A DNA stretch of 64,000 nt from an uncultured Pseudodesulfovibrio sp. GTDB lineage: Bacteria; Desulfobacterota; Desulfovibrionia; Desulfovibrionales; Desulfovibrionaceae. Under the pieces are notes generated by a model. It made no database searches. It saw only the letters and a program-made list of their open reading frames with translations, and had not been told where the DNA came from. Positions within the stretch are counted from its first letter, which is position 1. Each line of letters starts with the position of its first letter. A program made the position numbers and the translations under genes. The stretch covers positions 1,339,501 through 1,403,500 of the forward strand of contig NZ_OY776488.1 of NCBI RefSeq assembly GCF_963675635.1. The letters are read 5' to 3'. This document shows positions 1 to 64,000 of this stretch, piece by piece.

Positions 1-1
1 G

Positions 2-601
2 GTTTCAGGCATGCTCAAGACCTATGCGGCCAACCTGATGAAACTGGCGTCCGACCTCAGGCTGCTCTCCAGCGGTCCAGATACCGGCATCGGTGAAATA
101 TCCCTGCCGCCTCTCCAGACCGGATCTTCGATCATGGCGGGAAAAATCAACCCGGTCATGCCCGAAGCTGTGACACAAATAGCCCTCAAGGTAATGGGGA
201 ACGACCAGACCATAGGTCTCGCCGCAGGCATGGGACAACTCGAACTTAATCACCTCATGCCGCTGATTGCCCATACCCTTTTAGAATCACTGATGCTTCT
301 TATTAACGCAACACACAGCCTCACTCAACACTGTATTCCAGGCATCAAAGCCAATGTGGACCGATGCCTCTCCCATGTGGAACAGAGCAATGCCCTGGCA
401 ACCGTTCTGGTTCCGGTGCTGGGCTATGACAGAGTTGAAAAGCTGGTTGCAAGCGCCAAGGAATCCGGCAGGACCATACGCGAAGAAATCTCCCATCAAG
501 GAATTGCATCATCCGTAATAATAGATGAGCTCCTTTCACCAAAAAGACTCTGCAAACTCGGCTTCACTCCTGATGAATTCAACACAATAAAAAAACAATG
601 A
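2..601 (+). CDS. aspA: Aspartate ammonia-lyase, C-terminal part (partial)
   Basis: This is the last 199 codons of a gene that begins before the window. The fumarase/aspartase signature GSSIMAGKINPVMPE is present near residues 40-55 of the visible part; it forms the mobile substrate loop with the catalytic serine in this family. Aspartate ammonia-lyase converts L-aspartate to fumarate and ammonia in the cytoplasm. Fumarase and argininosuccinate lyase share the motif, but the overall sequence and the hydEF neighbours favour aspartase, which is often found beside hydrogenase maturation genes in anaerobes. Its stop overlaps the next start in an ATGA arrangement, so the two are translationally coupled. 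Confidence 0.85.
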   Translation, partial: VSGMLKTYAANLMKLASDLRLLSSGPDTGIGEISLPPLQTGSSIMAGKINPVMPEAVTQIALKVMGNDQTIGLAAGMGQLELNHLMPLIAHTLLESLMLLINATHSLTQHCIPGIKANVDRCLSHVEQSNALATVLVPVLGYDRVEKLVASAKESGRTIREEISHQGIASSVIIDELLSPKRLCKLGFTPDEFNTIKKQ

Positions 602-1179
602 AGTTGACAGCAAACATTGAATCCCTCGGAATACCCGAGCTTTTCGGCAATGCCACCAAACGTATCCTCCTGCACGCTGCAGTATATGGTCCCTTTGCCC
701 AGTCCCGACCTCACAAGAGTGGCCTGACCAAAGCATTAGCCAGAAAATCCTTTGAGCGGTTAAACATCATCGCCCTGACCGCAGGGCATCCGCAATCATA
801 CCGGAATCATTTCCTAGAAATTCTGCGCACCGGTGCATCAAAAAAAACACAAATGGATACAGTGCATGCTTCCGATGCTTTCTTAGAAAAGCTCAAAGCC
901 GCTAACCCTGCAAAAGTATTCATCCACCCGCAGACAACGCCCCCCTGTCAGCCGATCATCATCGTGGACAACACCATCATCTTCGGCCAGTACGCCCATT
1001 GCACCACATATGCGGCTCATGGATTCTGGGGTATTATCCATACCGATGTGGACAAACTGCTCCTCTGGTCTGAAGGCAACATCCCAGCCGAAGCCACCGA
1101 TGAGGAAATTGCCGCCTACCGACTTGTTTGCGAATGCCGTCACGCCATGCAATGTAGAGATTCATCATGCATCAACTAA
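598..1179 (+). CDS. Unassigned protein between aspA and hydE
   Basis: This 193-residue protein has no family that I recognise with confidence. It has no signal peptide or membrane segment, so it is probably cytoplasmic. The second half contains FIHPQTTPPC followed by VDNTIIFGQYAH, which loosely resembles the H...D...G pattern of the phospholipase D fold, but the usual HKD residues are not intact. The C-terminus is cysteine-rich (CECRHAMQCRDSSC), which could bind metal or an Fe-S cluster. The gene overlaps aspA by 4 bases and hydE by 13, so it is clearly part of the maturation operon. A link to the poorly characterised hydX genes of other hyd clusters is only a guess. Confidence 0.7.
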   Translation: MKLTANIESLGIPELFGNATKRILLHAAVYGPFAQSRPHKSGLTKALARKSFERLNIIALTAGHPQSYRNHFLEILRTGASKKTQMDTVHASDAFLEKLKAANPAKVFIHPQTTPPCQPIIIVDNTIIFGQYAHCTTYAAHGFWGIIHTDVDKLLLWSEGNIPAEATDEEIAAYRLVCECRHAMQCRDSSCIN

Positions 1180-2174
1180 GCAAAAACACTCTTCGCGATT
1201 ACCTTGAGGGGCTAAACGATAAGGAACTCTTCTCCCTTGCCGCCGATGAAAAGGAGCGCATCTTCGGGAAAGAGGTATTCCTTCGCGCGGTTATCGAATT
1301 TTCAAACCACTGCAACAAGCGGTGCCAATACTGTGGGTTGCGCTCCCCCAACAAAGCAATCGCCCGATACCGCATGCCCCGGGAGACCATACTGGATGCT
1401 GTTGATTCTGCCGCTGAAAATGGAGTTGGCACCATCGTTCTCCAGTCTGGAGACGACTTCTGGTATTCCACTGAATTCATCGGTGACCTGGTCAAGGAAA
1501 TTCGTTCACGACACGACATCGCCATCACCCTGTCCGTCGGTGACCGAGGAATTGACGAATACGCATACTGGAAAGAATGCGGCGCGGATCGATGTCTGGT
1601 GAAGCTCGAAACGACAAACCCGGAGCTTTATTCGAAACTGCGAATGGGAGAATCATTTGCCCAACGCCTGGAGCGCGTCGACGCTTTGCGACGCCAAGGG
1701 TACGAAGTTGGTTCCGGCATCATCACGGGCCTCCCCGGAATGGACATTGAAACAACGCTCAACGACATCCTTTATCTGTCCGGTCTCGCTCTCGACATGA
1801 TAGCAGCAGGGCCTTTCGTGCCCAACCCGCAAACGCCCCTGGCCAACGCACCCTCCGGGAGCATTGCCCTTTCTCACCGCGTGACAGCGTTGCTTCGCCT
1901 TCTCAACCCCGGCTCCAACATTCCGGCCACCTCGGCTTTGACGGCATTGAACCCTATCAGCCAGGGAGAAGCACTTCTTCGAGGTTGTAACGTACTCATG
2001 CCCTCCGTAACTCCGGAAGAGCACCGGACGGATTATACTATTTATCCCGGCAAAAACCGGACACATGCGACAGCAGCAGCATCGCTCAACGCAGCCCAAA
2101 ACACCATTCAGTCCCTAAATCTCGTTCCTTCATCATCCAAAGGATTTTCCAAGAGGAAAGACAATGTCCAATAA
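1167..2174 (+). CDS. hydE: [FeFe]-hydrogenase maturase HydE, radical SAM
   Basis: The 335-residue product carries the radical SAM motif CxxxCxxC at C49, C53 and C56 (CNKRCQYC), followed by a biotin synthase-like barrel. Length matches HydE (about 350 residues). HydE acts in the cytoplasm and is needed to assemble the two-iron subcluster of the [FeFe]-hydrogenase H-cluster, together with HydG and HydF. BioB and PylB are related, but the overlap with hydF decides the assignment. The gene overlaps the upstream unassigned gene by 13 bases and hydF by 11, implying one transcript. HydG and the hydrogenase subunits are not in the window. Confidence 0.93.
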   Translation: MHQLSKNTLRDYLEGLNDKELFSLAADEKERIFGKEVFLRAVIEFSNHCNKRCQYCGLRSPNKAIARYRMPRETILDAVDSAAENGVGTIVLQSGDDFWYSTEFIGDLVKEIRSRHDIAITLSVGDRGIDEYAYWKECGADRCLVKLETTNPELYSKLRMGESFAQRLERVDALRRQGYEVGSGIITGLPGMDIETTLNDILYLSGLALDMIAAGPFVPNPQTPLANAPSGSIALSHRVTALLRLLNPGSNIPATSALTALNPISQGEALLRGCNVLMPSVTPEEHRTDYTIYPGKNRTHATAAASLNAAQNTIQSLNLVPSSSKGFSKRKDNVQ

Positions 2175-3369
2175 AGCTCCCCGTGGCGTACGCCTTGTCA
2201 TCACACTGGCCGGATGCCGAAACGCCGGCAAGTCGTCGCTTATCAACGCCATCACAGGCCAGGATATCGCCATTGTTTCCGATCACCCCGGCACAACGAC
2301 TGATCCCGTTGCCAAACACTACGAACTGCTACCACTTGGCCCCGTAACGTTCTACGATACGGCAGGACTGGACGACGAAGGAGAACTGGGCGAACTCCGT
2401 ATCAAGGCGACGCGCAAAGTCCTCTGGCGTTCGGATGTAGCCGTCGTGGTCATCTCTGAACACGGTATCACTGATTACGAGAAGCAGATCATGGCCGATA
2501 TCCGCAAACTCGACATTCCATTTCTCGTGGTCTTTAATAAAAGAGACTTGACGGAACCTGCCGATAAAGACCTCACATATTGTTTGGAAAACAACCTGCG
2601 CCATCTTGTCGTCTCCACAAAAGAGGATGCAGAAGTCAACGCAGTAAAACAGGCCATCATAGACATCGCGCCCCCAGAGATGAAACACGATCCAGTCCTC
2701 GCGGGCGACCTCATCAGCGAAGGAGATTGGGTGGTGTGCGTCGTCCCCATCGATCTTGCAGCCCCCAAAGGCAGATTGATACTACCGCAAGTTCAGGTGC
2801 TCCGTGAAATTCTCGACTGTGACGCCATCGGCATCACGGTTAAAGAGCGCGAAATTGACGAAGCACTCTCCAACCTGCACCGCAAACCCGCCTTGGTCAT
2901 CACTGACTCACAGGTTGTCATGAGCGTAGCCGGAGACGTCCCTGATGACATCCCGCTAACAACTTTCTCCACCCTCTTTGCGCGATACAAGGGAGACATC
3001 AAACGCCTTGTGGAGGGAGCTGAAGCCATCGACCAACTCAAGGATGGCGACACCATACTCATGGGTGAAGCGTGCTCACACCACGCAGTGGCTGACGACA
3101 TTGGCCGTGTCAAAATACCGCGCTGGCTCACCCTGTACACGGGTAAAGACCTCAACTTCGAATTCTATTCTGGGCACGATTTCCCGGAGGACCTCGAACG
3201 CTTCAAGCTCGCCATCCACTGCGGGGCCTGCATGCTGAATCGGACAGAAATGCTCCGCCGCATCAAGGAATGCAACCGCCGAGGCGTACCCATTACCAAC
3301 TACGGCGTAGCTATTTCAAAACTCCAGGGAGTACTGGAAAGGGTCCTGGCGCCATTCAACCTCAACTAA
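2164..3369 (+). CDS. hydF: [FeFe]-hydrogenase maturation GTPase HydF
   Basis: The protein has 401 residues. The N-terminal TrmE-like GTPase domain shows the P-loop GCRNAGKSS at residues 17-25, DTAGLD at 65-70 and NKRD for guanine recognition. The C-terminal part has the HydF cluster ligands CSH at 304-306 and HCGAC at 352-356, which bind a [4Fe-4S] cluster. HydF is the scaffold on which the two-iron unit is built before transfer to apo-hydrogenase HydA. All expected residues are present, so the protein should be functional. It is the last gene of the operon, and the first strong terminator lies about 170 bases downstream. Confidence 0.95.
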   Translation: MSNKAPRGVRLVITLAGCRNAGKSSLINAITGQDIAIVSDHPGTTTDPVAKHYELLPLGPVTFYDTAGLDDEGELGELRIKATRKVLWRSDVAVVVISEHGITDYEKQIMADIRKLDIPFLVVFNKRDLTEPADKDLTYCLENNLRHLVVSTKEDAEVNAVKQAIIDIAPPEMKHDPVLAGDLISEGDWVVCVVPIDLAAPKGRLILPQVQVLREILDCDAIGITVKEREIDEALSNLHRKPALVITDSQVVMSVAGDVPDDIPLTTFSTLFARYKGDIKRLVEGAEAIDQLKDGDTILMGEACSHHAVADDIGRVKIPRWLTLYTGKDLNFEFYSGHDFPEDLERFKLAIHCGACMLNRTEMLRRIKECNRRGVPITNYGVAISKLQGVLERVLAPFNLN

Positions 3370-3540
3370 TGGCAAACTCCCCTTGGGCACATGTCTGGGA
3401 ACACCCCATGCACCTATTAATCCCCTTTTTATGTGTCCAAGATTTTTAAATTGAACAATCACATGACATACAGGCTAGGTCACATCCTTCGGGACACAGA
3501 AACCGGAAGTAAAAAGACTCACATCCCGACCAGATAAATG
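3370..3540 (+). other. Non-coding stretch after hydF
   Basis: About 170 bases separate hydF from a strong terminator hairpin. I see no open frame with a ribosome-binding site and no tRNA. The stretch could be a long hydF 3' untranslated region or a separate small RNA ending at the hairpin at 3541. Nothing else is supported. Confidence 0.4.
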
Positions 3541-3576
3541 AAAGACTTACGAAGACGATTCGTAAGTCTTTTTTTT
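3541..3576 (+). terminator. Rho-independent terminator
   Basis: A perfect 13-bp stem (3541-3553 paired with 3559-3571) has a 5-base loop and runs into eight T residues. It would end transcription from hydF on the + strand. Confidence 0.85.
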
Positions 3577-3660
3577 GTGGTAGTACTGATCCGTTGCTGA
3601 GTGCTCCACCCCAAACGCTATCCCGTTTCACCGACAGAATGGGGCTCACCCCGTTCAGAA

Positions 3661-3703
3661 AGGCCAAGGCCTCACGAAAATCGCAAGGTCTTGGCCTGTT
3701 TTT
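3661..3703 (+). terminator. Second Rho-independent terminator
   Basis: A 12-bp stem (3661-3672 with 3686-3697, including one G-T pair) is followed by five T residues. It lies about 85 bases beyond the first terminator, with no gene between them, so it either backs up the first or ends a small RNA. Confidence 0.7.
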
Positions 3704-3731
3704 ACTCTAAGCATTCTCTGCCTCATTCATA

Positions 3732-4700
3732 TCAGACATGATTTCTCAGCATGAGTTCTGCGGGATATGGGTGCAGGTAAAACTGCTTTTCCAAATACTC
3801 TTTCCCATATTTTCTGACATAATGATTCATCATGGTAATCGGCACAATAAGAGGAACGAGTTCTCTCTGATACTGACCGATGAGTTCCAGCAACTCGATC
3901 TTCTCAGATGATGAGAGGTCTTTCTTAAAATACCCCAAGGCATGAGAGAGAACATTCACATTTTTTTTCACTGTATGCTTATATGAAAGGGCCTTGAAAA
4001 GCATTTCGAAATAAAGCGCGAAGCCATCATCATTTTTTTCGGTCCCCGCTTGAGCGACCAGTTTTCCCATGGCGCGATAGATGACTTCATTATGCGCCAT
4101 TATCAACATTTTATGCCGTGTATGGAATTCGACAAGCTTCCCTGGCGTATACCCATCTGCCATTGTTTCACGCCACCGTTTGAGCGTAAAGACTCGTGAT
4201 ATGAAGTTTTCACGAAGTTTCGGGTCATGTAGCCTACCATCATCCTCAAAGGGCAAATGCGGAAAACGATCCATAACCATTCGAGCCCACATGCCGCTCC
4301 CCTCAAGACGAGGCATACCATTTTCGCCATAGACTTTAACACGAGTCATTCCACTGGACGGAGAGCCATATTTGAAAACATAGCCACAGAGCCCTTGTTG
4401 TTCGAGTTGCTTCAGACGCTCTGCTCCCCACTTCTGCATGCGATCTGTCCAGTCTTCACCAGACGTGCGACCAACAAGACGAGGAGCATCGATATCTCCC
4501 ACAAGCCGAACAGCTTCACGCGGAATGGGCATCCCTGTTTCCACCTCAGGACAAACAGGTACCCATTCTACATACCTTCCAAGAGTATCTCGCAAAAAAC
4601 GATCAAGCTTTTGAGAACCATCATATCTGACTTTGTATCCGAGAAGACACTTGGCAATTCCCAATTTAATTTTACTGTCGCCCTCATTCTCTTGCGTCAT
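3732..4700 (-). CDS. DUF523-DUF1722 fusion protein (YbgA-like)
   Basis: The protein has 322 residues. The start at 4700 was chosen because GGAAGG lies seven bases upstream; earlier in-frame starts are badly spaced. Residues 1-150 are DUF523, the family of the thiouracil desulfidase TudS, and the rest is DUF1722 as in E. coli YbgA. DUF523 proteins bind a [4Fe-4S] cluster through three cysteines. C18 (KCLLG) and C50 (VCPEV) are present, but the SPSCG motif reads SPSSG with S116, so the third ligand is missing unless C105 replaces it. The role of the fusion family is not established; 2-thiouracil or sulfur chemistry is one possibility. It is downstream of sodN on the same strand. Confidence 0.85.
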   Translation of the reverse strand: MTQENEGDSKIKLGIAKCLLGYKVRYDGSQKLDRFLRDTLGRYVEWVPVCPEVETGMPIPREAVRLVGDIDAPRLVGRTSGEDWTDRMQKWGAERLKQLEQQGLCGYVFKYGSPSSGMTRVKVYGENGMPRLEGSGMWARMVMDRFPHLPFEDDGRLHDPKLRENFISRVFTLKRWRETMADGYTPGKLVEFHTRHKMLIMAHNEVIYRAMGKLVAQAGTEKNDDGFALYFEMLFKALSYKHTVKKNVNVLSHALGYFKKDLSSSEKIELLELIGQYQRELVPLIVPITMMNHYVRKYGKEYLEKQFYLHPYPAELMLRNHV

Positions 4701-4752
4701 TATCATGCCTTCCAATCTTTCACTTGATTACAAAATTATTCATCGATTGTGA

Positions 4753-5205
4753 TTACTTCTCGGGATAATACTCAAGCAGTGCTTTCACACTTTCTTCCAG
4801 CGCATCGACCGTGACCATGGTTGCGTTTTGTTTGGCCTTCATGGCTGCCACGATAACCGCATGATGCTTTTTTAGCCGTTCCACATAGTCTTCCTGGTCG
4901 GATTTGACACGCTGGGTCAGGAAGTAGTCAGCAAGAGTGTTAATTATCTTCTGTGCATGGCTTTCCTTGGTCATCACCCAACGTGTAAACTGCTGTCGGG
5001 ATTGCAGGTCGTTTTTGTTAACCAGTTGGATCAACATATCCACAGCTTTATGAATGGTTGTCACATCTTCAAGCATGGCCACGACACGCGCATGATCGTC
5101 ATAGATACCGCATGGCACCTGACAATGGGTGTATGCTTGCCGAGGAAAAAGAATGACAGAAAGACTCAGTACAATCAGCAACCCCGTCGCTTGCAAAATT
5201 TTCAT
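4753..5205 (-). CDS. sodN: Nickel superoxide dismutase with signal peptide
   Basis: The 150-residue protein starts at 5205, where AAGGAG precedes the ATG by seven bases. A hydrophobic signal sequence covers residues 1-26, and the mature part begins HCQVPCGIYDD, the nickel hook of NiSOD, in which His1, Cys2 and Cys6 bind the metal. The remaining helical domain has the normal family length of about 120 residues. The enzyme dismutes superoxide to oxygen and peroxide. Cleavage right before the histidine would expose the ligand and place the enzyme in the periplasm. No sodX-type maturation protease gene is adjacent. The -1 residue is Thr and the -3 residue Ala, a less common but acceptable signal peptidase site. 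It may be cotranscribed with the DUF523 gene, 52 bases away. Confidence 0.92.
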   Translation of the reverse strand: MKILQATGLLIVLSLSVILFPRQAYTHCQVPCGIYDDHARVVAMLEDVTTIHKAVDMLIQLVNKNDLQSRQQFTRWVMTKESHAQKIINTLADYFLTQRVKSDQEDYVERLKKHHAVIVAAMKAKQNATMVTVDALEESVKALLEYYPEK

Positions 5206-5455
5206 AGTAAACACTCCTTGAGCTAAGTTACTGCACCCAATTACTAGTTCATACGGCTTTACAACAAATGCGTCCAGTTTCACGGCCATCTTTTCATCCA
5301 CTTTGCCACACTCCAGCAGCAATGGCCCATATTAACGTATGCGCCGACTGGCACAAACCGCCCAACAATGGTATCGTAACGTGGGTTTTCTCACCTTCCC
5401 GTTTCATCCACGTACATACCCATGAACAATTTCAAACCTTTAGAAGGAGGAATTT

Positions 5456-5950
5456 ATGCGTGCATCAAAAACACGAGAGCAAGTACTGTTTACTGCATTA
5501 CTTGCGACTGCCATGGTCCTCTCAGCTTCTTTTGTCTGGGCATATGGTGGAGGAGGAGGAACGGGCGGCTTCGAACGAAATTCCAGCACAGGTTGCGGAG
5601 TGACCTTCGGAGGTATGGGTTCATACGCTCCATACTCAAACGGCATTACAAACCACGCTTCATATGAGGCCCAATTAGAAGCGGATGTTAAGGAAGAGCG
5701 TGAAGATTCTTGGAGTAGAAGCGATCAAGATTATTACGACCAAAGAGACGAAGGCAGAGCAATCTCCGCAATCGCATGGGATGAGACACTCGACACACCT
5801 CAAGATGTACGACACCTTGCATTTGTTCTGGAAAACATGATGGCGAATGGAGCCCTTTCCCCTCGCCAGGCATATACCGTCCTGGCAATTTACCAAGCAG
5901 GGAAGGAACGTCAGAGACAACAGGCCAGCCGACCAAACCGCAGGTATTAA
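5456..5950 (+). CDS. Exported protein of unknown function
   Basis: The 164-residue product begins after a strong ribosome-binding site (AGAAGGAGG). Residues 1-29 form a typical signal peptide ending in WA, followed by a glycine run (YGGGGGTGG), an acidic low-complexity middle section and a helical C-terminal half with many Gln and Arg residues. I recognise no family. The C-terminal part (residues 110-155) resembles a short helical interaction domain. The lipoprotein gene follows after 13 bases, so the two probably form an operon and act together in the envelope. The strand is divergent from sodN. Confidence 0.75.
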   Translation: MRASKTREQVLFTALLATAMVLSASFVWAYGGGGGTGGFERNSSTGCGVTFGGMGSYAPYSNGITNHASYEAQLEADVKEEREDSWSRSDQDYYDQRDEGRAISAIAWDETLDTPQDVRHLAFVLENMMANGALSPRQAYTVLAIYQAGKERQRQQASRPNRRY

Positions 5951-5963
5951 TAGGGGAACCGCA

Positions 5964-6995
5964 ATGAAAATAAAAACAGGGCTTCTCTTCATTACGCTTT
6001 TGATGCTTCTTGGTATCAGCTCAGGATGTGTTTCCAGCGGCTCATCAACACAGGCACCAGAAACACCGGTTTATCAGCCTCAAATCACGGGTGAAAAAGT
6101 TCTCTATCCAGACGAACAAACCGCAGTGACAACACTGGCACTCGCCAAGAAAGGTATACTTCCCCAAGATGGAGCGATTACCATGGCTCCTAATGCCACG
6201 GTGGCACTAGCCCAGCCAGCACCAGGATTCTCCGTTACCCAGGAGGGCGTCAGCGGCATCCGCCAGCTTCCGGACGGTAACCTCGCCGTCGAAGTATTGT
6301 GTGAATATCAAGACACATTAGGCCGAAAAGCGTCCATGTTGGATGTGGCAACATACACACTTCGCCAACCAACCGGTCAGGAATGCAAGACAGTATCTGA
6401 AAACATGGTCGCCGAGTACACGACCACCATGAAGAACTGCACCCCGGAAGTGCAGCAGCAAACCATGAAATCAATCAAGGATTTCCAAACGTCCGCTGGA
6501 CTCAAGTCAGATGGTATTCTCGGCCAGCAAACAGCTATGGCTATGGCGCAAGGTATGGAATTCCAGGAATTCACTAGTTTGGTATCAGCTCCGATATACA
6601 CAACAAATCCACGATTCGAGATTTATTTCATTGACGAAGTCGTAGCGAAAAATGCTCCAGACACCTATCTTAAGGGATTCGATAGTCTGGACGCTGTCAG
6701 GGTTAAGGCAATCCCGTCCAGCCAGTTCGCAGCAAGAGCAAAAAATGGTGGGAAATATCTCGCTTTGATCTATTTCATGGACCAACTTCCGAAGGACACA
6801 CCGATTCAGATCGGATTATCGCAATTCAGCACCCGAAAGGACACCGACAGAAAAGCGACCATGCAACCCGTGTACTCTACCGGCCGTGATTGGCCCGTCA
6901 TCGTGGCACCATTCAGCCTTGCAAATACCAATTCAAAACTCTACGCCCATGTCATGGTGAGTGGAGAAATTGCAGGAACGACACAATTAAAATAG
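5964..6995 (+). CDS. Lipoprotein with peptidoglycan-binding domain
   Basis: The start at 5964 follows AGGGG and gives a clean lipoprotein signal with lipobox ISSGC. The product is 343 residues. A short segment around residues 165-190 (IKDFQTSAGLKSDGILGQ) matches the helical PG_binding_1 pattern, in which a DG.LG turn follows the first helix. The C-terminal 150 residues are beta-rich and unassigned. It is therefore likely an outer- or inner-membrane lipoprotein that touches the cell wall. It sits 13 bases after the exported protein gene and is followed by a strong terminator, so the two genes form one unit. Confidence 0.8.
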   Translation: MKIKTGLLFITLLMLLGISSGCVSSGSSTQAPETPVYQPQITGEKVLYPDEQTAVTTLALAKKGILPQDGAITMAPNATVALAQPAPGFSVTQEGVSGIRQLPDGNLAVEVLCEYQDTLGRKASMLDVATYTLRQPTGQECKTVSENMVAEYTTTMKNCTPEVQQQTMKSIKDFQTSAGLKSDGILGQQTAMAMAQGMEFQEFTSLVSAPIYTTNPRFEIYFIDEVVAKNAPDTYLKGFDSLDAVRVKAIPSSQFAARAKNGGKYLALIYFMDQLPKDTPIQIGLSQFSTRKDTDRKATMQPVYSTGRDWPVIVAPFSLANTNSKLYAHVMVSGEIAGTTQLK

Positions 6996-7016
6996 GTGAA
7001 CTCAAGACAATGAAGA

Positions 7017-7052
7017 AAGTGGGTGCGAAGACGTTTCGCACCCACTTTTTTA
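7017..7052 (+). terminator. Rho-independent terminator
   Basis: A perfect 13-bp stem (7017-7029 with 7035-7047) precedes seven T residues and ends the two-gene exported-protein operon. The loop-proximal bases (CGAAGACG then TTCG) are nearly the same as in the terminator at 3541. Confidence 0.88.
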
Positions 7053-7099
7053 TAGTAATCCAAAAAAAATGATAGCTTCATCCGTCCAATCTCAAAAAA

Positions 7100-8755
7100 T
7101 CACATCTCCACAGGTAACAACCCTGCCCGCTGAAGCCGTTCTCTTTTAGCAGCGATATCCTCCCGAATATATGAAAACTGCGTATTGAGTATGGACTCCA
7201 AGTGTTTGTCATGTCGATCTTCCAATAGCTGTCGATGATTACAACTCTGACGTTCAGCCTCTTCTGACTGCGCTCGAAGGTGATTTGAAAGCCGTAAATG
7301 CCTGATATCGACATCACCAAGATACGCGGCAGGTTTGCCATCCTGAAGCATTCGCAAATCCAGGTCCAAATCGTCAAACTGGCTGGGCGAAAAAAGGAGG
7401 TCAAACCCCTTTCTCTGTCGCAATTCTTCAAGTCTGAAAAGATGACAGCAGCCCGTCACCGAAGACGCGTACCGCCGGTAATTGGCCTGTAACGGAATCA
7501 GACATTCTATCGAAGGCTCATGAAGTACGACACGCCCCCCTTGTTTGGTGGCATCCTCACGACACAAGACAAAGCCATCTGCATGTTGCGTAATGCTGGG
7601 TGAAACAGCATCCCGCACATGGCAACCCCAGACACCTGCATCAGGAAATTCTTCTGTTCCAGCCGCAAAACCACGCAGCCAGTCGTGTGGAACAATGACA
7701 TCATCATCCAGAAATACGATCCATTCGGCCTTATCTTTCCAAGCTGCATCTATCAGCCAGTTGCGCGCTGCCGGAGCACCCACATTTACGGGAAGATCGA
7801 CGACGTCCAATATTCCATCGAAACGAGCTTGAGCAGCCTTAACAACATCCAGACTCCCGTCTTCACTTCCATTCACAAGCACCTTTATGGAAATATCTCC
7901 CACCTGTTCACTCAAATCGGAAGCCAGAACGCTTTCCAAGGTTCGTGCGAGTTCATCTGCTTTATTATATGAATAGATACTCACCACACACTTCCCTTCC
8001 AGGCGCACATCCCTATTGGCAGGAAAGGCCAGGCTGTCCATCAACAAAAGCGCTGATGTGTGAAGTGGAAACTCCCTCAACACTTCTTGAAGCAACGCCA
8101 AAGCCTTGTCTTTTTCCCCCGTACCAGCATAGGCCGTGGCGAGATTCAGCCCAACAATCGAAATTCCGAATCGTTCCAATAAGGATTCATATACCCTGAC
8201 CGCAGCTTTGCACTTTCCGTGAGCCAAAAGGACTTCTGCCAGCAACAACTCTGCAACCTCAGGTTCAACGGGTGCGACAATCCGTTGAATAAATCCTTCC
8301 AGCCAATCCCACTTTGAGAGCAGTCCTTGATAAAGCATAGCCTGCCGCGCCACAGGCAACACCATCTCTCCTCGGGCCGAGTGCATGAAATTTTCATCAA
8401 GTTCGGCGTACCGTCCCTGTAAGAAGTACTCTGAAGCTTCAACGCTGCCGTCACCATGACCAGACCTGGAAATGCGCTTGGCAACTGCCAGTGAATATGG
8501 CGTTAAAAGTTGCCTGACGAGTGGAATTCGGTCATAAAGCTTCACAACTTCGCCAGCTAACGGAGAATTGAGAGGGAATTCCGCCCATGCCATGCAAAAA
8601 AGCCTGGCTCCAAGTTCAATCAACGTAGAAGCATCAGAAGCGCCATTGGCCAGAGCAAAGGCTTTCTGCGCGGCAGCGAGCAGGTGATTGTGGCCACGTG
8701 TCCCAAAAAGCAGGTAATCATTCAAAACGTACTCTCTCATAATATCATTACGCAT
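7100..8755 (-). CDS. Family 2 glycosyltransferase with N-terminal helical repeats
   Basis: The protein has about 551 residues. The first 250 are alpha-helical with TPR-like spacing. From about residue 260 a GT-A fold begins (VSIYSYNKADELARTLES), with the metal-binding FLDDDV motif near residue 350. GT2 enzymes transfer a sugar from a nucleotide donor to a protein, lipid or glycan. There is no signal peptide or membrane segment, so it is cytoplasmic. The start is uncertain: neither the ATG at 8755 nor the one five codons later has a clear ribosome-binding site. It stands alone, converging on the exported-protein operon and divergent from sdaA, so context does not name the acceptor. Confidence 0.85.
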   Translation of the reverse strand: MRNDIMREYVLNDYLLFGTRGHNHLLAAAQKAFALANGASDASTLIELGARLFCMAWAEFPLNSPLAGEVVKLYDRIPLVRQLLTPYSLAVAKRISRSGHGDGSVEASEYFLQGRYAELDENFMHSARGEMVLPVARQAMLYQGLLSKWDWLEGFIQRIVAPVEPEVAELLLAEVLLAHGKCKAAVRVYESLLERFGISIVGLNLATAYAGTGEKDKALALLQEVLREFPLHTSALLLMDSLAFPANRDVRLEGKCVVSIYSYNKADELARTLESVLASDLSEQVGDISIKVLVNGSEDGSLDVVKAAQARFDGILDVVDLPVNVGAPAARNWLIDAAWKDKAEWIVFLDDDVIVPHDWLRGFAAGTEEFPDAGVWGCHVRDAVSPSITQHADGFVLCREDATKQGGRVVLHEPSIECLIPLQANYRRYASSVTGCCHLFRLEELRQRKGFDLLFSPSQFDDLDLDLRMLQDGKPAAYLGDVDIRHLRLSNHLRAQSEEAERQSCNHRQLLEDRHDKHLESILNTQFSYIREDIAAKRERLQRAGLLPVEM

Positions 8756-8881
8756 GTGTCAAAAAAAATTCTTGCGAATTGACAAATACAATATCCATTC
8801 CAACGAAAAAGACTTCTCCTCTTTTCCGTCTTATCGTATTCTTCCCATCGTCAAAACCTGAACAATAAAATTGGAAAAAAT

Positions 8882-10243
8882 ATGCCACCAGTCAGAACTT
8901 CCATATTTGAACTTTTGAAAATCGGCCCCGGCCCTTCCAGTTCCCATACTATCGGTCCCATGACGGCTGGGTACGATTTCATGGAGCTGGTCCGCAAGCT
9001 TCCCCGAAAAGACCGACTGCGTGCGGACAGACTGACCATCCGGCTGTTCGGTTCCCTGTCGGCTACCGGCGAAGGCCATGGCACAAGGCGCGCAGTCATG
9101 TCCGGCCTGCTTGGTTTTCTGCCCGACACATGCCATCCAAATGTTTTGGAAGAATTCGACGACAAGGACCAGCAATTTGAATTGGACCTCGACGGCAAGG
9201 CTCTTGCCTACTGCGCTGGTGACATTGTTTTTGATGCCGTCCAGCACGACTACCCACACTCCAACACCATGCTTTTTGCGCTCAACGCCGGCACTGAGAC
9301 ACTGCTTGAGCGCACGTACTATTCCATTGGTGGAGGATTCCTGGACTGGGAAGGGAAAGAAGAGGAAAAACGCGGTGAACCGGCCTACCCATACAAAACT
9401 ATGGCCCAACTCAAAGAGCATCTCCGCACACACTCCATGCGACTCCACGAACTCATCCTGGCCAATGAAAAAGCCATAACAGGCATGAGTGAAAAAGAAA
9501 TCTTTGAAAATCTTGACCACATCGTCGAGGTCATGGAACGATCCGTAGAACTCGGGATACAGAGCAAAGGCATACTCCCCGGTCCTATCGGACTGCAACG
9601 AAAGGCCGCCGTCATGTACGAAAAGGCCAAAGCTGAACACTTTCAGGGACCGGGTTTCGTCAAGGCTCTCAACGCATATGCCATGGCGGCATCCGAAGAG
9701 AACGCGTCGGGCCATTGCGTTGTCACGGCCCCCACATGCGGCGCGGCGGGTGTCATTCCTTCCATCATCTTCATGCTCAAACGCCATATGGGAGCTTTGC
9801 AGGACGAAATCCGCCAGGGACTTCTCGCCGCCATAGCCATCGGTTTCCTCTGCAAACACAACGCATCCATCTCCGGCGCGGAAGTCGGTTGCCAGGGCGA
9901 AGTCGGCGTCGCCTCAGCCATGGCCGCCGCCCTCCTTGCCTATGCACGGGGCTATCGATTCCAGGTCACCGAAAATGCGGCTGAAATAGCCATGGAACAC
10001 CACCTTGGCCTGACTTGTGATCCTGTCGGCGGCTATGTGCAAATCCCCTGCATCGAGCGTAACGCCATGGGTGCAGTCAAGGCTTACAACGCCTACCTCA
10101 TCGCCTCCACGCTGGACGAATCGTACCAACGGGTCGATCTCGACAAGGCAATCCAGGCAATGGCTCAGACAGGCCGGGACATGTCACGTAAATACAAGGA
10201 AACGTCATTAGCAGGTTTGGCGCAAAGCGTTACAGAATGCTAA
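8882..10243 (+). CDS. sdaA: L-serine ammonia-lyase, single-chain iron-sulfur type
   Basis: The 453-residue protein has the N-terminal beta domain (PGPSSSHTIGP) and the C-terminal alpha domain fused in one chain, as in E. coli SdaA. Conserved cysteines for the [4Fe-4S] cluster occur in PTCGAAG, SGAEVGCQGE and LTCDPVGGYVQIPC. It deaminates L-serine to pyruvate and ammonia in the cytoplasm, feeding carbon into pyruvate metabolism. The amino-acid transporter genes follow in the same direction, but a good promoter lies between them, so they need not be cotranscribed. No irregularity is visible. Confidence 0.95.
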   Translation: MPPVRTSIFELLKIGPGPSSSHTIGPMTAGYDFMELVRKLPRKDRLRADRLTIRLFGSLSATGEGHGTRRAVMSGLLGFLPDTCHPNVLEEFDDKDQQFELDLDGKALAYCAGDIVFDAVQHDYPHSNTMLFALNAGTETLLERTYYSIGGGFLDWEGKEEEKRGEPAYPYKTMAQLKEHLRTHSMRLHELILANEKAITGMSEKEIFENLDHIVEVMERSVELGIQSKGILPGPIGLQRKAAVMYEKAKAEHFQGPGFVKALNAYAMAASEENASGHCVVTAPTCGAAGVIPSIIFMLKRHMGALQDEIRQGLLAAIAIGFLCKHNASISGAEVGCQGEVGVASAMAAALLAYARGYRFQVTENAAEIAMEHHLGLTCDPVGGYVQIPCIERNAMGAVKAYNAYLIASTLDESYQRVDLDKAIQAMAQTGRDMSRKYKETSLAGLAQSVTEC

Positions 10244-10318
10244 GACTCACATTATTGTAAATATACACGTTTCAGACAAAGAATCTTCCGAGAACATAGC
10301 ACCAAAACCGAAAATCGT

Positions 10319-10347
10319 TTGCCTAATGACCTGCCTTTTGCTATAAA
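10319..10347 (+). promoter_or_regulatory. Sigma-70-type promoter for the amino-acid transporter
   Basis: TTGCCT at 10319-10324 and TATAAA at 10342-10347 are separated by 17 bases, upstream of the ABC ATPase gene. The match is by eye. Confidence 0.55.
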
Positions 10348-10387
10348 ACGCCTCGGCTTTTAGCCTAATCCCTTATTGGAGAGACAT

Positions 10388-11116
10388 GTGATTTCTTTCA
10401 AAGGCGTCAACAAATGGTATGGGGACTTTCAGGTTCTCAAAAATATCAACCTTAACATTGCCAAGGGCGAAGTCGTCGTCGTTTGCGGCCCTTCCGGGTC
10501 CGGCAAATCCACCATGATTCGGTGTATTAATCGTCTGGAACCGATCCAGGAAGGCGATATAATGGTCGATGGCATGAATGTGTCCGACCCGCGAACGAAC
10601 ATGACCCTGCTCCGGGCAGAAGTCGGGTTCGTTTTCCAGCAGTTCAATCTCTATCCGCATATGACGGTCATGGAGAACATCACGCTGGCACCCACCATGG
10701 TTCGCGGCATGAGCCGCGGCGAAGCCACTACCATCGGCATGGACCTTCTCAAGAAGGTCGATATCCCGGACAAGGCCGGAGCATACCCGTCCCAGCTTTC
10801 CGGAGGACAGCAACAGCGCGTCGCCATTGCACGCGGACTGGCCATGCAGCCCAAGATCATGCTGTTCGATGAACCGACATCCGCGCTCGATCCTGAAATG
10901 ATCAACGAAGTCCTTGATGTCATGAAATCCCTGGCACGCGAGGGCATGACCATGATCTGCGTTACCCACGAGATGGGCTTTGCCCGCGAAGTGGCGGACA
11001 GGGTCATCTTTATGGATGAAGGAAACCTCGTGGAAGAAAATACGCCTGAGGAATTTTTCAATAATCCGCAGAGTGATCGTACCAAAGATTTCCTGAGCAA
11101 GATTCTCAGCCACTAG
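10388..11116 (+). CDS. Polar amino-acid ABC transporter ATPase
   Basis: The 242-residue ATPase has Walker [10 protein letters not shown], the signature LSGGQQQR and Walker [12 protein letters not shown], as in GlnQ/HisP. I place the start at the GTG at 10388, which has GGAG six bases upstream and gives [12 protein letters not shown], the usual family N-terminus; an earlier in-frame TTG at 10376 lacks a ribosome-binding site. It powers amino-acid uptake at the inner membrane with the binding protein and fused permease downstream. The substrate cannot be read from the sequence. Confidence 0.93.
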
Positions 11117-11129
11117 GCATAGAATATCT

Positions 11130-11166
11130 GCCTTTGCCGGACACGGTGTCCGTCAAAGGCTTTTTT
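11130..11166 (+). terminator. Terminator or attenuator between ATPase and binding protein
   Basis: A two-part stem (GCCTTTG with CAAAGGC outside, CGGAC with GTCCG inside) runs into six T residues, in the 76-base gap between the ATPase and binding-protein genes. The binding-protein gene may therefore be partly insulated or have its own start. Confidence 0.75.
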
Positions 11167-11192
11167 ATGGACTCAACCATTAGGAGAGGTAA

Positions 11193-12017
11193 ATGAGAGT
11201 TCTCAAAATCACCGTCATGGCCGCACTGCTGGTCATGGCAGCTTCCGTTGCTTTCGCAGGTCCGACCTACGATCGTGTTATGTCCACAAAAGTCGTCAAA
11301 GCCGGTCTGTCCAACCAGGGTATCCCCTTCGGCTTCATTGATGACAAAAACGAATGGGTCGGCTTCGATGTCGATATGGCCGCCGAAATCGCCAAGCGCC
11401 TCGACTGCAAGCTCGAAAAAACTGTTGTGAACAACAACACCCGTATTTCCTTTGTGCAGACCAACCCGGCCAAGGTCGACATGGTTCTGGCAAACATGAC
11501 CCACAAGCGCGTACGCGACGAGAAGATTGATTTCTCCATCACTTACTTCTTCGATGGTCAGAAATTCCTGGCCAAGAAGGGCACTGTCAAAGACGTCAAG
11601 GATCTGGCTTCCATGAAAGTCGGTTCCATGCAGGGCACCACTTCCATCGTTAACGCAACTGCCTACCTGAAGTCTCTGGGCAACGCTGATCCCAAGGTCG
11701 TCGGTTACGACGGTGAAGTCGCCATGTTCGAAGCTCTGCGCTCCGGTCGTGTCCAGGCTATCTCCACCGACTCCACCCTGCTGCTCGGTTACGCTGCCAA
11801 GGTTCCCGGCCAGTTCGAACTGGTTGGCGAGTTCATCTCTGATGAACCTTACGGCATCGGCCTGCCCCAGGATGATTCCGCATGGCGTGATGCTGTCAAC
11901 TTCGCCATTCAGGACATCTGGAAAGACGGTACTTACCAGAAGATCTACGACAAGTGGTTCGGTCCTGATTCCAAGTACCCCTTCCCGCTGACTTCCAAGA
12001 TTGAAATGTGGCCCTAA
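11193..12017 (+). CDS. Amino-acid ABC transporter periplasmic binding protein
   Basis: The 274-residue protein has a signal peptide of about 22 residues (ending in VAFA) and a family 3 solute-binding fold. GFDVDMAAEIAKRL near residues 67-80 is the typical family signature. It captures a polar amino acid in the periplasm and delivers it to the permease. The gene has a strong ribosome-binding site (TAGGAGAGG) and codon use that looks favourable. It lies between a terminator-like hairpin upstream and another hairpin downstream, consistent with higher expression than its partners. Confidence 0.92.
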   Translation: MRVLKITVMAALLVMAASVAFAGPTYDRVMSTKVVKAGLSNQGIPFGFIDDKNEWVGFDVDMAAEIAKRLDCKLEKTVVNNNTRISFVQTNPAKVDMVLANMTHKRVRDEKIDFSITYFFDGQKFLAKKGTVKDVKDLASMKVGSMQGTTSIVNATAYLKSLGNADPKVVGYDGEVAMFEALRSGRVQAISTDSTLLLGYAAKVPGQFELVGEFISDEPYGIGLPQDDSAWRDAVNFAIQDIWKDGTYQKIYDKWFGPDSKYPFPLTSKIEMWP

Positions 12018-12042
12018 GCTGCGAATTCAAGTCATAAAAACG

Positions 12043-12070
12043 GGTCCCGGAGCACCTGAGCTCCGGGACC
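12043..12070 (+). terminator. Stable hairpin after the binding-protein gene
   Basis: An 11-bp perfect stem (12043-12053 with 12060-12070) with a 6-base loop has only a weak T tract after it. It probably protects the upstream mRNA from 3' decay or partly terminates, lowering permease expression. Confidence 0.7.
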
Positions 12071-12089
12071 TTCTTCCTTAAAGAGTACA

Positions 12090-13853
12090 ATGATAAAACG
12101 GTATTTCGAGAAAATCTGGGTCCAGAACCTCATGCTGCTGACCATGATCAGCGCGTTGGCCTATTACTTCACCTTCATATTTGAATTCAAATATGACTTT
12201 GACTGGGCTGTTTTCTTCGTTGAAGGACAGTATGGTCACATGGGCAATCTGATGATCACCGGTCTCAATTCGACCCTGACCATCACCCTATACTCCTCTG
12301 TCATAGCCCTGGTGTTCGGCACAATTTTCGGCCTGGCCAGACTGTCCAGTTTCAAACCCGTCTACTGGCTGGCCACCTGCTATGTGGAATTATTCCGTAA
12401 TACCCCGTTGCTTATCCAGCTCTTTTTCTGGAACTTCGCACTCCCTTACGCATTTCCAGAGGAACTCCGTTTCAAACTTTTTGAAATGGATTTCGAATTC
12501 TGGTGCGCCACTATCGGTTGCGGTATTTTCACTGGCGCATTCATGGCGGAAATCATCCGCGCAGGAATCCAATCCATCCCCAAAGGCTTGCTGGAAGCGT
12601 CATACTCTTCCGGCCTCAGCTTTACCCAGACCCTGCGCAAGATTATCCTGCCGTTGGCCTTCCGTGAGATCATTCCGCCTCTGGGCAGCGAATTTCTCAA
12701 CAACATGAAGAACACCTCTCTGGCCATGACCATCGGTGTGACCGAACTATTCTGGTCCATGCAGGAAGTACTCTCTCTGACATATCGCACCTTTGAATCG
12801 TTCATTGCAGCCACGGCGATTTACCTGCTGCTTTCCCTGATCATCGCCTGCTTCATGAACATTGTGAACGAGCGGCTCAAGATCATGCCGCGAGACAGAG
12901 TCACTGTCCTGCGCAGGATCGCCGACATGCTCTTCCTGCCCGTAGATATCATAGGCAGAGGCGTTGAATATCTGCTTTGGTACTTCCGTAGATCTCCAGA
13001 ACAAAAAACCGTATCGCCCATCACCCGTTTTTTCAAATCATCCATGAGAACCTTCATTCTCGGACTTAAAGTCCTGTTTATCGCTCTTCTTGGATACCTG
13101 CTTTACATGCTCGGCTCGGCACTCATGGGCTTCAACTACGAAGTCATCTGGGCCAACCTGCCCGCCCTGTTGATCTGGCGATTCCCCAATGGTGACAGCT
13201 CTGAATTCTTCATGGGACTTGGCGGTCTGTCCGGCTCACTTCTGATGGCGATCATTTCCATCACCGGCAGTTTTTTCATCGGCCTGCTTATCGGCATGGG
13301 GCGCACCGCAAAAAACAACGCCATCAAAATCCCATGCACGCTTTACATCGAACTTGTCCGAGGTGTCCCGCTCGTTCTGGTCATCCTCTGGTTCTATCAG
13401 GTCATTCTTGATTTCGTGTTCAAGCTTGAAATTCACGCCTTCTGGGCAGGAACCATAGCCCTGACATTCTTCTTTGGAGCATATATTGCCGAAACTGTCC
13501 GTGGCGGCATCAACAACATCCCCCCAGGTCAGGTGGAAGCAGCCAAGGCATCAGGTCTGAGCTACTTCCAGACCATGCGGAAGATCATCCTGCCGCAGGC
13601 GCTCAAACAGATGCTCCCTGCTCTTGTCGGCATGTTCATCGCAGCCTTCAAGGACACCGCACTGGTATACATCATCGGCGTCATGGATCTGACTCGGGCG
13701 GCCTATGCCATCAACAACCGAACCATGATCTTTCCCTTTGAAATCTACACAACGGTTATCGTCCTGTATTTCATATTCAGCTACGTCATGAGTCTTTATG
13801 CCAAACGACTGGAGCGGAGACTCAGCCCGGAAAACGTCCGTATTGAAATGTAG
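12090..13853 (+). CDS. Fused amino-acid ABC permease, two HisMQ domains
   Basis: The 587-residue membrane protein contains two complete permease domains. The first (about residues 30-275) has FRNTPLLIQLFFW and an EAA loop EASYSSGLSFTQTLRKIILP at about 169. The second (about 355-575) has IELVRGVPLVLVILWF and an EAA loop EAAKASGLSYFQTMRKIILP at about 484. A linker of about 70 residues with one extra hydrophobic segment joins them. Usually the two permeases are separate genes; here one chain supplies both halves of the channel. The gene order ATPase, binding protein, permease matches the separate-permease operon at 44.7-47.8 kb, which suggests gene fusion from such an arrangement. Confidence 0.92.
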   Translation: MIKRYFEKIWVQNLMLLTMISALAYYFTFIFEFKYDFDWAVFFVEGQYGHMGNLMITGLNSTLTITLYSSVIALVFGTIFGLARLSSFKPVYWLATCYVELFRNTPLLIQLFFWNFALPYAFPEELRFKLFEMDFEFWCATIGCGIFTGAFMAEIIRAGIQSIPKGLLEASYSSGLSFTQTLRKIILPLAFREIIPPLGSEFLNNMKNTSLAMTIGVTELFWSMQEVLSLTYRTFESFIAATAIYLLLSLIIACFMNIVNERLKIMPRDRVTVLRRIADMLFLPVDIIGRGVEYLLWYFRRSPEQKTVSPITRFFKSSMRTFILGLKVLFIALLGYLLYMLGSALMGFNYEVIWANLPALLIWRFPNGDSSEFFMGLGGLSGSLLMAIISITGSFFIGLLIGMGRTAKNNAIKIPCTLYIELVRGVPLVLVILWFYQVILDFVFKLEIHAFWAGTIALTFFFGAYIAETVRGGINNIPPGQVEAAKASGLSYFQTMRKIILPQALKQMLPALVGMFIAAFKDTALVYIIGVMDLTRAAYAINNRTMIFPFEIYTTVIVLYFIFSYVMSLYAKRLERRLSPENVRIEM

Positions 13854-13878
13854 ATTCATCATTCAAATTCTGAATCAA

Positions 13879-13908
13879 GGGGGAAGCACACAGCTTCTCC
13901 CTTTTTTT
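13879..13908 (+). terminator. Rho-independent terminator
   Basis: A 9-bp stem (13879-13887 with 13893-13901, one G-T pair) is followed by seven T residues, ending the transporter operon. Confidence 0.82.
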
Positions 13909-13995
13909 ATGGTCTGCACACTGCACATACTGTTAAAACAGGACCCACAGGACAATCGACTGTTTGTTGTCAAAAGATGGAAAAACCAAGTACGT

Positions 13996-14016
13996 GTGCG
14001 CAAAAAACGTACGCAC
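13996..14016 (+). promoter_or_regulatory. Dyad upstream of the sigma-54 promoter
   Basis: GTGCG at 13996-14000 mirrors CGCAC at 14012-14016, centred about 60 bases upstream of the -24 element. It could be part of an enhancer-binding-protein site. The symmetry is short and this is a weak call. Confidence 0.25.
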
Positions 14017-14064
14017 TGACGATACCAAAAAAATAAAACGCCATGATTTAAAGCAATTAAAGCG

Positions 14065-14079
14065 TGGCACGCTCCTTGC
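14065..14079 (+). promoter_or_regulatory. Sigma-54 promoter of the cytochrome c3 gene
   Basis: TGGCAC at 14065-14070, five bases, then TTGC at 14076-14079 matches the -24/-12 consensus exactly. Transcription would start near 14091, about 30 bases before the ATG. This implies control by RpoN and an ATP-dependent activator. Confidence 0.8.
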
Positions 14080-14120
14080 GGTATATACAGCGTCACTGTC
14101 CGCTAACCGCTGGAGGAAGC

Positions 14121-14516
14121 ATGTACCGTATTATCATGATCGCAACGACACTCTGTGTCCTGACTCTGACGACCGCCATGGGCTTTGCCGCGACCGAGGC
14201 TCCTGGCGACCTGAAGCTTGGCCCTCCCGAAGGGATGAAGGCCACCAAGACTCTGGTTGATTTTTCACACGCCAAGCATGATGCAGCCAAGATCGACTGT
14301 GCAAGCTGTCACCACACATGGGACGGGACAAGCGACATTCAGTCCTGTGCTACCCCAGGCTGTCACGATCAGCCTAGCAAGAAGGGTGAAACCGCTTATT
14401 ACTCGGCCTTCCACGCCAAGGACTCGGACAAGAGCTGTCTCGGCTGCCACAAGATCATCAAGAAGCGTGACGGAAAGCCCGTCCCAGTCAGTTGCAAGTC
14501 TTGCCACCCCAAGTAA
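14121..14516 (+). CDS. Periplasmic tetraheme cytochrome c3
   Basis: The start at 14121 follows TGGAGG. The 131-residue product has a signal peptide (residues 1-22) and four heme-binding motifs: CASCH, CATPGCH, CLGCH and CKSCH, with the extra histidine ligands in FSHAKHD and FHAKD. This is type I cytochrome c3, the periplasmic electron carrier between hydrogenases or formate dehydrogenases and membrane complexes such as Qrc, which is encoded 42 kb downstream. Heme 4 uses a two-residue spacer where many Desulfovibrio c3 proteins have four. The gene is monocistronic, with a sigma-54 promoter and a terminator. Confidence 0.95.
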   Translation: MYRIIMIATTLCVLTLTTAMGFAATEAPGDLKLGPPEGMKATKTLVDFSHAKHDAAKIDCASCHHTWDGTSDIQSCATPGCHDQPSKKGETAYYSAFHAKDSDKSCLGCHKIIKKRDGKPVPVSCKSCHPK

Positions 14517-14550
14517 CTGTCAGCCAAACCTCCTTCACCTCCTCAAAACG

Positions 14551-14580
14551 AAAAGGCCCGCTCATTTGCGGGCCTTTTCT
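14551..14580. terminator. Bidirectional terminator between cytochrome c3 and rsh
   Basis: An 11-bp stem (14551-14561 with 14568-14578) is flanked by A and T runs, so it can serve the cytochrome gene on + and rsh on -. Confidence 0.85.
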
Positions 14581-14604
14581 GTACGGACGGAATAAAGGAA
14601 TAAA

Positions 14605-16773
14605 TCAGGAAACGCGAAGCGCCTCTTGAACGGCTTTCAGTTTCTTGACCTGTGCCAGGGCGGAATACAATTGGTTGAGGTCTTTGACCTCGACAGTGAA
14701 ATACAATTTTGAAGTCCCATCAACATCAGACTCGAAACTGCCGGAATCAATATTGACTTCCATCTCAGCCAGCATGGAGCATATCTTGCCAAGCATACCG
14801 GGCTTATTAAGACACTTGATCTTGATCTTGGCCGGATACGGTTTTTCGTCAACCCCATCCCATGTGACCTGCAACAGTCGCTCGTCCTCAAAATTCTTGA
14901 CGTTGTGACAGTCGATACGATGCACGGTAACACCACGTCCACGCGTGATATACCCGATAATGGGCTCACCCGGCAGAGGAGTACAACAACTGGCAAAACG
15001 GACAAGCACGTTGTCCACACCGGAAATCTGCAAGCCCTCGGTTTTGGGCTTCTTCTTACTTTCCTCTTCAACAATCCTGTCTTTGACCTTGCGCTCATCC
15101 AACGTCTCACCGTGCATGAGTGCGTAGAGACGCTTCACAACCTTACGTGGTGTGAAACGCGAAAATCCAATCTGACTTAAAAGATCGTCGACGCTGCCAC
15201 AATTGAATTCACCGGCCAGCTTGAGAAATTCACCAGCCTTGATCGCCTTCTGCACATTGATGCCGACCCTGCGACCTTCCTTCTCGAGTAACTCCCTTGC
15301 GAGAGCAATGGACCGTTCACGCTCCACGGTACGGATATATTGCTTGATACGGGTCCGCGCCTTGGCAGTCTTGACGAATTTGAGCCAATCCCGACTCGGC
15401 ATCCTGTTCTTATCAGTGATAACCTCAACGGAATCCCCATTCTTGAGCGTCGTATGCAGCGGCACGATACGGCCATTGATCTTTGCACCAGCGCATTTAT
15501 CACCCACTTCCGAGTGAATGGCATAGGCAAAATCCACAGGAGTAGCCCCATCCGGCAGTTCCTTGATATCGCCGTTGGGAGTAAAGACGTAGACTTCTTC
15601 CTGGAACATCTCCAACCGCAGGGAAGACATGAATTCTCGGGGGTCCGAAAGCTCCCGCTGCCAATCCATGATCTGCTTGAGCCACGTATACCGTTCAGCA
15701 TCTCGTGTCCCGGTTGCCTTTCCCTTTTTAATGCCCTTGCCCACTTCTTTATACTGCCAGTGAGCGGCCACGCCGTATTCGGCGATCTGATTCATCTCCT
15801 CAGTGCGGATCTGAAACTCGATACGCTCTCCATCCGGTCCGATGACCGTGGAGTGAAGCGACTGGTACATATTCGCCTTGGGAATGGAAATATAATCCTT
15901 GAAACGTCCAGCCACAGGCCGCCACGCAGCATGGATAAGACCCAAAACAGCATAACAGTCTTTTAAAGATTTCAGTATAATACGAAATGCTATCAGGTCG
16001 TATATTTCATCAAAGGTCAATCCCTGCTGTTCCATTTTCACATGAATGGAATGCAGATGCTTAGTCCGACCGTTAACCGTCCCCTGCATCTTGTTCTTTT
16101 TGAGCATCTCATAGATCAACTCAATGACCTTTTCGATGTACGGTTCTCCGGCGGCACGATGTTCTGACACTGCCTCGCTGAGTTGCGAATAAACATCCGG
16201 CTTGAGATACTGCAAACACAGGTCTTCCAGTTCTGTCTTGACCCGATGCAAACCAAGACGGTTGGCAAGCGGCGCATAAATGTCCTGGGTTTCCTGAGCA
16301 ATAAGTCGCTGCTTGACCGGCTTCATGAACTCCAGCGTACGCATGTTGTGCAATCTGTCGGCCAATTTGACCATAAGCACACGGATATCTTCGGCCATGG
16401 CCAAGATCAGTTTACGGATGTTTTCTGCCTGCTGAACAGCCTTGGACTCAAAATCCATCTTGCTGATTTTTGTCACGCCATCCACGATGTCGGCTACATC
16501 CGCTCCAAAGAGATCTTCGATCTCGTCGACTGTGGTATCGGTGTCCTCCACCGTATCATGCAAAAGACCAGCGGCTACAGTGGCTTCATCAAGCTGCATG
16601 TCTGCCAACAGATTGGCCACGTTCATTGGATGGGAAATATACGGTTCCCCGGAACGGCGCACCACACCGTCATGGGCCTGCGCGGAAAAGACATATGCCC
16701 GCTGAATCAAATCCAGGTCGGGATTGTCAATGTATGCGGCCACCTTATCGGTGATCTGGTTGATGCGAATCAT
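14605..16773 (-). CDS. rsh: (p)ppGpp synthetase/hydrolase, RelA/SpoT family
   Basis: The 722-residue protein has the HD hydrolase domain (GLLHDTVEDT near residue 75), the synthetase domain (near 230-345), a TGS domain (VYVFTPNGDIKELPDGATPV near 390) and a C-terminal ACT domain. This is the bifunctional Rel/Spo layout that makes and degrades the stringent-response alarmone. The HD motif is intact, so hydrolysis is expected. I chose the ATG at 16773 over a TTG three codons earlier, because AGGAAG lies only two bases from the TTG. It is 15 bases downstream of the peptide-binding lipoprotein gene and probably cotranscribed with it. Confidence 0.94.
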   Translation of the reverse strand: MIRINQITDKVAAYIDNPDLDLIQRAYVFSAQAHDGVVRRSGEPYISHPMNVANLLADMQLDEATVAAGLLHDTVEDTDTTVDEIEDLFGADVADIVDGVTKISKMDFESKAVQQAENIRKLILAMAEDIRVLMVKLADRLHNMRTLEFMKPVKQRLIAQETQDIYAPLANRLGLHRVKTELEDLCLQYLKPDVYSQLSEAVSEHRAAGEPYIEKVIELIYEMLKKNKMQGTVNGRTKHLHSIHVKMEQQGLTFDEIYDLIAFRIILKSLKDCYAVLGLIHAAWRPVAGRFKDYISIPKANMYQSLHSTVIGPDGERIEFQIRTEEMNQIAEYGVAAHWQYKEVGKGIKKGKATGTRDAERYTWLKQIMDWQRELSDPREFMSSLRLEMFQEEVYVFTPNGDIKELPDGATPVDFAYAIHSEVGDKCAGAKINGRIVPLHTTLKNGDSVEVITDKNRMPSRDWLKFVKTAKARTRIKQYIRTVERERSIALARELLEKEGRRVGINVQKAIKAGEFLKLAGEFNCGSVDDLLSQIGFSRFTPRKVVKRLYALMHGETLDERKVKDRIVEEESKKKPKTEGLQISGVDNVLVRFASCCTPLPGEPIIGYITRGRGVTVHRIDCHNVKNFEDERLLQVTWDGVDEKPYPAKIKIKCLNKPGMLGKICSMLAEMEVNIDSGSFESDVDGTSKLYFTVEVKDLNQLYSALAQVKKLKAVQEALRVS

Positions 16774-16788
16774 ATTAATCAATACTTC

Positions 16789-18426
16789 CTAGGGCTGTCG
16801 CTGCAATGATCGGGGTATCCACCATTGCTCAAAATTATAGGCTATTCCGGCTGGAGCCGCTTTGATATTCTGCACCCGCGCCTGAACAATGGGCAGAGCC
16901 TTGGGGACGTACAAAAAGCAATACGGTACTTCGTCGAACAATATCTGCTGGATTTTATCATAGATGGGCTTGCGATCTTCCTGTTTCACGAGATATCGCC
17001 CACGCTCCAACAGATCATCCAACTCGGGGTTGGTATACCGAGTCAAGTTCAACCCACCATCAACGGCCATACTCGAATGCCAGACGTTATATATATCAGG
17101 GTCTTGTAAAATGTTCCATCCCAAAATAATGGCGTCAAATCGTCCCTTGTCCACGAATTCCTTGATAAAAGCAGCCCATTCAACTGTCCGCAGGTCAACC
17201 TGTATGCCCACATCTTTCAGTCGCTGCTGAATAATCACTCCACACTTGATACGCTGAACATTTCCCTGATTGGTGATAATGGAAAAAGAAAAAGGCACTC
17301 CGTCCTTGTCCAGCATTCCATCTCCGTCCGTATCAGTCCAGCCGGCCTCGGCCAAAAGCTGTCGGGACTTGACCAGATCGTGCTTCCTCGGCTTGATAGT
17401 ATCGTTATACTGCCATGTGCCAGGTTTGTACGGTCCGTTAGCCGGTTCACCAAGGCCAAACAGCACACCTTTGACTATCTCGCGACGATCTATGGCAAAA
17501 TCAATAGCTTTGCGAACCCGAACATCCTGGAAAAAAGGATGTTTAAAATTAAAACCTAAAAAAGAATACCCAAAAGACAAGTACTCGAATTTGTTAAAAC
17601 TTCCATCCCACCCCGGTCCGGAAGTCTGATAAAGGTACTGCAAAGGAGTCAGCCCCATGGTGTCTAGATGGCCTGCCTTGAGCTCCAGGAACTGCGTACC
17701 CATGTCAGGTATCATACGATAAATGACTGTATCGATGCGAGGCTTTCCCTCAAAAAAATTCGGATTGGCCTTCAGTACAATCTGACTGCCAGCCACCCAT
17801 TCCTTGAACATGTACGGTCCCGCCCCGACAGGCTCACGGCTAAACTTCGTATTAAGAAGATCCTCCCCCTCCAAAAGGTGCTTGGGCATGATATCCATGG
17901 CCCAGGTAACCAATGCTTTGGCAAAAGGTCGATCGTACTCCACTTCAAAAGTGAATTTCCCTGTCCGACGAAATGCCTTGACCAGTTTGAAATTCCCGGC
18001 ATAAGCCGTAGGAGTCTTGGGGTCGATCATCATCTTATAGGTGAATTCAACATCCTCGGCGGTGAGCTGTACACCATCATTCCAAAAGATATTTTCACGC
18101 ACCTTGAACTTGAGGAGTGTCCCGTCATTGAGCACTTCGTAAGATTCTGCGGCGTAAGGCACTAGGTTGATATCTTTGTCATATTTAAGCAAACTGACAT
18201 AAATTTGAGCAGCCACAGAATGAGAGGCACTATCCGATGACAATGGTGAAATCAGATTGCTCGGTTCGCCGATCATAGACTCAACTATGGTTCCTCCATC
18301 CTCCGGAACCAAGGGGATATCCCGAGGGCTGACAGGCTTGACAGGAGTTGCCGGGCCACTATCTTCAGTGCATCCAGCCAGAAGAATCAGGCACAAGATA
18401 AAGACAAACAGATTGGCGTGTCTCAT
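16789..18426 (-). CDS. Peptide/nickel-type ABC binding lipoprotein
   Basis: The 545-residue product starts at 18426, with AAGGA five bases upstream. It has a lipobox LLAGC at the end of a short signal and then the family 5 solute-binding fold (about 500 residues), the group that includes OppA and DppA. It would bind oligopeptides or a related ligand on the periplasmic side. No permease or ATPase gene is nearby, so it is an orphan that must use a transporter encoded elsewhere, or have another role. It shares a transcript with rsh. Confidence 0.9.
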   Translation of the reverse strand: MRHANLFVFILCLILLAGCTEDSGPATPVKPVSPRDIPLVPEDGGTIVESMIGEPSNLISPLSSDSASHSVAAQIYVSLLKYDKDINLVPYAAESYEVLNDGTLLKFKVRENIFWNDGVQLTAEDVEFTYKMMIDPKTPTAYAGNFKLVKAFRRTGKFTFEVEYDRPFAKALVTWAMDIMPKHLLEGEDLLNTKFSREPVGAGPYMFKEWVAGSQIVLKANPNFFEGKPRIDTVIYRMIPDMGTQFLELKAGHLDTMGLTPLQYLYQTSGPGWDGSFNKFEYLSFGYSFLGFNFKHPFFQDVRVRKAIDFAIDRREIVKGVLFGLGEPANGPYKPGTWQYNDTIKPRKHDLVKSRQLLAEAGWTDTDGDGMLDKDGVPFSFSIITNQGNVQRIKCGVIIQQRLKDVGIQVDLRTVEWAAFIKEFVDKGRFDAIILGWNILQDPDIYNVWHSSMAVDGGLNLTRYTNPELDDLLERGRYLVKQEDRKPIYDKIQQILFDEVPYCFLYVPKALPIVQARVQNIKAAPAGIAYNFEQWWIPRSLQRQP

Positions 18427-18623
18427 TTTTCCTTGCAAAACTAAAAGGGTTGGATCATATAATGGTACGAGCGTGGCATGATGAAGTCAGTATGGACCAA
18501 TGATCATGAAAAGCCAAGAGGACAGAGCCTCTCTGGTGAAATATATCACACTTGCCCATTGTCACAGATATATGTAAACAGTCCTGTCCTGTTACATAGA
18601 AAACATCATTTTACGAGTTCTGA

Positions 18624-21600
18624 ATGAGCACTGGCGAAGAACAAATAGTCAAATCAATTTTGCAGAAATTCCTGGGTGACAGCGTTCCTGATTATATTCT
18701 GGAAAGCGCACAAGGCATTGTTGCCGACAATGGGGTCAAGAAACTCGACCTCAAGAAACGCGACCAGTACTGGGATGTCGATGGTCAAGTTGAGGGCGAT
18801 GATTTCCAACATTACACTTCGGAAGTCGGACTGAACCTCATTGACGAGACCATCAATTATTACTGCAACTGCCCGGATTCCTTTTCCGGCGTCTGCCGTC
18901 ACGTCGCGGCAACAGCCATCAAACTCAAGAAATCTCTTGATACGGATTCCGGTGAAGAAATGCCCATCCCTCGCACGGATTGGCGTCAGACATTTCGCCC
19001 GTTCTTCGCCACTGAACTGGAGCCGGAAGCAGGTCGTCACTATATAATTTATAGAATATACCCTGAGCCGGGCCGTCTCCAGGTAGCCTTCTTCCGTGCA
19101 CGGCAGAACAAATCCGGGATATCGCAAGTACAAAACGAAATCACGCTGACGCAGATCGTCGAAAATCCAGACTGGTGCGACACGACACCGGCCCTGCCCG
19201 GCGTTGCGGAACAAATAGGTCATTACCTTGATTACTGGGGCCACAAGGTGGAAATTCCGGCAGGACTCCACTCCTGGTTTTTCCGAGCAATCAAGGGTGA
19301 GTATTATCTTTACCTGCGTGAAACAGACAAACCCGTGACCATTGAATCCAAGACCATGCAGCTCAAGCTATCACCGGCATTGAGCGAAGACGGTCTGGAT
19401 TTCGACATCCTGTTGGCGCGGGAAGACACACTGCCCTTCCCCATCACCGATGAGGAAGAAATATATTTCTACGGCAGACTGCCGCTCTGGGTGTACTATA
19501 AGAATTCTTTCTACCCCGTGCAGACCGGACTTGATCCCAAGCTGGTCCAGTCGATGGTCGAAAAGAAGCCTATCGTACCACACGCTGATGTTTCCGAATT
19601 TCTTGACCGTGTCTGGACACAGATTCCTGTCTCCGACCTCTATGGTCAGGAAGACTTCCTTGAACGCGTTGGCCCCATCTTTCAGGATGCTGATTACAAT
19701 CCCAAGCTTTACCTCGATGAGGAAGGCAGTCTGCTCGTTCTCAAGATTCAGAACATCTACGAAAACGAGCATGGTGAACATGTCATGCCTGGCCCCAACC
19801 CGGATCTCCAGACCGGCAGCTACCATGACAGCGGCAAATCCTATCTCATCCGTAGAGCGCAAGATGAAGAGGCCCGTCTGTTTGCAGAACTGCAAGACAT
19901 GAATTTCCAGCCCAGAAACAACCATATCTGGTTTATGGAACAGGAAGAGGCCATCACCTTCCTGCTCGACTTCTACCCGCAGTTGGTCGAAGCATACCGC
20001 GTGTACGGGGAACAAAACCTTACACGCTACAAAGTCCGCACGACCCAGCCGGTTGTGGTGGCAGAAGTGGAAACTGACGAAGAAGAGAAATGGTTCAACC
20101 TCGAACTGTCCGTTGAATACGACGAGCAGCGGGTCCCCATTGAGGTCATCTGGGAAGCATGGACCAAGGGCAAACGCTACGTCCAGCTCAAGGATGGTTC
20201 TTACACCAGTCTGCCGGAATCCTGGCTCAACAAACTGGGGCATAAACTCAAGGCTCTCGGTTTTGACCCTGAAAAGGCTCCCAAGCAGCAGTTCAACCAG
20301 TTTGAAGCCCCGGTTCTTGAAAAGATCCTGGAAGATCTACCGCAGGCCCAGACTGATGAATTCTTCGTCAAGCTCAAAGAAAAGATAAATAATTTCGATG
20401 AAATAAGAATGATTGACCAACCCAAGGACTTGCAGGCTACACTCAGGCCGTACCAGGTTCAGGGACTCAGTTATCTCAACTTCCTTCGCGAATATGGTTT
20501 CGGTGGTATTTTGGCTGACGAAATGGGGCTTGGAAAAACCATTCAGACCCTGTCATATCTCCAGTCATTGACCGACCGGGGTATTGACGGCCCGAACCTG
20601 ATCATCGTGCCGACGTCGGTCCTGCCCAACTGGGAACGCGAAGCGCAGAAGTTCGTCCCGAACCTCAAGCGTCTGACCATTTACGGTGCAAAACGTGAAG
20701 GTCTGTTCCAGCATATCAAGGATTCACAACTGGTCATCACCACTTATGCACTGCTTCGTCGCGACCTCGATGAACTGCTCAAATATGAGTACGTCACCGT
20801 CATCCTTGATGAAGCACAGAATATCAAGAATCCCAATACGATCACGGCCCGATCCGTACGCAAACTTGAGGCAGGCCTGCGAGTCTGCCTGTCCGGTACG
20901 CCCATCGAGAACAACCTGTTCGAATTGTGGTCTCTGTTTGAATTTCTCATGCCCGGGTTCCTCGGCTCGCAGCACTCGTTCCAGCGTGGTATCGTCAAGC
21001 CCATCAAGGATGGAGACGAAGAGACACTGGATTACCTGCGTACCCGCGTAAAACCGTTCATTCTGCGCCGCACCAAGTCCGAAGTCGCCAAAGACCTGCC
21101 GCCCAAGATTGAAACGACGCATTATTGCGAACTGGTGGATGAACAGCGCGAACTTTACAACGCTCTGGCCAAAAAGCTCAAAGATCAGGTTCTCAGAGAT
21201 GTTGAAGAAAAAGGCATGGCAAAGAGCCAGATGTCCATTCTCGACGCCCTGCTCAAGCTTCGCCAGATCTGCTGCCACCCGCGTCTGCTCAAGCTCGACA
21301 TCCCCGGCGTGTCCACCAACCTCCCTTCCGGCAAGTTCGACGCCTTCAAAGATCTGGTCGTGGATATCATCGAAGGCGGTCACAAGGTGCTCGTATTCTC
21401 ACAGTTCGTGCAGATGCTTCATGTCATCCGCAACTGGCTGCAAATCCGCGAGATTCCCTTTGCCTATCTGGATGGCTCCTCCAAGGATCGTTTCGAGCAG
21501 GTGGACAAATTCAACGACAGCCCGGACATCCCGATCTTCCTCATTTCGCTCAAGGCTGGCGGCACAGGCCTGAACCTGACCAGTGCGGACTACGTTATCC

Positions 21601-21833
21601 ATTACGACCCGTGGTGGAACCCGGCCGTGGAGAATCAGGCCACAGACCGCACACACCGTATCGGACAGAAGCGTCAGGTTTTCGCGTACAAGATGATCTG
21701 CCAGAACACCGTGGAAGAACGCATCCTCAAGCTGCAAGAGCAGAAGAAAAGTGTTGCCGAAGCGATTATCCCGGGTCAATCAGCGCTCAAGAGCCTGACT
21801 CGCGACGACCTGGAAATGTTGTTTGAAATATAA
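18624..21833 (+). CDS. SNF2-family helicase with SWIM zinc finger
   Basis: The 1069-residue protein has a SWIM finger at C81, C83, C91 and H93 (YYCNCPDSFSGVCRHV), a middle region of about 500 residues, and a C-terminal SNF2 motor. Motor motifs include DEMGLGKT near residue 635, LDEAQ near 730 and HRIGQKRQVFAYKM near the end. Bacterial proteins of this type are thought to remodel nucleic acid-protein complexes, sometimes at RNA polymerase (as RapA does), but the role of this subfamily is not settled. It heads a likely operon with the next two genes. There is no sign of a restriction or defence neighbour, so I do not call it a defence gene. Confidence 0.92.
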   Translation: MSTGEEQIVKSILQKFLGDSVPDYILESAQGIVADNGVKKLDLKKRDQYWDVDGQVEGDDFQHYTSEVGLNLIDETINYYCNCPDSFSGVCRHVAATAIKLKKSLDTDSGEEMPIPRTDWRQTFRPFFATELEPEAGRHYIIYRIYPEPGRLQVAFFRARQNKSGISQVQNEITLTQIVENPDWCDTTPALPGVAEQIGHYLDYWGHKVEIPAGLHSWFFRAIKGEYYLYLRETDKPVTIESKTMQLKLSPALSEDGLDFDILLAREDTLPFPITDEEEIYFYGRLPLWVYYKNSFYPVQTGLDPKLVQSMVEKKPIVPHADVSEFLDRVWTQIPVSDLYGQEDFLERVGPIFQDADYNPKLYLDEEGSLLVLKIQNIYENEHGEHVMPGPNPDLQTGSYHDSGKSYLIRRAQDEEARLFAELQDMNFQPRNNHIWFMEQEEAITFLLDFYPQLVEAYRVYGEQNLTRYKVRTTQPVVVAEVETDEEEKWFNLELSVEYDEQRVPIEVIWEAWTKGKRYVQLKDGSYTSLPESWLNKLGHKLKALGFDPEKAPKQQFNQFEAPVLEKILEDLPQAQTDEFFVKLKEKINNFDEIRMIDQPKDLQATLRPYQVQGLSYLNFLREYGFGGILADEMGLGKTIQTLSYLQSLTDRGIDGPNLIIVPTSVLPNWEREAQKFVPNLKRLTIYGAKREGLFQHIKDSQLVITTYALLRRDLDELLKYEYVTVILDEAQNIKNPNTITARSVRKLEAGLRVCLSGTPIENNLFELWSLFEFLMPGFLGSQHSFQRGIVKPIKDGDEETLDYLRTRVKPFILRRTKSEVAKDLPPKIETTHYCELVDEQRELYNALAKKLKDQVLRDVEEKGMAKSQMSILDALLKLRQICCHPRLLKLDIPGVSTNLPSGKFDAFKDLVVDIIEGGHKVLVFSQFVQMLHVIRNWLQIREIPFAYLDGSSKDRFEQVDKFNDSPDIPIFLISLKAGGTGLNLTSADYVIHYDPWWNPAVENQATDRTHRIGQKRQVFAYKMICQNTVEERILKLQEQKKSVAEAIIPGQSALKSLTRDDLEMLFEI

Positions 21834-21920
21834 GGCACCACAGGTGGATACGCCTGAAGGTTCAGAATTGTTGCCGGTTCGTCAAGACACAAACCTCTGG
21901 GATTACGTACAGGTTGCATC

Positions 21921-22808
21921 ATGAAGAACCCCATGGACACCATTTATTCCTGGGCCACATACGCCTTTGACCCGCTCCACCACTTCTGGGAGAAGGACAC
22001 CACGCAGCGTGCCGTTGCCGGTATACTCATTGTCGTCTTCATTCTGGGGCTCTGCACCATCGAATTAAAACGTCAGGGCATCATTACCGGCCACATAGCC
22101 AGCCTGATTCCAACCAGCCACTACATGGCTATCAATCTGGCTTTCACTCTGGTTCTCATTCTGGAAGTCGTCAGTCTTATCTTCACACTGCCCTGCTCCA
22201 TCTCTAAGGCCGTGGGCAAACAGTTTGAAATACTGGCGCTCATTTTGCTCAGAAGTGCGTTCAAGGCTTTGGCGGATTTCCCTGAACCTATTACCATCAC
22301 AGGCCACGAAAAAGAATTATGGATTCTTCTCGCCGATGGCGGAGGGGCAATCGCAATTTTCGCATTACTTGGGGTCTATACCCTGCTTCGACGACACCTC
22401 GACGAGACCATCAAAGGCGGGGAACGATTGTTCAAATTCGTTGCAGCCAAAAAGATCGTAGCACTCGTCATGCTCGTCATATTCGTCGGCATGGGCATCC
22501 AGAACGGCCTGCTATTCATCAACGGCTACAAGACATTCCATTTTTTCCAGAGCTTCTACACGGTGCTCATTTTCAGCGACATCATGCTGGTCCTCATCGC
22601 CCAGCGTTTCCTTCCTGAATTCCGAGCGGTCTTCCGTAATTCAGGCTTTGCCCTGGCGACGTTGCTCATCCGGCTTGCCTTGACAGCTCCTCCTTATTAC
22701 AATGTATTAATTGGCATTGGCTCAGCGGTATTTGCCTGCCTGCTGACACTTGTTTACAATGTCTTCTATTCCAGTTCATCACGATATGTACGCATAAAAA
22801 AAACATAG
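21921..22808 (+). CDS. Integral membrane protein of unknown function
   Basis: The 295-residue protein has about seven hydrophobic segments distributed along its length and no signal peptide. I recognise no catalytic motif or family. It lies 87 bases after the SNF2 gene and 27 bases before the SIMPL gene on the same strand, without a terminator between, so the three are probably cotranscribed. Function unknown. Confidence 0.78.
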   Translation: MKNPMDTIYSWATYAFDPLHHFWEKDTTQRAVAGILIVVFILGLCTIELKRQGIITGHIASLIPTSHYMAINLAFTLVLILEVVSLIFTLPCSISKAVGKQFEILALILLRSAFKALADFPEPITITGHEKELWILLADGGGAIAIFALLGVYTLLRRHLDETIKGGERLFKFVAAKKIVALVMLVIFVGMGIQNGLLFINGYKTFHFFQSFYTVLIFSDIMLVLIAQRFLPEFRAVFRNSGFALATLLIRLALTAPPYYNVLIGIGSAVFACLLTLVYNVFYSSSSRYVRIKKT

Positions 22809-22835
22809 GCACACAATTGATAGTAGAGGTACTCC

Positions 22836-23546
22836 ATGGAACAAAAACATACTTTTCACACCTTTCTTGCGGGTTTCGTTATTGCCCTGGGTATCGTGGC
22901 CGGTTGCTGGGTTCTCGGCAATGCACTGGTCGATTTCAAGGCCATGGACCGATACGTCACTGTCAAAGGGCTGGCTGAACGGGAAGTCCCCGCAGACCTT
23001 GCCATGTGGCCCATCAGCTACAGCGCAGGTGCCAACACCCTGCCTGAACTTGATGCCGAACTGGCCCGTTCCCGCACTGCTATCATGCTCTTTCTCAAAG
23101 AACAGGGCTTGGGTGACGCCGAAGTCATGACGACTGCTCCCCGCGTTCAGGACAACCAACCAATGATGGGTGACCGTCAACCCGCACAACGATACAGAGC
23201 GGAGGCCGTGCTGACTGTCCGTTCAAAAGACATTGCTACCGTGAAAAAGGGTATGGCAACAGCCGGGGAACTGGTTTCACGCGGTGTCATGCTGATACAG
23301 AATTATGAATTTCAGCCGACCTTTACCTACACAGGCCTCAACGATATCAAACCGGACATGATTGCTGAAGCCACACGCGACGCCCGAAAAGCCGCCAAGC
23401 AGTTTGCCGAAGACTCCGGATCAAGCGTCGGGAACATTCGACGCGCCACACAAGGCTATTTCAGCCTTCAGGATCGTGACCGATACACGCCGGAAATTAA
23501 ACGAATTCGTGTCGTAACAACTGTCGACTACTTCCTGGAAGATTAA
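22836..23546 (+). CDS. SIMPL-domain (DUF541) protein
   Basis: The 236-residue protein has an N-terminal membrane anchor (residues 10-30) and a SIMPL domain beginning at VTVKGLAEREVPADLA, the usual opening beta strand of the family. Members are periplasmic or surface proteins, some linked to oxidative stress (YggE), but their biochemical role is unclear. A ribosome-binding site (AGAGGT) precedes the start. A terminator follows. Confidence 0.88.
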   Translation: MEQKHTFHTFLAGFVIALGIVAGCWVLGNALVDFKAMDRYVTVKGLAEREVPADLAMWPISYSAGANTLPELDAELARSRTAIMLFLKEQGLGDAEVMTTAPRVQDNQPMMGDRQPAQRYRAEAVLTVRSKDIATVKKGMATAGELVSRGVMLIQNYEFQPTFTYTGLNDIKPDMIAEATRDARKAAKQFAEDSGSSVGNIRRATQGYFSLQDRDRYTPEIKRIRVVTTVDYFLED

Positions 23547-23560
23547 TTACACCGACACAA

Positions 23561-23600
23561 AATGCCCGCCATGTCATCACATGCGCGGGCATTCTTTTCT
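23561..23600 (+). terminator. Rho-independent terminator after the SIMPL gene
   Basis: A 9-bp stem (23561-23569 with 23585-23593) has a 15-base loop and is followed by a T-rich run broken by C residues. Confidence 0.7.
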
Positions 23601-23610
23601 CTCCCTTTCG

Positions 23611-23664
23611 TTGACACCAGTGCCACCTGTTTGTAACACATCCGTAACATTCGCTATTGCGAAT
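23611..23664 (+). promoter_or_regulatory. Promoter and operator candidate for aapJQMP
   Basis: TTGACA at 23611-23616 lies 17 bases before TAACAC at 23634-23639, a good -35 and a poor -10. Just downstream a perfect inverted repeat, ATTCGC at 23649-23654 and GCGAAT at 23659-23664, could bind a dimeric regulator. Confidence 0.4.
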
Positions 23665-23713
23665 ATTCAAACCTGTGCATCAATCACATCACCATTTTCA
23701 AAGGAGAGAGAGG

Positions 23714-24730
23714 ATGAAACTTTTTGGTAAACTGCTGTTGACGGCGCTGCTGCTCACCATGGCCTCCACCGCCATGGCCAGCTCCCTGGAGCGTATCCAG
23801 GAAAACGGTATTTTGACTCTGGGTGTCAGCGAAGGCGTTGCCGGTTTTTCCGCGCCTGACTCCAATGGCCGCTGGGTCGGCTTCGACGTCGACATGGGAC
23901 GCGCTGTCGCCGCTGCCGTGCTCAAGGATCAGGAAGCCATCAAGTTTGTCCCTCTTGCTTCCAAGCAAAAAATCGTCGCGGTTTCTTCCGGTCAGGTTGA
24001 CCTCGTATCCCGCACTACCACATGGACCATGAAGCGCGACGGCAAACAGGGCGTCGACTTCACTGTCGTTGTTTTCTACGATGGACAGGGCTTCATGGTG
24101 AAAAAAGGACTGGGTGTGACCAAGGGTACTGACCTCGACGGTGCATCCGTTGCCGTTGTTTCCGGCACCACCAGTGAACTGAACGTGGCCGACTTTGCCC
24201 GCCTGAACAATATCAAGCTGGAAACAGTGGTCTTCGACAGCAAAAAAGAAGCCTTCAACGCTTACGTTGCCGGTCGTACAGACGCTTTCACCACCGATGT
24301 CAGCCAGCTCGCTTCCCTGCGCACTAGTGCTCCGAATCCTGCCGACCACATCATTCTGTCAGAAACGTTCTCCAAAGAACCTCTGGCCCCTTACGTCCGC
24401 CACGGTGATAACCAGTGGAAAGATCTCGTCACCTGGGTCCTCTATGGTCTCATTGAAGCTGAAGAAAAAGGCATCACTCAGGCCAACGTCCTCGAAATGC
24501 GTGAAAAATCCACCGACCCTGTCGTCAAGCGCATGCTCGGCGCATCCGGCGACATCGGTTCCTTTGTGAATCTGGACAACGATTGGCTCGTTCGCGCCAT
24601 CCAGGCTGTCGGCAACTATGGCGAAATCTACAACCGCCATTTCGGTCCTGACACCACCATGAATATTCCCCGTGGTCATAACGACCTGTGGACTCGCGGC
24701 GGCCTGCTTTACGCAATGCCCATCCGCTAG
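23714..24730 (+). CDS. aapJ: General L-amino acid binding protein, AapJ type
   Basis: The start at 23714 follows AGGAGAGAGAGG. The 338-residue product has a signal peptide (about 23 residues, ending in AMA) and a family 3 binding fold (GFDVDMGRAVAAAV). Its length of about 340 residues fits AapJ/BztA rather than the shorter 260-270 residue GlnH type. It binds a broad range of L-amino acids in the periplasm. The operon order J, Q, M, P, with unusually long permeases, supports the Aap assignment. A hairpin separates it from aapQ. Confidence 0.88.
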   Translation: MKLFGKLLLTALLLTMASTAMASSLERIQENGILTLGVSEGVAGFSAPDSNGRWVGFDVDMGRAVAAAVLKDQEAIKFVPLASKQKIVAVSSGQVDLVSRTTTWTMKRDGKQGVDFTVVVFYDGQGFMVKKGLGVTKGTDLDGASVAVVSGTTSELNVADFARLNNIKLETVVFDSKKEAFNAYVAGRTDAFTTDVSQLASLRTSAPNPADHIILSETFSKEPLAPYVRHGDNQWKDLVTWVLYGLIEAEEKGITQANVLEMREKSTDPVVKRMLGASGDIGSFVNLDNDWLVRAIQAVGNYGEIYNRHFGPDTTMNIPRGHNDLWTRGGLLYAMPIR

Positions 24731-24756
24731 CCGATACACTTACTCACATGACAAAC

Positions 24757-24793
24757 AACCGCACTGGTCGGAAAATTCCCGGCCGGTGCGGTT
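24757..24793 (+). terminator. Stable hairpin after aapJ
   Basis: An 8-bp perfect outer stem (24757-24764 with 24786-24793), extended inward by several more pairs, has only three T residues after it. It probably stabilises the aapJ mRNA or partly terminates before aapQ. Confidence 0.65.
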
Positions 24794-24825
24794 TAATCGT
24801 TCACATCCAACTCCAGTAGCGTGCA

Positions 24826-25980
24826 ATGTCACTGACTTCCGACCTAAAAAACCAGCTTCCCGTCATCCTGATGCAAACGCTCGTGATCGGGGTGGTCATC
24901 TATGTCGCCTTGCAGCTCTTCTACAACACTCAGGCCAATCTCGAAGCGCGTAATATCGCTTCTGGATTCGGCTTCATGTCCGTGGAAGGTGGCCTGCCGA
25001 TAAACGACACACTCCTCCCGTATAAGCCTGCCGACACTTACGGCTACGCGTTTCTCATGGGAGCCCTGAACACGATCTTCGTCTCGATTATCGCTATCGT
25101 CCTTTCCACCATCCTTGGCGTCATCGTGGGCTGTGCCCGCGTCTCGACCAATTGGCTTGTGGCCAAACTCGGAGCCGTCTATGTAGAAATTCTTCGCAAC
25201 ATCCCGCTGTTACTGACACTTTTCTTCTGTTATTCTGTCATGTTGGCATCTTTCCCGCACCCACGGAAAAGTCTGAGCCCTTTCACGGACATCTTCATCA
25301 ATAATCGCGGTATTTTTCTGCCGCGCCCGGAATTTCAGGACGGCATGACATGGGTCTTTGTCGCCCTTGGCATTGCTATTGTCGGTTCCGTCATACTCTT
25401 TCGCAAATCCAAACAATTACGGGACGCCACAGGCAAAGGACTCCACACAGGGTGGTTTTCACTTGCGCTATGCATTGGACTGCCCGGTCTGACGTATCTC
25501 CTTGCAGGACAGCCTCTCGCATTTGACGTTCCCGTTCTCAAAGGGTTCAACTTCAAAGGTGGCATGGTCCTGCGACCAGAGTTTTCCGCCCTGCTTATCG
25601 GCCTGATTATCTACACAGCGGCCTTCATCGGTGAGAACGTCCGCAGCGGCATCCAGTCTGTGGACAAGGGGCAGCTCGACGCAGCCAAAGCTCTTGGACT
25701 CAAGCCAAGCCAGGTCATGCGCAAGGTAATCCTGCCGCAAACCCTGCGAGTCTGCATCCCGGCAACCACAAATGATTATGCCAGTCTGGTTAAAAACAGT
25801 TCACTTGCGGTCGCCATCGGTTACCCGGACATGGTTTCCGTCGGTGGAACGATTATCGGCCAGAACGATCAGGCCATCGAAATCATTGGTTTGTGGATGG
25901 CGGTATACCTGACCATCAACCTGATTATTTCTCTGGGCATGAACTGGTTCAACTCCAAAGTACAGGTGGTGGAACGATGA
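24826..25980 (+). CDS. aapQ: General L-amino acid permease AapQ
   Basis: The 384-residue membrane protein has the HisMQ permease domain with the LRNIPLLLTLFF motif and an EAA-type loop (DAAKALGLKPSQVMRKVILP). A long insertion between the N-terminal segments, with extra membrane spans around residues 175-235, is typical of AapQ/BztB and explains the large size. It forms the inner-membrane channel with AapM. The start lacks a strong ribosome-binding site. The stop overlaps aapM. Confidence 0.88.
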   Translation: MSLTSDLKNQLPVILMQTLVIGVVIYVALQLFYNTQANLEARNIASGFGFMSVEGGLPINDTLLPYKPADTYGYAFLMGALNTIFVSIIAIVLSTILGVIVGCARVSTNWLVAKLGAVYVEILRNIPLLLTLFFCYSVMLASFPHPRKSLSPFTDIFINNRGIFLPRPEFQDGMTWVFVALGIAIVGSVILFRKSKQLRDATGKGLHTGWFSLALCIGLPGLTYLLAGQPLAFDVPVLKGFNFKGGMVLRPEFSALLIGLIIYTAAFIGENVRSGIQSVDKGQLDAAKALGLKPSQVMRKVILPQTLRVCIPATTNDYASLVKNSSLAVAIGYPDMVSVGGTIIGQNDQAIEIIGLWMAVYLTINLIISLGMNWFNSKVQVVER

Positions 25981-27080
25981 ACCAAGAACAGAAAATGCTC
26001 ATCTTCACCCCCACCCCGGCCGCACCTGCGCCCATTGCAGCAAAGGGTGTGATTCACTGGTTACATACGAACCTTTTTTCCGGTTGGGCCAACTCCATTC
26101 TGACCATTCTCTGTATGGCCCTGCTCATAAAGAGTGTTCCCCCCCTCATTTCATGGGCCTTCATCGACGCGGTCTGGACCGGTGGCCCTGAAATGTGCGC
26201 CAATGACAGCGGTGCCTGCTGGGCATTCATCAGCGCAAAATACCGGATACTGCTTGTCGGCACGTACCCCCCGGAACTCATCTGGCGGCCTATCGCCTCT
26301 GCACTGCTCTTTGCCGGCGTGATCGCAGCCACCGTATCTGGTTGCTGCAAAAGCCGTTACCTGATTGGTCTATGGCCTCTGCTCTTCGTGATCGCACTCT
26401 GGCTTATCGGTGGTGGCGCGGGGCTGCCAACAGTAGACCAGTCCATGTGGGGCGGACTTATGCTCAGTCTCGGACTGGCTGCAGTCGGCATCCTGATTTC
26501 CATCCCCTTCGGTATCCTGCTGGCACTCGGCAGGCAGTCGAAACTCATGGGTATCAGCACTCCGTGCATCGGATTCATTGAACTTATCCGAGGCGTACCG
26601 CTCATCACCATCCTGTTCATGGCTTCGGTCATGATGCCGCTGTTCCTGCCCGAGGACATGCAGATCAATAACCTGCTCAGGGTACAGATCGGCATCATTC
26701 TCTTTTCCTCGGCATACATCGCGGAGGTTGTGCGAGGCGGTTTACAGGCTGTTTCTTCAGGACAGACAGACGCCGCCAAAGCCTTGGGTCTCAGCAAATG
26801 GATGGTCACCCTGTTCATTGTTCTGCCGCAAGCTCTCAGGCATGTTCTCCCAGCCCTGATAGGTCGGTGTATCGCACTGTTCAAAGACACGTCACTGGTC
26901 ATCATTGTTGGCTTGCTCGACTTCCTGGGGATGGCAAAAGCCGCCTCGCAGGATCAGGTCTGGCTCGGACATGACGCAGAAGGCTATGTATTCTGCGCCG
27001 TGGTGTATTGGTGCATCTGTTTCGGCATGAGCCGCTATGGTCGTTCGCTCGAAAAACGCGGCCCCAAGAAAAACAACTGA
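25977..27080 (+). CDS. aapM: General L-amino acid permease AapM
   Basis: The 367-residue permease starts at 25977, overlapping the aapQ stop as ATGA, so translation is coupled. It has the IELIRGVPLITILFM motif and an EAA loop (DAAKALGLSKWMVTLFIVLP). The roughly 130-residue N-terminal extension with several membrane segments before the core domain is typical of AapM/BztC. It pairs with AapQ in the membrane. Confidence 0.88.
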   Translation: MNQEQKMLIFTPTPAAPAPIAAKGVIHWLHTNLFSGWANSILTILCMALLIKSVPPLISWAFIDAVWTGGPEMCANDSGACWAFISAKYRILLVGTYPPELIWRPIASALLFAGVIAATVSGCCKSRYLIGLWPLLFVIALWLIGGGAGLPTVDQSMWGGLMLSLGLAAVGILISIPFGILLALGRQSKLMGISTPCIGFIELIRGVPLITILFMASVMMPLFLPEDMQINNLLRVQIGIILFSSAYIAEVVRGGLQAVSSGQTDAAKALGLSKWMVTLFIVLPQALRHVLPALIGRCIALFKDTSLVIIVGLLDFLGMAKAASQDQVWLGHDAEGYVFCAVVYWCICFGMSRYGRSLEKRGPKKNN

Positions 27081-27092
27081 TAAGGCTGAATT

Positions 27093-27839
27093 ATGGAATC
27101 TCAGAAAGTTGTGATTGACGTCAAAGGACTGAACAAATGGTACGGCGACTTTCACGTTCTCAAAAATATTGATCTTCAGGTCAGGGAAGGCGAACGTATC
27201 GTCATCTGCGGTCCTTCCGGCTCAGGCAAGTCCACTCTCATCCGGTGCATGAACCGCCTTGAACGTCATCAGGAAGGGTCTATCATCGTAGACGGTACCG
27301 AACTGACTGGCAGCCTCAAGGGGATCGAAAAGATCCGCAAGGAAGTCGGCATGGTCTTCCAGAACTTCAATCTCTTCCCGCACATGACGGTTTTGGAAAA
27401 CCTGACCCTGGCGCCTGTCTGGGTTCGGAAAATGCCCAAAAAAGAAGCCGAAAAAATAGCCATGCACTACCTTGACCGTGTGCGCATCTCCGAACAGGCC
27501 ATGAAATATCCGGGCCAGCTTTCAGGCGGTCAGCAACAGCGCGTGGCCATTGCCCGTGCCTTGTGCATGAGCCCGAACATACTGCTCTTTGACGAGCCGA
27601 CATCCGCGCTTGACCCGGAAATGATTAAGGAAGTCCTGGACGTCATGATCGAGCTTGCCAAAGAAAACATGACCATGGTCTGCGTTACTCACGAAATGGG
27701 TTTTGCCCGTACAGTGGCCGACCGCATCATCTTCATGGATTATGGCGAGATCGTTGAACAGAACTCGCCGGAAGAATTCTTCAGCAATCCGAAATATGAC
27801 CGGACCAAACTCTTTCTGAGCCAGATATTGCAGCACTGA
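27093..27839 (+). CDS. aapP: General L-amino acid transporter ATPase AapP
   Basis: The 248-residue ATPase has Walker [10 protein letters not shown], signature LSGGQQQR and Walker [12 protein letters not shown]. It is very similar to the other two amino-acid ATPases in the window. It sits 12 bases after aapM and is the last gene of the operon, ending before a bidirectional terminator. Confidence 0.92.
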
Positions 27840-27921
27840 TTATTGCGGAGAACATCCGCCCCCTTGCTGAAAAGCTCGTTCAACAAGAAAAAAGCTCCAT
27901 AAAATTACCGTATTTTATAAA

Positions 27922-27957
27922 AAGCCCCCCGAAAGAAATGCATCTTCCGGGGGGCTT
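27922..27957. terminator. Bidirectional terminator between aapP and proX
   Basis: A 10-bp G-C-rich stem (27922-27931 with 27948-27957) lies between the convergent aapP and proX genes. An A run lies on the left side, giving T residues for the minus-strand transcript. Confidence 0.75.
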
Positions 27958-27979
27958 CCACGATTAAGAGTATGAGAGG

Positions 27980-28984
27980 CTATTGAGCAGCTTTACGAGC
28001 AGTATCCAGCCAGCCATTCCACTTGGCCTGATTGTTGGCGACCCATTCATCCACATGCTTGGCAATGTCCTTGTCGGACTTCTCGCCTTCATTCATGCGG
28101 GTATTCTGAGCGCTGACGTCGCCAATGGTGAGTTTGAAGTTCTTGAGGAACGTAGCGGCTGCCGGGTTCTCTTCAAGGAACTTTTTATTGGCTACAACAG
28201 TGATATCATAAACCATAAAACCGTTTCGCAGGGGATCGGAGACAGCACCTTCGATACCGGAAACTTCGCTCTGGGCGGTGCCGCCAACAGGTACATTGAT
28301 CCACATTACATCCTTGCCAGGCTTGAACTTGAAGACGGTCCAGTTGGGAGTCCATGTGTAGAAAAAGACCGGCTTGCCAGCCTTGTATGCGCCCAAGGCA
28401 GAGGCCATGCCGACTTCATAGGCAGCCTTCACTGGATTGATGTGCTGAGAAAGGTCGTACTCCTCCATATGCTGGGAGATAACCTTTTCGCAGCCCCAAC
28501 CCGGAGGGCATGCGATGAGATCGGCTTTGCCGTCATCATTCTGGTCAAACGCTTTTTTCACTTCGTCACGCTTGAAATCTTCCAAAGATTTGATACCAAA
28601 CTTTTCCACTTCCCTCTTGGAAACGAGATAGCCCTGCATACCGCCTGCCTTGATGATCGGATCAAGTATGACTCCCTTCTTTTCGAAGTTCTTGGGCAAC
28701 TGTTCGTTGTGCAGCGGGAAGTTACCATTACACCAGTAGTCGATATCGCCCAGATAAATGGATTTGTAAGCGATGGGGTTTTGCAGGTCTTTCGGTTTTT
28801 TTACGTCATAGCCCAGTTCTACCAGCCCTCTGCGGGCCAAGGCTTCCTGGAAGAAGCCGGTGTTCCAGGTGGCGCGTGCAGGGCGCAGAGTGACACCTTC
28901 ACCAGGTTTCATAGTTGCAGCCAGTGCAGAAGACGCTATCAGAACCGCACAGATTGCGGTGAACGTCAATTTCATCAATTTCAT
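27980..28984 (-). CDS. proX: Glycine betaine/proline binding protein ProX
   Basis: The 334-residue protein has a signal peptide (about 22 residues, ending in ALA) and an OpuAC-type ligand-binding domain. Aromatic-rich stretches such as FFYTWTPNW are typical of the betaine-binding cage. A strong ribosome-binding site (GGAGG) lies four bases before the ATG. It captures glycine betaine or proline betaine in the periplasm for osmoprotection. Unusually placed relative to the amino-acid systems here, the binding protein is the last gene of the operon. Confidence 0.92.
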   Translation of the reverse strand: MKLMKLTFTAICAVLIASSALAATMKPGEGVTLRPARATWNTGFFQEALARRGLVELGYDVKKPKDLQNPIAYKSIYLGDIDYWCNGNFPLHNEQLPKNFEKKGVILDPIIKAGGMQGYLVSKREVEKFGIKSLEDFKRDEVKKAFDQNDDGKADLIACPPGWGCEKVISQHMEEYDLSQHINPVKAAYEVGMASALGAYKAGKPVFFYTWTPNWTVFKFKPGKDVMWINVPVGGTAQSEVSGIEGAVSDPLRNGFMVYDITVVANKKFLEENPAAATFLKNFKLTIGDVSAQNTRMNEGEKSDKDIAKHVDEWVANNQAKWNGWLDTARKAAQ

Positions 28985-29010
28985 GGAACCTCCTAAGATT
29001 CTATGTTTAT

Positions 29011-29841
29011 TTATTTCTTTTGAGCCATTGATTGAGTGATGCGGTCAAGAACAATGGCCATAAGCACGATGCCCACACCACCGACAACCGCACGGCCTAT
29101 GTCCAAGGTATTCAGGCCAAGGATAACAGGCGAGCCAAGACCGCCTGCACCAATGAGTGCGGCAATGACGACCATGGACAGAGCCATCATTATGGTTTGA
29201 TTCAATCCAGCCAGAATTGTGGACATGGCTAACGGAATTTGTACTTTAACCAAAACCTGCCAACGAGTGGCTCCAAAAGCCTGTGCCGCTTCCACCAACT
29301 CGGGATGGACCTGGCGAATGCCAAGGCTTGTTAACCTGATAATCGGTGGTAGGGCGAAGATGATGGTCGCTAGAACGCCCGCGACGTTTCCCACAGAAAA
29401 AAGCATGACGATGGGGACGAGGTAAACAAAAGCCGGAGTGGTCTGCATTGCATCGAGAACCGGTCTGAGAGCAAACTCAAATCGGTCACTTCGCCCAGCC
29501 ATGATACCGAGAGGAACGCCGATCAGCGCGCAGATGATCACAGAAGAGAGAACCATGGCCAGTGTGATCATCGTATCTTCCCAGAGACCAAGAAAACCGA
29601 CCGTGAACATGGCCACAAGGGAAAAGACTGCAAGTCGTTTGCCCGAAAACCGCCATGCGACCAAGCAGACAGCAACAATAATGATAGATGGATGGAGCAT
29701 GTTCAAACCATGCTCAAACCCATTCAGCATTTGCTCCACAGGCCATTTGAGCGTCTGAAAGAACTCGCGGTGGTTATCTACCAGCCATTCGATGAACACG
29801 GTAACCCATTTATCAAGAGGTATGATTGTTTCTTCGAACAT
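29011..29841 (-). CDS. proW: Glycine betaine/proline permease ProW
   Basis: The 276-residue membrane protein has the BPD-type permease domain with an EAA loop (EAAQAFGATRWQVLVKVQIP) and about six hydrophobic segments. ProW forms the channel of the ProU-type osmoprotectant transporter. A ribosome-binding site (AAGGAGG) overlaps the end of proV, whose stop is two bases away, so the two are coupled. Confidence 0.93.
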   Translation of the reverse strand: MFEETIIPLDKWVTVFIEWLVDNHREFFQTLKWPVEQMLNGFEHGLNMLHPSIIIVAVCLVAWRFSGKRLAVFSLVAMFTVGFLGLWEDTMITLAMVLSSVIICALIGVPLGIMAGRSDRFEFALRPVLDAMQTTPAFVYLVPIVMLFSVGNVAGVLATIIFALPPIIRLTSLGIRQVHPELVEAAQAFGATRWQVLVKVQIPLAMSTILAGLNQTIMMALSMVVIAALIGAGGLGSPVILGLNTLDIGRAVVGGVGIVLMAIVLDRITQSMAQKK

Positions 29842-29843
29842 GA

Positions 29844-31064
29844 TTAGTTGCCTCCTTCGCCCTGAACAGGCTCTTCCGTACGATGTAGGGTCTTCAGGAA
29901 GCGATTCTTGGAGACGACTCCTTTATATACGCCATTGGCATCAACCACAGGCACCGGCCACGGACTCGACGCAACCATGGGCAGGATATCCTGCATGGAT
30001 TCATCAAAGTTGACAGGTTCGGCCTCCTCCAAAAAGGCTTGGCTCAGCGGCTTGTCGGGCAAACCGTTTTCCAGAGCTCCACGAATACCTTCGGATGAAA
30101 CCACTCCAAGGAAGCGATGTTTGCCGTCAAGGACATAGCCATGCTCCAACTCGCTTCCACTGAGAATCTCGTGTGCAATACGCAAGCTTCCTTCCTTGGT
30201 GGTGACAATGGTCGGATGAGTGTCGCGTACTATATCGCCAGCGTTGATGACGTTGGTGGGATCGACGCCTCTGAAAAAGGCGCGAACATAGTCGTTTGCA
30301 GGGTTTTGCAAGATATCGTCAGGTGTTCCCACCTGAACCACCTTGCCGCCTTCCATGATGGCGATACGGTCACCTATGCGCAAAGCTTCATCGAGATCAT
30401 GAGAGATGAAGATGATAGTCCGTTGATGCTCTTCCTGTAACTTGAGCAATTCGTCCTGCATTTCAGTGCGAATAAGTGGGTCCAATGCGGAAAAGGCTTC
30501 GTCCATGAGCAGAATTTCCGGATCAACGGCTAACCCTCTTGCCAACCCAACACGCTGCTGCATACCGCCACTGAGTTGGTCTGGATATTGATCCTCCCAC
30601 CCTGCCAGGCCGACCTGTTCCAGAGCCTCTCGCGCTCTTTGGTGTCGTTTTTCCTTTTCAACCCCGGCCAGCTCAAGTCCGAAAGCAGCGTTGTCCAGGA
30701 CAGTCTGATGCGGCATGAGCGCAAAAGACTGGAAAACCATGCTCATGTTGTACAGCCGAAACTTGACTAACTCATCATTGGTCATGGCCGTCACATCTTG
30801 ACCATTCACTATGACACGACCGGATGTCGGCTCAATCAAACGGTTGAGCATTCGGACAATGGTGGATTTTCCCGACCCTGACAGTCCCATGATGACGAAT
30901 ATTTTCCCGGTCTCAATGGTGAAGGAGGCGTTATCCACACCTACGGTCATGCCGGTTTCCTGTTGGATGGACTGCTTGTCATGCCCGTCCTTGAGCATTT
31001 TCATGCCTAGTTTAGGCTTCTTTCCAAAAATTTTATAAAGGTTCTCGACGCGAATGGTTCCCAT
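29844..31064 (-). CDS. proV: Glycine betaine/proline transporter ATPase ProV
   Basis: The 406-residue ATPase has Walker [10 protein letters not shown], signature LSGGMQQR and Walker [13 protein letters not shown], then a C-terminal CBS pair (from about residue 270), as in E. coli ProV. I place the start at 31064, which has GGAGAG three bases upstream and yields [14 protein letters not shown]; a longer frame would begin at a TTG without support. The CBS domains may sense ionic strength. proV is the first gene of a proVWX operon. Confidence 0.93.
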
Positions 31065-31665
31065 GATCTCTCCGATAAATGTAACAATAGAGCCCTCTTG
31101 CAAATTGCAAAAGAGTCGACAAGACAGAAGGAGGAAGAGAGTTAGATCAATGGGACACGATCACGAAGTCCGCAGGGAGTTGTCTCCCTTGGTTCTCCGT
31201 GAATAGGTGAATTTTTAAATCCGATATGACACTTTGTTGGCAAAGGCATAATAATGAGTAATGAAAGCATTACGTGTTGTTGTGTTCTTATGTTGTAGTT
31301 TTGTGTCGTTGATAGATTCTAATGTTACAGTAGATAAACATGATTCATACGACGATAAACTGCATTTATATAAGCACAACTATGCAACGACGACAAAACA
31401 ACACTACTTTATAACCAAATATAATTCTTAATATTTATCCTACAGGAAGATCAATTACATGTCAAAAATCATCCAAACATGGTATGATATACACTAATTT
31501 CTCACGATTTCCGAATGTCGACAACCCAACAACGTGCGTTAACCATCGGTTCAGATGTCGGCTGATAGCAAGCCCTGCGACAGCAGGCTAGGTAAGATGA
31601 AAATTCCATCAAGAAACACATCGTTGAACTGACTGACTTCAGCAATAATACGCCGCGATGCACTC
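31065..31665. promoter_or_regulatory. Long AT-rich non-coding region upstream of proV
   Basis: About 600 bases without a convincing gene lie between proV and the ssb terminator. On the minus strand, TTGCCA (31238-31243) and ATTTAA (31215-31220), 17 bases apart, could be the proV promoter. An imperfect inverted repeat pairs roughly 31274-31311 with 31384-31407. TTGCAA occurs twice at 31099-31111, close to proV, and a 6-bp hairpin lies at 31174-31189. A 12-codon frame at 31459-31497 has a weak ribosome-binding site and is probably chance. Osmotic control through AT-rich DNA is plausible but inferred. Confidence 0.4.
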
Positions 31666-31666
31666 C

Positions 31667-31696
31667 AAAAAAAAGAGGGTGGTAAAAACCACCCTC
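31667..31696 (-). terminator. Rho-independent terminator after ssb
   Basis: An 8-bp stem (31675-31682 with 31689-31696) is followed, on the minus strand, by a run of eight T residues. It ends the ssb transcript. Confidence 0.85.
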
Positions 31697-31778
31697 AAAA
31701 AACTTCGTAATATCTACCAGCTCTAGCTTAACAACACATACTGCTCGCTATAACTGGACAATTCATAAACTCAATTCA

Positions 31779-32330
31779 TCAGAACGGGACATCATCCATG
31801 CCGCTGGCTTCGGACGGGAAGGCCGGACCAAGGTCTTCGTCCTGTTGCTGAGGAGCTTGCCCCTGCTGGGGAGCCTGCTGCTGATAACCGCCCTGAGGTT
31901 GTTGCTGCTGATATCCACCCTGCTGTTGCTGCTGGTAGCCGCCCTGCTGCTTTTGATATCCGCCACCAGCCTGAGCGCCTGGGCCATCTGCAGCACGATC
32001 AAGACCCTGGACATTGTCGGCCACGATCTCAGTCATGTAACGATCCTGACCAGTGCTCTGATCCTGCCATTTGCGAGTCTGCAGCTTGCCTTCGACCAGA
32101 ACCAGACGGCCTTTGCCAAGGTAGTTGCCACAAAATTCAGCAGTCTGTCGCCATGCAACAATGTTGTGCCACTCGGTTTTTTCAACCTTCTGGCCTGTCT
32201 GCCTGTCACGGTAGCCTTCATCCGTGGCAATGGAAAACTTCGCCCGAGCCTGTCCGGCGGGTGTATAAGACAGTTCGGGATCACGCCCCAATCTGCCGAT
32301 GAGAATAACCTTGTTCATGCTGCCAGCCAT
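31779..32330 (-). CDS. ssb: Single-stranded DNA-binding protein
   Basis: The 183-residue protein has the OB-fold domain (residues 1-110: NKVILIGRLGRDPELSYTP), a low-complexity linker made of repeated GGYQ and poly-Gln units, and the acidic tail ending DDVPF that recruits replication and repair proteins. AAGGAG lies six bases before the start. It coats single-stranded DNA during replication and repair. It is the last gene of the minus-strand run from motA, though a separate promoter is likely. Confidence 0.95.
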   Translation of the reverse strand: MAGSMNKVILIGRLGRDPELSYTPAGQARAKFSIATDEGYRDRQTGQKVEKTEWHNIVAWRQTAEFCGNYLGKGRLVLVEGKLQTRKWQDQSTGQDRYMTEIVADNVQGLDRAADGPGAQAGGGYQKQQGGYQQQQQGGYQQQQPQGGYQQQAPQQGQAPQQQDEDLGPAFPSEASGMDDVPF

Positions 32331-32364
32331 ATTTACTCCTTGCTCTCTTTATATACTTCAGTCA

Positions 32365-32706
32365 TCAAAATTTATCTGCAATGCCTTCGAGAGCATCCAA
32401 CAGGTCTTCCAATTGATAGATGAGCTTATCGGCCTCACTTGGCTTCCACTCTCCAAGGAGCTTCTCGATCTCAAGCCGCAATTCCTCGGCTTTTTCAGCT
32501 CCGTCCTTCAGGGCTTCGACCTTATCATCATCGATCAGTCCGACACGGACCGCATCGAAAACAGCTCCAGTTAATTCAAGTACACCCTTCTTCTTGATAA
32601 CCTTGGGGTCTTGCCAAACAAGATTCCACAATGAAGGATAGGTTTTTTCGACCTCGTCTTCACTGAAAGTCCAAGCTATGACGCGCACTTGAAGGAGTCT
32701 GCCCAT
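32365..32706 (-). CDS. Small conserved-looking protein of unknown function
   Basis: The 113-residue protein has no signal peptide or membrane segment. Its N-terminal third contains VRVIAWTFSEDEV and a Trp-rich stretch (PSLWNLVW); the C-terminal half is strongly helical and acidic. I recognise no family. It starts six bases after the biotinyl-like gene and lies before ssb, so it is probably translated with the carboxylase genes. A structural or regulatory role in that complex is conceivable but not shown. Confidence 0.7.
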   Translation of the reverse strand: MGRLLQVRVIAWTFSEDEVEKTYPSLWNLVWQDPKVIKKKGVLELTGAVFDAVRVGLIDDDKVEALKDGAEKAEELRLEIEKLLGEWKPSEADKLIYQLEDLLDALEGIADKF

Positions 32707-32712
32707 AATGTC

Positions 32713-33363
32713 CTACACTTCTTCTTCCCATTCACTCTGGATACGGGCGACCACATCCTGAATGACGGTCAATTGATCTTCGGGGCAGATACCGATCAAC
32801 GGTCCGCCCTCGTCCACATTGTCACCACGACCAAAATACACAGAATAGATAATACCGTCAGGACCCGTATATGCCAAAGGAGTCTCCCGTTTCATTCGGG
32901 AAACAATGAGGATTTCCATGCCATCATGTACCTTGACAGAACGCTTGCCGGAGACCTTGAGCTTTTGGTCTACCTCAGGAACGAAATAATATTTGGCTCG
33001 TTCCGGTGCACGGAACAGGTAGAGCGCTTCCTGAAGGATCAACTCAATAACTTCCTTACGAGTCAGATAATGCTTGATGGTCACCAGTGGTTCACCGGCT
33101 TCAACAAACTGACCTTCATGCTCCAGATGAACTGATTCAATAATGCCCTTTTCTGGAGCAGGGATGGGCTTCTTGTTTTTTTCTCTGGTCAGATTCGCCA
33201 GCAAGCTACCGGGTTTTTCCTTATAATCGCCTCCAGGGCCGCGTACAGTGTCGCCCTGCTTCAAACCAGCGAACTCGACAACGCCTGTATGCGGGGCGCG
33301 AACCACGATTTCACGGTATGGAGACGCTTTAACCTTATCAAGTAACTCTTTAATATTCAGCAC
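32713..33363 (-). CDS. Biotinyl/lipoyl-like carrier protein, degenerate motif
   Basis: The 216-residue protein starts at a GTG with AAGGAAAG three bases upstream. It has several barrel-sandwich half-motifs: APHTGVVEFAGLKQGD near residue 23, APEKGIIESVHLEHEG near 69 and YTGPDGIIYSVYFGRGD near 165. The last is preceded by SRMKRE at 155-160, the only match to the biotin site (normally AMKM), so K158 is the only candidate for biotinylation. About 50 residues (100-150) interrupt the usual order of the domain. It stands next to biotin carboxylase and carboxyltransferase genes and is the likely carrier or a structural relative of it. Without modification data the role stays open. Confidence 0.75.
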   Translation of the reverse strand: MLNIKELLDKVKASPYREIVVRAPHTGVVEFAGLKQGDTVRGPGGDYKEKPGSLLANLTREKNKKPIPAPEKGIIESVHLEHEGQFVEAGEPLVTIKHYLTRKEVIELILQEALYLFRAPERAKYYFVPEVDQKLKVSGKRSVKVHDGMEILIVSRMKRETPLAYTGPDGIIYSVYFGRGDNVDEGGPLIGICPEDQLTVIQDVVARIQSEWEEEV

Positions 33364-33448
33364 TATCTTTCCTTGTCTTCTCGTTTTGACTTTCTACTTC
33401 CGATTTCGGAAGTTAAAAGGGTATGGGCCGCATGCTGCGGACTCTGGG

Positions 33449-35713
33449 CTAACGATAGTACAGGTTGCGACCGCCCATGGTCAAGAGCGACTGATGGAGG
33501 TTTTTCTTGACCTCCCGTCTGTCCCAAATTCCGTGAATATGCCCGCGAGAAAGAGCATGATAAGCGCGGTGATAATCCGGCGGAATAGTGATACCCGTTG
33601 TCTCGGTAATGACACCGGGACCGGCAAAACCGATATTCGACGACTGTACGGCGAACTGATAAGGCGAACATCCGAGAAAGCTAGCCACGGGGCCTGCATA
33701 GGAATTGGTGTCATACAGAACCAGATAGAGTCCGCCTGCATCGATGTAACGGCGCACGGCAATGGTACACCGCGGCATCTGAATAACCCCGTTAACGCCT
33801 TCCTGAATACGAATTCCAGCCGTGCCATGCACATAGGCGATAAACGGCTGACGTTTGCGCGTTGCCCGTTCCGCCGCACGGATGAACTTCTCACCCTCGG
33901 CCGCGCCCACACTGCCGCCTCGGAAGGGGGCGCACAAGACTGCAACCACGGTATCGACTTCTTCAATGGTCGTTTCAAAAGTGATACACGCCGATTTTAA
34001 CCCGGTCTTTTCCTTGGCCTTGTCGAGCTTGAAATCAAATTTCTCATATCCAAGCGGATTCACGGACTCCAACTGCTGGTTGAACTCCTTGGACTCACTG
34101 TAATCAAAAACATTTTCCAAATACCATCGGTATTCCATGGGAAAATGATGACCACAGGAAGGACACACGCCGGCAAAATCGCCAAAAAGATCAGGCACCC
34201 ACAGATCCGGGCAATGCTGAGTCCGCACATTGGGACATGTGATGGTCCGGTCTTCATGGCTGCGAGGACTGGTCCAGGACCATTCACTTCCGACCAGACA
34301 GGCGCCGTCTTCGGGACAGGACAATCGGGTCAATCTTTTCATGACTTCTTCACCCACAGCAGGTCTTTCAGCCCCGTTGCCCATGACTTTATCCACGGTC
34401 TTTTTCAAAGGCATGAGGAGCTTGTGCCGAACCAGATGCGCTTCGGCTCCAATATCCTCAAACATGGCGTCCAGACGTTTTTTCTGCCGCCCAAGCAGAT
34501 CATACCGCAAAAAAGAATGTGTGGCCCAGACCGCGCCCTTGGTCGCGGTCACAGCCCTGTTAACAATTCCGGTACCATCCAGCCTGGCGTGGCGACTCAG
34601 ACTCCTGAACTTGCGCTGCCGCTGATCGACCAGACGATTCAGGGCGGATTTGGACAGGGTCCAGCGCATAAAGATGGACTCGGCGTCATCCGCTTTGTTG
34701 CCACGAACCGCCATGGCCCGGTACAGCTTCATGGATTTGACGCCACTGACCACTTCATTGGTGGCTTGAATCAGTTCACGACGCAATTCACGGAAAAACT
34801 CATAATGATTTGGCCTGGCACCCAATGGGGGTTCTTGCAAGATACGATCAATATAACCATTTTGAAGGTTATCTTCGGCAGTGATACACAATTGCCTGGC
34901 ACATTTTTCAATAAGTTCCGGTGTGGCCCGGGCACCGCCTCGCAGGCCGCCTTCAATGGCAGCCGCACCTTCGGGTGAAATAACGGAATAATACCCATGA
35001 GAAAGCATTATACGACGGTCAGCCAAACCAACGGCTTCTGCACCGCCGGAACCGCCTTCGGAAAAAATAGAAATGACCGGCACCTTGAGTGCGGCCAGTT
35101 CGTACAGGTTTTTAGCTATCTGCTGAGCAGCACCCGGCCAATCTTCAACTGGATAGGCTCCAGGCGTAAACACAAAGGTATGCACAGGAATATTTTCTGT
35201 TTCAGCAACCTTCATATAATGCAAGGCCTTGGCATTCCCTGCTGGCTTTACCGATCCGCCATTGCGGAAAGCCTCGCCGTGCCCTTTTTCCTGACCGATA
35301 ACCATGACCATCTGGTTGACAACCTTGTCGCCGACTCTGCGTGAAAAAACGGCCCGGGCGATGAGCATGGACGGATCAATGTTGAACTCACCGCGTCCAC
35401 CGATCTCGGTATAGTTGTCATAAACATTCTCAAGTATGTCCTTGAGACAGATACGTTGCGGATGCCTGACAATACGCACCCTATCCATGGGTGTCAGGGT
35501 CGTGTCGAGCTTGCGTTCGGAAAAATCAAACAGGTCTTCAAGCCTCACCAGCTGTTCACGGGACACACCACCAGGTTGTGACTGATGCCGTTCCAGCAGG
35601 TCATTCAATCTGGCAGAAAGAAGACGAATAGACTCATCTTCCTTGCCCGCGAAAATGTCGCGTATATAGCTCAAACGATCTTTGAGATTCTGGACTTTTT
35701 TTGCAGTATCCAT
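33449..35713 (-). CDS. Fused acyl-CoA carboxylase carboxyltransferase (AccA-AccD order)
   Basis: The 754-residue protein joins two crotonase-fold halves. Residues about 60-330 resemble AccA (alpha subunit; FSEGGSGGAEAVGLADR, SVISPEGAAAI). Residues about 480-754 resemble AccD (beta subunit), with cysteines in CPNVRTQHC and CPSCGHHF, close to the AccD zinc finger but with the first pair spaced by six residues. It should transfer carboxyl groups from carboxybiotin to an acyl-CoA, most simply acetyl-CoA for fatty-acid synthesis. Alpha-before-beta in one chain differs from the usual separate genes. A middle region of about 100 residues links the halves. Biotin carboxylase lies immediately upstream. 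Confidence 0.87.
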   Translation of the reverse strand: MDTAKKVQNLKDRLSYIRDIFAGKEDESIRLLSARLNDLLERHQSQPGGVSREQLVRLEDLFDFSERKLDTTLTPMDRVRIVRHPQRICLKDILENVYDNYTEIGGRGEFNIDPSMLIARAVFSRRVGDKVVNQMVMVIGQEKGHGEAFRNGGSVKPAGNAKALHYMKVAETENIPVHTFVFTPGAYPVEDWPGAAQQIAKNLYELAALKVPVISIFSEGGSGGAEAVGLADRRIMLSHGYYSVISPEGAAAIEGGLRGGARATPELIEKCARQLCITAEDNLQNGYIDRILQEPPLGARPNHYEFFRELRRELIQATNEVVSGVKSMKLYRAMAVRGNKADDAESIFMRWTLSKSALNRLVDQRQRKFRSLSRHARLDGTGIVNRAVTATKGAVWATHSFLRYDLLGRQKKRLDAMFEDIGAEAHLVRHKLLMPLKKTVDKVMGNGAERPAVGEEVMKRLTRLSCPEDGACLVGSEWSWTSPRSHEDRTITCPNVRTQHCPDLWVPDLFGDFAGVCPSCGHHFPMEYRWYLENVFDYSESKEFNQQLESVNPLGYEKFDFKLDKAKEKTGLKSACITFETTIEEVDTVVAVLCAPFRGGSVGAAEGEKFIRAAERATRKRQPFIAYVHGTAGIRIQEGVNGVIQMPRCTIAVRRYIDAGGLYLVLYDTNSYAGPVASFLGCSPYQFAVQSSNIGFAGPGVITETTGITIPPDYHRAYHALSRGHIHGIWDRREVKKNLHQSLLTMGGRNLYYR

Positions 35714-37141
35714 CTAAAACTCCAGAAGTCTTTCGGTCTTGGCTTTCAAATAGCTGATGTTGGTGTAAAAATCTTCCGGCTTCCCACTGATGTCTCCCTC
35801 CAGAACCAGAGAATCCAGAAACTGAACCCCACGAGCTTTGGCCTCTTCAAGGTCCTTGCCCCAAATGATAGCCAAGGCCAGGTTCGGATCGAATTCCATG
35901 GGAATCTCGTATACCTGGTCAACAGGAACCTGTGTATACACATCCAACCAATCGCGCTCTTCCCAGGCGAAACGGGTTATGCGACCTGCGCACGGCGTAA
36001 ACCAGTTGTCCGTATTCTCGGCTACGATGCGATACTCGATCCCAACCCCCTCAAGTTCGATGTCATCCTGCCCATAACCAAGAGGTTCACCCAGCGCCAA
36101 ACGGATCTGCTCGGTAATGATATCTACTGGTTTCCCGTTAGCTTTAGAAATAATTGCGGAAACACCATTTTCCACCTGAATTCTGGTATTAACCTCCATG
36201 AGGAAAGGCTCGCCTCTCGGAGTAATGATCCACTCCCATGTTCCCACATTGTCGTAGCCGGATTCCCGGGCCATGGACAAAGAATGCTGAGTAATTTCCT
36301 CAAGCACCCTGTCTGCGTCAAAGGTGTATGGCACCACCCCCGGAGCAAAACCGGGCGCGACTTCAATGCGTTTCTGCTTCCCTGTGGATTGCACGGAGCA
36401 GTTGCGGGTGCCAAAGTGGACATGCCGCTTGCCGCTACGCTCACTAACTATCTGCACTTCCAAGTGATTGAAGTCAAAAATTCGCTGTTCAATGAGCACG
36501 CCCTCATCGCCGAAATTCCGTTTTGCATAGTTGCGAATACGGCGAAAGACTGAACGAAATTCATCGAGATCCCGGACTTCCTCAATCCCCATACCACCGC
36601 CGCCAGCCGAAGCCTTGACCATAATCACACCATTCAGAATCCCCTGACTGGCCTGAAAATCAAAGAGGCTGGATGCAATCTCATCCGCTTCAAGCTCGCT
36701 GTATACCGGACGATCAGAGCCCGGCACGGTCGGAACATTCAGACTTCGGGCTATACGCTTTGTATTGATCTTGTCTCCCAGATCGCGAATAACCCACCAG
36801 GAAGGGCCGATGAATTCCATGGGACGATCCCGGCGCACCACGCGTCGGGCAAACCGGAAATCCTCTGCAAAAAAACCGTACCCGGGATGTACTGCTGTTG
36901 CTCCGCTGGCATCCGCCACGGAGAACAGTTCGTTTGCATCCAAATATGATGTGATTGTATAGATGGCAGTGTCACCGGCCAACTGACGAGCGAGAGCTAC
37001 GTGCCCGGACGCCTCATCTTCCTGCGTACAGACACAGACAAAGTCCAACCCAAGACGCTGACAAGCCCTCATCACCCGCATGGCGATCTCGCCACGATTG
37101 GCTATGAGGACCTTATGCCGATCACTGTTTGTCGAGTTCAC
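35714..37141 (-). CDS. Biotin carboxylase-type subunit
   Basis: The 475-residue protein has the AccC layout: N-terminal domain KVLIANRGEIAMRVMRA, ATP-grasp glycine loop KASAGGGGMG, and the catalytic strand MEVNTRIQVEN. Length matches AccC (about 450). It would carboxylate biotin with ATP and bicarbonate. Two motifs are unusual: the family QRRHQK stretch reads QSTGKQK with an inserted residue, and the conserved EH after RIQV is EN. The start is a GTG, and the gene directly abuts the carboxyltransferase gene, so they form one unit. Relatives such as pyruvate or propionyl-CoA carboxylase subunits cannot be fully excluded. Confidence 0.87.
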   Translation of the reverse strand: MNSTNSDRHKVLIANRGEIAMRVMRACQRLGLDFVCVCTQEDEASGHVALARQLAGDTAIYTITSYLDANELFSVADASGATAVHPGYGFFAEDFRFARRVVRRDRPMEFIGPSWWVIRDLGDKINTKRIARSLNVPTVPGSDRPVYSELEADEIASSLFDFQASQGILNGVIMVKASAGGGGMGIEEVRDLDEFRSVFRRIRNYAKRNFGDEGVLIEQRIFDFNHLEVQIVSERSGKRHVHFGTRNCSVQSTGKQKRIEVAPGFAPGVVPYTFDADRVLEEITQHSLSMARESGYDNVGTWEWIITPRGEPFLMEVNTRIQVENGVSAIISKANGKPVDIITEQIRLALGEPLGYGQDDIELEGVGIEYRIVAENTDNWFTPCAGRITRFAWEERDWLDVYTQVPVDQVYEIPMEFDPNLALAIIWGKDLEEAKARGVQFLDSLVLEGDISGKPEDFYTNISYLKAKTERLLEF

Positions 37142-37143
37142 TG

Positions 37144-37524
37144 TCAGCCTTGCTCCCGTTTCTTCTTACGCAGGGCAATAAGCCGCTTCTGGACTTCAAG
37201 AACAAGCTTGTCCAGCTTGATCTGCTTCTGCCGCTCCAACTCAACAAAATTCAACCCGACAATACCATTATCGAGTACGCGCATAACCAATGCGGTTATA
37301 CCACTCAAAAAAAGTTTCTTGTTGATCAGCAGTTCCACTTCCACCGTCTGTTTTTCTGAAAAGCTCTTTTCAGCATCAAGGACGGCGAATCCGGTGGCAC
37401 TCAAATCCATGACATCCAACACACGCTTCTGTTTTGGAAACCGAGCCTTGAGACCGGGAACCTTGGTACGAAAAGCCTTGCGCAGCTGTTCTTCATCTTC
37501 AGGTATACTTATTTCGAAATCCAT
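37144..37524 (-). CDS. PilZ-like domain protein
   Basis: The 126-residue protein starts at 37524 after GGGGGA. It contains a PilZ-like core with LDVMDLSATGFAVLD, matching the DxSxxG half of the c-di-GMP site; basic residues upstream (RFPKQKR) could supply the RxxxR half, though its spacing is not perfect. PilZ proteins bind cyclic di-GMP. It lies just after motB, where a YcgR-like brake on the flagellar motor would fit. The C-terminus is a basic helix. c-di-GMP binding is inferred. Confidence 0.75.
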   Translation of the reverse strand: MDFEISIPEDEEQLRKAFRTKVPGLKARFPKQKRVLDVMDLSATGFAVLDAEKSFSEKQTVEVELLINKKLFLSGITALVMRVLDNGIVGLNFVELERQKQIKLDKLVLEVQKRLIALRKKKREQG

Positions 37525-37564
37525 GACTCCCCCAATAGAATTCAATAAAACCGATACGATGACT

Positions 37565-38305
37565 TTACTGACCCGACACCCGTTTTTCAAGCACGAATTC
37601 CACACGACGGTTCTTGGCTCGATACTCGCTAGACGTATTGGGAAACAGAGGATTCAGATACGCAAGTCCTGTCGCGGTCAACCTGGTGGACTCAAGCCCC
37701 ATTTTGAGCAGTTCCCGTAAAACGTTGACGGCTCGGAGGGCAGAGATTTCCCAATTATCCTTAAAGCGTGAGTTCTTGCTGGGACGCACATTGTCCGTAT
37801 AACCGACAATCTTGATATTCTGGTCTTTATGCTGAATGAAAAAGTCCTTGAGCGTCGCTACCAACTGCACCCCTTTCGGAGTCAGACCGACCCTCCCGGA
37901 GGGAAACATCACATCGCCCGGTACCCGGATGGTAATGACTCCATCCTCAAAGTTTGCGCTAACGAGCCCTTCCACACCCTTCTTGGTCTGCAAGGTCTTG
38001 ACCTCGGCAAACACCTTACGCTGGGACTCGATGATTTGACGGCGCATGAGAGCCTGATCAATGAGCACTCCTGCCTCTTCGCGGGTGATCCGACTTGTTG
38101 CGATCTTCTCCATCTTGCCTTGCAAAGCCTTTGTCACCGAAGAAAATGTTTCGGAGAATTTCTCCGTATCAATGGTAGACATGGAATACAACAAGACGAA
38201 AAAGACCAGCAGAAGCATGGAAAGGTCAGCGAACGTGGTCAACCATTCGCCTCCGCCATCCTCTTCCTCCTCGGGCGGGTAGATCAAACGATCATCGTCT
38301 TTCAT
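37565..38305 (-). CDS. motB: Flagellar motor stator protein MotB
   Basis: The 246-residue protein has one N-terminal membrane segment (FADLSMLLLVFFVLLYS) with the proton- or sodium-binding aspartate, then a plug region and a C-terminal OmpA-like peptidoglycan-binding domain (VGYTDNVRPSKNSRFKDNWE). It anchors the stator to the cell wall. Its start overlaps the end of motA by four bases. The sequence does not decide between MotB and the sodium-type PomB. Confidence 0.93.
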   Translation of the reverse strand: MKDDDRLIYPPEEEEDGGGEWLTTFADLSMLLLVFFVLLYSMSTIDTEKFSETFSSVTKALQGKMEKIATSRITREEAGVLIDQALMRRQIIESQRKVFAEVKTLQTKKGVEGLVSANFEDGVITIRVPGDVMFPSGRVGLTPKGVQLVATLKDFFIQHKDQNIKIVGYTDNVRPSKNSRFKDNWEISALRAVNVLRELLKMGLESTRLTATGLAYLNPLFPNTSSEYRAKNRRVEFVLEKRVSGQ

Positions 38306-39057
38306 CGTTGTGTATCTCTTTCTGCCGGGGCCAGGAAGGAGGACAGTTTCTCGTAGACAAGCCTCGGGTTATTATTCTCCAGAATGGATTTCGCACCTTC
38401 AAAAATGACTTCGAGGTGCAGTTGTTCCTGCAGCGTCCTCGCTTTGAGTTTAGCTGCCATGGGAATGAAAAACAGCGTGGACATTGCCGAACCGTAAAAA
38501 GTTGTCAACAATGCGACAGCCATGGCCGGGCCGATGGATTTCGGATTATCCAGCTGAGAAAGCATCTGGACCAGACCGATGAGCGTTCCCATCATACCAA
38601 AGGCTGGAGCAAGAGCTGCCAGGCGCTTGAACACATCCTGTCCAACCTGATGACGTCGGCGCATGGACGTAATCTCGATGGAGAGTGTAGAACGAATGAG
38701 ATCAGGGTCCGCATTGTCCGCGATCAACTGGCAGGACTTTTTGAGAACCATGTTCTCGGTCTGGACATTCTCCAAAGCGATAAGCCCTTCACGGCGACTG
38801 ATTTCTGCCACTTTCACCATGATATTCACAACGTCACGCACTTTGGTTTTGCGCGACACGAATATCTTGAAGGCAGCCTTGAAGGCCTGTATAACTTCTT
38901 CAAAGGGAAAGGCGACCATAATAGAGGCCAAGGTGCCGCCAACCACGATCATCATACCAGGAACATTGATAAAAACATCAACAGCCCCACCGATAATAAT
39001 TGCGCCGATAATGAGCGCAAACCCGACGGCGAGACCTAGTAGTGTTACAATATCCAT
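38302..39057 (-). CDS. motA: Flagellar motor stator protein MotA
   Basis: The 251-residue protein has four membrane segments and the conserved cytoplasmic loop between the second and third. LAALAPAFGMMGTLIGLV contains the functional proline at the start of the third segment. MotA and MotB form the ion channel that drives flagellar rotation. It is the first gene of the minus-strand run motA-motB-pilZ and diverges from the nucleoside phosphorylase gene. Confidence 0.93.
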   Translation of the reverse strand: MDIVTLLGLAVGFALIIGAIIIGGAVDVFINVPGMMIVVGGTLASIMVAFPFEEVIQAFKAAFKIFVSRKTKVRDVVNIMVKVAEISRREGLIALENVQTENMVLKKSCQLIADNADPDLIRSTLSIEITSMRRRHQVGQDVFKRLAALAPAFGMMGTLIGLVQMLSQLDNPKSIGPAMAVALLTTFYGSAMSTLFFIPMAAKLKARTLQEQLHLEVIFEGAKSILENNNPRLVYEKLSSFLAPAERDTQR

Positions 39058-39147
39058 ACAACAAGCCTATCCTTAATATGTTCAATCCGTTCCGTTCACA
39101 ATTCAGCCTTCCGGGCGCAACCACTGCTGCGAAGCAAAGGAGTCAGC

Positions 39148-39987
39148 ATGGAATACCATAAAAAGATACAACATTCTGTCGCATACATACAGGAGAAATT
39201 GGGTAAATTTCAAGCTGATACTGTCGCGTTTGTAACAGGTACCGGACTCGGAGGCCTCACCGACACCATTGAAAACCCGATCCTGCTGCCCTATGAAGAG
39301 ATTGACGAGTTCCCCGTGTCCACAGTCAAAAGCCACGCCGGGCAGCTTATATCAGGCTCAATTGATGGCGTTCCCGTGCTGGCTCTTCAAGGACGATTCC
39401 ACCTATACGAAGGATTCACGGCGCAGGAGGCGACCCACAACATCCGCGTCTTGGGAGAGCTTGGTATCAAAACCCTGATTCTGACCAATGCAGTTGGCGC
39501 GCTCAATCCATCATTCGAAACAGGCTCCCCAATGGTCATCGAGGACCATATCAATCTGACCGGGCATACCCCCCTTCGCGGCGAAAATATCGACGCATGG
39601 GGCGAACGGTTCCCGGACATGTGCGCTGTGTACGATCCGATCCTGCGGCAACTGGCCGTCGACAAAGCTCTGGAACTCGGCATCCGACTGGAACGCGGCG
39701 TCTTCATGCAGATCATGGGCCCCAACATGGAAACCCCGGCGGAAACCCGTATGTATCGAAGAATGGGAGCGGACGCCATAGGTATGTCGACCTGCATGGA
39801 AGCCATTGCGGCACATCATATGGGCATTCGCCTCCTCGGCATATCCTGCCTGACCAACAAGAATCTTCCGGACTGCATGGTGGATGCACCGCTGGATGCC
39901 GTTATCGCCCAGGCAGAGAAATCTTCGGCAACAATGACGAAACTTATCCGTGCAATCCTAAAGGAAATCCCGCAAATAGCCGAATAG
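39148..39987 (+). CDS. Purine nucleoside phosphorylase, family 2 type
   Basis: The 279-residue protein has the trimeric PNP/MTAP motifs: GTGLGGL (residues 31-37), GRFHLYEG, TNAVGALN and MGPNMETPAETRMYR. It splits purine nucleosides with phosphate in the cytoplasm for salvage. The AAAGGAG ribosome-binding site lies six bases before the start. Inosine-guanosine phosphorylase (PunA) is the best fit; a methylthioadenosine phosphorylase is less likely because ETP/ETRMYR is PNP-like. Confidence 0.92.
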   Translation: MEYHKKIQHSVAYIQEKLGKFQADTVAFVTGTGLGGLTDTIENPILLPYEEIDEFPVSTVKSHAGQLISGSIDGVPVLALQGRFHLYEGFTAQEATHNIRVLGELGIKTLILTNAVGALNPSFETGSPMVIEDHINLTGHTPLRGENIDAWGERFPDMCAVYDPILRQLAVDKALELGIRLERGVFMQIMGPNMETPAETRMYRRMGADAIGMSTCMEAIAAHHMGIRLLGISCLTNKNLPDCMVDAPLDAVIAQAEKSSATMTKLIRAILKEIPQIAE

Positions 39988-40051
39988 ACGCTAGGCGGAT
40001 CGTATGCGCGGTTCGCCAAACGGCTTAACTGCGACTCCGGGACGGCAATAG

Positions 40052-40711
40052 ATGAACAAAGCTGTATTGATATTACTGACAATCTCCACCACCCTCCTCA
40101 TGGCCGGGTGCGGCAACCGCATGTGGGAGGATAGCAAAGAAGCTACCTCCGAGACATTCGATTACGTGTTCGACACCGCCCCTACGGCGAGATCCTACCA
40201 CGAGACATCGTCAATTCCTCTCATCGAACTGAACTACAGAGCCGCTGACGTCCTATACTCCAATGTGGGTAAAGGAGAGTTAACACTGGAATCCGCAGTG
40301 TTTGTCAAACCTTTCACCAATCAAAACGATCCCGGCGACAACGCCATTTTCGGATCGGTCGTCACCCAGCAGATCGCGGACCGACTTGTCCAGCGTGGCG
40401 TACTCATCACTGAAGGCAGCCCGAACGTCACGGACTATCTATATAAAAAAGATGTTAACCCAGAAAAATACAAGAATCTTACAACCGTAATGTCCGGCAA
40501 GTTGCCGCCCCGATCAGGCATGCTTACCGGCAATTACGTCATAGGCGACAACTACGTGTATATGTCATCCAAAGTCGTGCGACTCGTGGACTCTGCTGTT
40601 GTTTCGGCCCACAACTGGACTTTGCCCATAAGTGACAATATCCGCCAGATGCTGCCACAACTGACGAAAAGCGAAGGCATGGTCCCTACGGTCAAAAACA
40701 AATTCGATTAA
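40052..40711 (+). CDS. FlgO-like outer-membrane lipoprotein
   Basis: The 219-residue product has a lipoprotein signal with lipobox LMAGC. The rest matches the FlgO domain: an N-terminal QQIADRLVQRGVLITEG segment and a C-terminal NYVYMSSKVVRLVDSAVVSA segment. In Vibrio, FlgO is an outer-membrane lipoprotein needed for normal flagellar function. The motAB genes lie 1 kb away on the other strand, which makes a motility role plausible. The ribosome-binding site is weak. A terminator follows. Confidence 0.78.
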   Translation: MNKAVLILLTISTTLLMAGCGNRMWEDSKEATSETFDYVFDTAPTARSYHETSSIPLIELNYRAADVLYSNVGKGELTLESAVFVKPFTNQNDPGDNAIFGSVVTQQIADRLVQRGVLITEGSPNVTDYLYKKDVNPEKYKNLTTVMSGKLPPRSGMLTGNYVIGDNYVYMSSKVVRLVDSAVVSAHNWTLPISDNIRQMLPQLTKSEGMVPTVKNKFD

Positions 40712-40724
40712 ACAAATCCCATAG

Positions 40725-40760
40725 AAAAGGGGTGCCGGCTAACCGGCACCCCTTTTTTTT
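40725..40760. terminator. Strong terminator between flgO-like gene and korC
   Basis: A stem of at least 12 bp (AAGGGGTGCCGG with its complement, loop CTAA) runs into eight T residues for the + strand, with an A run on the other side. Confidence 0.88.
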
Positions 40761-40794
40761 GTTTTCTCAAAGGTGAACGCTCTGCGCGTACACC

Positions 40795-41382
40795 TTATTC
40801 ATCACGCCAGGCTTCGCCGATATCGTCACCCCATTCTTTCTTGGCAAGACGATGACCAAGATTGAAAGCCTTGGTATTGATGGCTTTGATCTTTGGCGGC
40901 AATACGGATTCCAGACTCTTGCGCATGGTCCCCTGATTGACAAAGGGAAGCAGGAAGGAAAGTGACCCCAGGACCACGGTATTCATAGCCTGAGCTATAC
41001 CAACCTTCTCTTTGGCAAGGGCTGTGTAGGGCAGACCCAGGAACTGGTTGGTCGGCGGTTGCTTGACCAGATCAGACTCCAGCACCAACACTCCACCCGG
41101 CTTCAGGTAAGGATAATAGGTATTGCAAGCTTCCTGAGACAACGCCACCAGAAGGTCCAGATTTTCTGCCTTGGGATAACTGATGGGTTTCGAACTGATA
41201 ACCAGATCACACTTGCTGGACCCGCCACGCGCCTCGGGACCGTAGCTCTGTGTCTGCGTGACATTGTACCCATGTCCGAGAGCCAGCCCCTGCCCCATGA
41301 TCTTGCCCAGGGTAATAATACCCTGACCGCCCAGGCCGGAAAACCGAATCTCAAAACGATCAAGTTCTTGCTGCGGCTTCAT
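40795..41382 (-). CDS. korC: 2-oxoacid:ferredoxin oxidoreductase, gamma subunit
   Basis: The 195-residue protein has the gamma-subunit fold with the opening FSGLGGQGIITLGKIMG and YGPEARGGSSKCD. With the three genes upstream it makes a four-subunit enzyme that oxidises a 2-oxoacid to its CoA ester and reduces ferredoxin. Order D-A-B-C and sequence fit the 2-oxoglutarate enzyme (Kor), which would supply succinyl-CoA or run reductively. Its start directly abuts the beta-subunit stop. Confidence 0.9.
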   Translation of the reverse strand: MKPQQELDRFEIRFSGLGGQGIITLGKIMGQGLALGHGYNVTQTQSYGPEARGGSSKCDLVISSKPISYPKAENLDLLVALSQEACNTYYPYLKPGGVLVLESDLVKQPPTNQFLGLPYTALAKEKVGIAQAMNTVVLGSLSFLLPFVNQGTMRKSLESVLPPKIKAINTKAFNLGHRLAKKEWGDDIGEAWRDE

Positions 41383-42234
41383 TTATTTGCCTCCCTTGGC
41401 GGCCTGCGCCAGAAGGTTCGACTGCAATTTGTGGTAGCTCTCCTCAAAGCCGGGACGATCACGTTCGACAAACACGCCGATAGGCATGCGGTCCTTGCGC
41501 TGGTCCTCAGACATCTCATTGTAACGTTCTACAGAGACGGCAGTCTTTTTCATCCACTTATACATCTCGACCGAATTCTTATACTTGTTCTTGCGACCGA
41601 ATTGGGTGTGACACGGTGTGATGGCCTCAACAAGGCTGAAGCCGGGACGCTTAATGGCCTCGGTCATGATCTTTTCCAGCTTGTTCACATGGAAAACCGT
41701 ACCGCGAGCCACATAGTTGGCACCGGCCCCTCTTGCCAGTTCCACAGTGTCAAAACTGCTGTCGAGCTGTCCATAGGGGTTGGTCATGGTGGTCGAACCC
41801 ATCGGAGTCGCCGGAGAACTCTGTCCACCAGTCATACCATAGATATTGTTGTTCAACACCAATGCTGTCACGCCGATATTTCGACGAGCCGCATGGATAA
41901 GATGGTTGCCACCGATGGATAAGGCATCACCATCGCCCATGATGGTGATGACATTCAACTTCGGGTTGGCCATCTTGATACCTGTGGCAAAGCTCAAGGC
42001 CCGGCCGTGGGTAGTATGGACAGTATTGAAGTCCACATAGACAGCCAGACGACCCGAACAGCCGATTCCGGCCACAACCACCACGTCGTCTTTGGGAATC
42101 CCCAGAGAATGAATAGAACGAATCAAGGTTCCCAACACGATGCCGTGACCGCAACCGGCGCACAGGACATGCGGAAATTTCTTGTTATGCCTCAGATACT
42201 GATGAATTATTTCGTTTCCGGTAAAAGTACTCAT
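41383..42234 (-). CDS. korB: 2-oxoacid:ferredoxin oxidoreductase, beta subunit
   Basis: The 283-residue protein starts at 42234, with AGGGG upstream; an extension to 42321 overlaps the alpha gene and lacks homology. The thiamine diphosphate site is visible as GDGDALSIGG followed by NNNIYGMTGGQ. CAGCGHG near the N-terminus supplies part of the cluster or cofactor contacts. It carries the catalytic centre of the Kor complex. Confidence 0.92.
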   Translation of the reverse strand: MSTFTGNEIIHQYLRHNKKFPHVLCAGCGHGIVLGTLIRSIHSLGIPKDDVVVVAGIGCSGRLAVYVDFNTVHTTHGRALSFATGIKMANPKLNVITIMGDGDALSIGGNHLIHAARRNIGVTALVLNNNIYGMTGGQSSPATPMGSTTMTNPYGQLDSSFDTVELARGAGANYVARGTVFHVNKLEKIMTEAIKRPGFSLVEAITPCHTQFGRKNKYKNSVEMYKWMKKTAVSVERYNEMSEDQRKDRMPIGVFVERDRPGFEESYHKLQSNLLAQAAKGGK

Positions 42235-42238
42235 GTCA

Positions 42239-43384
42239 CTACCCCTGCATGATGACCTTGAGGATTTCCGCGGGAGTGACGATCTGTCCGTCCACACGAT
42301 TGATGGTCCTGACCGCAGCATGGCCCATATTCACACGCTTCACCTCGCGAGACATCTGACCCATGTTCATTTCAGGCACCACCAGTGTCTTGGCTTTTGC
42401 CAAAATCTTTTCAGTATGTCTTCTGGGGTACGGGAACAGGGTTTTCAATTTGAGCAACCCGGCTTTTACACCGTTTTCACGAGCTTGCTGCACGGCCAAT
42501 TCGGCGGAACGGGCCACACTGCCGTAAGCAATCACAACGACATCCGCGTCATCCGTCTGAATTTCATCCACCAACTGAATGTCATAAAAGAACTGATCGA
42601 TCTTGCGATGGATACGGTCCATGAGTTCAACGACCTCTTCTGGACGCTGAGTCGGAAATCCATTGCGATCATGCGTCAGGCCGGTGACATGAAAACGATA
42701 CCCGGACCCGATAGCGGGCATGGGCGGTACACCGCGAACAGTTTCTTCATACGGCTTATACCATTCCGGCGGCATTGAGGGCACAGTGCGGGAAAAGACT
42801 TCATACTCACCTTCATTGGGGATTTCGATCTTCTCACGGGTATGTGCCGTGACTTCATCCAGAAGCAGGATGACCGGAGTGCGATATTTCTCCGCCATAT
42901 TAAATGCGGTAATGGTCATGTCCAGACACTCCTGCACATTGGAGGCGGACAGGACGATAATCGGATGATCGCCGTGTGTTCCCCAGCGAGCCTGTTGAAC
43001 ATCACCCTGCGCAGGACAGGTAGGCAACCCCGTGGAGGGACCGCCGCGCATGACATTAACCAAAACCAAAGGAGCTTCAGCCATAATTGCATAACCCAGG
43101 TTTTCCTGCATAAGCGAAAAACCCGGCCCGCTCGTGGCTGTCATGGCCTTGCGACCGGCCAAAGATGCGCCGATAATGGCTCCCATGCTCGCGATTTCAT
43201 CTTCAAGCTGTATGAAGACACCATCTTCAATCCTGGGCAGCCGAGCAGCCATGATTTCCATTATCTCAGACGACGGAGTAATGGGGTACCCGCCAAAAAA
43301 TGAACAACCAGCCAACAATGCGCCTTCGACAACGGCCTCGTTGCCGAGAGCGAAAATTTCCTTGCGTTTCTTGCGTCTGGGCAT
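42239..43384 (-). CDS. korA: 2-oxoacid:ferredoxin oxidoreductase, alpha subunit
   Basis: The 381-residue protein has the pyrimidine-binding domain (GNEAVVEGALLAGCSFFGGY) and the TSGPGFSLMQENLGYA motif of 2-oxoacid oxidoreductase alpha subunits. It contributes to thiamine and substrate binding. It lies three bases after the ferredoxin gene and four before korB. Chain length matches KorA without the gamma domain fused. Confidence 0.93.
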   Translation of the reverse strand: MPRRKKRKEIFALGNEAVVEGALLAGCSFFGGYPITPSSEIMEIMAARLPRIEDGVFIQLEDEIASMGAIIGASLAGRKAMTATSGPGFSLMQENLGYAIMAEAPLVLVNVMRGGPSTGLPTCPAQGDVQQARWGTHGDHPIIVLSASNVQECLDMTITAFNMAEKYRTPVILLLDEVTAHTREKIEIPNEGEYEVFSRTVPSMPPEWYKPYEETVRGVPPMPAIGSGYRFHVTGLTHDRNGFPTQRPEEVVELMDRIHRKIDQFFYDIQLVDEIQTDDADVVVIAYGSVARSAELAVQQARENGVKAGLLKLKTLFPYPRRHTEKILAKAKTLVVPEMNMGQMSREVKRVNMGHAAVRTINRVDGQIVTPAEILKVIMQG

Positions 43385-43387
43385 CGC

Positions 43388-43675
43388 TTACGCCCCCTTC
43401 CCGGTTACTTTCGTTTTGGCAGTTTCAACGTCCCCTTCCCCGGCAGCCTTTTCGCCGCTCTCAGAATCCTTATCTGTAACCACGATGGCAAAATCAGGAC
43501 AATGCAGCTCGCAAAAGCCACAACGGATACAGTCTTCCTCGCGAACAACCGTAGACTTACCCTGATCGTTCAGCTCAAGCACTTTTCCCGGACAAAACTC
43601 GACACAGATGCCGCACCCCTTACACCAGTCCGGGTAGATGATAACTTTGTTCTTCCCTTTGTCTTTTCTAGCCAT
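43388..43675 (-). CDS. korD: 2-oxoacid:ferredoxin oxidoreductase, delta (ferredoxin) subunit
   Basis: The 95-residue protein starts at 43675 after GGAAGGAG. It has two [4Fe-4S] motifs: CKGCGICVEFCPG and CIRCGFCELHCPD. The last 30 residues are a polar, charged tail without cysteines. It passes electrons from the catalytic beta subunit to external ferredoxin and is the first gene of korDABC. Confidence 0.92.
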   Translation of the reverse strand: MARKDKGKNKVIIYPDWCKGCGICVEFCPGKVLELNDQGKSTVVREEDCIRCGFCELHCPDFAIVVTDKDSESGEKAAGEGDVETAKTKVTGKGA

Positions 43676-43854
43676 AGCTCCTTCCAACTCGTGAAAGATT
43701 CATTCAGGTCATTTTCCTGAATTTTACAAAAAAGTAATTCGCAAAATGTCACTTTTTCAAGATACTCAATTGAACTCCTAGCAGGATTTTTACTTGTGTC
43801 CAGCGTTTTTCAAAATTTCTTGAGCACCCCATACGAAGTTGAAATGAAAAAACA

Positions 43855-43895
43855 AAAAAAAGCGTTTCTGATTTTCACCAAAAACGCATTTTTAC
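43855..43895. terminator. Terminator between korD upstream region and cbiC
   Basis: GCGTTT (43862-43867) pairs with AAACGC (43882-43887). A run of A residues on the left gives a T tract for the minus-strand cbiC transcript. Confidence 0.65.
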
Positions 43896-43913
43896 TCTGC
43901 ATAAAAATTAAAT

Positions 43914-44552
43914 TTAAAGAGCCATAACCGCCATCGCATTAATAACACAGGCAGCTAAAGCGCTCCCCCCTTTCCGTCCTTCAATGGAAATATAAGGAAT
44001 ATTTCTGCGCATAAGCAGTACTTTTGACTCTGCAGCATTCACAAATCCAACAGGCATTCCCACGACCAATGCGGGAGCGACAGTCCCGCTATCAACATGT
44101 TCAACAAGTCGAATAAGTGCAGTTGGCGCATTCCCAACAACATATATATCCGGCTTTAGTTCAGCAACAGCAACGTCAACCGCTGCTTTTGCCCGAGTAA
44201 TTCCTTCGCGTTGAGCCCGTTCAACCACTCGTTGATCATTGATCAGACAATGAACGGTACAACCCAGCGGGTCGAGTCGACGAACGGGCATACCACGTTT
44301 AGCCATCTCGGTATCAGTAACTATCGTGGCACCATTTTTCAATGCAGCAACACCTGACTCAACGGCACCATCCTTGAAACGAACCAGCTCAAGAAGTTCA
44401 AAATCCGCTGTAGTGTGAATCATTCTGCGTACGATTTCCCATTTCGCCCCAGAAAAAAGGCGTGGCTCAGGAACCTCAGAATCAATAATTCGAAAAGATT
44501 CTGACTCAATATCATCAGGTTTTTGAAAATTCTGTATTGTTATCTCTGACAA
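43914..44552 (-). CDS. cbiC: Precorrin-8X / cobalt-precorrin-8 methylmutase
   Basis: The 212-residue protein has the CbiC/CobH fold with the conserved histidine in RRMIHTTADFE and the VGNAPTAL and MPVGFVNAAESK motifs. It moves a methyl group from C11 to C12 in corrin-ring synthesis for cobalamin. The start is a TTG at 44552 with a very good ribosome-binding site (GAGGAGG, six bases away); no ATG fits. No other cobalamin gene is in the window, so it is isolated, and I see no cobalamin riboswitch in the short upstream gap. Confidence 0.9.
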   Translation of the reverse strand: MSEITIQNFQKPDDIESESFRIIDSEVPEPRLFSGAKWEIVRRMIHTTADFELLELVRFKDGAVESGVAALKNGATIVTDTEMAKRGMPVRRLDPLGCTVHCLINDQRVVERAQREGITRAKAAVDVAVAELKPDIYVVGNAPTALIRLVEHVDSGTVAPALVVGMPVGFVNAAESKVLLMRRNIPYISIEGRKGGSALAACVINAMAVMAL

Positions 44553-44604
44553 AACAACCTCCTCTGAGGTACAATTATTCTTAATTTTAAAAATGTTTTT
44601 CTAT

Positions 44605-44654
44605 AATAAAAAGAGACGGCCAAGAATATGTTTTGAGAATTCCCGGACCGTCTC
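44605..44654 (-). terminator. Terminator of the third amino-acid transporter operon
   Basis: GAGACGG (44613-44619) pairs with CCGTCTC (44648-44654) with extra pairing inside. On the minus strand the stem is followed by a T run (A residues at 44606-44612). Confidence 0.75.
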
Positions 44655-44693
44655 AGTACGATTTTTCGACTTTCCGGGCGATTGCCCCTTCAA

Positions 44694-45410
44694 CTACCGA
44701 TCTCTTGCCTGATACCGAGACAGTTGGGCCTCCAGACGTCGGCTGTAGGAAGTCAGGATATAACACAGCAGGAAATACAACCCCGCAATGGTAATCCAGA
44801 CTTCAAAGGAAGCGACCATTTCCCGATTATCCACCTGAACACCGGTGCGAGTCAACTCACTCACCCCCAGAATAGATGCCAGAGATGTATCCTTTGTCAG
44901 TGAAACAAACTGATTCACAAAAGAGGGGATCATGTTCCTCAGCGCCTGTGGCAGTATGACAAACCGCATTGCTTGAACCTGGGACAACCCGGTACCGCGT
45001 GCAGCTTCAAGCTGCCCCTTGGGCAAAGCCAACACTCCTGCCCGAACAATTTCGGCTACATATGCACCAGTAAAAATCATGAAACATGCAACGGTTGTCG
45101 AAAATGCGGGTAATGATTGTCCGATAAGAACCGGAGCCAGAAAGAAAAACCAGAAGATAAGCAGCAACAACGGCATGCCACGAACCATTTCAATATAAAC
45201 GACTGCTGGCAGTTTAAACCACCAACGCTTGGAAAGACGCATGAGCCCGGCTGCCATTCCAATCCAGAATGCGCCGAATATACCCAAGGCAGCCATGATA
45301 ATGGCGGACAGCATGCCACCCACGTCGTGGATAAAAGGGAAAACCAAATCAAACTTGGTCTGGCCCCACAAAAAATAGTCGAAATTGTCTATGACGATAT
45401 CCCAATGCAT
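44694..45410 (-). CDS. Amino-acid ABC permease (second of two)
   Basis: The 238-residue HisMQ-type permease has IEMVRGMPLLLLIFW and an EAA loop (EAARGTGLSQVQAMRFVILP). It corresponds to the second half of the fused permease at 12.1-13.9 kb and pairs with the upstream permease to form the channel. It is the last gene of the operon, nine bases after its partner. Confidence 0.92.
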   Translation of the reverse strand: MHWDIVIDNFDYFLWGQTKFDLVFPFIHDVGGMLSAIIMAALGIFGAFWIGMAAGLMRLSKRWWFKLPAVVYIEMVRGMPLLLLIFWFFFLAPVLIGQSLPAFSTTVACFMIFTGAYVAEIVRAGVLALPKGQLEAARGTGLSQVQAMRFVILPQALRNMIPSFVNQFVSLTKDTSLASILGVSELTRTGVQVDNREMVASFEVWITIAGLYFLLCYILTSYSRRLEAQLSRYQARDR

Positions 45411-45419
45411 ACCCGCCCC

Positions 45420-46187
45420 CTAGTACATGACCTGAATCATGAAGTGCTTGTTATACATGGTGATACAGAATGAAACCACCAGGGAGATCGCCAGATAAAT
45501 CAACAGCGCTACAGAAAATGCTTCAAACGGGATGGAATGATACGACTCAATCTGTGTCGCCTGAAACATCATCTCACCCACACCAATGACCATGCACAGC
45601 GATGAGTTCTTAATCAGGTTGAGTGCCTGTGATATAAGCGGAGGAATAACGATGCGCAAAGCCTGGGGCATGATCACATACCGATACCCCTGCAAAAACG
45701 AAAGCCCTACTGCACGGGACGCCTCAAGCTGATTCTTGGGAATGGAAAAGATACCGGCCCGAATTTCTTCGGCGACAAACGCTGAAGTATACACGGTCAA
45801 TGCGATAACGCCGGTTATCAACTCAACATTGAACAGAACCCACTCGCCCATAAATTCATGTCCGAACAAGGCAAATGGTCCGGGAAACCAATAGAACAAA
45901 TCGTTCATCCACTCATTGATACCTGCCGGGATGACGAAGTGCGAAGCATTGTACCAGAAAAAGATCTGAACAAGCAGCGGAGTATTCCGGAAAAATTCTG
46001 TATATGCCAGTGCAAACCACTGGAAAGGCTTGAAGGGAGTCATCCGCAGAACACAAATGATAATCCCGAGTACCATAGCACCGACTAAAGATATCGAAGA
46101 TATCTGCAACGTCGTGGTGAACCCCTCCCACATCCACTGGGCAGGTTCGCCGGAAAACATTTTGGCCCATTGAAAATTATAATCCAA
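45420..46187 (-). CDS. Amino-acid ABC permease (first of two)
   Basis: The 255-residue permease has FRNTPLLVQIFFW and an EAA loop (EASRAVGLSFLQGYRYVIMP), matching the first half of the fused permease in the first cluster. The most likely start is a TTG at 46187, giving MDYNFQWAK; the nearby ATG is out of frame. The ribosome-binding site is weak (GGATGGAA). About 35 extra residues between the FRNTPL motif and the next segment form a periplasmic loop. Confidence 0.9.
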   Translation of the reverse strand: MDYNFQWAKMFSGEPAQWMWEGFTTTLQISSISLVGAMVLGIIICVLRMTPFKPFQWFALAYTEFFRNTPLLVQIFFWYNASHFVIPAGINEWMNDLFYWFPGPFALFGHEFMGEWVLFNVELITGVIALTVYTSAFVAEEIRAGIFSIPKNQLEASRAVGLSFLQGYRYVIMPQALRIVIPPLISQALNLIKNSSLCMVIGVGEMMFQATQIESYHSIPFEAFSVALLIYLAISLVVSFCITMYNKHFMIQVMY

Positions 46188-46222
46188 AATTCCATCCGTG
46201 GTTGCTGTTAGAAGAAAGGAAA

Positions 46223-46249
46223 GCCGGGAACGCTCTTGGCGCCCCCGGC
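46223..46249 (-). terminator. Hairpin between binding-protein and permease genes
   Basis: GCCGGG (46223-46228) pairs with CCCGGC (46244-46249), followed on the minus strand by a T-rich tract interrupted by C. It is weaker than the equivalent hairpins in the other transporter operons. Confidence 0.5.
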
Positions 46250-46268
46250 ATATCAGTTAATCCAGACC

Positions 46269-47075
46269 TTACATAGGCCAGAGCTCGATGGTCCAACCTT
46301 CAGGCAGGTCGTATCCCATCCACTTCTTGAACAGCTGTTGGTAGGTTCCGTCCAACCACATCTCGTTGAGACACTTGTTAACGAAATCACGGAAAGCGGA
46401 ATCATTCTGGGGCAGCCCGAGACCGTAGGGTTCGGAAGCAATGAACTCACCCACGATTTCCCAGGCTTCGGGATTGTCATCACTGGCCTTGAGACCTGCC
46501 AGAATACCGGAATCAGTGGTCACAGCTTTGACCTTACCCTGCTTCAGCGCCATGAAAGCCTGAGGGTATTCGTCATAGGAAATGACGTGTGCCTTGGGCT
46601 GGGCATTCTTGATATTCTTTTCAGAGGTGGAGCCTTTGACAGTACCCACTTTCTTGTTGGCGAGATCTGCAGCGGAAGCGACACCGCCGCCTTTCTTCAC
46701 GAGAAGTTTCTGACCATCCATGAAATACGTAATGGAAAAATCAATCTGCTCATCACGAGAGAACTTATGAGTCATGGTAGCGGCCAGCATGTCCACGGAA
46801 CCCTGAACCAGCATGGGAATGCGATTCTTGGAAGTAACAACCTTGAATTCAGTTTTCACGCCAAGTTTGGCAGCTATGTACTTGCAGATATCGATATCAA
46901 AACCGACCAGTTCCTTGGACTCGGCATCAATAAAGCCAAACAGATTGACGGAGTCCTTGACGCCGCATGTCAGCACGCCTTTCGCTTTCACATCTTCGAT
47001 CTTGCCAGCAGAAGCTATGCTCGCGGCAAACATGAAGGACAGCACCAGAGCCAGAATAATTACCAACCGTTTCAT
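46269..47075 (-). CDS. Amino-acid ABC transporter periplasmic binding protein
   Basis: The 268-residue protein has a signal peptide (ending in ASA) and a family 3 solute-binding fold with GFDIDICKYIAAKLG. It belongs to the third polar amino-acid transporter of the window. Ligand specificity cannot be assigned. A ribosome-binding site (GAGAGGA) precedes the ATG. It lies 40 bases after the ATPase gene. Confidence 0.92.
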   Translation of the reverse strand: MKRLVIILALVLSFMFAASIASAGKIEDVKAKGVLTCGVKDSVNLFGFIDAESKELVGFDIDICKYIAAKLGVKTEFKVVTSKNRIPMLVQGSVDMLAATMTHKFSRDEQIDFSITYFMDGQKLLVKKGGGVASAADLANKKVGTVKGSTSEKNIKNAQPKAHVISYDEYPQAFMALKQGKVKAVTTDSGILAGLKASDDNPEAWEIVGEFIASEPYGLGLPQNDSAFRDFVNKCLNEMWLDGTYQQLFKKWMGYDLPEGWTIELWPM

Positions 47076-47115
47076 TAACCCTCTCCTCTCTCTTGGAGTT
47101 TAATGTATATACCGA

Positions 47116-47844
47116 CTAAAGAATTTCCTTCAGGAAGTTCTTTGTACGCTCGTGTTGGGGATTCTTAAAGAATTCATCCGGCGGAGCCTGCTCCACCACC
47201 ACACCGCCGTCCATAAACAGAACTCGATCGCAGACTTCACGGGCAAAACCCATTTCATGGGTAACGCACAGCATGGTCATGCCTTCGCGAGCCAGGTCCT
47301 TCATGACGTTGAGGACTTCGTTGATCATTTCCGGGTCCAAGGCAGACGTCGGCTCATCAAAAAGCATAACTTTGGGTTTCATAGCCAAAGAGCGGGCGAT
47401 AGCCACACGCTGCTGCTGACCACCCGAAAGTTCTGCGGGATATTTGTGTGCCTGATCGTGGATGCCCACTCGTTCGAGCAAGCTGAGGGCGACAGTTTCG
47501 GCCTCTTCCTTGGGAACATTTTTGACCTTGATGGGCGCCAAGGTAACGTTTTTCAAGACTGTCAGGTGGGGGTACAGATTGAACTGCTGAAACACGATAC
47601 CGATTTCAGCACGCAAATCATTGACGTTGACGTCCTTGTCCAGGATGTCCTTGCCGTCAAAAAGGATTTGCCCCTTCTGATACTCCTCCAACCGATTGAT
47701 ACAGCGAATAAACGTGGACTTACCAGAACCCGAAGGACCACAGATGGCCAGGACTTCGCCCTTGTTCACGGATTCGGTAATACCTTGTAATACGTGAAAA
47801 TCACCATACCACTTGTGCAGTTTCTGCACTTCTATCATTGCCAT
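47116..47844 (-). CDS. Amino-acid ABC transporter ATPase
   Basis: The 242-residue ATPase has Walker [10 protein letters not shown], signature LSGGQQQR and Walker [13 protein letters not shown]. It is the first gene of the operon (ATPase, binding protein, permease, permease). GAGGAG lies about ten bases before the ATG at 47844; a second ATG two codons later is possible. A terminator-like hairpin in the leader suggests attenuation. Confidence 0.92.
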
Positions 47845-47881
47845 TTGAAGATTTCTCCTCAGGATAAATTTTGGGAAAAAA

Positions 47882-47928
47882 CAAAAAAAGCCCGCCGACG
47901 TGTCACATTTCCCGACAGTCGGGCGGAG
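47882..47928 (-). promoter_or_regulatory. Terminator-like hairpin in the transporter leader
   Basis: On the minus strand a G-C-rich imperfect hairpin (CGAC/GTCG and TGTC/GACA pairs, plus GCCCG/CGGGC as an alternative) precedes seven T residues, 38 bases upstream of the ATPase start. The previous gene already has its own terminator at 48054, so this one lies in the leader and could attenuate the operon. Confidence 0.5.
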
Positions 47929-48053
47929 CTACTTGAACAGAAAGGAAAGATTGTCCAAAAACCGAAAAAAGTCAAGATACAGTTGCTTTCACGACGACTT
48001 CTTCCTTACTCTCTCACATCTTTGTCACTTTCACTTCGCTCCGATTTCCCATT

Positions 48054-48079
48054 AAAAAAGGGAGTCCCAAAGGACTCCC
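48054..48079 (-). terminator. Terminator of the TAXI-TRAP operon
   Basis: GGGAGTCC (48060-48067) pairs with GGACTCCC (48072-48079), loop CAAA, followed by six T residues on the minus strand. Confidence 0.88.
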
Positions 48080-48104
48080 CCTACTATTAATGATTGAATG
48101 GATC

Positions 48105-48503
48105 TCAGTCGTTGCTCGCCTGGTCCTGCATGAACGCACGTACCCTGCGCTGAATACGAATCACCCGTTTGAGCAATTCACCCAGCCCGAACAGGGTGAC
48201 TGACACGACAGTGCTGAGCAGCAGCACACCGAAACCAGCCAGAGCAAACATCCAATTCCTTGCCGAGTCATCGGTGTTGGTGTTCCAAAGTAGAACGAAA
48301 CAGGCGACCAACCCCACAACCCACATCAGGTGTCCTGTGGCGGTAAGCACCCGCTCCATCGGCAGTCTGGAAAACGGATTCTGGACCTTGTAGCCGGTCA
48401 GGTCATCACCTCCGCAAACTGGACATTTCTCCAAATCCGCTGAAAAGGTTTCAAGACAGCGTTCGCATTGAACCATTTTCCTGTAATCACTGAGTTCAGG
48501 CAT
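48105..48503 (-). CDS. Zinc-ribbon membrane protein of unknown function
   Basis: The 132-residue protein begins with a zinc-ribbon (CERC at about residues 13-16 and CPVC at 27-30), then two hydrophobic segments (about 55-75 and 85-110) and a basic tail. Topology suggests the ribbon is cytoplasmic. The family is unknown to me. It lies 18 bases after the TRAP permease gene and before the terminator, so it is part of that operon; a role in transporter assembly or stability is only a guess. Confidence 0.75.
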   Translation of the reverse strand: MPELSDYRKMVQCERCLETFSADLEKCPVCGGDDLTGYKVQNPFSRLPMERVLTATGHLMWVVGLVACFVLLWNTNTDDSARNWMFALAGFGVLLLSTVVSVTLFGLGELLKRVIRIQRRVRAFMQDQASND

Positions 48504-48521
48504 AAGAGTCTCCTTGCACGC

Positions 48522-50603
48522 TTACGCCAGTGCGGCGTCGGCCTTCAGTTGTCTGGGACGCTGAATCAACCACATGGCACCCCACAGGAGTAGACCAACC
48601 GGATAGACCCAGTAACGCATGTCATACGGCAGGCCGACCAGACGGGAGATAAGATCCGGTCTGAACATGACCATGGTAATGGTCAGCAGAATCGGTATCT
48701 CGTAGAATCGGTTCTTGGCAATGAACCACCCCTGTGTGGCCGAGGCAAATGCGAAGTTGCCTATGCATGCCATGGCAAAGATCAGCAACCCCTGAGGCCA
48801 ACTGTCGATATTATGCAGAATCAGGTCGTGGTTGAATATGAACATGAACGGCAAAATGGCCGTACGAATATCATACATAAACCCCTGAAGTCCCGTTTGT
48901 ATGGGTGGCGCCTCGGCAATAGCCGCAGCGGCATATGCCGCCAGGCCGACCGGCGGAGTATCGTCCGCCAAAATGCCGAAGTAGAAACAGAACAGATGCG
49001 CTGCCATAAGCGGCACGAGAAAGCCCTGCAAACCACCGATACTGACAATAGCCGGCGCAGTGAGCGAAGCCATGACAATATAGGTAGCCGTGGTGGGCAG
49101 CCCCATACCGATAAGCAGACTCGCCATCGCCGTAATGACAAGCATCAGGAAGATATTTCCGCCGGACAGAACGTCGATAATCTGCGTAATAAGCCCACCC
49201 AGTCCAAGCGCGACAACCCCCACGATGATACCGGCAGCAGCTGTTGCCATGGCGACACCGGCCATGTTTCGCGCACCCTCAGCCATGGAAAGGAATATAT
49301 CCTTCACACTCTGCTTGATGGCAGGCAAAAGCGGCTGGTTGTCAAGCTTAGCCCTGATCGGCTTTTGCAGCAGCATGATAACCATGAGCACAAGAATGGC
49401 GCGGAAAGCGGCCAGTTCAGGGGAATGGCGCAAGGCAATCAATTCATACAAAAGCATACCGAGCGGTAGCAGGAAATGCAGGCCGGACATGAGTGTCGGC
49501 ATGAATTTCGGCAGTTCAGCACGCGGTATACCCGACAAGCCGAGCTTTGATGCCTCGATATGCGAGATGTAAAGAAGCGCAGCATAGGAAGCAAAAGCCG
49601 GAACCGCAGCCGCCTTGACGACTTCAATATACGGCACGTTGACATACTCGGCGATAATGAAGGCTGCAGCCCCCATAATGGGCGGAGCGAGCTGGCCGTC
49701 AGTGGACGCAGCCACTTCGATGGCCCCTGCCTTTGTCGCCGGATACCCGACCTTTTTCATTAATGGAATGGTAAAGGTTCCGGTAGTTACGATATTGGCG
49801 ATGGAAGAGCCGGATACCATACCAGTCAGCCCGGAACCGAGAATTGCCGCCTTGGCAGGCCCACCCTTGAATCCTCCAAGGATGCACAAAGCCAACTGGA
49901 TGAAGAAATGTCCAGCGCCTGCTTTCTCAAGCATGGTCCCGAACAGCACGAACAAAAAGACGATGGTCGCAGACACATCCAGCGGGATACCGTATATTCC
50001 TTCTGAACTCATAGCCATCTGTCCAATGAAACGATTCAGGGAAACGCCTTTGAACGCAATAACGTCCGGCATGTACGGTCCGAGAAACGCATACGCACAG
50101 AACAGAAGAGCAATAACGGGCAATGCCGGCCCGATAACGCGCCTAGTTGCTTCAAGCAGCAGGCCGACCAGCATCAGTCCAAACAGGATATCCCGAGTGG
50201 TCGGCGCTCCGTAGCGCATGGCTATTCCATCATAATCAATGAAGATATACAGGGCCGCGAATGCTGCCAGTATACCAAAGATATAATCCAGAATAGTTAC
50301 GCGATTCATGATCATGAGAAATCTGAGATCAGGCCGCCACTTGGGGTTCCCCTTCATCATGGGTACGTTCAGAAATACGAGCAGAATGGCGAATGCCAAA
50401 TGGAAGGCCCTGATATACAGGGTATCCAGAATCAGCCAACTGGCTATGGAGAGTTGGAACAGCGACCACATAATAGCAATGGCAATGGTCAACGTCCTTG
50501 TGACACCGACGCTATCACCTTGCAAACCGTGTTCGGCCTCGGCCAATTCCCGGGCGTACTCCACCCCTTTTACATTGTTGTCGTCTACAATCTTATCTAC
50601 CAT
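48522..50603 (-). CDS. TRAP transporter fused permease (4TM/12TM)
   Basis: The protein has about 693 residues, starting at the ATG at 50603 (MVDKIVDD) after AGGGAG. A longer frame begins at a TTG inside the upstream hairpin and is unlikely. It contains the small (DctQ-like) and large (DctM-like) membrane domains in one chain, with about 16 or more membrane segments and the ALGLGGLITQIIDVLSGGN and IGMGLPTTATYIVMA motifs. It imports an organic anion or similar substrate using an ion gradient, with the TAXI binding protein encoded upstream. Confidence 0.92.
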   Translation of the reverse strand: MVDKIVDDNNVKGVEYARELAEAEHGLQGDSVGVTRTLTIAIAIMWSLFQLSIASWLILDTLYIRAFHLAFAILLVFLNVPMMKGNPKWRPDLRFLMIMNRVTILDYIFGILAAFAALYIFIDYDGIAMRYGAPTTRDILFGLMLVGLLLEATRRVIGPALPVIALLFCAYAFLGPYMPDVIAFKGVSLNRFIGQMAMSSEGIYGIPLDVSATIVFLFVLFGTMLEKAGAGHFFIQLALCILGGFKGGPAKAAILGSGLTGMVSGSSIANIVTTGTFTIPLMKKVGYPATKAGAIEVAASTDGQLAPPIMGAAAFIIAEYVNVPYIEVVKAAAVPAFASYAALLYISHIEASKLGLSGIPRAELPKFMPTLMSGLHFLLPLGMLLYELIALRHSPELAAFRAILVLMVIMLLQKPIRAKLDNQPLLPAIKQSVKDIFLSMAEGARNMAGVAMATAAAGIIVGVVALGLGGLITQIIDVLSGGNIFLMLVITAMASLLIGMGLPTTATYIVMASLTAPAIVSIGGLQGFLVPLMAAHLFCFYFGILADDTPPVGLAAYAAAAIAEAPPIQTGLQGFMYDIRTAILPFMFIFNHDLILHNIDSWPQGLLIFAMACIGNFAFASATQGWFIAKNRFYEIPILLTITMVMFRPDLISRLVGLPYDMRYWVYPVGLLLWGAMWLIQRPRQLKADAALA

Positions 50604-50699
50604 TTCTCCCTCGGTCGCTGTGGTGGCGTAAATCAAAGAGCCGCCTGCAAGCTCCCCTGCAAACGGCGGCAGCACGGCCGAATCCGGCCTGCGCAAAAT

Positions 50700-50727
50700 G
50701 TAACCGGGCAGCAAACCGCCCGGTTAC
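50700..50727 (-). terminator. Stable hairpin between TAXI and TRAP permease genes
   Basis: A perfect 10-bp stem (50700-50709 with 50718-50727) and 8-base loop lie 22 bases after the binding-protein stop, with only a short T stretch beyond. It likely gives differential expression or protects the upstream mRNA. Confidence 0.7.
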
Positions 50728-50749
50728 GATAATGCGTAAGAAGTGCGAC

Positions 50750-51718
50750 CTATTTGAGGCCGGCTTCCTTATAGTACTTCATTGCGCCGGGATGAATCGG
50801 AGCGGACAGACCCTGCAGCATGCCTTCCTTGGTCAGAACAGCGTATGCGGGATGCAGTTTTTTGAATTCTTCAAAATTGTCGAAGACTTCCTTGGTGATG
50901 GCATAAACGACATCATCAGGAACATCAGCAGAAGTCACAAAGGTTGCCTTCACGCCAAAGCTGGGGACGTCTGCACCGGCATTGGCTGCGCTTGGATAAT
51001 TGCTCATGGGAATGACGGACGGAGCATAGTAAGGGAATTTATCATACAGGGAATCAACACCAGTAATGGCCACGATATTGACCTTACGAGCACCGGCACA
51101 AGCTTCCTTGATAGCACCGGAGGGATGACCGACGGTGTAGAAGAATGCATCGATACGGCCGTCCTGCAACAGACCGGGAGCCTCGGCAGCCTTGACCTTT
51201 TCAGCATCAATATCATCAAGGGTCAGACCGGCTGCGGCCAAAGCGTCAATAGAGTTCTGGAGCTGACCGGAACCGGGGTTGCCGATGTTGACTTTCTTGC
51301 CTTTGAGGTCCTTGATACCGTTGATTCCAGTGTCAGCACCAGCGACCAGGGTCACGGACTCGGGATGAATCGAGAAAACTGCACGCAGTTTCTTCTGGGG
51401 CTTGCCATCCCATTCAGCAATACCTTCATACGCCTGATATTGACGATCGGACTGGACAACACCGAACTCAAGGTCACCAGCCATGACGGCGTTGACATTG
51501 AACACGGAACCGCCGGTTGACTCAACCGTAGCGCGGATGCCGTAGACATCTTTTTTCTGGTTCACAATCTTGGCAATGGCACCACCAGTAGGATAATAAA
51601 CACCAGTGATACCACCAGTACCGATGGTCACGAATTTTGTTTTACCAGCAGATGCAGGGACGACGGTGAGCATATAGCCCAAGCAAAGCAGCATGGCCAC
51701 GTACAGAATTCTTTTCAT
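50750..51718 (-). CDS. TAXI-family TRAP binding protein
   Basis: The 322-residue protein has a signal peptide (ending in ASA) and the TAXI family opening (TIGTGGITGVYYPTGGAIAK). It binds the transporter substrate in the periplasm. TAXI proteins are known to work with fused 4TM/12TM permeases, as here; glutamate or similar anions are known ligands in a few cases only. It is the first gene of the operon, divergent from the ATP-grasp/aminomutase-like operon. Confidence 0.92.
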   Translation of the reverse strand: MKRILYVAMLLCLGYMLTVVPASAGKTKFVTIGTGGITGVYYPTGGAIAKIVNQKKDVYGIRATVESTGGSVFNVNAVMAGDLEFGVVQSDRQYQAYEGIAEWDGKPQKKLRAVFSIHPESVTLVAGADTGINGIKDLKGKKVNIGNPGSGQLQNSIDALAAAGLTLDDIDAEKVKAAEAPGLLQDGRIDAFFYTVGHPSGAIKEACAGARKVNIVAITGVDSLYDKFPYYAPSVIPMSNYPSAANAGADVPSFGVKATFVTSADVPDDVVYAITKEVFDNFEEFKKLHPAYAVLTKEGMLQGLSAPIHPGAMKYYKEAGLK

Positions 51719-52026
51719 TCTCAGTTCCTCCAGAACAAAAAAACAGTTAACCCAATGGAGCCGACCCCTCTCAAAGCCCGACCCTTAATGAAAACCCACA
51801 AGGACTTTCACGAAAACACAGCAACAGCCGATTTACCACTTACGTCAAACACGACGTGTGAGATTTCTAGCCGACATACCGATTTACCAAAAAACGTTTT
51901 TTTTCGCAACGGGTTATTCCAAAAGGAGAGACAGGCCGATCGATTTCTGATAATCGCAGATAAGCTTTTATAATGAGTATCGGTAAAATGAACCTGTAAA
52001 CCCTTTTTGGGAAGCATTAATCAGAC
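51719..52026. promoter_or_regulatory. Shared upstream region of TAXI-TRAP and ATP-grasp operons
   Basis: This gap of about 308 bases holds no gene that I can support. On the + strand a perfect -10 box TATAAT lies at 51969-51974, with only a weak -35 (TTCTGA at 51945-51950, 18 bases away); it would give a leader of about 45 bases. The ribosome-binding site of the + gene is weak. AAAACG followed by eight T residues near 51893-51905 is a notable run, but I cannot assign it. Confidence 0.45.
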
Positions 52027-53427
52027 ATGGATGAACCGCTCTTTACGAATATTGACCTAGACCCCGCCTTCACATATTTCCTCTTTATTGGCGAATTGAA
52101 GGCCTACGGACTCAACCATTTCGTCGCCAAAGCCCTTGAAAGGGAATTCGATACACCGTTCAAAGCCATTTCCATCGCTCCCGATCTTATCGACACCACC
52201 GCTTTCACAAATCTGACGGTCTTCAACTCAACCGCAAGGAGTGAGCGAGAAGCCGCAGGCCGAAAAGTTGCCTACCGCACCCCCATGTCCGTTTTTTCAG
52301 GTGAAGTGTCAAAATCGACATATATCAGGTCGCTGCTGGACACGCTGCTCAAACAACAGGACCACATCTTTGTCTGGATGTTTGAAAGCAGACCGGAACT
52401 GGACCTCGGTCACCCCGACAAAATCACCCTGCTCGGCCCCAGAGCCGACCTTATAGAGCACCTGAACGACAAGACCTGGCAATATGAGACATTCTCCAAA
52501 GTGGCGCCCGTTGTGGATTTCATGATCTGCTGCGGGACCGACGCTCTGGAGCAAGGCCTCAAGGAATTGGGAGAACGCTCCCCGCACGGCATGTTCGTCT
52601 CGGCCAGTCACAGCGCAGGCGGCGCACAAAGCATGGTATGCCGGTGCGCCAAAGACGCACTTGATCGTTTTACCTGCCCTGAGACACATTACCTTATTAG
52701 TGGATACACGCCGCACACTCATGACCCGACAGTACTCGCCGTTGTCGGCAATGAAAACGAAGTCTATGTGGCCGGAGTCGCTGATATGAACATAGTTGAC
52801 GGCAACAAATTTCGCGGTTCTACATTCCCGTCCATACTCCCTGCCAACGTACAGGCAGACCTGCGTGATTACACTGCCGCTGTTGGACGCGAACTCGGCA
52901 AGCTCGGATTCCGGGGTATCTATGGCTGCGACTACATCGTGACCGAAAACGAGGACATTTTTTTCATTGAGGTCAACGCACGCAAACAGGGAACGACCAT
53001 GGAATTTTGTAGTGCGCTTGAACAGCTATTGCCGGACAAGGCCCCCAGCCTGTTCGATATGGAGTGCTACGCGGTCCTGCACGACGTACTTCCAGCCGAC
53101 TGCCACGAGCCAGACTTCGATGCCATCATCAACGGTGATCTTCACTGGGGCACTTTCAACCACAAGGTCGAAACAGATGTTGTCACGACCGATGTGATCA
53201 AGCAAAGTCTGCCTGAACGGACCCTTTTCGAACAGACGGTTGCTGACGGTCTGCACGGACACATCATTCTTGAACATGCTGGCGATGACGTTCTGGTCAA
53301 AGCCGGGACTTTTCTGGGGCGTGTGGTCGCTGTGGCAGCCACTCGCAAGGACATGCTTCTTGAACTGAAAAACGGAACCAATCGGTTGGCGGAATCCATC
53401 GTCAACCGGGAAACAAACAGGTATTGA
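52027..53427 (+). CDS. ATP-grasp ligase of unknown specificity
   Basis: The 466-residue protein has ATP-grasp features: the nucleotide-binding NDK at residues 147-149, a glycine-rich loop (SASHSAGGAQS, 192-202), and the metal-binding set D302 (GCDYIV) and EVNAR at 315-319. No signal peptide or membrane segment. ATP-grasp enzymes join a carboxylate to an amine or thiol through an acyl phosphate. The best guess is an amide or peptide bond between small molecules. It is the first gene of a three-gene operon, one base before the radical SAM gene. The C-terminal 100 residues are probably a beta-rich domain of unknown role. The substrate is unknown. Confidence 0.85.
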   Translation: MDEPLFTNIDLDPAFTYFLFIGELKAYGLNHFVAKALEREFDTPFKAISIAPDLIDTTAFTNLTVFNSTARSEREAAGRKVAYRTPMSVFSGEVSKSTYIRSLLDTLLKQQDHIFVWMFESRPELDLGHPDKITLLGPRADLIEHLNDKTWQYETFSKVAPVVDFMICCGTDALEQGLKELGERSPHGMFVSASHSAGGAQSMVCRCAKDALDRFTCPETHYLISGYTPHTHDPTVLAVVGNENEVYVAGVADMNIVDGNKFRGSTFPSILPANVQADLRDYTAAVGRELGKLGFRGIYGCDYIVTENEDIFFIEVNARKQGTTMEFCSALEQLLPDKAPSLFDMECYAVLHDVLPADCHEPDFDAIINGDLHWGTFNHKVETDVVTTDVIKQSLPERTLFEQTVADGLHGHIILEHAGDDVLVKAGTFLGRVVAVAATRKDMLLELKNGTNRLAESIVNRETNRY

Positions 53428-53428
53428 T

Positions 53429-54982
53429 ATGTCTTTTGAACTGGATGGTTTTACAACGGACTTGCTTGAACAGATCTCCGGCAACGGTACTGCAACCGAA
53501 GCCGACTCCTCCAACATGCAGCAGCTTTATGCCGACGCCAGGGCGGGTGACGGGACAGCGCCCATCGTGGCCCTGTTTCACGCTCTCAAAAACGCCAAAG
53601 ACACAGGTGGACCGGGGTATGAAGCATATGGGCTCACCCATGAAAATCTTATCGAACTCTGTGCCAAGCATGTCGAGATCGATGAACACTCCGTGACCAT
53701 CGGGGGTCGCGTTGGCCGCGCACTGGAAATCATCACCGATGCCGGATTGCGTGTGCAGGATTACCTGGCCCGCAAGGATGTCGAAGCCCCGAGCGGAATC
53801 CAGCTCTGGGATAAGATTCTTGAAAATCAGGCTCGCATCAAATCCGTCCTTGGCATGACTGACGATGACTGGAATTCCTTTTCCGGTCAGCTCGGCAACT
53901 GCATCGACGATGCAGAAACCCTGAAAAAATGTCTCGACCTGCCCGATGACTGCATTCAGGACGTTGCCCGAATCACCAAGAAATATCGCATGCGCATGAC
54001 ACCTTACTACGCCAGCCTGATTCAGCCGGTTCCCAATGATCCGGTCATTCTTCAGGCCGTCCCCACAGCTGAAATGGTCGATACCGTGGGCGAGGAAATT
54101 CCACCCGTGGCGTCGGACCATTCGCCGGTACGCCTTGTAGATCAATTCTACCCACGTGTAGTAGCCCTCAAATCCACCAATATATGCGCCATGTACTGCA
54201 CGCACTGTCTGCGTATCGCCCACATCGGCGGCTCTGACCGCACATTCTCCAAGGCGGCCTATCAGGAAGCACTGGACTACATCGCTTCAAAACCAGCCAT
54301 CCGCGACGTGCTGATTACTGGTGGTGACGCTTTCATGTTATCCAACAGTTCCCTGCGCTGGCTGCTCGGTAAACTGGATGAAATTGACCATATAAAAATG
54401 AAACGCCTCGGCACCCGTGTTCCGGTAACCACACCGCAACGCATTGATGCCGAACTTCTCGATATTCTGGAAGAAAGCAACGACAAGAACCCCCTGCGCG
54501 TTGTTACGCAGATCAACACGGCACAGGAAATCACCCCGGTTTCCCGACAGGCGTTCAAGGATATTTCAAAACGTGTTTTCGCCGTGCTCAATCAGGCAGT
54601 CCTACTCCGCGGCATCAACGACTCAAAAGTCAAGATGTGGCACTTATGCGAAACAATTCAGGAATCCTATGTGCGCCCTTACTATATCTTTAACTGTTCC
54701 TACCGAAACCCCCAGTACTATCATATGCGGGTTCCCATCGAGAAAGGCCGGGATATTGTGGAAGGTATGTACGGCAACATTTCCGGCGATGCCATTCCGC
54801 GTTATATAGCCGCCGCCGGTGGCAAAATCCCGCTTCACCGCGACAATGTTCAGGGACGGGAAGATGACGGAACAGTCATTCTTCGGAAACCCTGGGGCGG
54901 CGAAGTCCGTTACCCGGATGCCAACCCGGATGGCTATGCAACTGACGACAATTTCGCTTTCAATCAATACGGCAAGAAATAA
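53429..54982 (+). CDS. Radical SAM protein of the lysine 2,3-aminomutase family
   Basis: The 517-residue protein has the radical SAM cysteines C253, C257 and C260 (CAMYCTHC), GGD at 298-300 and the PLP lysine K466 in AAAGGKIPLH, as in KamA. These indicate a PLP- and SAM-dependent 2,3-aminomutase that moves an alpha-amino group to the beta carbon. Comparison with clostridial lysine 2,3-aminomutase, from memory, places S424 and Y459 where that enzyme has D293 and D330, the side chains that hold the lysine epsilon-ammonium. The substrate is therefore probably not lysine. An N-terminal extension of about 180 residues is longer than in KamA. It is coupled on both sides to the ligase and peptidase genes. 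Confidence 0.88.
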   Translation: MSFELDGFTTDLLEQISGNGTATEADSSNMQQLYADARAGDGTAPIVALFHALKNAKDTGGPGYEAYGLTHENLIELCAKHVEIDEHSVTIGGRVGRALEIITDAGLRVQDYLARKDVEAPSGIQLWDKILENQARIKSVLGMTDDDWNSFSGQLGNCIDDAETLKKCLDLPDDCIQDVARITKKYRMRMTPYYASLIQPVPNDPVILQAVPTAEMVDTVGEEIPPVASDHSPVRLVDQFYPRVVALKSTNICAMYCTHCLRIAHIGGSDRTFSKAAYQEALDYIASKPAIRDVLITGGDAFMLSNSSLRWLLGKLDEIDHIKMKRLGTRVPVTTPQRIDAELLDILEESNDKNPLRVVTQINTAQEITPVSRQAFKDISKRVFAVLNQAVLLRGINDSKVKMWHLCETIQESYVRPYYIFNCSYRNPQYYHMRVPIEKGRDIVEGMYGNISGDAIPRYIAAAGGKIPLHRDNVQGREDDGTVILRKPWGGEVRYPDANPDGYATDDNFAFNQYGKK

Positions 54983-56136
54983 TGATCAACACTATTCGTA
55001 CGTATATCGAGGACCATGAGCAGGAAATGATGGACCTGCTGGAAAAGATCGTTTGCATCAACAGTTATACGGCGAACAAAGCTGGCACGGATGCTGTGTC
55101 CGCAGTCATTGAAAGCGTCATGACCGATATGGGCTTCATTGTACGCCGTATAAAACAGGATATGGTCGGGGACAACCTGATAGCTGAGAATGCCCACAGA
55201 CCTGAAAGCCGGCGCCTCCTGCTCTGTGGGCACATGGACACGGTCTTTCCACCAGAAGACGGATTTAATTGCTTCCGTAAGGAAGGAAACACTCTCATCG
55301 GTCCGGGCGTGATTGACATGAAAGGCGGTCTGGTGGTCGGCATATACGCGCTCAAGGCGCTTGATGCCGCAGATCTTCTGACAGACATGCCGGTTGCCTT
55401 TATCTTCAACTCAGATGAAGAAATAGGGTCACCGCATTCACAGGATCTCATCATCGAAGAAGCAAAAGAATCGGCAATAGCCTTTGTCTTTGAATGTTCC
55501 AGCCCAGGTGGTAAAATAGTTACGGCACGAAAAGGGAAAATATCGTTTACTCTGGAAGTTCAAGGGCAAGCCGGCCATTCTGGCAATCTCACTGGCCCCA
55601 AACCCAGTGCTATTCTCGAAATGGCACACCAGACGATTGCCCTTGAAGCTCTCAACGATGCCGCCAAGGGTGTGTCCGTCAATGTCGGGCTGATCGAAGG
55701 CGGTGTCGGACCAAATACCATAGCGCCTTCAGCCAAGGCCAAAATCGAATGCCGGTATTGGAATGAAATGGAAGGCGTGATTCTTCGCGAGGCCATTGAG
55801 AACTTAGCAGCTTCACCCACCATTACCGGCACACGTTGCCAATTGGAAGTGTTGCCTGGACGGCCGACCATGGAGAACAATCCAGCTATTGCTTCACTTT
55901 TCGACATCGTAGCTTCTGCAGGTGCCGACCTTGATATCCCGGTATTGGAAAGTGCGCGAGGCGGCGTTTCGGATGCCAATTTCATCGCTAACACAGGAAC
56001 TCCTGTGATCGACGGTCTTGGCCCTACCGGCGGCAAGGATCACTCGCACAACGAATACATGCTCACGGAATCCCTGGCTGAACGAACCATTCTAGCCGCT
56101 GTCGCCATGCGACGGGCATTCGAAAGCCTGTCGTAG
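54982..56136 (+). CDS. M20-family metallopeptidase
   Basis: The 384-residue protein has the zinc-binding set of the ArgE/DapE/CPG2 group: GHMDT (H84, D86), D112 in DMKGG, DEE at 145-147 with the general base, E171 and a late histidine in GGKDHSHNEY. A dimerisation domain is inserted (about 180-290). M20 enzymes hydrolyse amide bonds in small acyl amino acids and dipeptides. Its start overlaps the aminomutase-like gene stop as TAATG, so the two are coupled. It probably releases or recycles the product or intermediate made by the ligase. There is no signal peptide. Confidence 0.92.
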   Translation: MINTIRTYIEDHEQEMMDLLEKIVCINSYTANKAGTDAVSAVIESVMTDMGFIVRRIKQDMVGDNLIAENAHRPESRRLLLCGHMDTVFPPEDGFNCFRKEGNTLIGPGVIDMKGGLVVGIYALKALDAADLLTDMPVAFIFNSDEEIGSPHSQDLIIEEAKESAIAFVFECSSPGGKIVTARKGKISFTLEVQGQAGHSGNLTGPKPSAILEMAHQTIALEALNDAAKGVSVNVGLIEGGVGPNTIAPSAKAKIECRYWNEMEGVILREAIENLAASPTITGTRCQLEVLPGRPTMENNPAIASLFDIVASAGADLDIPVLESARGGVSDANFIANTGTPVIDGLGPTGGKDHSHNEYMLTESLAERTILAAVAMRRAFESLS

Positions 56137-56169
56137 CAGCGTCCTCTAGGCAGTCCTACCACTGGGAGC

Positions 56170-56221
56170 CTTAGGAAAGTCCAAAGTCCCTTTGCTTAAA
56201 GGGACTTTGGACTCTCCTAAG
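56170..56221. repeat. Long inverted repeat after the peptidase gene
   Basis: The arms are about 23 bases (56170-56192 with 56199-56221), with one mismatch and a 6-base loop. There is no T tract after it. It could be a strong RNA hairpin ending the operon, or a small inverted-repeat element. Confidence 0.8.
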
Positions 56222-56500
56222 CTCTATTACAACTCGTTCACTCAAGACCAGGCGGGCTCATTCATCATGCTCCCCCAAGAGTGGCATCGTTGTATTTCTT
56301 CTTTCAAGCACCCACCCCCGAATCATCAACAGACAAGTTCTGACTGAACCAACCTCTGTACGACTTTCGTGAATGGCGCAAATCCCAAGCATGGATAATC
56401 TACGATTTCTGCAAATGGTACCTTCGAATAATCAATACATATTCAACCGCGACAAGAGCCCAAATACTCCAATGCTGGAGCCGAATTTCGTTGCTCACAA
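56222..56500. other. Non-coding stretch before qrcD
   Basis: About 280 bases hold no gene that I can support. A + strand frame of some 70 codons, open from about 56345 through the terminator at 56502, includes WRKSQAWIIYDFCKWYL. It lacks a start and a ribosome-binding site; it could be chance or the remnant of a lost gene. Confidence 0.3.
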
Positions 56501-56501
56501 A

Positions 56502-56531
56502 AAAAGGGCCGCTCACAAGAGCGGCCCTTTT
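56502..56531. terminator. Terminator of the qrc operon (bidirectional)
   Basis: A 13-bp stem (56502-56514 with 56519-56531) and ACAA loop are flanked by A and T runs. It ends the minus-strand qrc transcript and could also act on the + strand. Confidence 0.9.
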
Positions 56532-56552
56532 TATTTGTGATGGATGTGACGC

Positions 56553-57779
56553 CTAATTCAACTCGCGTTCTTGCGGGAACAGCGGGAGGTAGCGGTACAC
56601 CAGAGTCAGTACCAGGAAGCCATAAGCGACGATCATGATGGACGAGGCGTACTCAACCCAGTTCGGGTAGTAAACCTGCCATTCGTCGAAAGGCATAACC
56701 GGGAAAGCGATGGTCTGAACCGTAAAGACGTAACGGTTAACAGACACACCGATGCAGTCCAGAATGGCTGCGGTATACAACAGTGCCGGGTTGTTGCGGA
56801 TGGCCGGAACGATCAGCATGATCGCAGGGACAACACCACACAGCACGATTTCAGTGAACAGAAGCCATTTGCCGTAAGCAACGCCATAGAACATGTCATC
56901 GAAGGTCAAACCGACGGAAGGCAGGTAGCCATAAGCCCATGCCCATGTATCGAGGATCTTGAAGAACATGTAAACACACAGCATGGTACCGGCGATCTTG
57001 CCCATCAAAGCCTTGGTTTTGAAGTCGACCAGCTTCTTGCCGGTGAGCTTCTCCATGAAGGTGGCGACCAGAACGGTGAAGACCGGGCCGGAACCAACTG
57101 CGGAGAGCACGAACAGGAAGAAGGTCCACGGCCAGATGAAGAAGCCTTCGCGGAAAGCGTAAGGACGACCGATCAGGACACCGTACATACCACCCAGAGA
57201 ACCCTGGTGGAATGTGGACAGGAATGCACCAATACCGGCAAACAGTGCCATATTGACGTGCATGTTGTGAGCCAGCGCATGAATGAAAGGAATCTTGTTC
57301 AACTGCTTCTGCTCCAGGACCAGCGGGACAAACTCGATGATCAGAACTGTGCAGTAACAGGTGATGCAGAAGATAACTTCAGTGAGCATGGAGTGAACGT
57401 TCGGATGCCAGTAGCCGAACCATGCACGGCCCGGCTGACCGATATCGAGCGTCAACACCAGCATTGCGCCGGAGTAACAGATAAACCCGACAACAACCGT
57501 CAGGTTGATGATTTTCTCAAGTTGTTTGATCTTGAGGATATACTTGAGCAGACCAGTGAAGAATGCACCGGCGCCAAGGGCGATCACAGCAAGGTCAAAG
57601 GTAATCCAGGCACCGAACCCGAAGTAGTTATCAAGGCCGGTAGTGCCGATACCGTTATACAAAACGAGTACTGCGGCATAAAGCCCCCAGGTGAAGAAGC
57701 CCAGAATGACGGCTGTCCAGATAAGGAACTTGCCAAACGAGCACCGCTGCACCCCTTCCGGGAAGAGTTTGCTATCCAT
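56553..57779 (-). CDS. qrcD: Quinone reductase complex, NrfD-like membrane subunit QrcD
   Basis: The 408-residue protein has about ten membrane segments and the NrfD/PsrC-type fold. It is the quinone-binding anchor of the Qrc complex, which in Desulfovibrio passes electrons from periplasmic cytochrome c3 to menaquinone. Its start lies 11 bases after the qrcC stop. Gene order A-B-C-D supports the name. It contains no Fe-S or heme motif, as expected. Confidence 0.92.
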   Translation of the reverse strand: MDSKLFPEGVQRCSFGKFLIWTAVILGFFTWGLYAAVLVLYNGIGTTGLDNYFGFGAWITFDLAVIALGAGAFFTGLLKYILKIKQLEKIINLTVVVGFICYSGAMLVLTLDIGQPGRAWFGYWHPNVHSMLTEVIFCITCYCTVLIIEFVPLVLEQKQLNKIPFIHALAHNMHVNMALFAGIGAFLSTFHQGSLGGMYGVLIGRPYAFREGFFIWPWTFFLFVLSAVGSGPVFTVLVATFMEKLTGKKLVDFKTKALMGKIAGTMLCVYMFFKILDTWAWAYGYLPSVGLTFDDMFYGVAYGKWLLFTEIVLCGVVPAIMLIVPAIRNNPALLYTAAILDCIGVSVNRYVFTVQTIAFPVMPFDEWQVYYPNWVEYASSIMIVAYGFLVLTLVYRYLPLFPQERELN

Positions 57780-57790
57780 TGTTCAGCCTC

Positions 57791-58600
57791 CTAGTGACCG
57801 CCGCCATCGGCGTTGTAGTTATCACCCTGCTTGCGGACCCATTCACGCTTGCTCATGTAGTAGACCTGGGGAGCCAGGCCGAGCTTTTCGAGCAGACGGA
57901 ATGCATTCGGGCTCTTGGCGAGGTCGTGCACCTTGTGTTCAGGATTGTTCAGATCGCCGAAGGTGATGGCCTTGGTCGGGCAGATCTCTGCACAAGCGGT
58001 GACATATGCACCATCAGGCAGATTCATCGGGTCTTCGCCATTCTGACGAGCCTGGTCTTTGGCATCCATGTAACGGGTATGGCAGAAGTTACACTTCTCA
58101 ACCACGCCACGAGGACGAGGAGACACAGCCGGGCTCAAGCCCTTGTCCATGCCTTCAGGCCAAAGCGGATCCCACCAGTTAAAGTAACGAGCATGGTAGG
58201 GGCAAGCAGCCATACAGTACCTACAACCGATACAACGGGGATAGATCTGAGAGACAATGCCGCCCTCTTCATTCTTGTCAGTGGCGATGACCGGGCAAAC
58301 AGGCACACATGCGGGGGTGCCGCACTGCATGCAGGGCCTGGGCAGGTAAGCCGTCTCGTGTTCCGGGAAGGCCTTGCCATTGGACAATTCGTAGACAGTC
58401 AGCCAAGTCAGGGTCTTGAGTTTGTTGGATGCGTCATCACGATCCTTGGTCAAGGCCTGGACATAGTTATAGGGGTCTTTCTTGGTCATGGGAGCGATAT
58501 TGTTCTCCACCTGGCAGCCGACCATACAGGCGCCGCAGCCGGTGCATTTGTCAATATCAATGACCATGCCCCATTTGATTTTGAATTCTTTTACTTGCAT
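57791..58600 (-). CDS. qrcC: Quinone reductase complex, Fe-S subunit QrcC
   Basis: The 269-residue protein starts at 58600 after a GGGGGAA ribosome-binding site. It has several ferredoxin motifs: CTGCGACMVGC, CMQCGTPACVPVCP, CIGCRYCMAACPY, and CNFCHTR with CAEICPTKAI later. This matches the four-cluster PsrB/HybA-type subunits. It carries electrons between QrcB/QrcA and QrcD. No signal peptide is visible, so export probably depends on the twin-arginine signal of QrcB. Confidence 0.93.
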   Translation of the reverse strand: MQVKEFKIKWGMVIDIDKCTGCGACMVGCQVENNIAPMTKKDPYNYVQALTKDRDDASNKLKTLTWLTVYELSNGKAFPEHETAYLPRPCMQCGTPACVPVCPVIATDKNEEGGIVSQIYPRCIGCRYCMAACPYHARYFNWWDPLWPEGMDKGLSPAVSPRPRGVVEKCNFCHTRYMDAKDQARQNGEDPMNLPDGAYVTACAEICPTKAITFGDLNNPEHKVHDLAKSPNAFRLLEKLGLAPQVYYMSKREWVRKQGDNYNADGGGH

Positions 58601-58611
58601 GTCGGTTCCCC

Positions 58612-60558
58612 CTAGATTTTGGCGACATTCACAGTGGAACCGGCCCATGTGGAGGCGCCAGCGGCGGCCTCGGAGCTCACCGTGAGGATCTTATAGACAT
58701 TATCGCCCTTGCCCTTCGAGAACTCGTCGCCAACGGTGTGCCCCATTCCCAGAGGAGCGGCCACGACACCTGGCAGAACGCCTTCGAAGATCTGGACCAA
58801 AGCTTCGCACTCGCCGTTACCGCCGGAGAGCTTCACCTTGGAACCAACGCCCACGCCAAGCTGCTTGGCAGTGGCTGATGCCATCATGACGACCATATAG
58901 TCGCCAACCAACTGATTGTTGCTGATGGTACACGGGGCATTAGGGGTGGTCGCCTGGTTGGCGGTACCGACATTGAGCAATGTATAGGGAGCAAGTCCCA
59001 CTGCGCCCGTCCCCTTGACAGGAACGGCAGCCTTACCCAATTCGCTTGCAGCCATACTGGTGGCAACCGGAGCCTCGCCTTCAGCGACGAATGCGCCGCC
59101 TTCGACCAACTCATCCATGTCTGCGCCAATGGCTTCGACCTTGGCACCGAGAACCTCTTCATAGGTCTCGAATCCGAGATCAGCCAGACCGAGGATGAAA
59201 TCGGCAGCGTTCTTGACATTCAGAGTCGCCTTGGAAACCGGAGCACCCAAGGAATACGTGGCAGCAGCCAGACCATAGGGAGAAGCCAGATCCTCAAACC
59301 GCTCGTAGCAGTGCGGGGTCGGCAGAACCAGATTGGCAGCAGCCGTGGTCTCGGTATTGACCGAGTCAAATGCGACGGTAAAACCGGCCTTGACCTGCTC
59401 AGGCAGGGCGTAGGCGGGATTTGCTTCGTATACGAACAGCAGGTCGGTAGAAACACCTTCCAAGATATCCGCTTTCAACATTTCACTGCGACCCATAGCA
59501 GTCTCGACGGCCTTGCCAAACTCAGGCAACACCTTCATACCGCCGCCAAGCAACAGGTTCAGAGCGAACGCTGCGCCGTGTGCGGCGACAGAACCACCAG
59601 GAACAACCACGGGATTGCTCGCTGCCAGGAGGTCCTTGGCAATAGCGGCCATCATATCGGCTTTGACGCTGGTGGCTGCTTCAACCTTGGCCGGGCTGTA
59701 GTCATTCATAACCATGGCCTTGAACTGATCGAAATCAGCAGCGGTCGTGGTCTTGCCAGACTGCAATACATAATATGCAATGCCCAGAGTAAAGGCAGCC
59801 ATGCCTTCAGCCGGGACAGGCACCCATTTGTCAGTGACGGAAGCGGTTTTTGTCTGCATGGGACCGGCAAAATAGAACTTACCGGACTCGTTAGCTGCAA
59901 AAGCCTTAAGGTTGGCGACGGTCGGACCCCAGGATTCCAGGGCATCGGCGCCAGCCAACAGGACCACATCCGCATTTTCCAGATCATACCCGATCTGACC
60001 GGAACCACCCATGAGACCGGCCCACGCCTTATCGGCGGCCTGCATGTCACATGGCATGGTGTAAAATGCATCACTGCCCTTGGCGGCCAGCAACGCGGAG
60101 AAGACCTCATTGACGGTGCCGGTCTGGTCACCCGAAATGACAGCAACATTGCCGCCAGCGGCTTCCAGTTTCTCGGCCACGACTTCCTGGGCTTTTTCCC
60201 AAGAGATTTCTTCACCATTCAACATGGGAGCCTTGATCCGTGACGGGTTGTTCATAACCTGCACACCATTGGCGCACAAAGGACAAACACCACCGCCGGA
60301 AAGCGGGTTCTCCATGTTTCCTTCAATACCGAAGGCTTCACCAGCAACGGTGCGAACCTTCACGGCACATCCAGATTCACACATCTTGGACACGGTCGGT
60401 ACGCCTTTGACTTCCCCGTATTTCAACGTGGGAATCCAAGGCCAGTTCTGCGTCCAGATGGAGACATCATCAAGAGCTTTCCATACCGTCGGTGTAAAAA
60501 GGATACCGACGGTGGCGCCCACACTCATCTGAATAAAAGCTCTGCGTGCTACGCTCAT
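58612..60558 (-). CDS. qrcB: Quinone reductase complex, molybdopterin-family subunit QrcB
   Basis: The 648-residue protein starts at 60558 and begins with a twin-arginine-like signal (VARRAFIQMSVGATVG). It belongs to the molybdopterin oxidoreductase family, with the N-terminal Fe-S cysteines in CESGCAV and CPLCANG. In Desulfovibrio vulgaris the Qrc complex contains no molybdenum, so this large subunit is considered structural; that is family knowledge. An ATG further upstream is possible but would overlap qrcA. The protein is predicted to be periplasmic and membrane-attached through QrcD. Confidence 0.92.
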   Translation of the reverse strand: MSVARRAFIQMSVGATVGILFTPTVWKALDDVSIWTQNWPWIPTLKYGEVKGVPTVSKMCESGCAVKVRTVAGEAFGIEGNMENPLSGGGVCPLCANGVQVMNNPSRIKAPMLNGEEISWEKAQEVVAEKLEAAGGNVAVISGDQTGTVNEVFSALLAAKGSDAFYTMPCDMQAADKAWAGLMGGSGQIGYDLENADVVLLAGADALESWGPTVANLKAFAANESGKFYFAGPMQTKTASVTDKWVPVPAEGMAAFTLGIAYYVLQSGKTTTAADFDQFKAMVMNDYSPAKVEAATSVKADMMAAIAKDLLAASNPVVVPGGSVAAHGAAFALNLLLGGGMKVLPEFGKAVETAMGRSEMLKADILEGVSTDLLFVYEANPAYALPEQVKAGFTVAFDSVNTETTAAANLVLPTPHCYERFEDLASPYGLAAATYSLGAPVSKATLNVKNAADFILGLADLGFETYEEVLGAKVEAIGADMDELVEGGAFVAEGEAPVATSMAASELGKAAVPVKGTGAVGLAPYTLLNVGTANQATTPNAPCTISNNQLVGDYMVVMMASATAKQLGVGVGSKVKLSGGNGECEALVQIFEGVLPGVVAAPLGMGHTVGDEFSKGKGDNVYKILTVSSEAAAGASTWAGSTVNVAKI

Positions 60559-60571
60559 TCTCAGTACCCCT

Positions 60572-61321
60572 TTACTTATGGCAGGTGTAGCAGGCGTTAG
60601 GCTGACCCTTGAGGGCATGACACCGTTCGCACTTCCACATCTTCATGGTCATCTTGCTGTAACCGGAAAGGATGTTCCGCTCGAATGCCGGAGGCACATC
60701 GTTAGCGCCGATATCCTTTACATGGCACAGGTTGCAGTTCTGCTCGGGAGCTTCGCCCTCAAACACTGCGGGGTCCACGACGTCGGACAGTTCCTTCTTA
60801 AGCTCTGCCATATCGGCAATGCTCAGCTCTGCGTGAGCCTTGTGAGAGAAGAAAACATTGTCCGGCTGATACTGGTAGTTCAGCCAGGGAACTTCTTTGC
60901 CCTGGATCAGATACTTAACCACGTACTCGCGTTCGGCCTGCTTCTTGTCATCTTCCGATGAAGCCAGGTTGTCTTCAATGGCCCCCAGCTCAGCCTTCAT
61001 GATGGCTTCATAGTCGTTCGGGTCAATGCCTTCTTCTGCAATGGCTTCCATTGCTTCTTCAGGATCGACCGCGTGACATTCGGCACATACTGCGTTGGTC
61101 GGGAAACCGGCATACGAGCCGTCATCCCGGAAATAATGGCAGCTTTCGCAATCCATTCCCTCGCCCTCTACGTGCACAGCATGGCTGAACCAGATCGGTT
61201 GTTCCTCGTTTTCGTAGAACATACCGGGGATTACAGCCCAGCCCAACACGCAGGCGGCCAGGAAGCCGATGATAAAGGGAAATGCCCCTCCACACCGTTT
61301 CGATGCTTTTCTTTCCTCCAT
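60572..61321 (-). CDS. qrcA: Quinone reductase complex, multiheme cytochrome QrcA
   Basis: The 249-residue protein has an N-terminal membrane anchor (residues 14-34) and five CxxCH heme sites: CESCH, CAECH, CNLCH, CERCH and CYTCH. The D. vulgaris QrcA is described as hexaheme; I find no sixth CxxCH or longer-spaced site here. Extra histidines (FSHAVH, FSHKAH) supply axial ligands as in cytochrome c3-like folds. QrcA accepts electrons from periplasmic cytochrome c3. It is the first gene of the operon. Confidence 0.93.
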   Translation of the reverse strand: MEERKASKRCGGAFPFIIGFLAACVLGWAVIPGMFYENEEQPIWFSHAVHVEGEGMDCESCHYFRDDGSYAGFPTNAVCAECHAVDPEEAMEAIAEEGIDPNDYEAIMKAELGAIEDNLASSEDDKKQAEREYVVKYLIQGKEVPWLNYQYQPDNVFFSHKAHAELSIADMAELKKELSDVVDPAVFEGEAPEQNCNLCHVKDIGANDVPPAFERNILSGYSKMTMKMWKCERCHALKGQPNACYTCHK

Positions 61322-61348
61322 AACCTCGCCCCATCACTCTAAAGTTAA

Positions 61349-61426
61349 TGTGAAAATCACACCAATTGAACTATGTTCCCATACGGCACGGATCGTTTTC
61401 GTGTCAAGAGAATATGAAAATTTTCA
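61349..61426 (-). promoter_or_regulatory. Promoter and operator candidates for qrcABCD
   Basis: On the minus strand TTGACA (61402-61407) and TATGGG (61378-61383), 18 bases apart, form a possible promoter. A perfect 12-base palindrome TGAAAATTTTCA lies just upstream (61415-61426), and a 13-base dyad TGTGA-AAA-TCACA lies downstream (61349-61361), where a repressor could bind. Confidence 0.45.
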
Positions 61427-61493
61427 CGATCTCCTCGACACAAAAAAAACCCAATAATCCAATCGGCTATACGCCAACAACCTCTATTGATAT

Positions 61494-62924
61494 TTATTTC
61501 TTAACTCTACCGTAAACGTCGTCAAATCGAACAATATCATCCTCTTCGAGATACGGACCACTTTGAATTTCTATGATATTGAGCGGCACCTTGCCAGGAT
61601 TGGCCAGTCGGTGCTGAGAAGCCTTGGGGATGTCAACGGATTGATTCTCCACCAAAACACGCGGTTCATTATTCACTTCCACCTCTGCCGTTCCGTCCAC
61701 CACAACCCAGTGCTCGCTGCGGTGATGATGCATCTGGGAACTCAGCCTGGCCCCTGGATTGACCTGAATACGCTTGATTTTATAATGCGACCCTTCTTCG
61801 AGTACGATGTAATTCCCCCAGGGACGATAAACCGTGGGATGACTCTCTACAAGCTGACTTCCTTCGGCCTTGAGGGTATCCACCACGTCGCGCACGGCCT
61901 GAACCCGTTCCATGGTACAGGTCAAGGTGGCATCACGGGTCTGGATCATTATCATGTCAGAGACACCAACAACCGCGAGCTTGCCACCTTCACTGATAAG
62001 CAATGAGTTCTTGCAGTCCATGGCCAGGACATCACCCTGGATCACATTTCCATTTTCGTCCTTATCGCCAAGACGATACATGGCCTCCCAACTGCCAAGG
62101 TCGTCCCAATCAAAGCCAGCACGGATCACAGCGATATTGTCGATCTTCTCGACAACCCCATAATCAACTGAAATATTTGGAATATCACGATACCCCTGCA
62201 CAAGTGGCGTCGTATCCCGTTCCATCCACCAGTTCCATAGAACTGGTTCGCATTTAGCGACCTGCGTCAAAAAATGTTTGGCAGAAAACAGGAACATACC
62301 ACTATTCCAATAATGGCTGTCTTCTCGAACGAACTTCTCAGCCAAAACGTATTCGGGCTTCTCCACAAAACCATCCACCGCATGAACTCCGAGGTCCAAC
62401 TCTTCGCCCAACGCGATATAACCGTATCCGGTCTCGGGCTTGCGAGGCTTGACACCGAAGGTGACAAAACGCTTATCAGCCGCCAGAAACGAAGCCTTGA
62501 CCAAGTCCCGCACCCAGGCATCACCGTCACTGACGAGATGATCGGACGGAAAAACCGCAGCCAATGCCGTTGGATCGGCTTCAACGACCTTATCCAGTCC
62601 GAGCATGATGGCAGGCAGTGTATTTCTGCCCAAAGGTTCGGCCAAAACCTGACCTTTCAAGTCCGTATTGAGGGCCTCCACCTGTTTACGCACCTCGAAA
62701 ACGTGTTCTTCATTAGTCACGACCCAAATATGGGAAGGCGGAAACGCTTCAAGTACCCTGGACACGGTTTGCTGCAAAAGAGTACTTTTGCCACCCAAAA
62801 CGAGCAGTTGCTTTGGTAGAAGATTTCTACTGAGAGGCCACAACCGTGTCCCGGAACCACCCGCAAGGATGATCGCATGACAGGGACGGGCAAATTCTGC
62901 CTGGAATTGTTTTATTTCGGGCAT
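61494..62924 (-). CDS. manC: Mannose-1-phosphate guanylyltransferase / mannose-6-phosphate isomerase
   Basis: The 476-residue protein starts at 62924, after GAGG; a longer frame begins at a TTG inside rfbC. The nucleotidyltransferase motif GGSGTRLWPLSR is near residue 22 and the C-terminal cupin-type isomerase domain (VNPGARLSSQMHHHRSEHW) completes the bifunctional ManC type. It makes GDP-mannose for surface polysaccharide. It starts four bases after the rfbC stop, so the two form an operon. Confidence 0.95.
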   Translation of the reverse strand: MPEIKQFQAEFARPCHAIILAGGSGTRLWPLSRNLLPKQLLVLGGKSTLLQQTVSRVLEAFPPSHIWVVTNEEHVFEVRKQVEALNTDLKGQVLAEPLGRNTLPAIMLGLDKVVEADPTALAAVFPSDHLVSDGDAWVRDLVKASFLAADKRFVTFGVKPRKPETGYGYIALGEELDLGVHAVDGFVEKPEYVLAEKFVREDSHYWNSGMFLFSAKHFLTQVAKCEPVLWNWWMERDTTPLVQGYRDIPNISVDYGVVEKIDNIAVIRAGFDWDDLGSWEAMYRLGDKDENGNVIQGDVLAMDCKNSLLISEGGKLAVVGVSDMIMIQTRDATLTCTMERVQAVRDVVDTLKAEGSQLVESHPTVYRPWGNYIVLEEGSHYKIKRIQVNPGARLSSQMHHHRSEHWVVVDGTAEVEVNNEPRVLVENQSVDIPKASQHRLANPGKVPLNIIEIQSGPYLEEDDIVRFDDVYGRVKK

Positions 62925-62928
62925 ATTG

Positions 62929-63498
62929 CTAAACCTCAAAGTTGAAGGGGGAATCAAAGTTTGCCAAACGGGGCAATCGTTTGTCTTTTTCAGAAAGGAT
63001 CGGCCTACGATCAGCCAAAGCTGCAGCCCAATTTACACCAATATCAGGATCATCCCAGGCGATACCGCCGTCGTGATCAGGGGAATACGGTGCATCGACC
63101 TTATATTGAAATTCTGTATCGGGCATAATGGTGACATACCCGTGCGCAAAGCCCGCAGGTATGAACATGCGCTTGAAATTCGCACTGCTGAGAACAACAT
63201 GCTGCCATTTACCGAATGTGGGAGATCCCTTACGCAGGTCAACCGCCACATCCATAACCGCTCCACGCGTAACCCAGACCAGCTTAGCCTGTGCTTTGGG
63301 GGGTGTCTGAAAATGCAAACCACGCAGTACTCCCGTATCTCGCGAGTAAGCGTGATTATCCTGCATAAAATCACATGAAATACCAATACGTTCAAACGCA
63401 TCGCGGTTATAGCTTTCCAGAAAAAAACCCCGCTCGTCCTGAAATACTTTGGGTGTCAAAACGAGAAGGCCGGGAAATTCGGTTTCATGGACTTGCAT
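62929..63498 (-). CDS. rfbC: dTDP-4-dehydrorhamnose 3,5-epimerase
   Basis: The 189-residue protein starts at 63498 after AAGGAGAGG. It has the RmlC cupin motifs RGLHFQTPPKAQAKLV and FIPAGFAHGYV, with the catalytic histidine in the first. It epimerises the keto-sugar intermediate of dTDP-L-rhamnose synthesis. The other rml genes are not in the window. It pairs with manC for nucleotide-sugar supply. Confidence 0.95.
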   Translation of the reverse strand: MQVHETEFPGLLVLTPKVFQDERGFFLESYNRDAFERIGISCDFMQDNHAYSRDTGVLRGLHFQTPPKAQAKLVWVTRGAVMDVAVDLRKGSPTFGKWQHVVLSSANFKRMFIPAGFAHGYVTIMPDTEFQYKVDAPYSPDHDGGIAWDDPDIGVNWAAALADRRPILSEKDKRLPRLANFDSPFNFEV

Positions 63499-63694
63499 CC
63501 ACCTCTCCTTGCTCTCTTTACTTCGATAAAACGTACTCGTGATCATGTAGCCGAGATCGCATGCGGACACAAGCCCAACCCTCTTTTCAATTGACATAAA
63601 AGAAAAAAAAGGGATTCCTCAGTTCACATTTCTCTTTCAGTTTGGTAGATCCTCTTTCAAGACACTCACTTCAGCGGATCAAGGATACGATTGC

Positions 63695-64000
63695 ATGAAT
63701 TTCCTGGACATCATTCTCATCTGCATTATTGCTCTCTTTCTCCTGCGGGGATTCTTCCGGGGACTGATTCAGGAAGTCCTCTCACTTATCGCCGTCATTC
63801 TGGCCCTTTATCTGGCCTCCAACTTCGACCACCTGATCGCGCCACATCTGGAGCTTTACATAAAGAACTCCATTACGGTGAGTGCAGTGTCATACGCCCT
63901 GATTTTCATTGGCACGCTCGTCGTGTTCTGGCTGATCACAAAACTTATTCGGTCAGTCCTGGAACTCTCGCTTTTGGGTTGGGTCGACCGAACGGCAGGT
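63695..64000 (+). CDS. CvpA-family membrane protein (partial)
   Basis: The first 102 codons lie in the window; the gene runs past the end. The sequence begins MNFLDIILICIIALFLLRGF and has the typical GFFRGLIQEV of CvpA after the first membrane segment, followed by at least two more hydrophobic segments. CvpA-family proteins are small inner-membrane proteins linked in E. coli to colicin V production and envelope stress. AAGGA lies nine bases before the ATG. Confidence 0.82.
   Translation, partial: MNFLDIILICIIALFLLRGFFRGLIQEVLSLIAVILALYLASNFDHLIAPHLELYIKNSITVSAVSYALIFIGTLVVFWLITKLIRSVLELSLLGWVDRTAG

Follow-up and report, generated by a model that had tools for sequence, protein, structure and literature searches.

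Described systems resembling the locus

Several described systems share parts of their organisation with the operon analysed here. Glutamate 2,3-aminomutase (TIGR04368) was reportedly described by Ruzicka and Frey in 2007. The window, by which the whole analysed stretch of 64,000 nucleotides from an uncultured Pseudodesulfovibrio is meant, encodes an enzyme with the same catalytic residues and on the same branch of the KamA family. It differs from glutamate 2,3-aminomutase in its side-chain positions (Ser and Ala or Thr, with an additional Arg, versus Lys and Asn), in its helical N-terminal region, and in having a ligase as partner. The NAGGN pathway produces an osmolyte by forming amide bonds and includes a peptidase. 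It resembles the operon in these respects, but is built from other enzymes. To our knowledge, PylB of pyrrolysine biosynthesis is not a PLP/KamA enzyme, and we know of no M20 or TRAP partner of PylB-PylC. In the AblA-AblB system, a KamA aminomutase likewise precedes a step that caps the beta-amino acid, but the second enzyme is a GNAT acetyltransferase instead of an ATP-grasp ligase, and the window type does not belong to the lysine kind. Its product, N-epsilon-acetyl-beta-lysine, is a salt protectant according to passages of PMC1224877.

BesA (propargylglycine-glutamate ligase) and BacD are ATP-grasp amino acid ligases with the same fold as the window ligase, to which they are 14% and 12% identical in the fold alignment, but they belong to other clusters and act on other substrates. 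The solute-binding protein encoded beside the operon keeps the equivalents of Y45, Y46, S75, Q93, H123, E125, and Y200 of V. cholerae VcGluP as given in parts of PMC11574862, whereas two positions differ in most linked proteins, with T for M201 and Q for D157 (37 of 42 in either case). Unlike VcGluP, the transporter adjoins a putatively biosynthetic operon. Searches of the open-licence PMC literature brought up no description of the partners together.

Layout, recurrence and carriers of the operon

As the earlier note had stated, three intact open reading frames follow each other closely on one strand, with a gap of one base and then an overlap of one base (Table 1). Its claim that export signals are absent was also borne out, since the best hydropathy of 15 N-terminal residues was 0.97, 1.10, and 1.35 for ligase, aminomutase, and M20 protein, compared to 2.15 in an exported neighbour protein serving as control. 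Gap lengths between genes were computed from the earliest start codon following a stop, so that overlaps are overstated. The number of sigma-70-like sites did not exceed that in shuffled sequences, and the promoter candidate is a consensus match only. Downstream, a fold energy of -45.3 kcal/mol was calculated for positions 56137-56240 (z -6.29). Parts of PMC9337991 link eam genes to a sodium riboswitch. This element was rejected for the present locus, as Rfam searches yielded no match in the window and four further loci and only RNase P in ten more (15 sources).

Table 1 Features of the operon and its surroundings
Feature	Position	Strand	Remarks
Fused TRAP permease, TAXI partner	48522..50714	-	TIGR02123 636.2 bits, cut-off 320.65
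TAXI-type TRAP solute-binding protein	50750..51718	-	TIGR02122 341.5 bits, cut-off 84.35; VcGluP-type glutamate-binding residues
Sigma-70-like promoter candidate	51947..51974	+	10/12 consensus match, ~52 bases before ligase start
ATP-grasp ligase	52027..53427	+	466 aa; probably amide-forming
KamA-type radical SAM/PLP aminomutase	53429..54982	+	517 aa; clade T1; helical N-terminal extension
M20 metallopeptidase	54982..56136	+	384 aa
Strong hairpin, candidate operon end	56165..56225	.	just after M20 gene, no T run

The gene order recurs across families far beyond chance. A close homologue of the aminomutase is present in 27 relatives; the gene immediately upstream encodes the ligase in 25 of them, and the M20 gene follows immediately downstream in all 27. 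From a search with the ligase alone, 80 contigs were retained, 72 of which contain a KamA-type radical SAM gene directly after the ligase (start at most 1 kb from the ligase end). The linkage of ligase and aminomutase is tight and includes in-frame fusions in two of these 72 loci, L119 and L125. The earlier note had proposed clustering across genomes as a check and homologues that never cluster as a refutation; the latter is clearly not what was found. Nine repeats (L048, L049, L052, L055, L067, L069, L086, L112, and L118) are still among the 80 contigs and were removed before neighbour clusters and transporter linkage were counted. The M20 partner is not universal: of 66 loci of the window type (T1), 45 have it as the next gene, 15 continue for at least 600 bases without it, and in six the contig ends too soon. 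Aminomutases without the ligase were detected in L165 and L166, and ligases without such an aminomutase in three genomes from one genus and in one paralogue clade.

Presence of the operon is patchy. Among 36 genomes from the genus of the window, five were positive, and the ligase was detected in eight of 395 genomes of a phylum sample. Cultured carriers include Desulfopila aestuarii and Desulfosediminicola flagellatus. Contigs harbouring the operon are titled as several phyla, with sulfate reducers and Campylobacterota among the carriers, but most named contigs derive from MAGs, so that phylum labels may include misbinning. Habitats were judged from record titles, and the named carriers include genera presumably from non-saline sources, namely Desulfoprunum (wastewater) and Desulfobulbus Tol-SR (tailings). 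Co-occurrence with ectoine genes had no discriminating power, as no control genome matched. In the window genome, the NAGGN amidotransferase (TIGR03104) was not matched at E 1e-100. It exceeded the cut-off in eight of 98 relatives, all from two genera and all with a T1 aminomutase as well, and coexistence in these eight makes the two neither mutually exclusive nor independent evidence. A separate ablA-ablB pair is present elsewhere in the host genome.

Properties of the enzymes and the linked transporter

The aminomutase exceeded the cut-off of TIGR00238 (242.9 versus 199.2 bits), which identifies it as a KamA-family radical SAM protein. Residue roles were assigned from lysine 2,3-aminomutase, in which Asp293 and Asp330 presumably hold the lysine side chain. 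By this assignment, the CxxxCxxC motif (C253/C257/C260), the PLP lysine K466, and the carboxylate-binding R262 are present. The earlier note had attributed the residues of lysine 2,3-aminomutase to this protein. That holds for catalysis, but the two Asp positions for lysine recognition read S424 and A462, and S and A/T in all ten T1 rows compared. The Ser is invariant in 20 aligned T1 rows, as is an Arg two residues on (R426); alignments A1-A3 cover 20 of 28 genomes with a T1 aminomutase. Lysine 2,3-aminomutase was ruled out as its identity by S424/A462 and by TIGR03820 (274.1 bits, cut-off 525.4); judged by sequence, the protein probably has another specificity. Neither the non-lysine specificity nor the transporter described below appeared in the earlier note.

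The cut-off for glutamate 2,3-aminomutase was also missed (TIGR04368, 323.8 versus 650 bits), while the certified enzyme of this kind, in L166, scored 716.5 bits. We take the signature of glutamate 2,3-aminomutase to be Lys at the first and Asn at the second side-chain position, with the Lys presumably holding the free side-chain carboxylate. The positions are K/N in L166, K/T in six rows of a second type, T2, and S/A in the window. T2 comprises near-canonical glutamate-type aminomutases found in six operons with homologous ligase and M20 genes. Five of them scored 571-614 bits and L128/L136 632 bits with TIGR04368, all below 650; L120, a seventh T2-like locus with a shortened, frame-broken copy, was left out of scoring. 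For the residue comparison, L128 was left out because L136 holds the same gene, and L131 (internal stops) was not used. In the KamA tree, L166 joins T1, T2, and L165 at 99/99, while T1 and T2 alone are joined at just 87/69. The idea of a beta-amino acid, put forward in the earlier note, is retained below. The very long T1 branch (2.1) makes a change of substrate conceivable. Two long rows, div_L072 and par_L151, were omitted from the final tree; a long row in the first tree had drawn others. The AlphaFold model of the aminomutase is poor (mean pLDDT 59.3), and only its N-terminal helices, which are well scored, were considered.

No Pfam or NCBIfam model exceeded its cut-off for the ligase. ATP-grasp_3 was matched weakly (21.0 versus 23.2 bits), and the equivalogs for BesA (NF042917, 22.5 versus 750) and LdmS (NF047900, 18.5 versus 475) were missed. 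The AlphaFold model (pLDDT 89.8) exhibits a full three-domain ATP-grasp fold together with an E-x-N-x-R site. K149, E315, N317, and R319 are conserved in at least 93% of 69 T1 rows, which include two contig-edge ligases without visible partner, and in 13 of 13 other rows. Between ligases with T1 and T2 partners, 54 conserved positions are shared and three are fixed differently. The nearest folds comprise both amide-forming and carboxylating ATP-grasp enzymes; the modelled ligase is probably amide-forming. T2 ligases form one clade, but in a tree without outgroup an aminomutase swap is indistinguishable from joint divergence of T1 and T2. No match to the ligase was obtained in PHROGs and plasmid sequences. 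Some homologues of the ligase elsewhere adjoin a RimK-like ligase or a B12 radical SAM enzyme.

The third protein scored 96.2 bits with the M20 model PF01546 (cut-off 24.6). H84, D86, D112, E146, E147, E171, and H354, which we take to be the catalytic and metal residues from M20 family roles, are kept in 20 of 20 rows. Its nearest solved relative by sequence is carboxypeptidase G2, an enzyme releasing glutamate.

The TAXI-TRAP transporter usually belongs to the operon neighbourhood: binding protein and permease are located beside the operon in 32 of 43 long loci (six ligase-paralogue loci were excluded from these 43 as well as from the total of 92). Other annotated recurrent neighbours are universal stress proteins and a GntR-FCD regulator. 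Among 42 linked binding proteins, the equivalents of Y45, Q93, H123, and E125 are kept in 40 and that of Y46 in all, while S75 is replaced by P in 13. Only three TAXI proteins are encoded in the whole window genome, and the other two, the sole control for this comparison, keep none and two of the same five residues.

A possible pathway and its alternatives

From these data we infer a chemistry and a role for the operon. We give an even chance to a short pathway in which a beta-amino dicarboxylic acid, with beta-glutamate (3-aminoglutarate) as the most likely candidate, ends up in an amide or dipeptide. By homology, the radical SAM/PLP enzyme would act on glutamate or a close derivative and shift its amino group from C2 to C3. 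The ATP-grasp enzyme, judged by its fold, would activate a carboxylate as acyl phosphate and add an amine, yielding an amide or dipeptide, which the M20 enzyme could hydrolyse for recycling, and the transporter may import glutamate or the beta-amino acid. The linkage of ligase and aminomutase (25/27 and 72/80, with two fusions) argues for a common pathway. A glutamate-type substrate is suggested by the replaced lysine Asp residues, the invariant R426, the grouping with L166 at 99/99, the six operons with a near-canonical glutamate-type enzyme beside a homologous ligase, the VcGluP residues of linked TAXI proteins, and the M20 relationship to a glutamate-releasing carboxypeptidase. Against it stand the absence of the Lys from the window enzyme and its score of 323.8 versus 650, with T2 below the cut-off as well. 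The proposal as a whole is weakened by the 15 of 66 loci without M20, by aminomutase and ligase each occurring without the other, by P at S75 in 13 of 42 binding proteins, and by the riboswitch not found in 15 sources. The product could plausibly be a compatible solute, our first choice among roles, although the presumed non-saline sources of some carriers speak against it. In PMC1224877, beta-glutamate is presented as a methanogen solute that was also detected in a few bacteria; according to PMC8269262, no other identified metabolite was as abundant in Nitrosopumilus maritimus (730 mM). Further passages of PMC1224877 count against the proposal: labelling in methanogens showed that their beta-glutamate does not originate from a glutamate aminomutase, and the solutes reported for Desulfovibrio halophilus are trehalose and betaine.

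The same chemistry could instead yield, rather than an osmolyte, a specialised metabolite of low abundance (part of a cofactor, antimetabolite, signal, or nitrogen reserve). This is unlikely, though worth serious consideration given the patchy presence (5/36 and 8/395 genomes), the weak ligase match to BesA, a specialised-metabolite ligase, and the ligase homologues beside RimK-like or B12 radical SAM enzymes; the annotated neighbours, however, lack tailoring and self-protection genes, in an annotation that left out several clusters seen in 4-13 loci. If the ligase acted first, the aminomutase would receive glutamine or a gamma-glutamyl amide or peptide and produce beta-glutamine or a beta-glutamyl peptide. 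Such an order would account for Ser in place of the carboxylate-holding Lys, for the ligase gene preceding in the 25 and 72 linked loci, and for the fusions in L119 and L125. It is nevertheless distinctly unlikely. T2 enzymes, the fused ones included, have retained the Lys, which points to a free carboxylate in these loci, next to a ligase with almost identical conserved positions; in T1, the charge might come from R426.

Two of the enzyme classes are known from carnosine metabolism, in which the synthase is of the ATP-grasp type and carnosinase belongs to the M20 peptidases. A carnosine-like system, with alanine converted to beta-alanine by the aminomutase, joined to another amino acid by the ATP-grasp enzyme, and cleaved by the M20 protein as dipeptidase, would match these classes and the loss of the acidic side-chain ligand from the Asp positions. 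We regard it as quite improbable in view of the glutamate-type Lys in T2 operons, the glutamate-type residues in the linked transporter, and carboxypeptidase G2 as closest solved M20 relative. A lysine-type variant of the N-epsilon-acetyl-beta-lysine pathway, with a beta-lysine amide or peptide as product, is hardly credible: KamA membership and the ablA-ablB pair of the host would fit, but both Asp are absent in T1 and present in an L031 copy and the host AblA, which exceed the lysine cut-off, whereas the window enzyme reaches 274.1 versus 525.4.

Anoxic marine pore water contains beta-glutamate as a prominent free amino acid, for which we know of no firm bacterial source. Returning to the beta-glutamate pathway, we tentatively suggest, as a possibility rather than an expectation, a pathway undescribed in the papers searched, in contigs labelled as several phyla, by which an amide or dipeptide of beta-glutamate is synthesised and recycled as a solute. 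Through it, the beta-glutamate (beta-aminoglutaric acid) found in marine sediments would have a bacterial source, and the TAXI-TRAP transporter would be, as far as we know, the first uptake system for this compound. If this is true, the operon and its own transporter in sulfate reducers and Campylobacterota would provide testable genes for the source of pore-water beta-glutamate, and an aminomutase with a new specificity, coupled or fused to an amide ligase, would be added to the family.

Arrangement and occurrence of the three genes

The window corresponds to bases 1339501-1403500 of one 3.52 Mb contig. As the earlier note had described, the three genes lie on the same strand and are separated by a single base or overlap, and no export signal was seen in the ligase, the aminomutase or the M20 protein. 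A promoter-like site is present about 52 bases 5' of the ligase start, such sites being no commoner than in shuffled sequences, and a strong hairpin (z -6.29) is located 3' of the M20 gene.

Features of the window and of loci from related or the same genome
Sequence	Feature	Position	Strand	Remark
Window	ligase ORF	52027-53427	+	first of three
Window	aminomutase ORF	53429-54982	+	1-base gap after ligase
Window	M20 ORF	54982-56136	+	1-base overlap with aminomutase
Window	TAXI binding protein	50750-51718	-	
Window	fused TRAP permease	48522-50714	-	
Window	132-aa protein	48105-48503	-	adjoins TRAP permease gene
L137	ablA-ablB pair	4521-6684		window genome, about 207.5-209.7 kb; 777 and 301 bits
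L162	ligase homologue	7977-9413		471 bits
L162	B12-binding radical SAM protein with DUF4070	9394-10980		follows ligase homologue
L165	divergent window-type aminomutase	1859-3460		592 bits
L166	glutamate 2,3-aminomutase	764-2561		adjoins OsmC-like gene

The gene set, which the earlier note had proposed to look for across genomes, recurs. With the aminomutase as bait, some homologue (E 0.001) was detected in 69 of 98 genomes, and one of at least 60% identity in 28, counting the window genome; for the window's genus the figure is 5 of 36. In the 27 other genomes, the ligase gene is immediately upstream in 25 and the M20 gene immediately downstream in all 27. No ligase was counted for locus L047, which begins within the aminomutase gene, and in L035 tblastn revealed none in the 2.1 kb upstream of it. 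Searching with the ligase gave 110 confirmed relatives, of which the closest named one (87% identity) is L048, from a MAG contig titled Pseudodesulfovibrio sp. Among the best 80 of these 110, an aminomutase of the window-type clade (T1) is found within 1 kb after the ligase in 66 loci, and a near-canonical glutamate-type enzyme (T2) in four, including a frame-broken copy in L120; in two further loci T2 is fused in frame with the ligase, four stop at a contig edge and four have no aminomutase. The M20 gene is next in 45 of the 66 T1 loci and missing despite sufficient room in 15, whereas six loci are cut off too early to tell. The gap between ligase and aminomutase has a median of -4 bases (70 loci), that between aminomutase and M20 one of 2 bases (50 loci). 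Among 395 genomes sampled evenly across the phylum, eight contain the ligase (E 1e-60), seven an aminomutase match (E 1e-90) and five both; the ligase is alone in three, all of one genus, and the aminomutase in two. Thus, ligase and aminomutase travel together, yet they are rare phylum-wide.

Some variation was observed. In five loci titled Campylobacterota (L093, L094, L100, L116, L117), a protein of 165-183 aa replaces M20 as the third gene; the L100 copy had no Pfam or NCBIfam match. A divergently transcribed second KamA-like gene is located just upstream of the operon in L037, L038, L042, L044, L054, and L056, the last two titled Desulfonatronovibrio. The copy in L037 carries an R/M signature and falls on a separate tree branch labelled EpmB-like, which is without a certified member. 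Among the open-licence PMC papers listed by literature searches, none describes the gene set in its title or abstract start; excerpts of PMC11337218 deal with the lysine pathway.

Relationship to lysine and glutamate aminomutases

The window aminomutase scores above the KamA subfamily cut-off, but below the lysine (274.1 versus 525.4) and glutamate (323.8 versus 650) models. The radical SAM and PLP residues of lysine 2,3-aminomutase ascribed to it earlier are present: an alignment to 2a5h, a solved lysine enzyme, shows that it retains the cysteines of the cluster, the lysine for PLP and the arginine for the carboxylate. It does not retain Asp293 and Asp330, which clamp the lysine side chain. 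The window has S and A at these two positions, ten aligned T1 rows have S and A/T, six T2 rows have K and T, and L166, whose glutamate score of 716.5 bits is above the cut-off, has K and N. Aspartate occupies both in 20 further KamA rows; of these, the L031 copy and the host's AblA were scored, and both exceed the lysine cut-off. T1 proteins carry a helical extension at the N-terminus and a loop longer by one residue with an invariant Arg (R426), the latter also present in the divergent L165. In a KamA tree of 46 rows, T1 (10), T2 (6), L165, and L166 form a group at 99/99. The branch of T1 and L165 has a length of 2.1 changes per column; with L166 left aside, support for joining T1, L165 and T2 is just 87/69. 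The ligase is absent from the 4.9 kb contig of L165 and from 11 kb of L166. The ablA-ablB pair of the host, both genes above cut-offs, gives it a second beta-amino-acid pathway.

A homologous ligase is combined with a glutamate-type aminomutase and M20 in L110, L119, L123, L124, L125, and L136. The last was reached from the aminomutase side, as the best glutamate-aminomutase match in 118 phylum genomes, none of which passed the respective cut-off; its order is ligase, aminomutase, M20, and a TAXI gene lies at a distance of about 4.4 kb. Comparing T1 with T2 operons, 54 conserved ligase positions are common and three are fixed differently. At these positions the ligase is thus nearly alike in both. 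Provided that it acts on the same partner in both, the two aminomutase types would be expected to deliver the same or a similar product.

Ligase and M20 enzyme

Sequence-based family models hardly match the ligase. Its structure model is confident and predicts a three-domain ATP-grasp protein, with PurK, PurT, and biotin carboxylase as top structural matches, BacD and BesA among the Foldseek matches and PylC among the VIA-align matches; this common fold alone does not settle the reaction. The M20 protein has complete catalytic and metal residues and is nearest to carboxypeptidase G2, which frees C-terminal glutamate.

In a ligase paralogue clade (L097, L107, L108, L114, L115), a RimK-like ATP-grasp gene precedes the ligase (cluster c24; L097 copy scanned). 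According to record titles, three assemblies hold both the paralogue and a ligase-aminomutase locus (L114/L058, L107/L053, L115/L063). No KamA gene is found at the ligase homologue of L162, whose genome is one of three with such a ligase, all from one other genus of the family.

Linked transporter and putative pathway

Of the 43 loci spanning 17 kb or more, 32 encode both a TAXI binding protein and its permease next to the operon, in one orientation or the other; the pair in the window is transcribed divergently from the operon. Universal stress proteins (24/43) and a GntR-FCD regulator (12/43) also recur in these long loci. The 132-aa protein of the window had no Pfam match, and CxxC pairs and hydrophobic stretches were noted by eye. 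The whole 3.5 Mb window genome encodes only three TAXI proteins. For the V. cholerae glutamate transporter VcGluP, excerpts of PMC11574862 give a Kd of 0.065 uM for L-glutamate and 11 uM for glutamine, with Y45 and Q93 mattering most in binding. Both residues are retained in 40 of 42 operon-linked binding proteins; in the other two TAXI proteins of the window genome, the Tyr position holds F and Y, the Gln position Y and a gap. Among the 42, the Tyr equivalent to Y200 is retained in 32 and changed to F in eight, and the Ser equivalent to S75 is retained in 27 and changed to P in 13. Because M201 is replaced by T and D157 by Q in 37 each, these proteins may bind a compound related to glutamate in place of glutamate. 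With two control proteins, the comparison is modest evidence.

Beside the observed gene linkage, ligase-aminomutase fusion, residue changes, phylogeny and transporter linkage, we favor a pathway whose substrates, product, direction and role we infer: the aminomutase would isomerise glutamate to beta-glutamate, the ligase would form an amide in an ATP-dependent reaction, the M20 enzyme would recycle the product, and TAXI-TRAP would mediate uptake. Beta-amino acids are used as solutes (PMC1224877; PMC9337991), glutamate ranks among the key solutes of Desulfovibrio vulgaris (PMC5686539), and other solutes of a halophilic Desulfovibrio as well as a methanogen route without aminomutase are on record (PMC1224877). 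Judged by analogy with the known beta-amino-acid solutes and glutamate in D. vulgaris, and by habitats taken from record titles and general background on the genera, the product may act as a solute in these bacteria.
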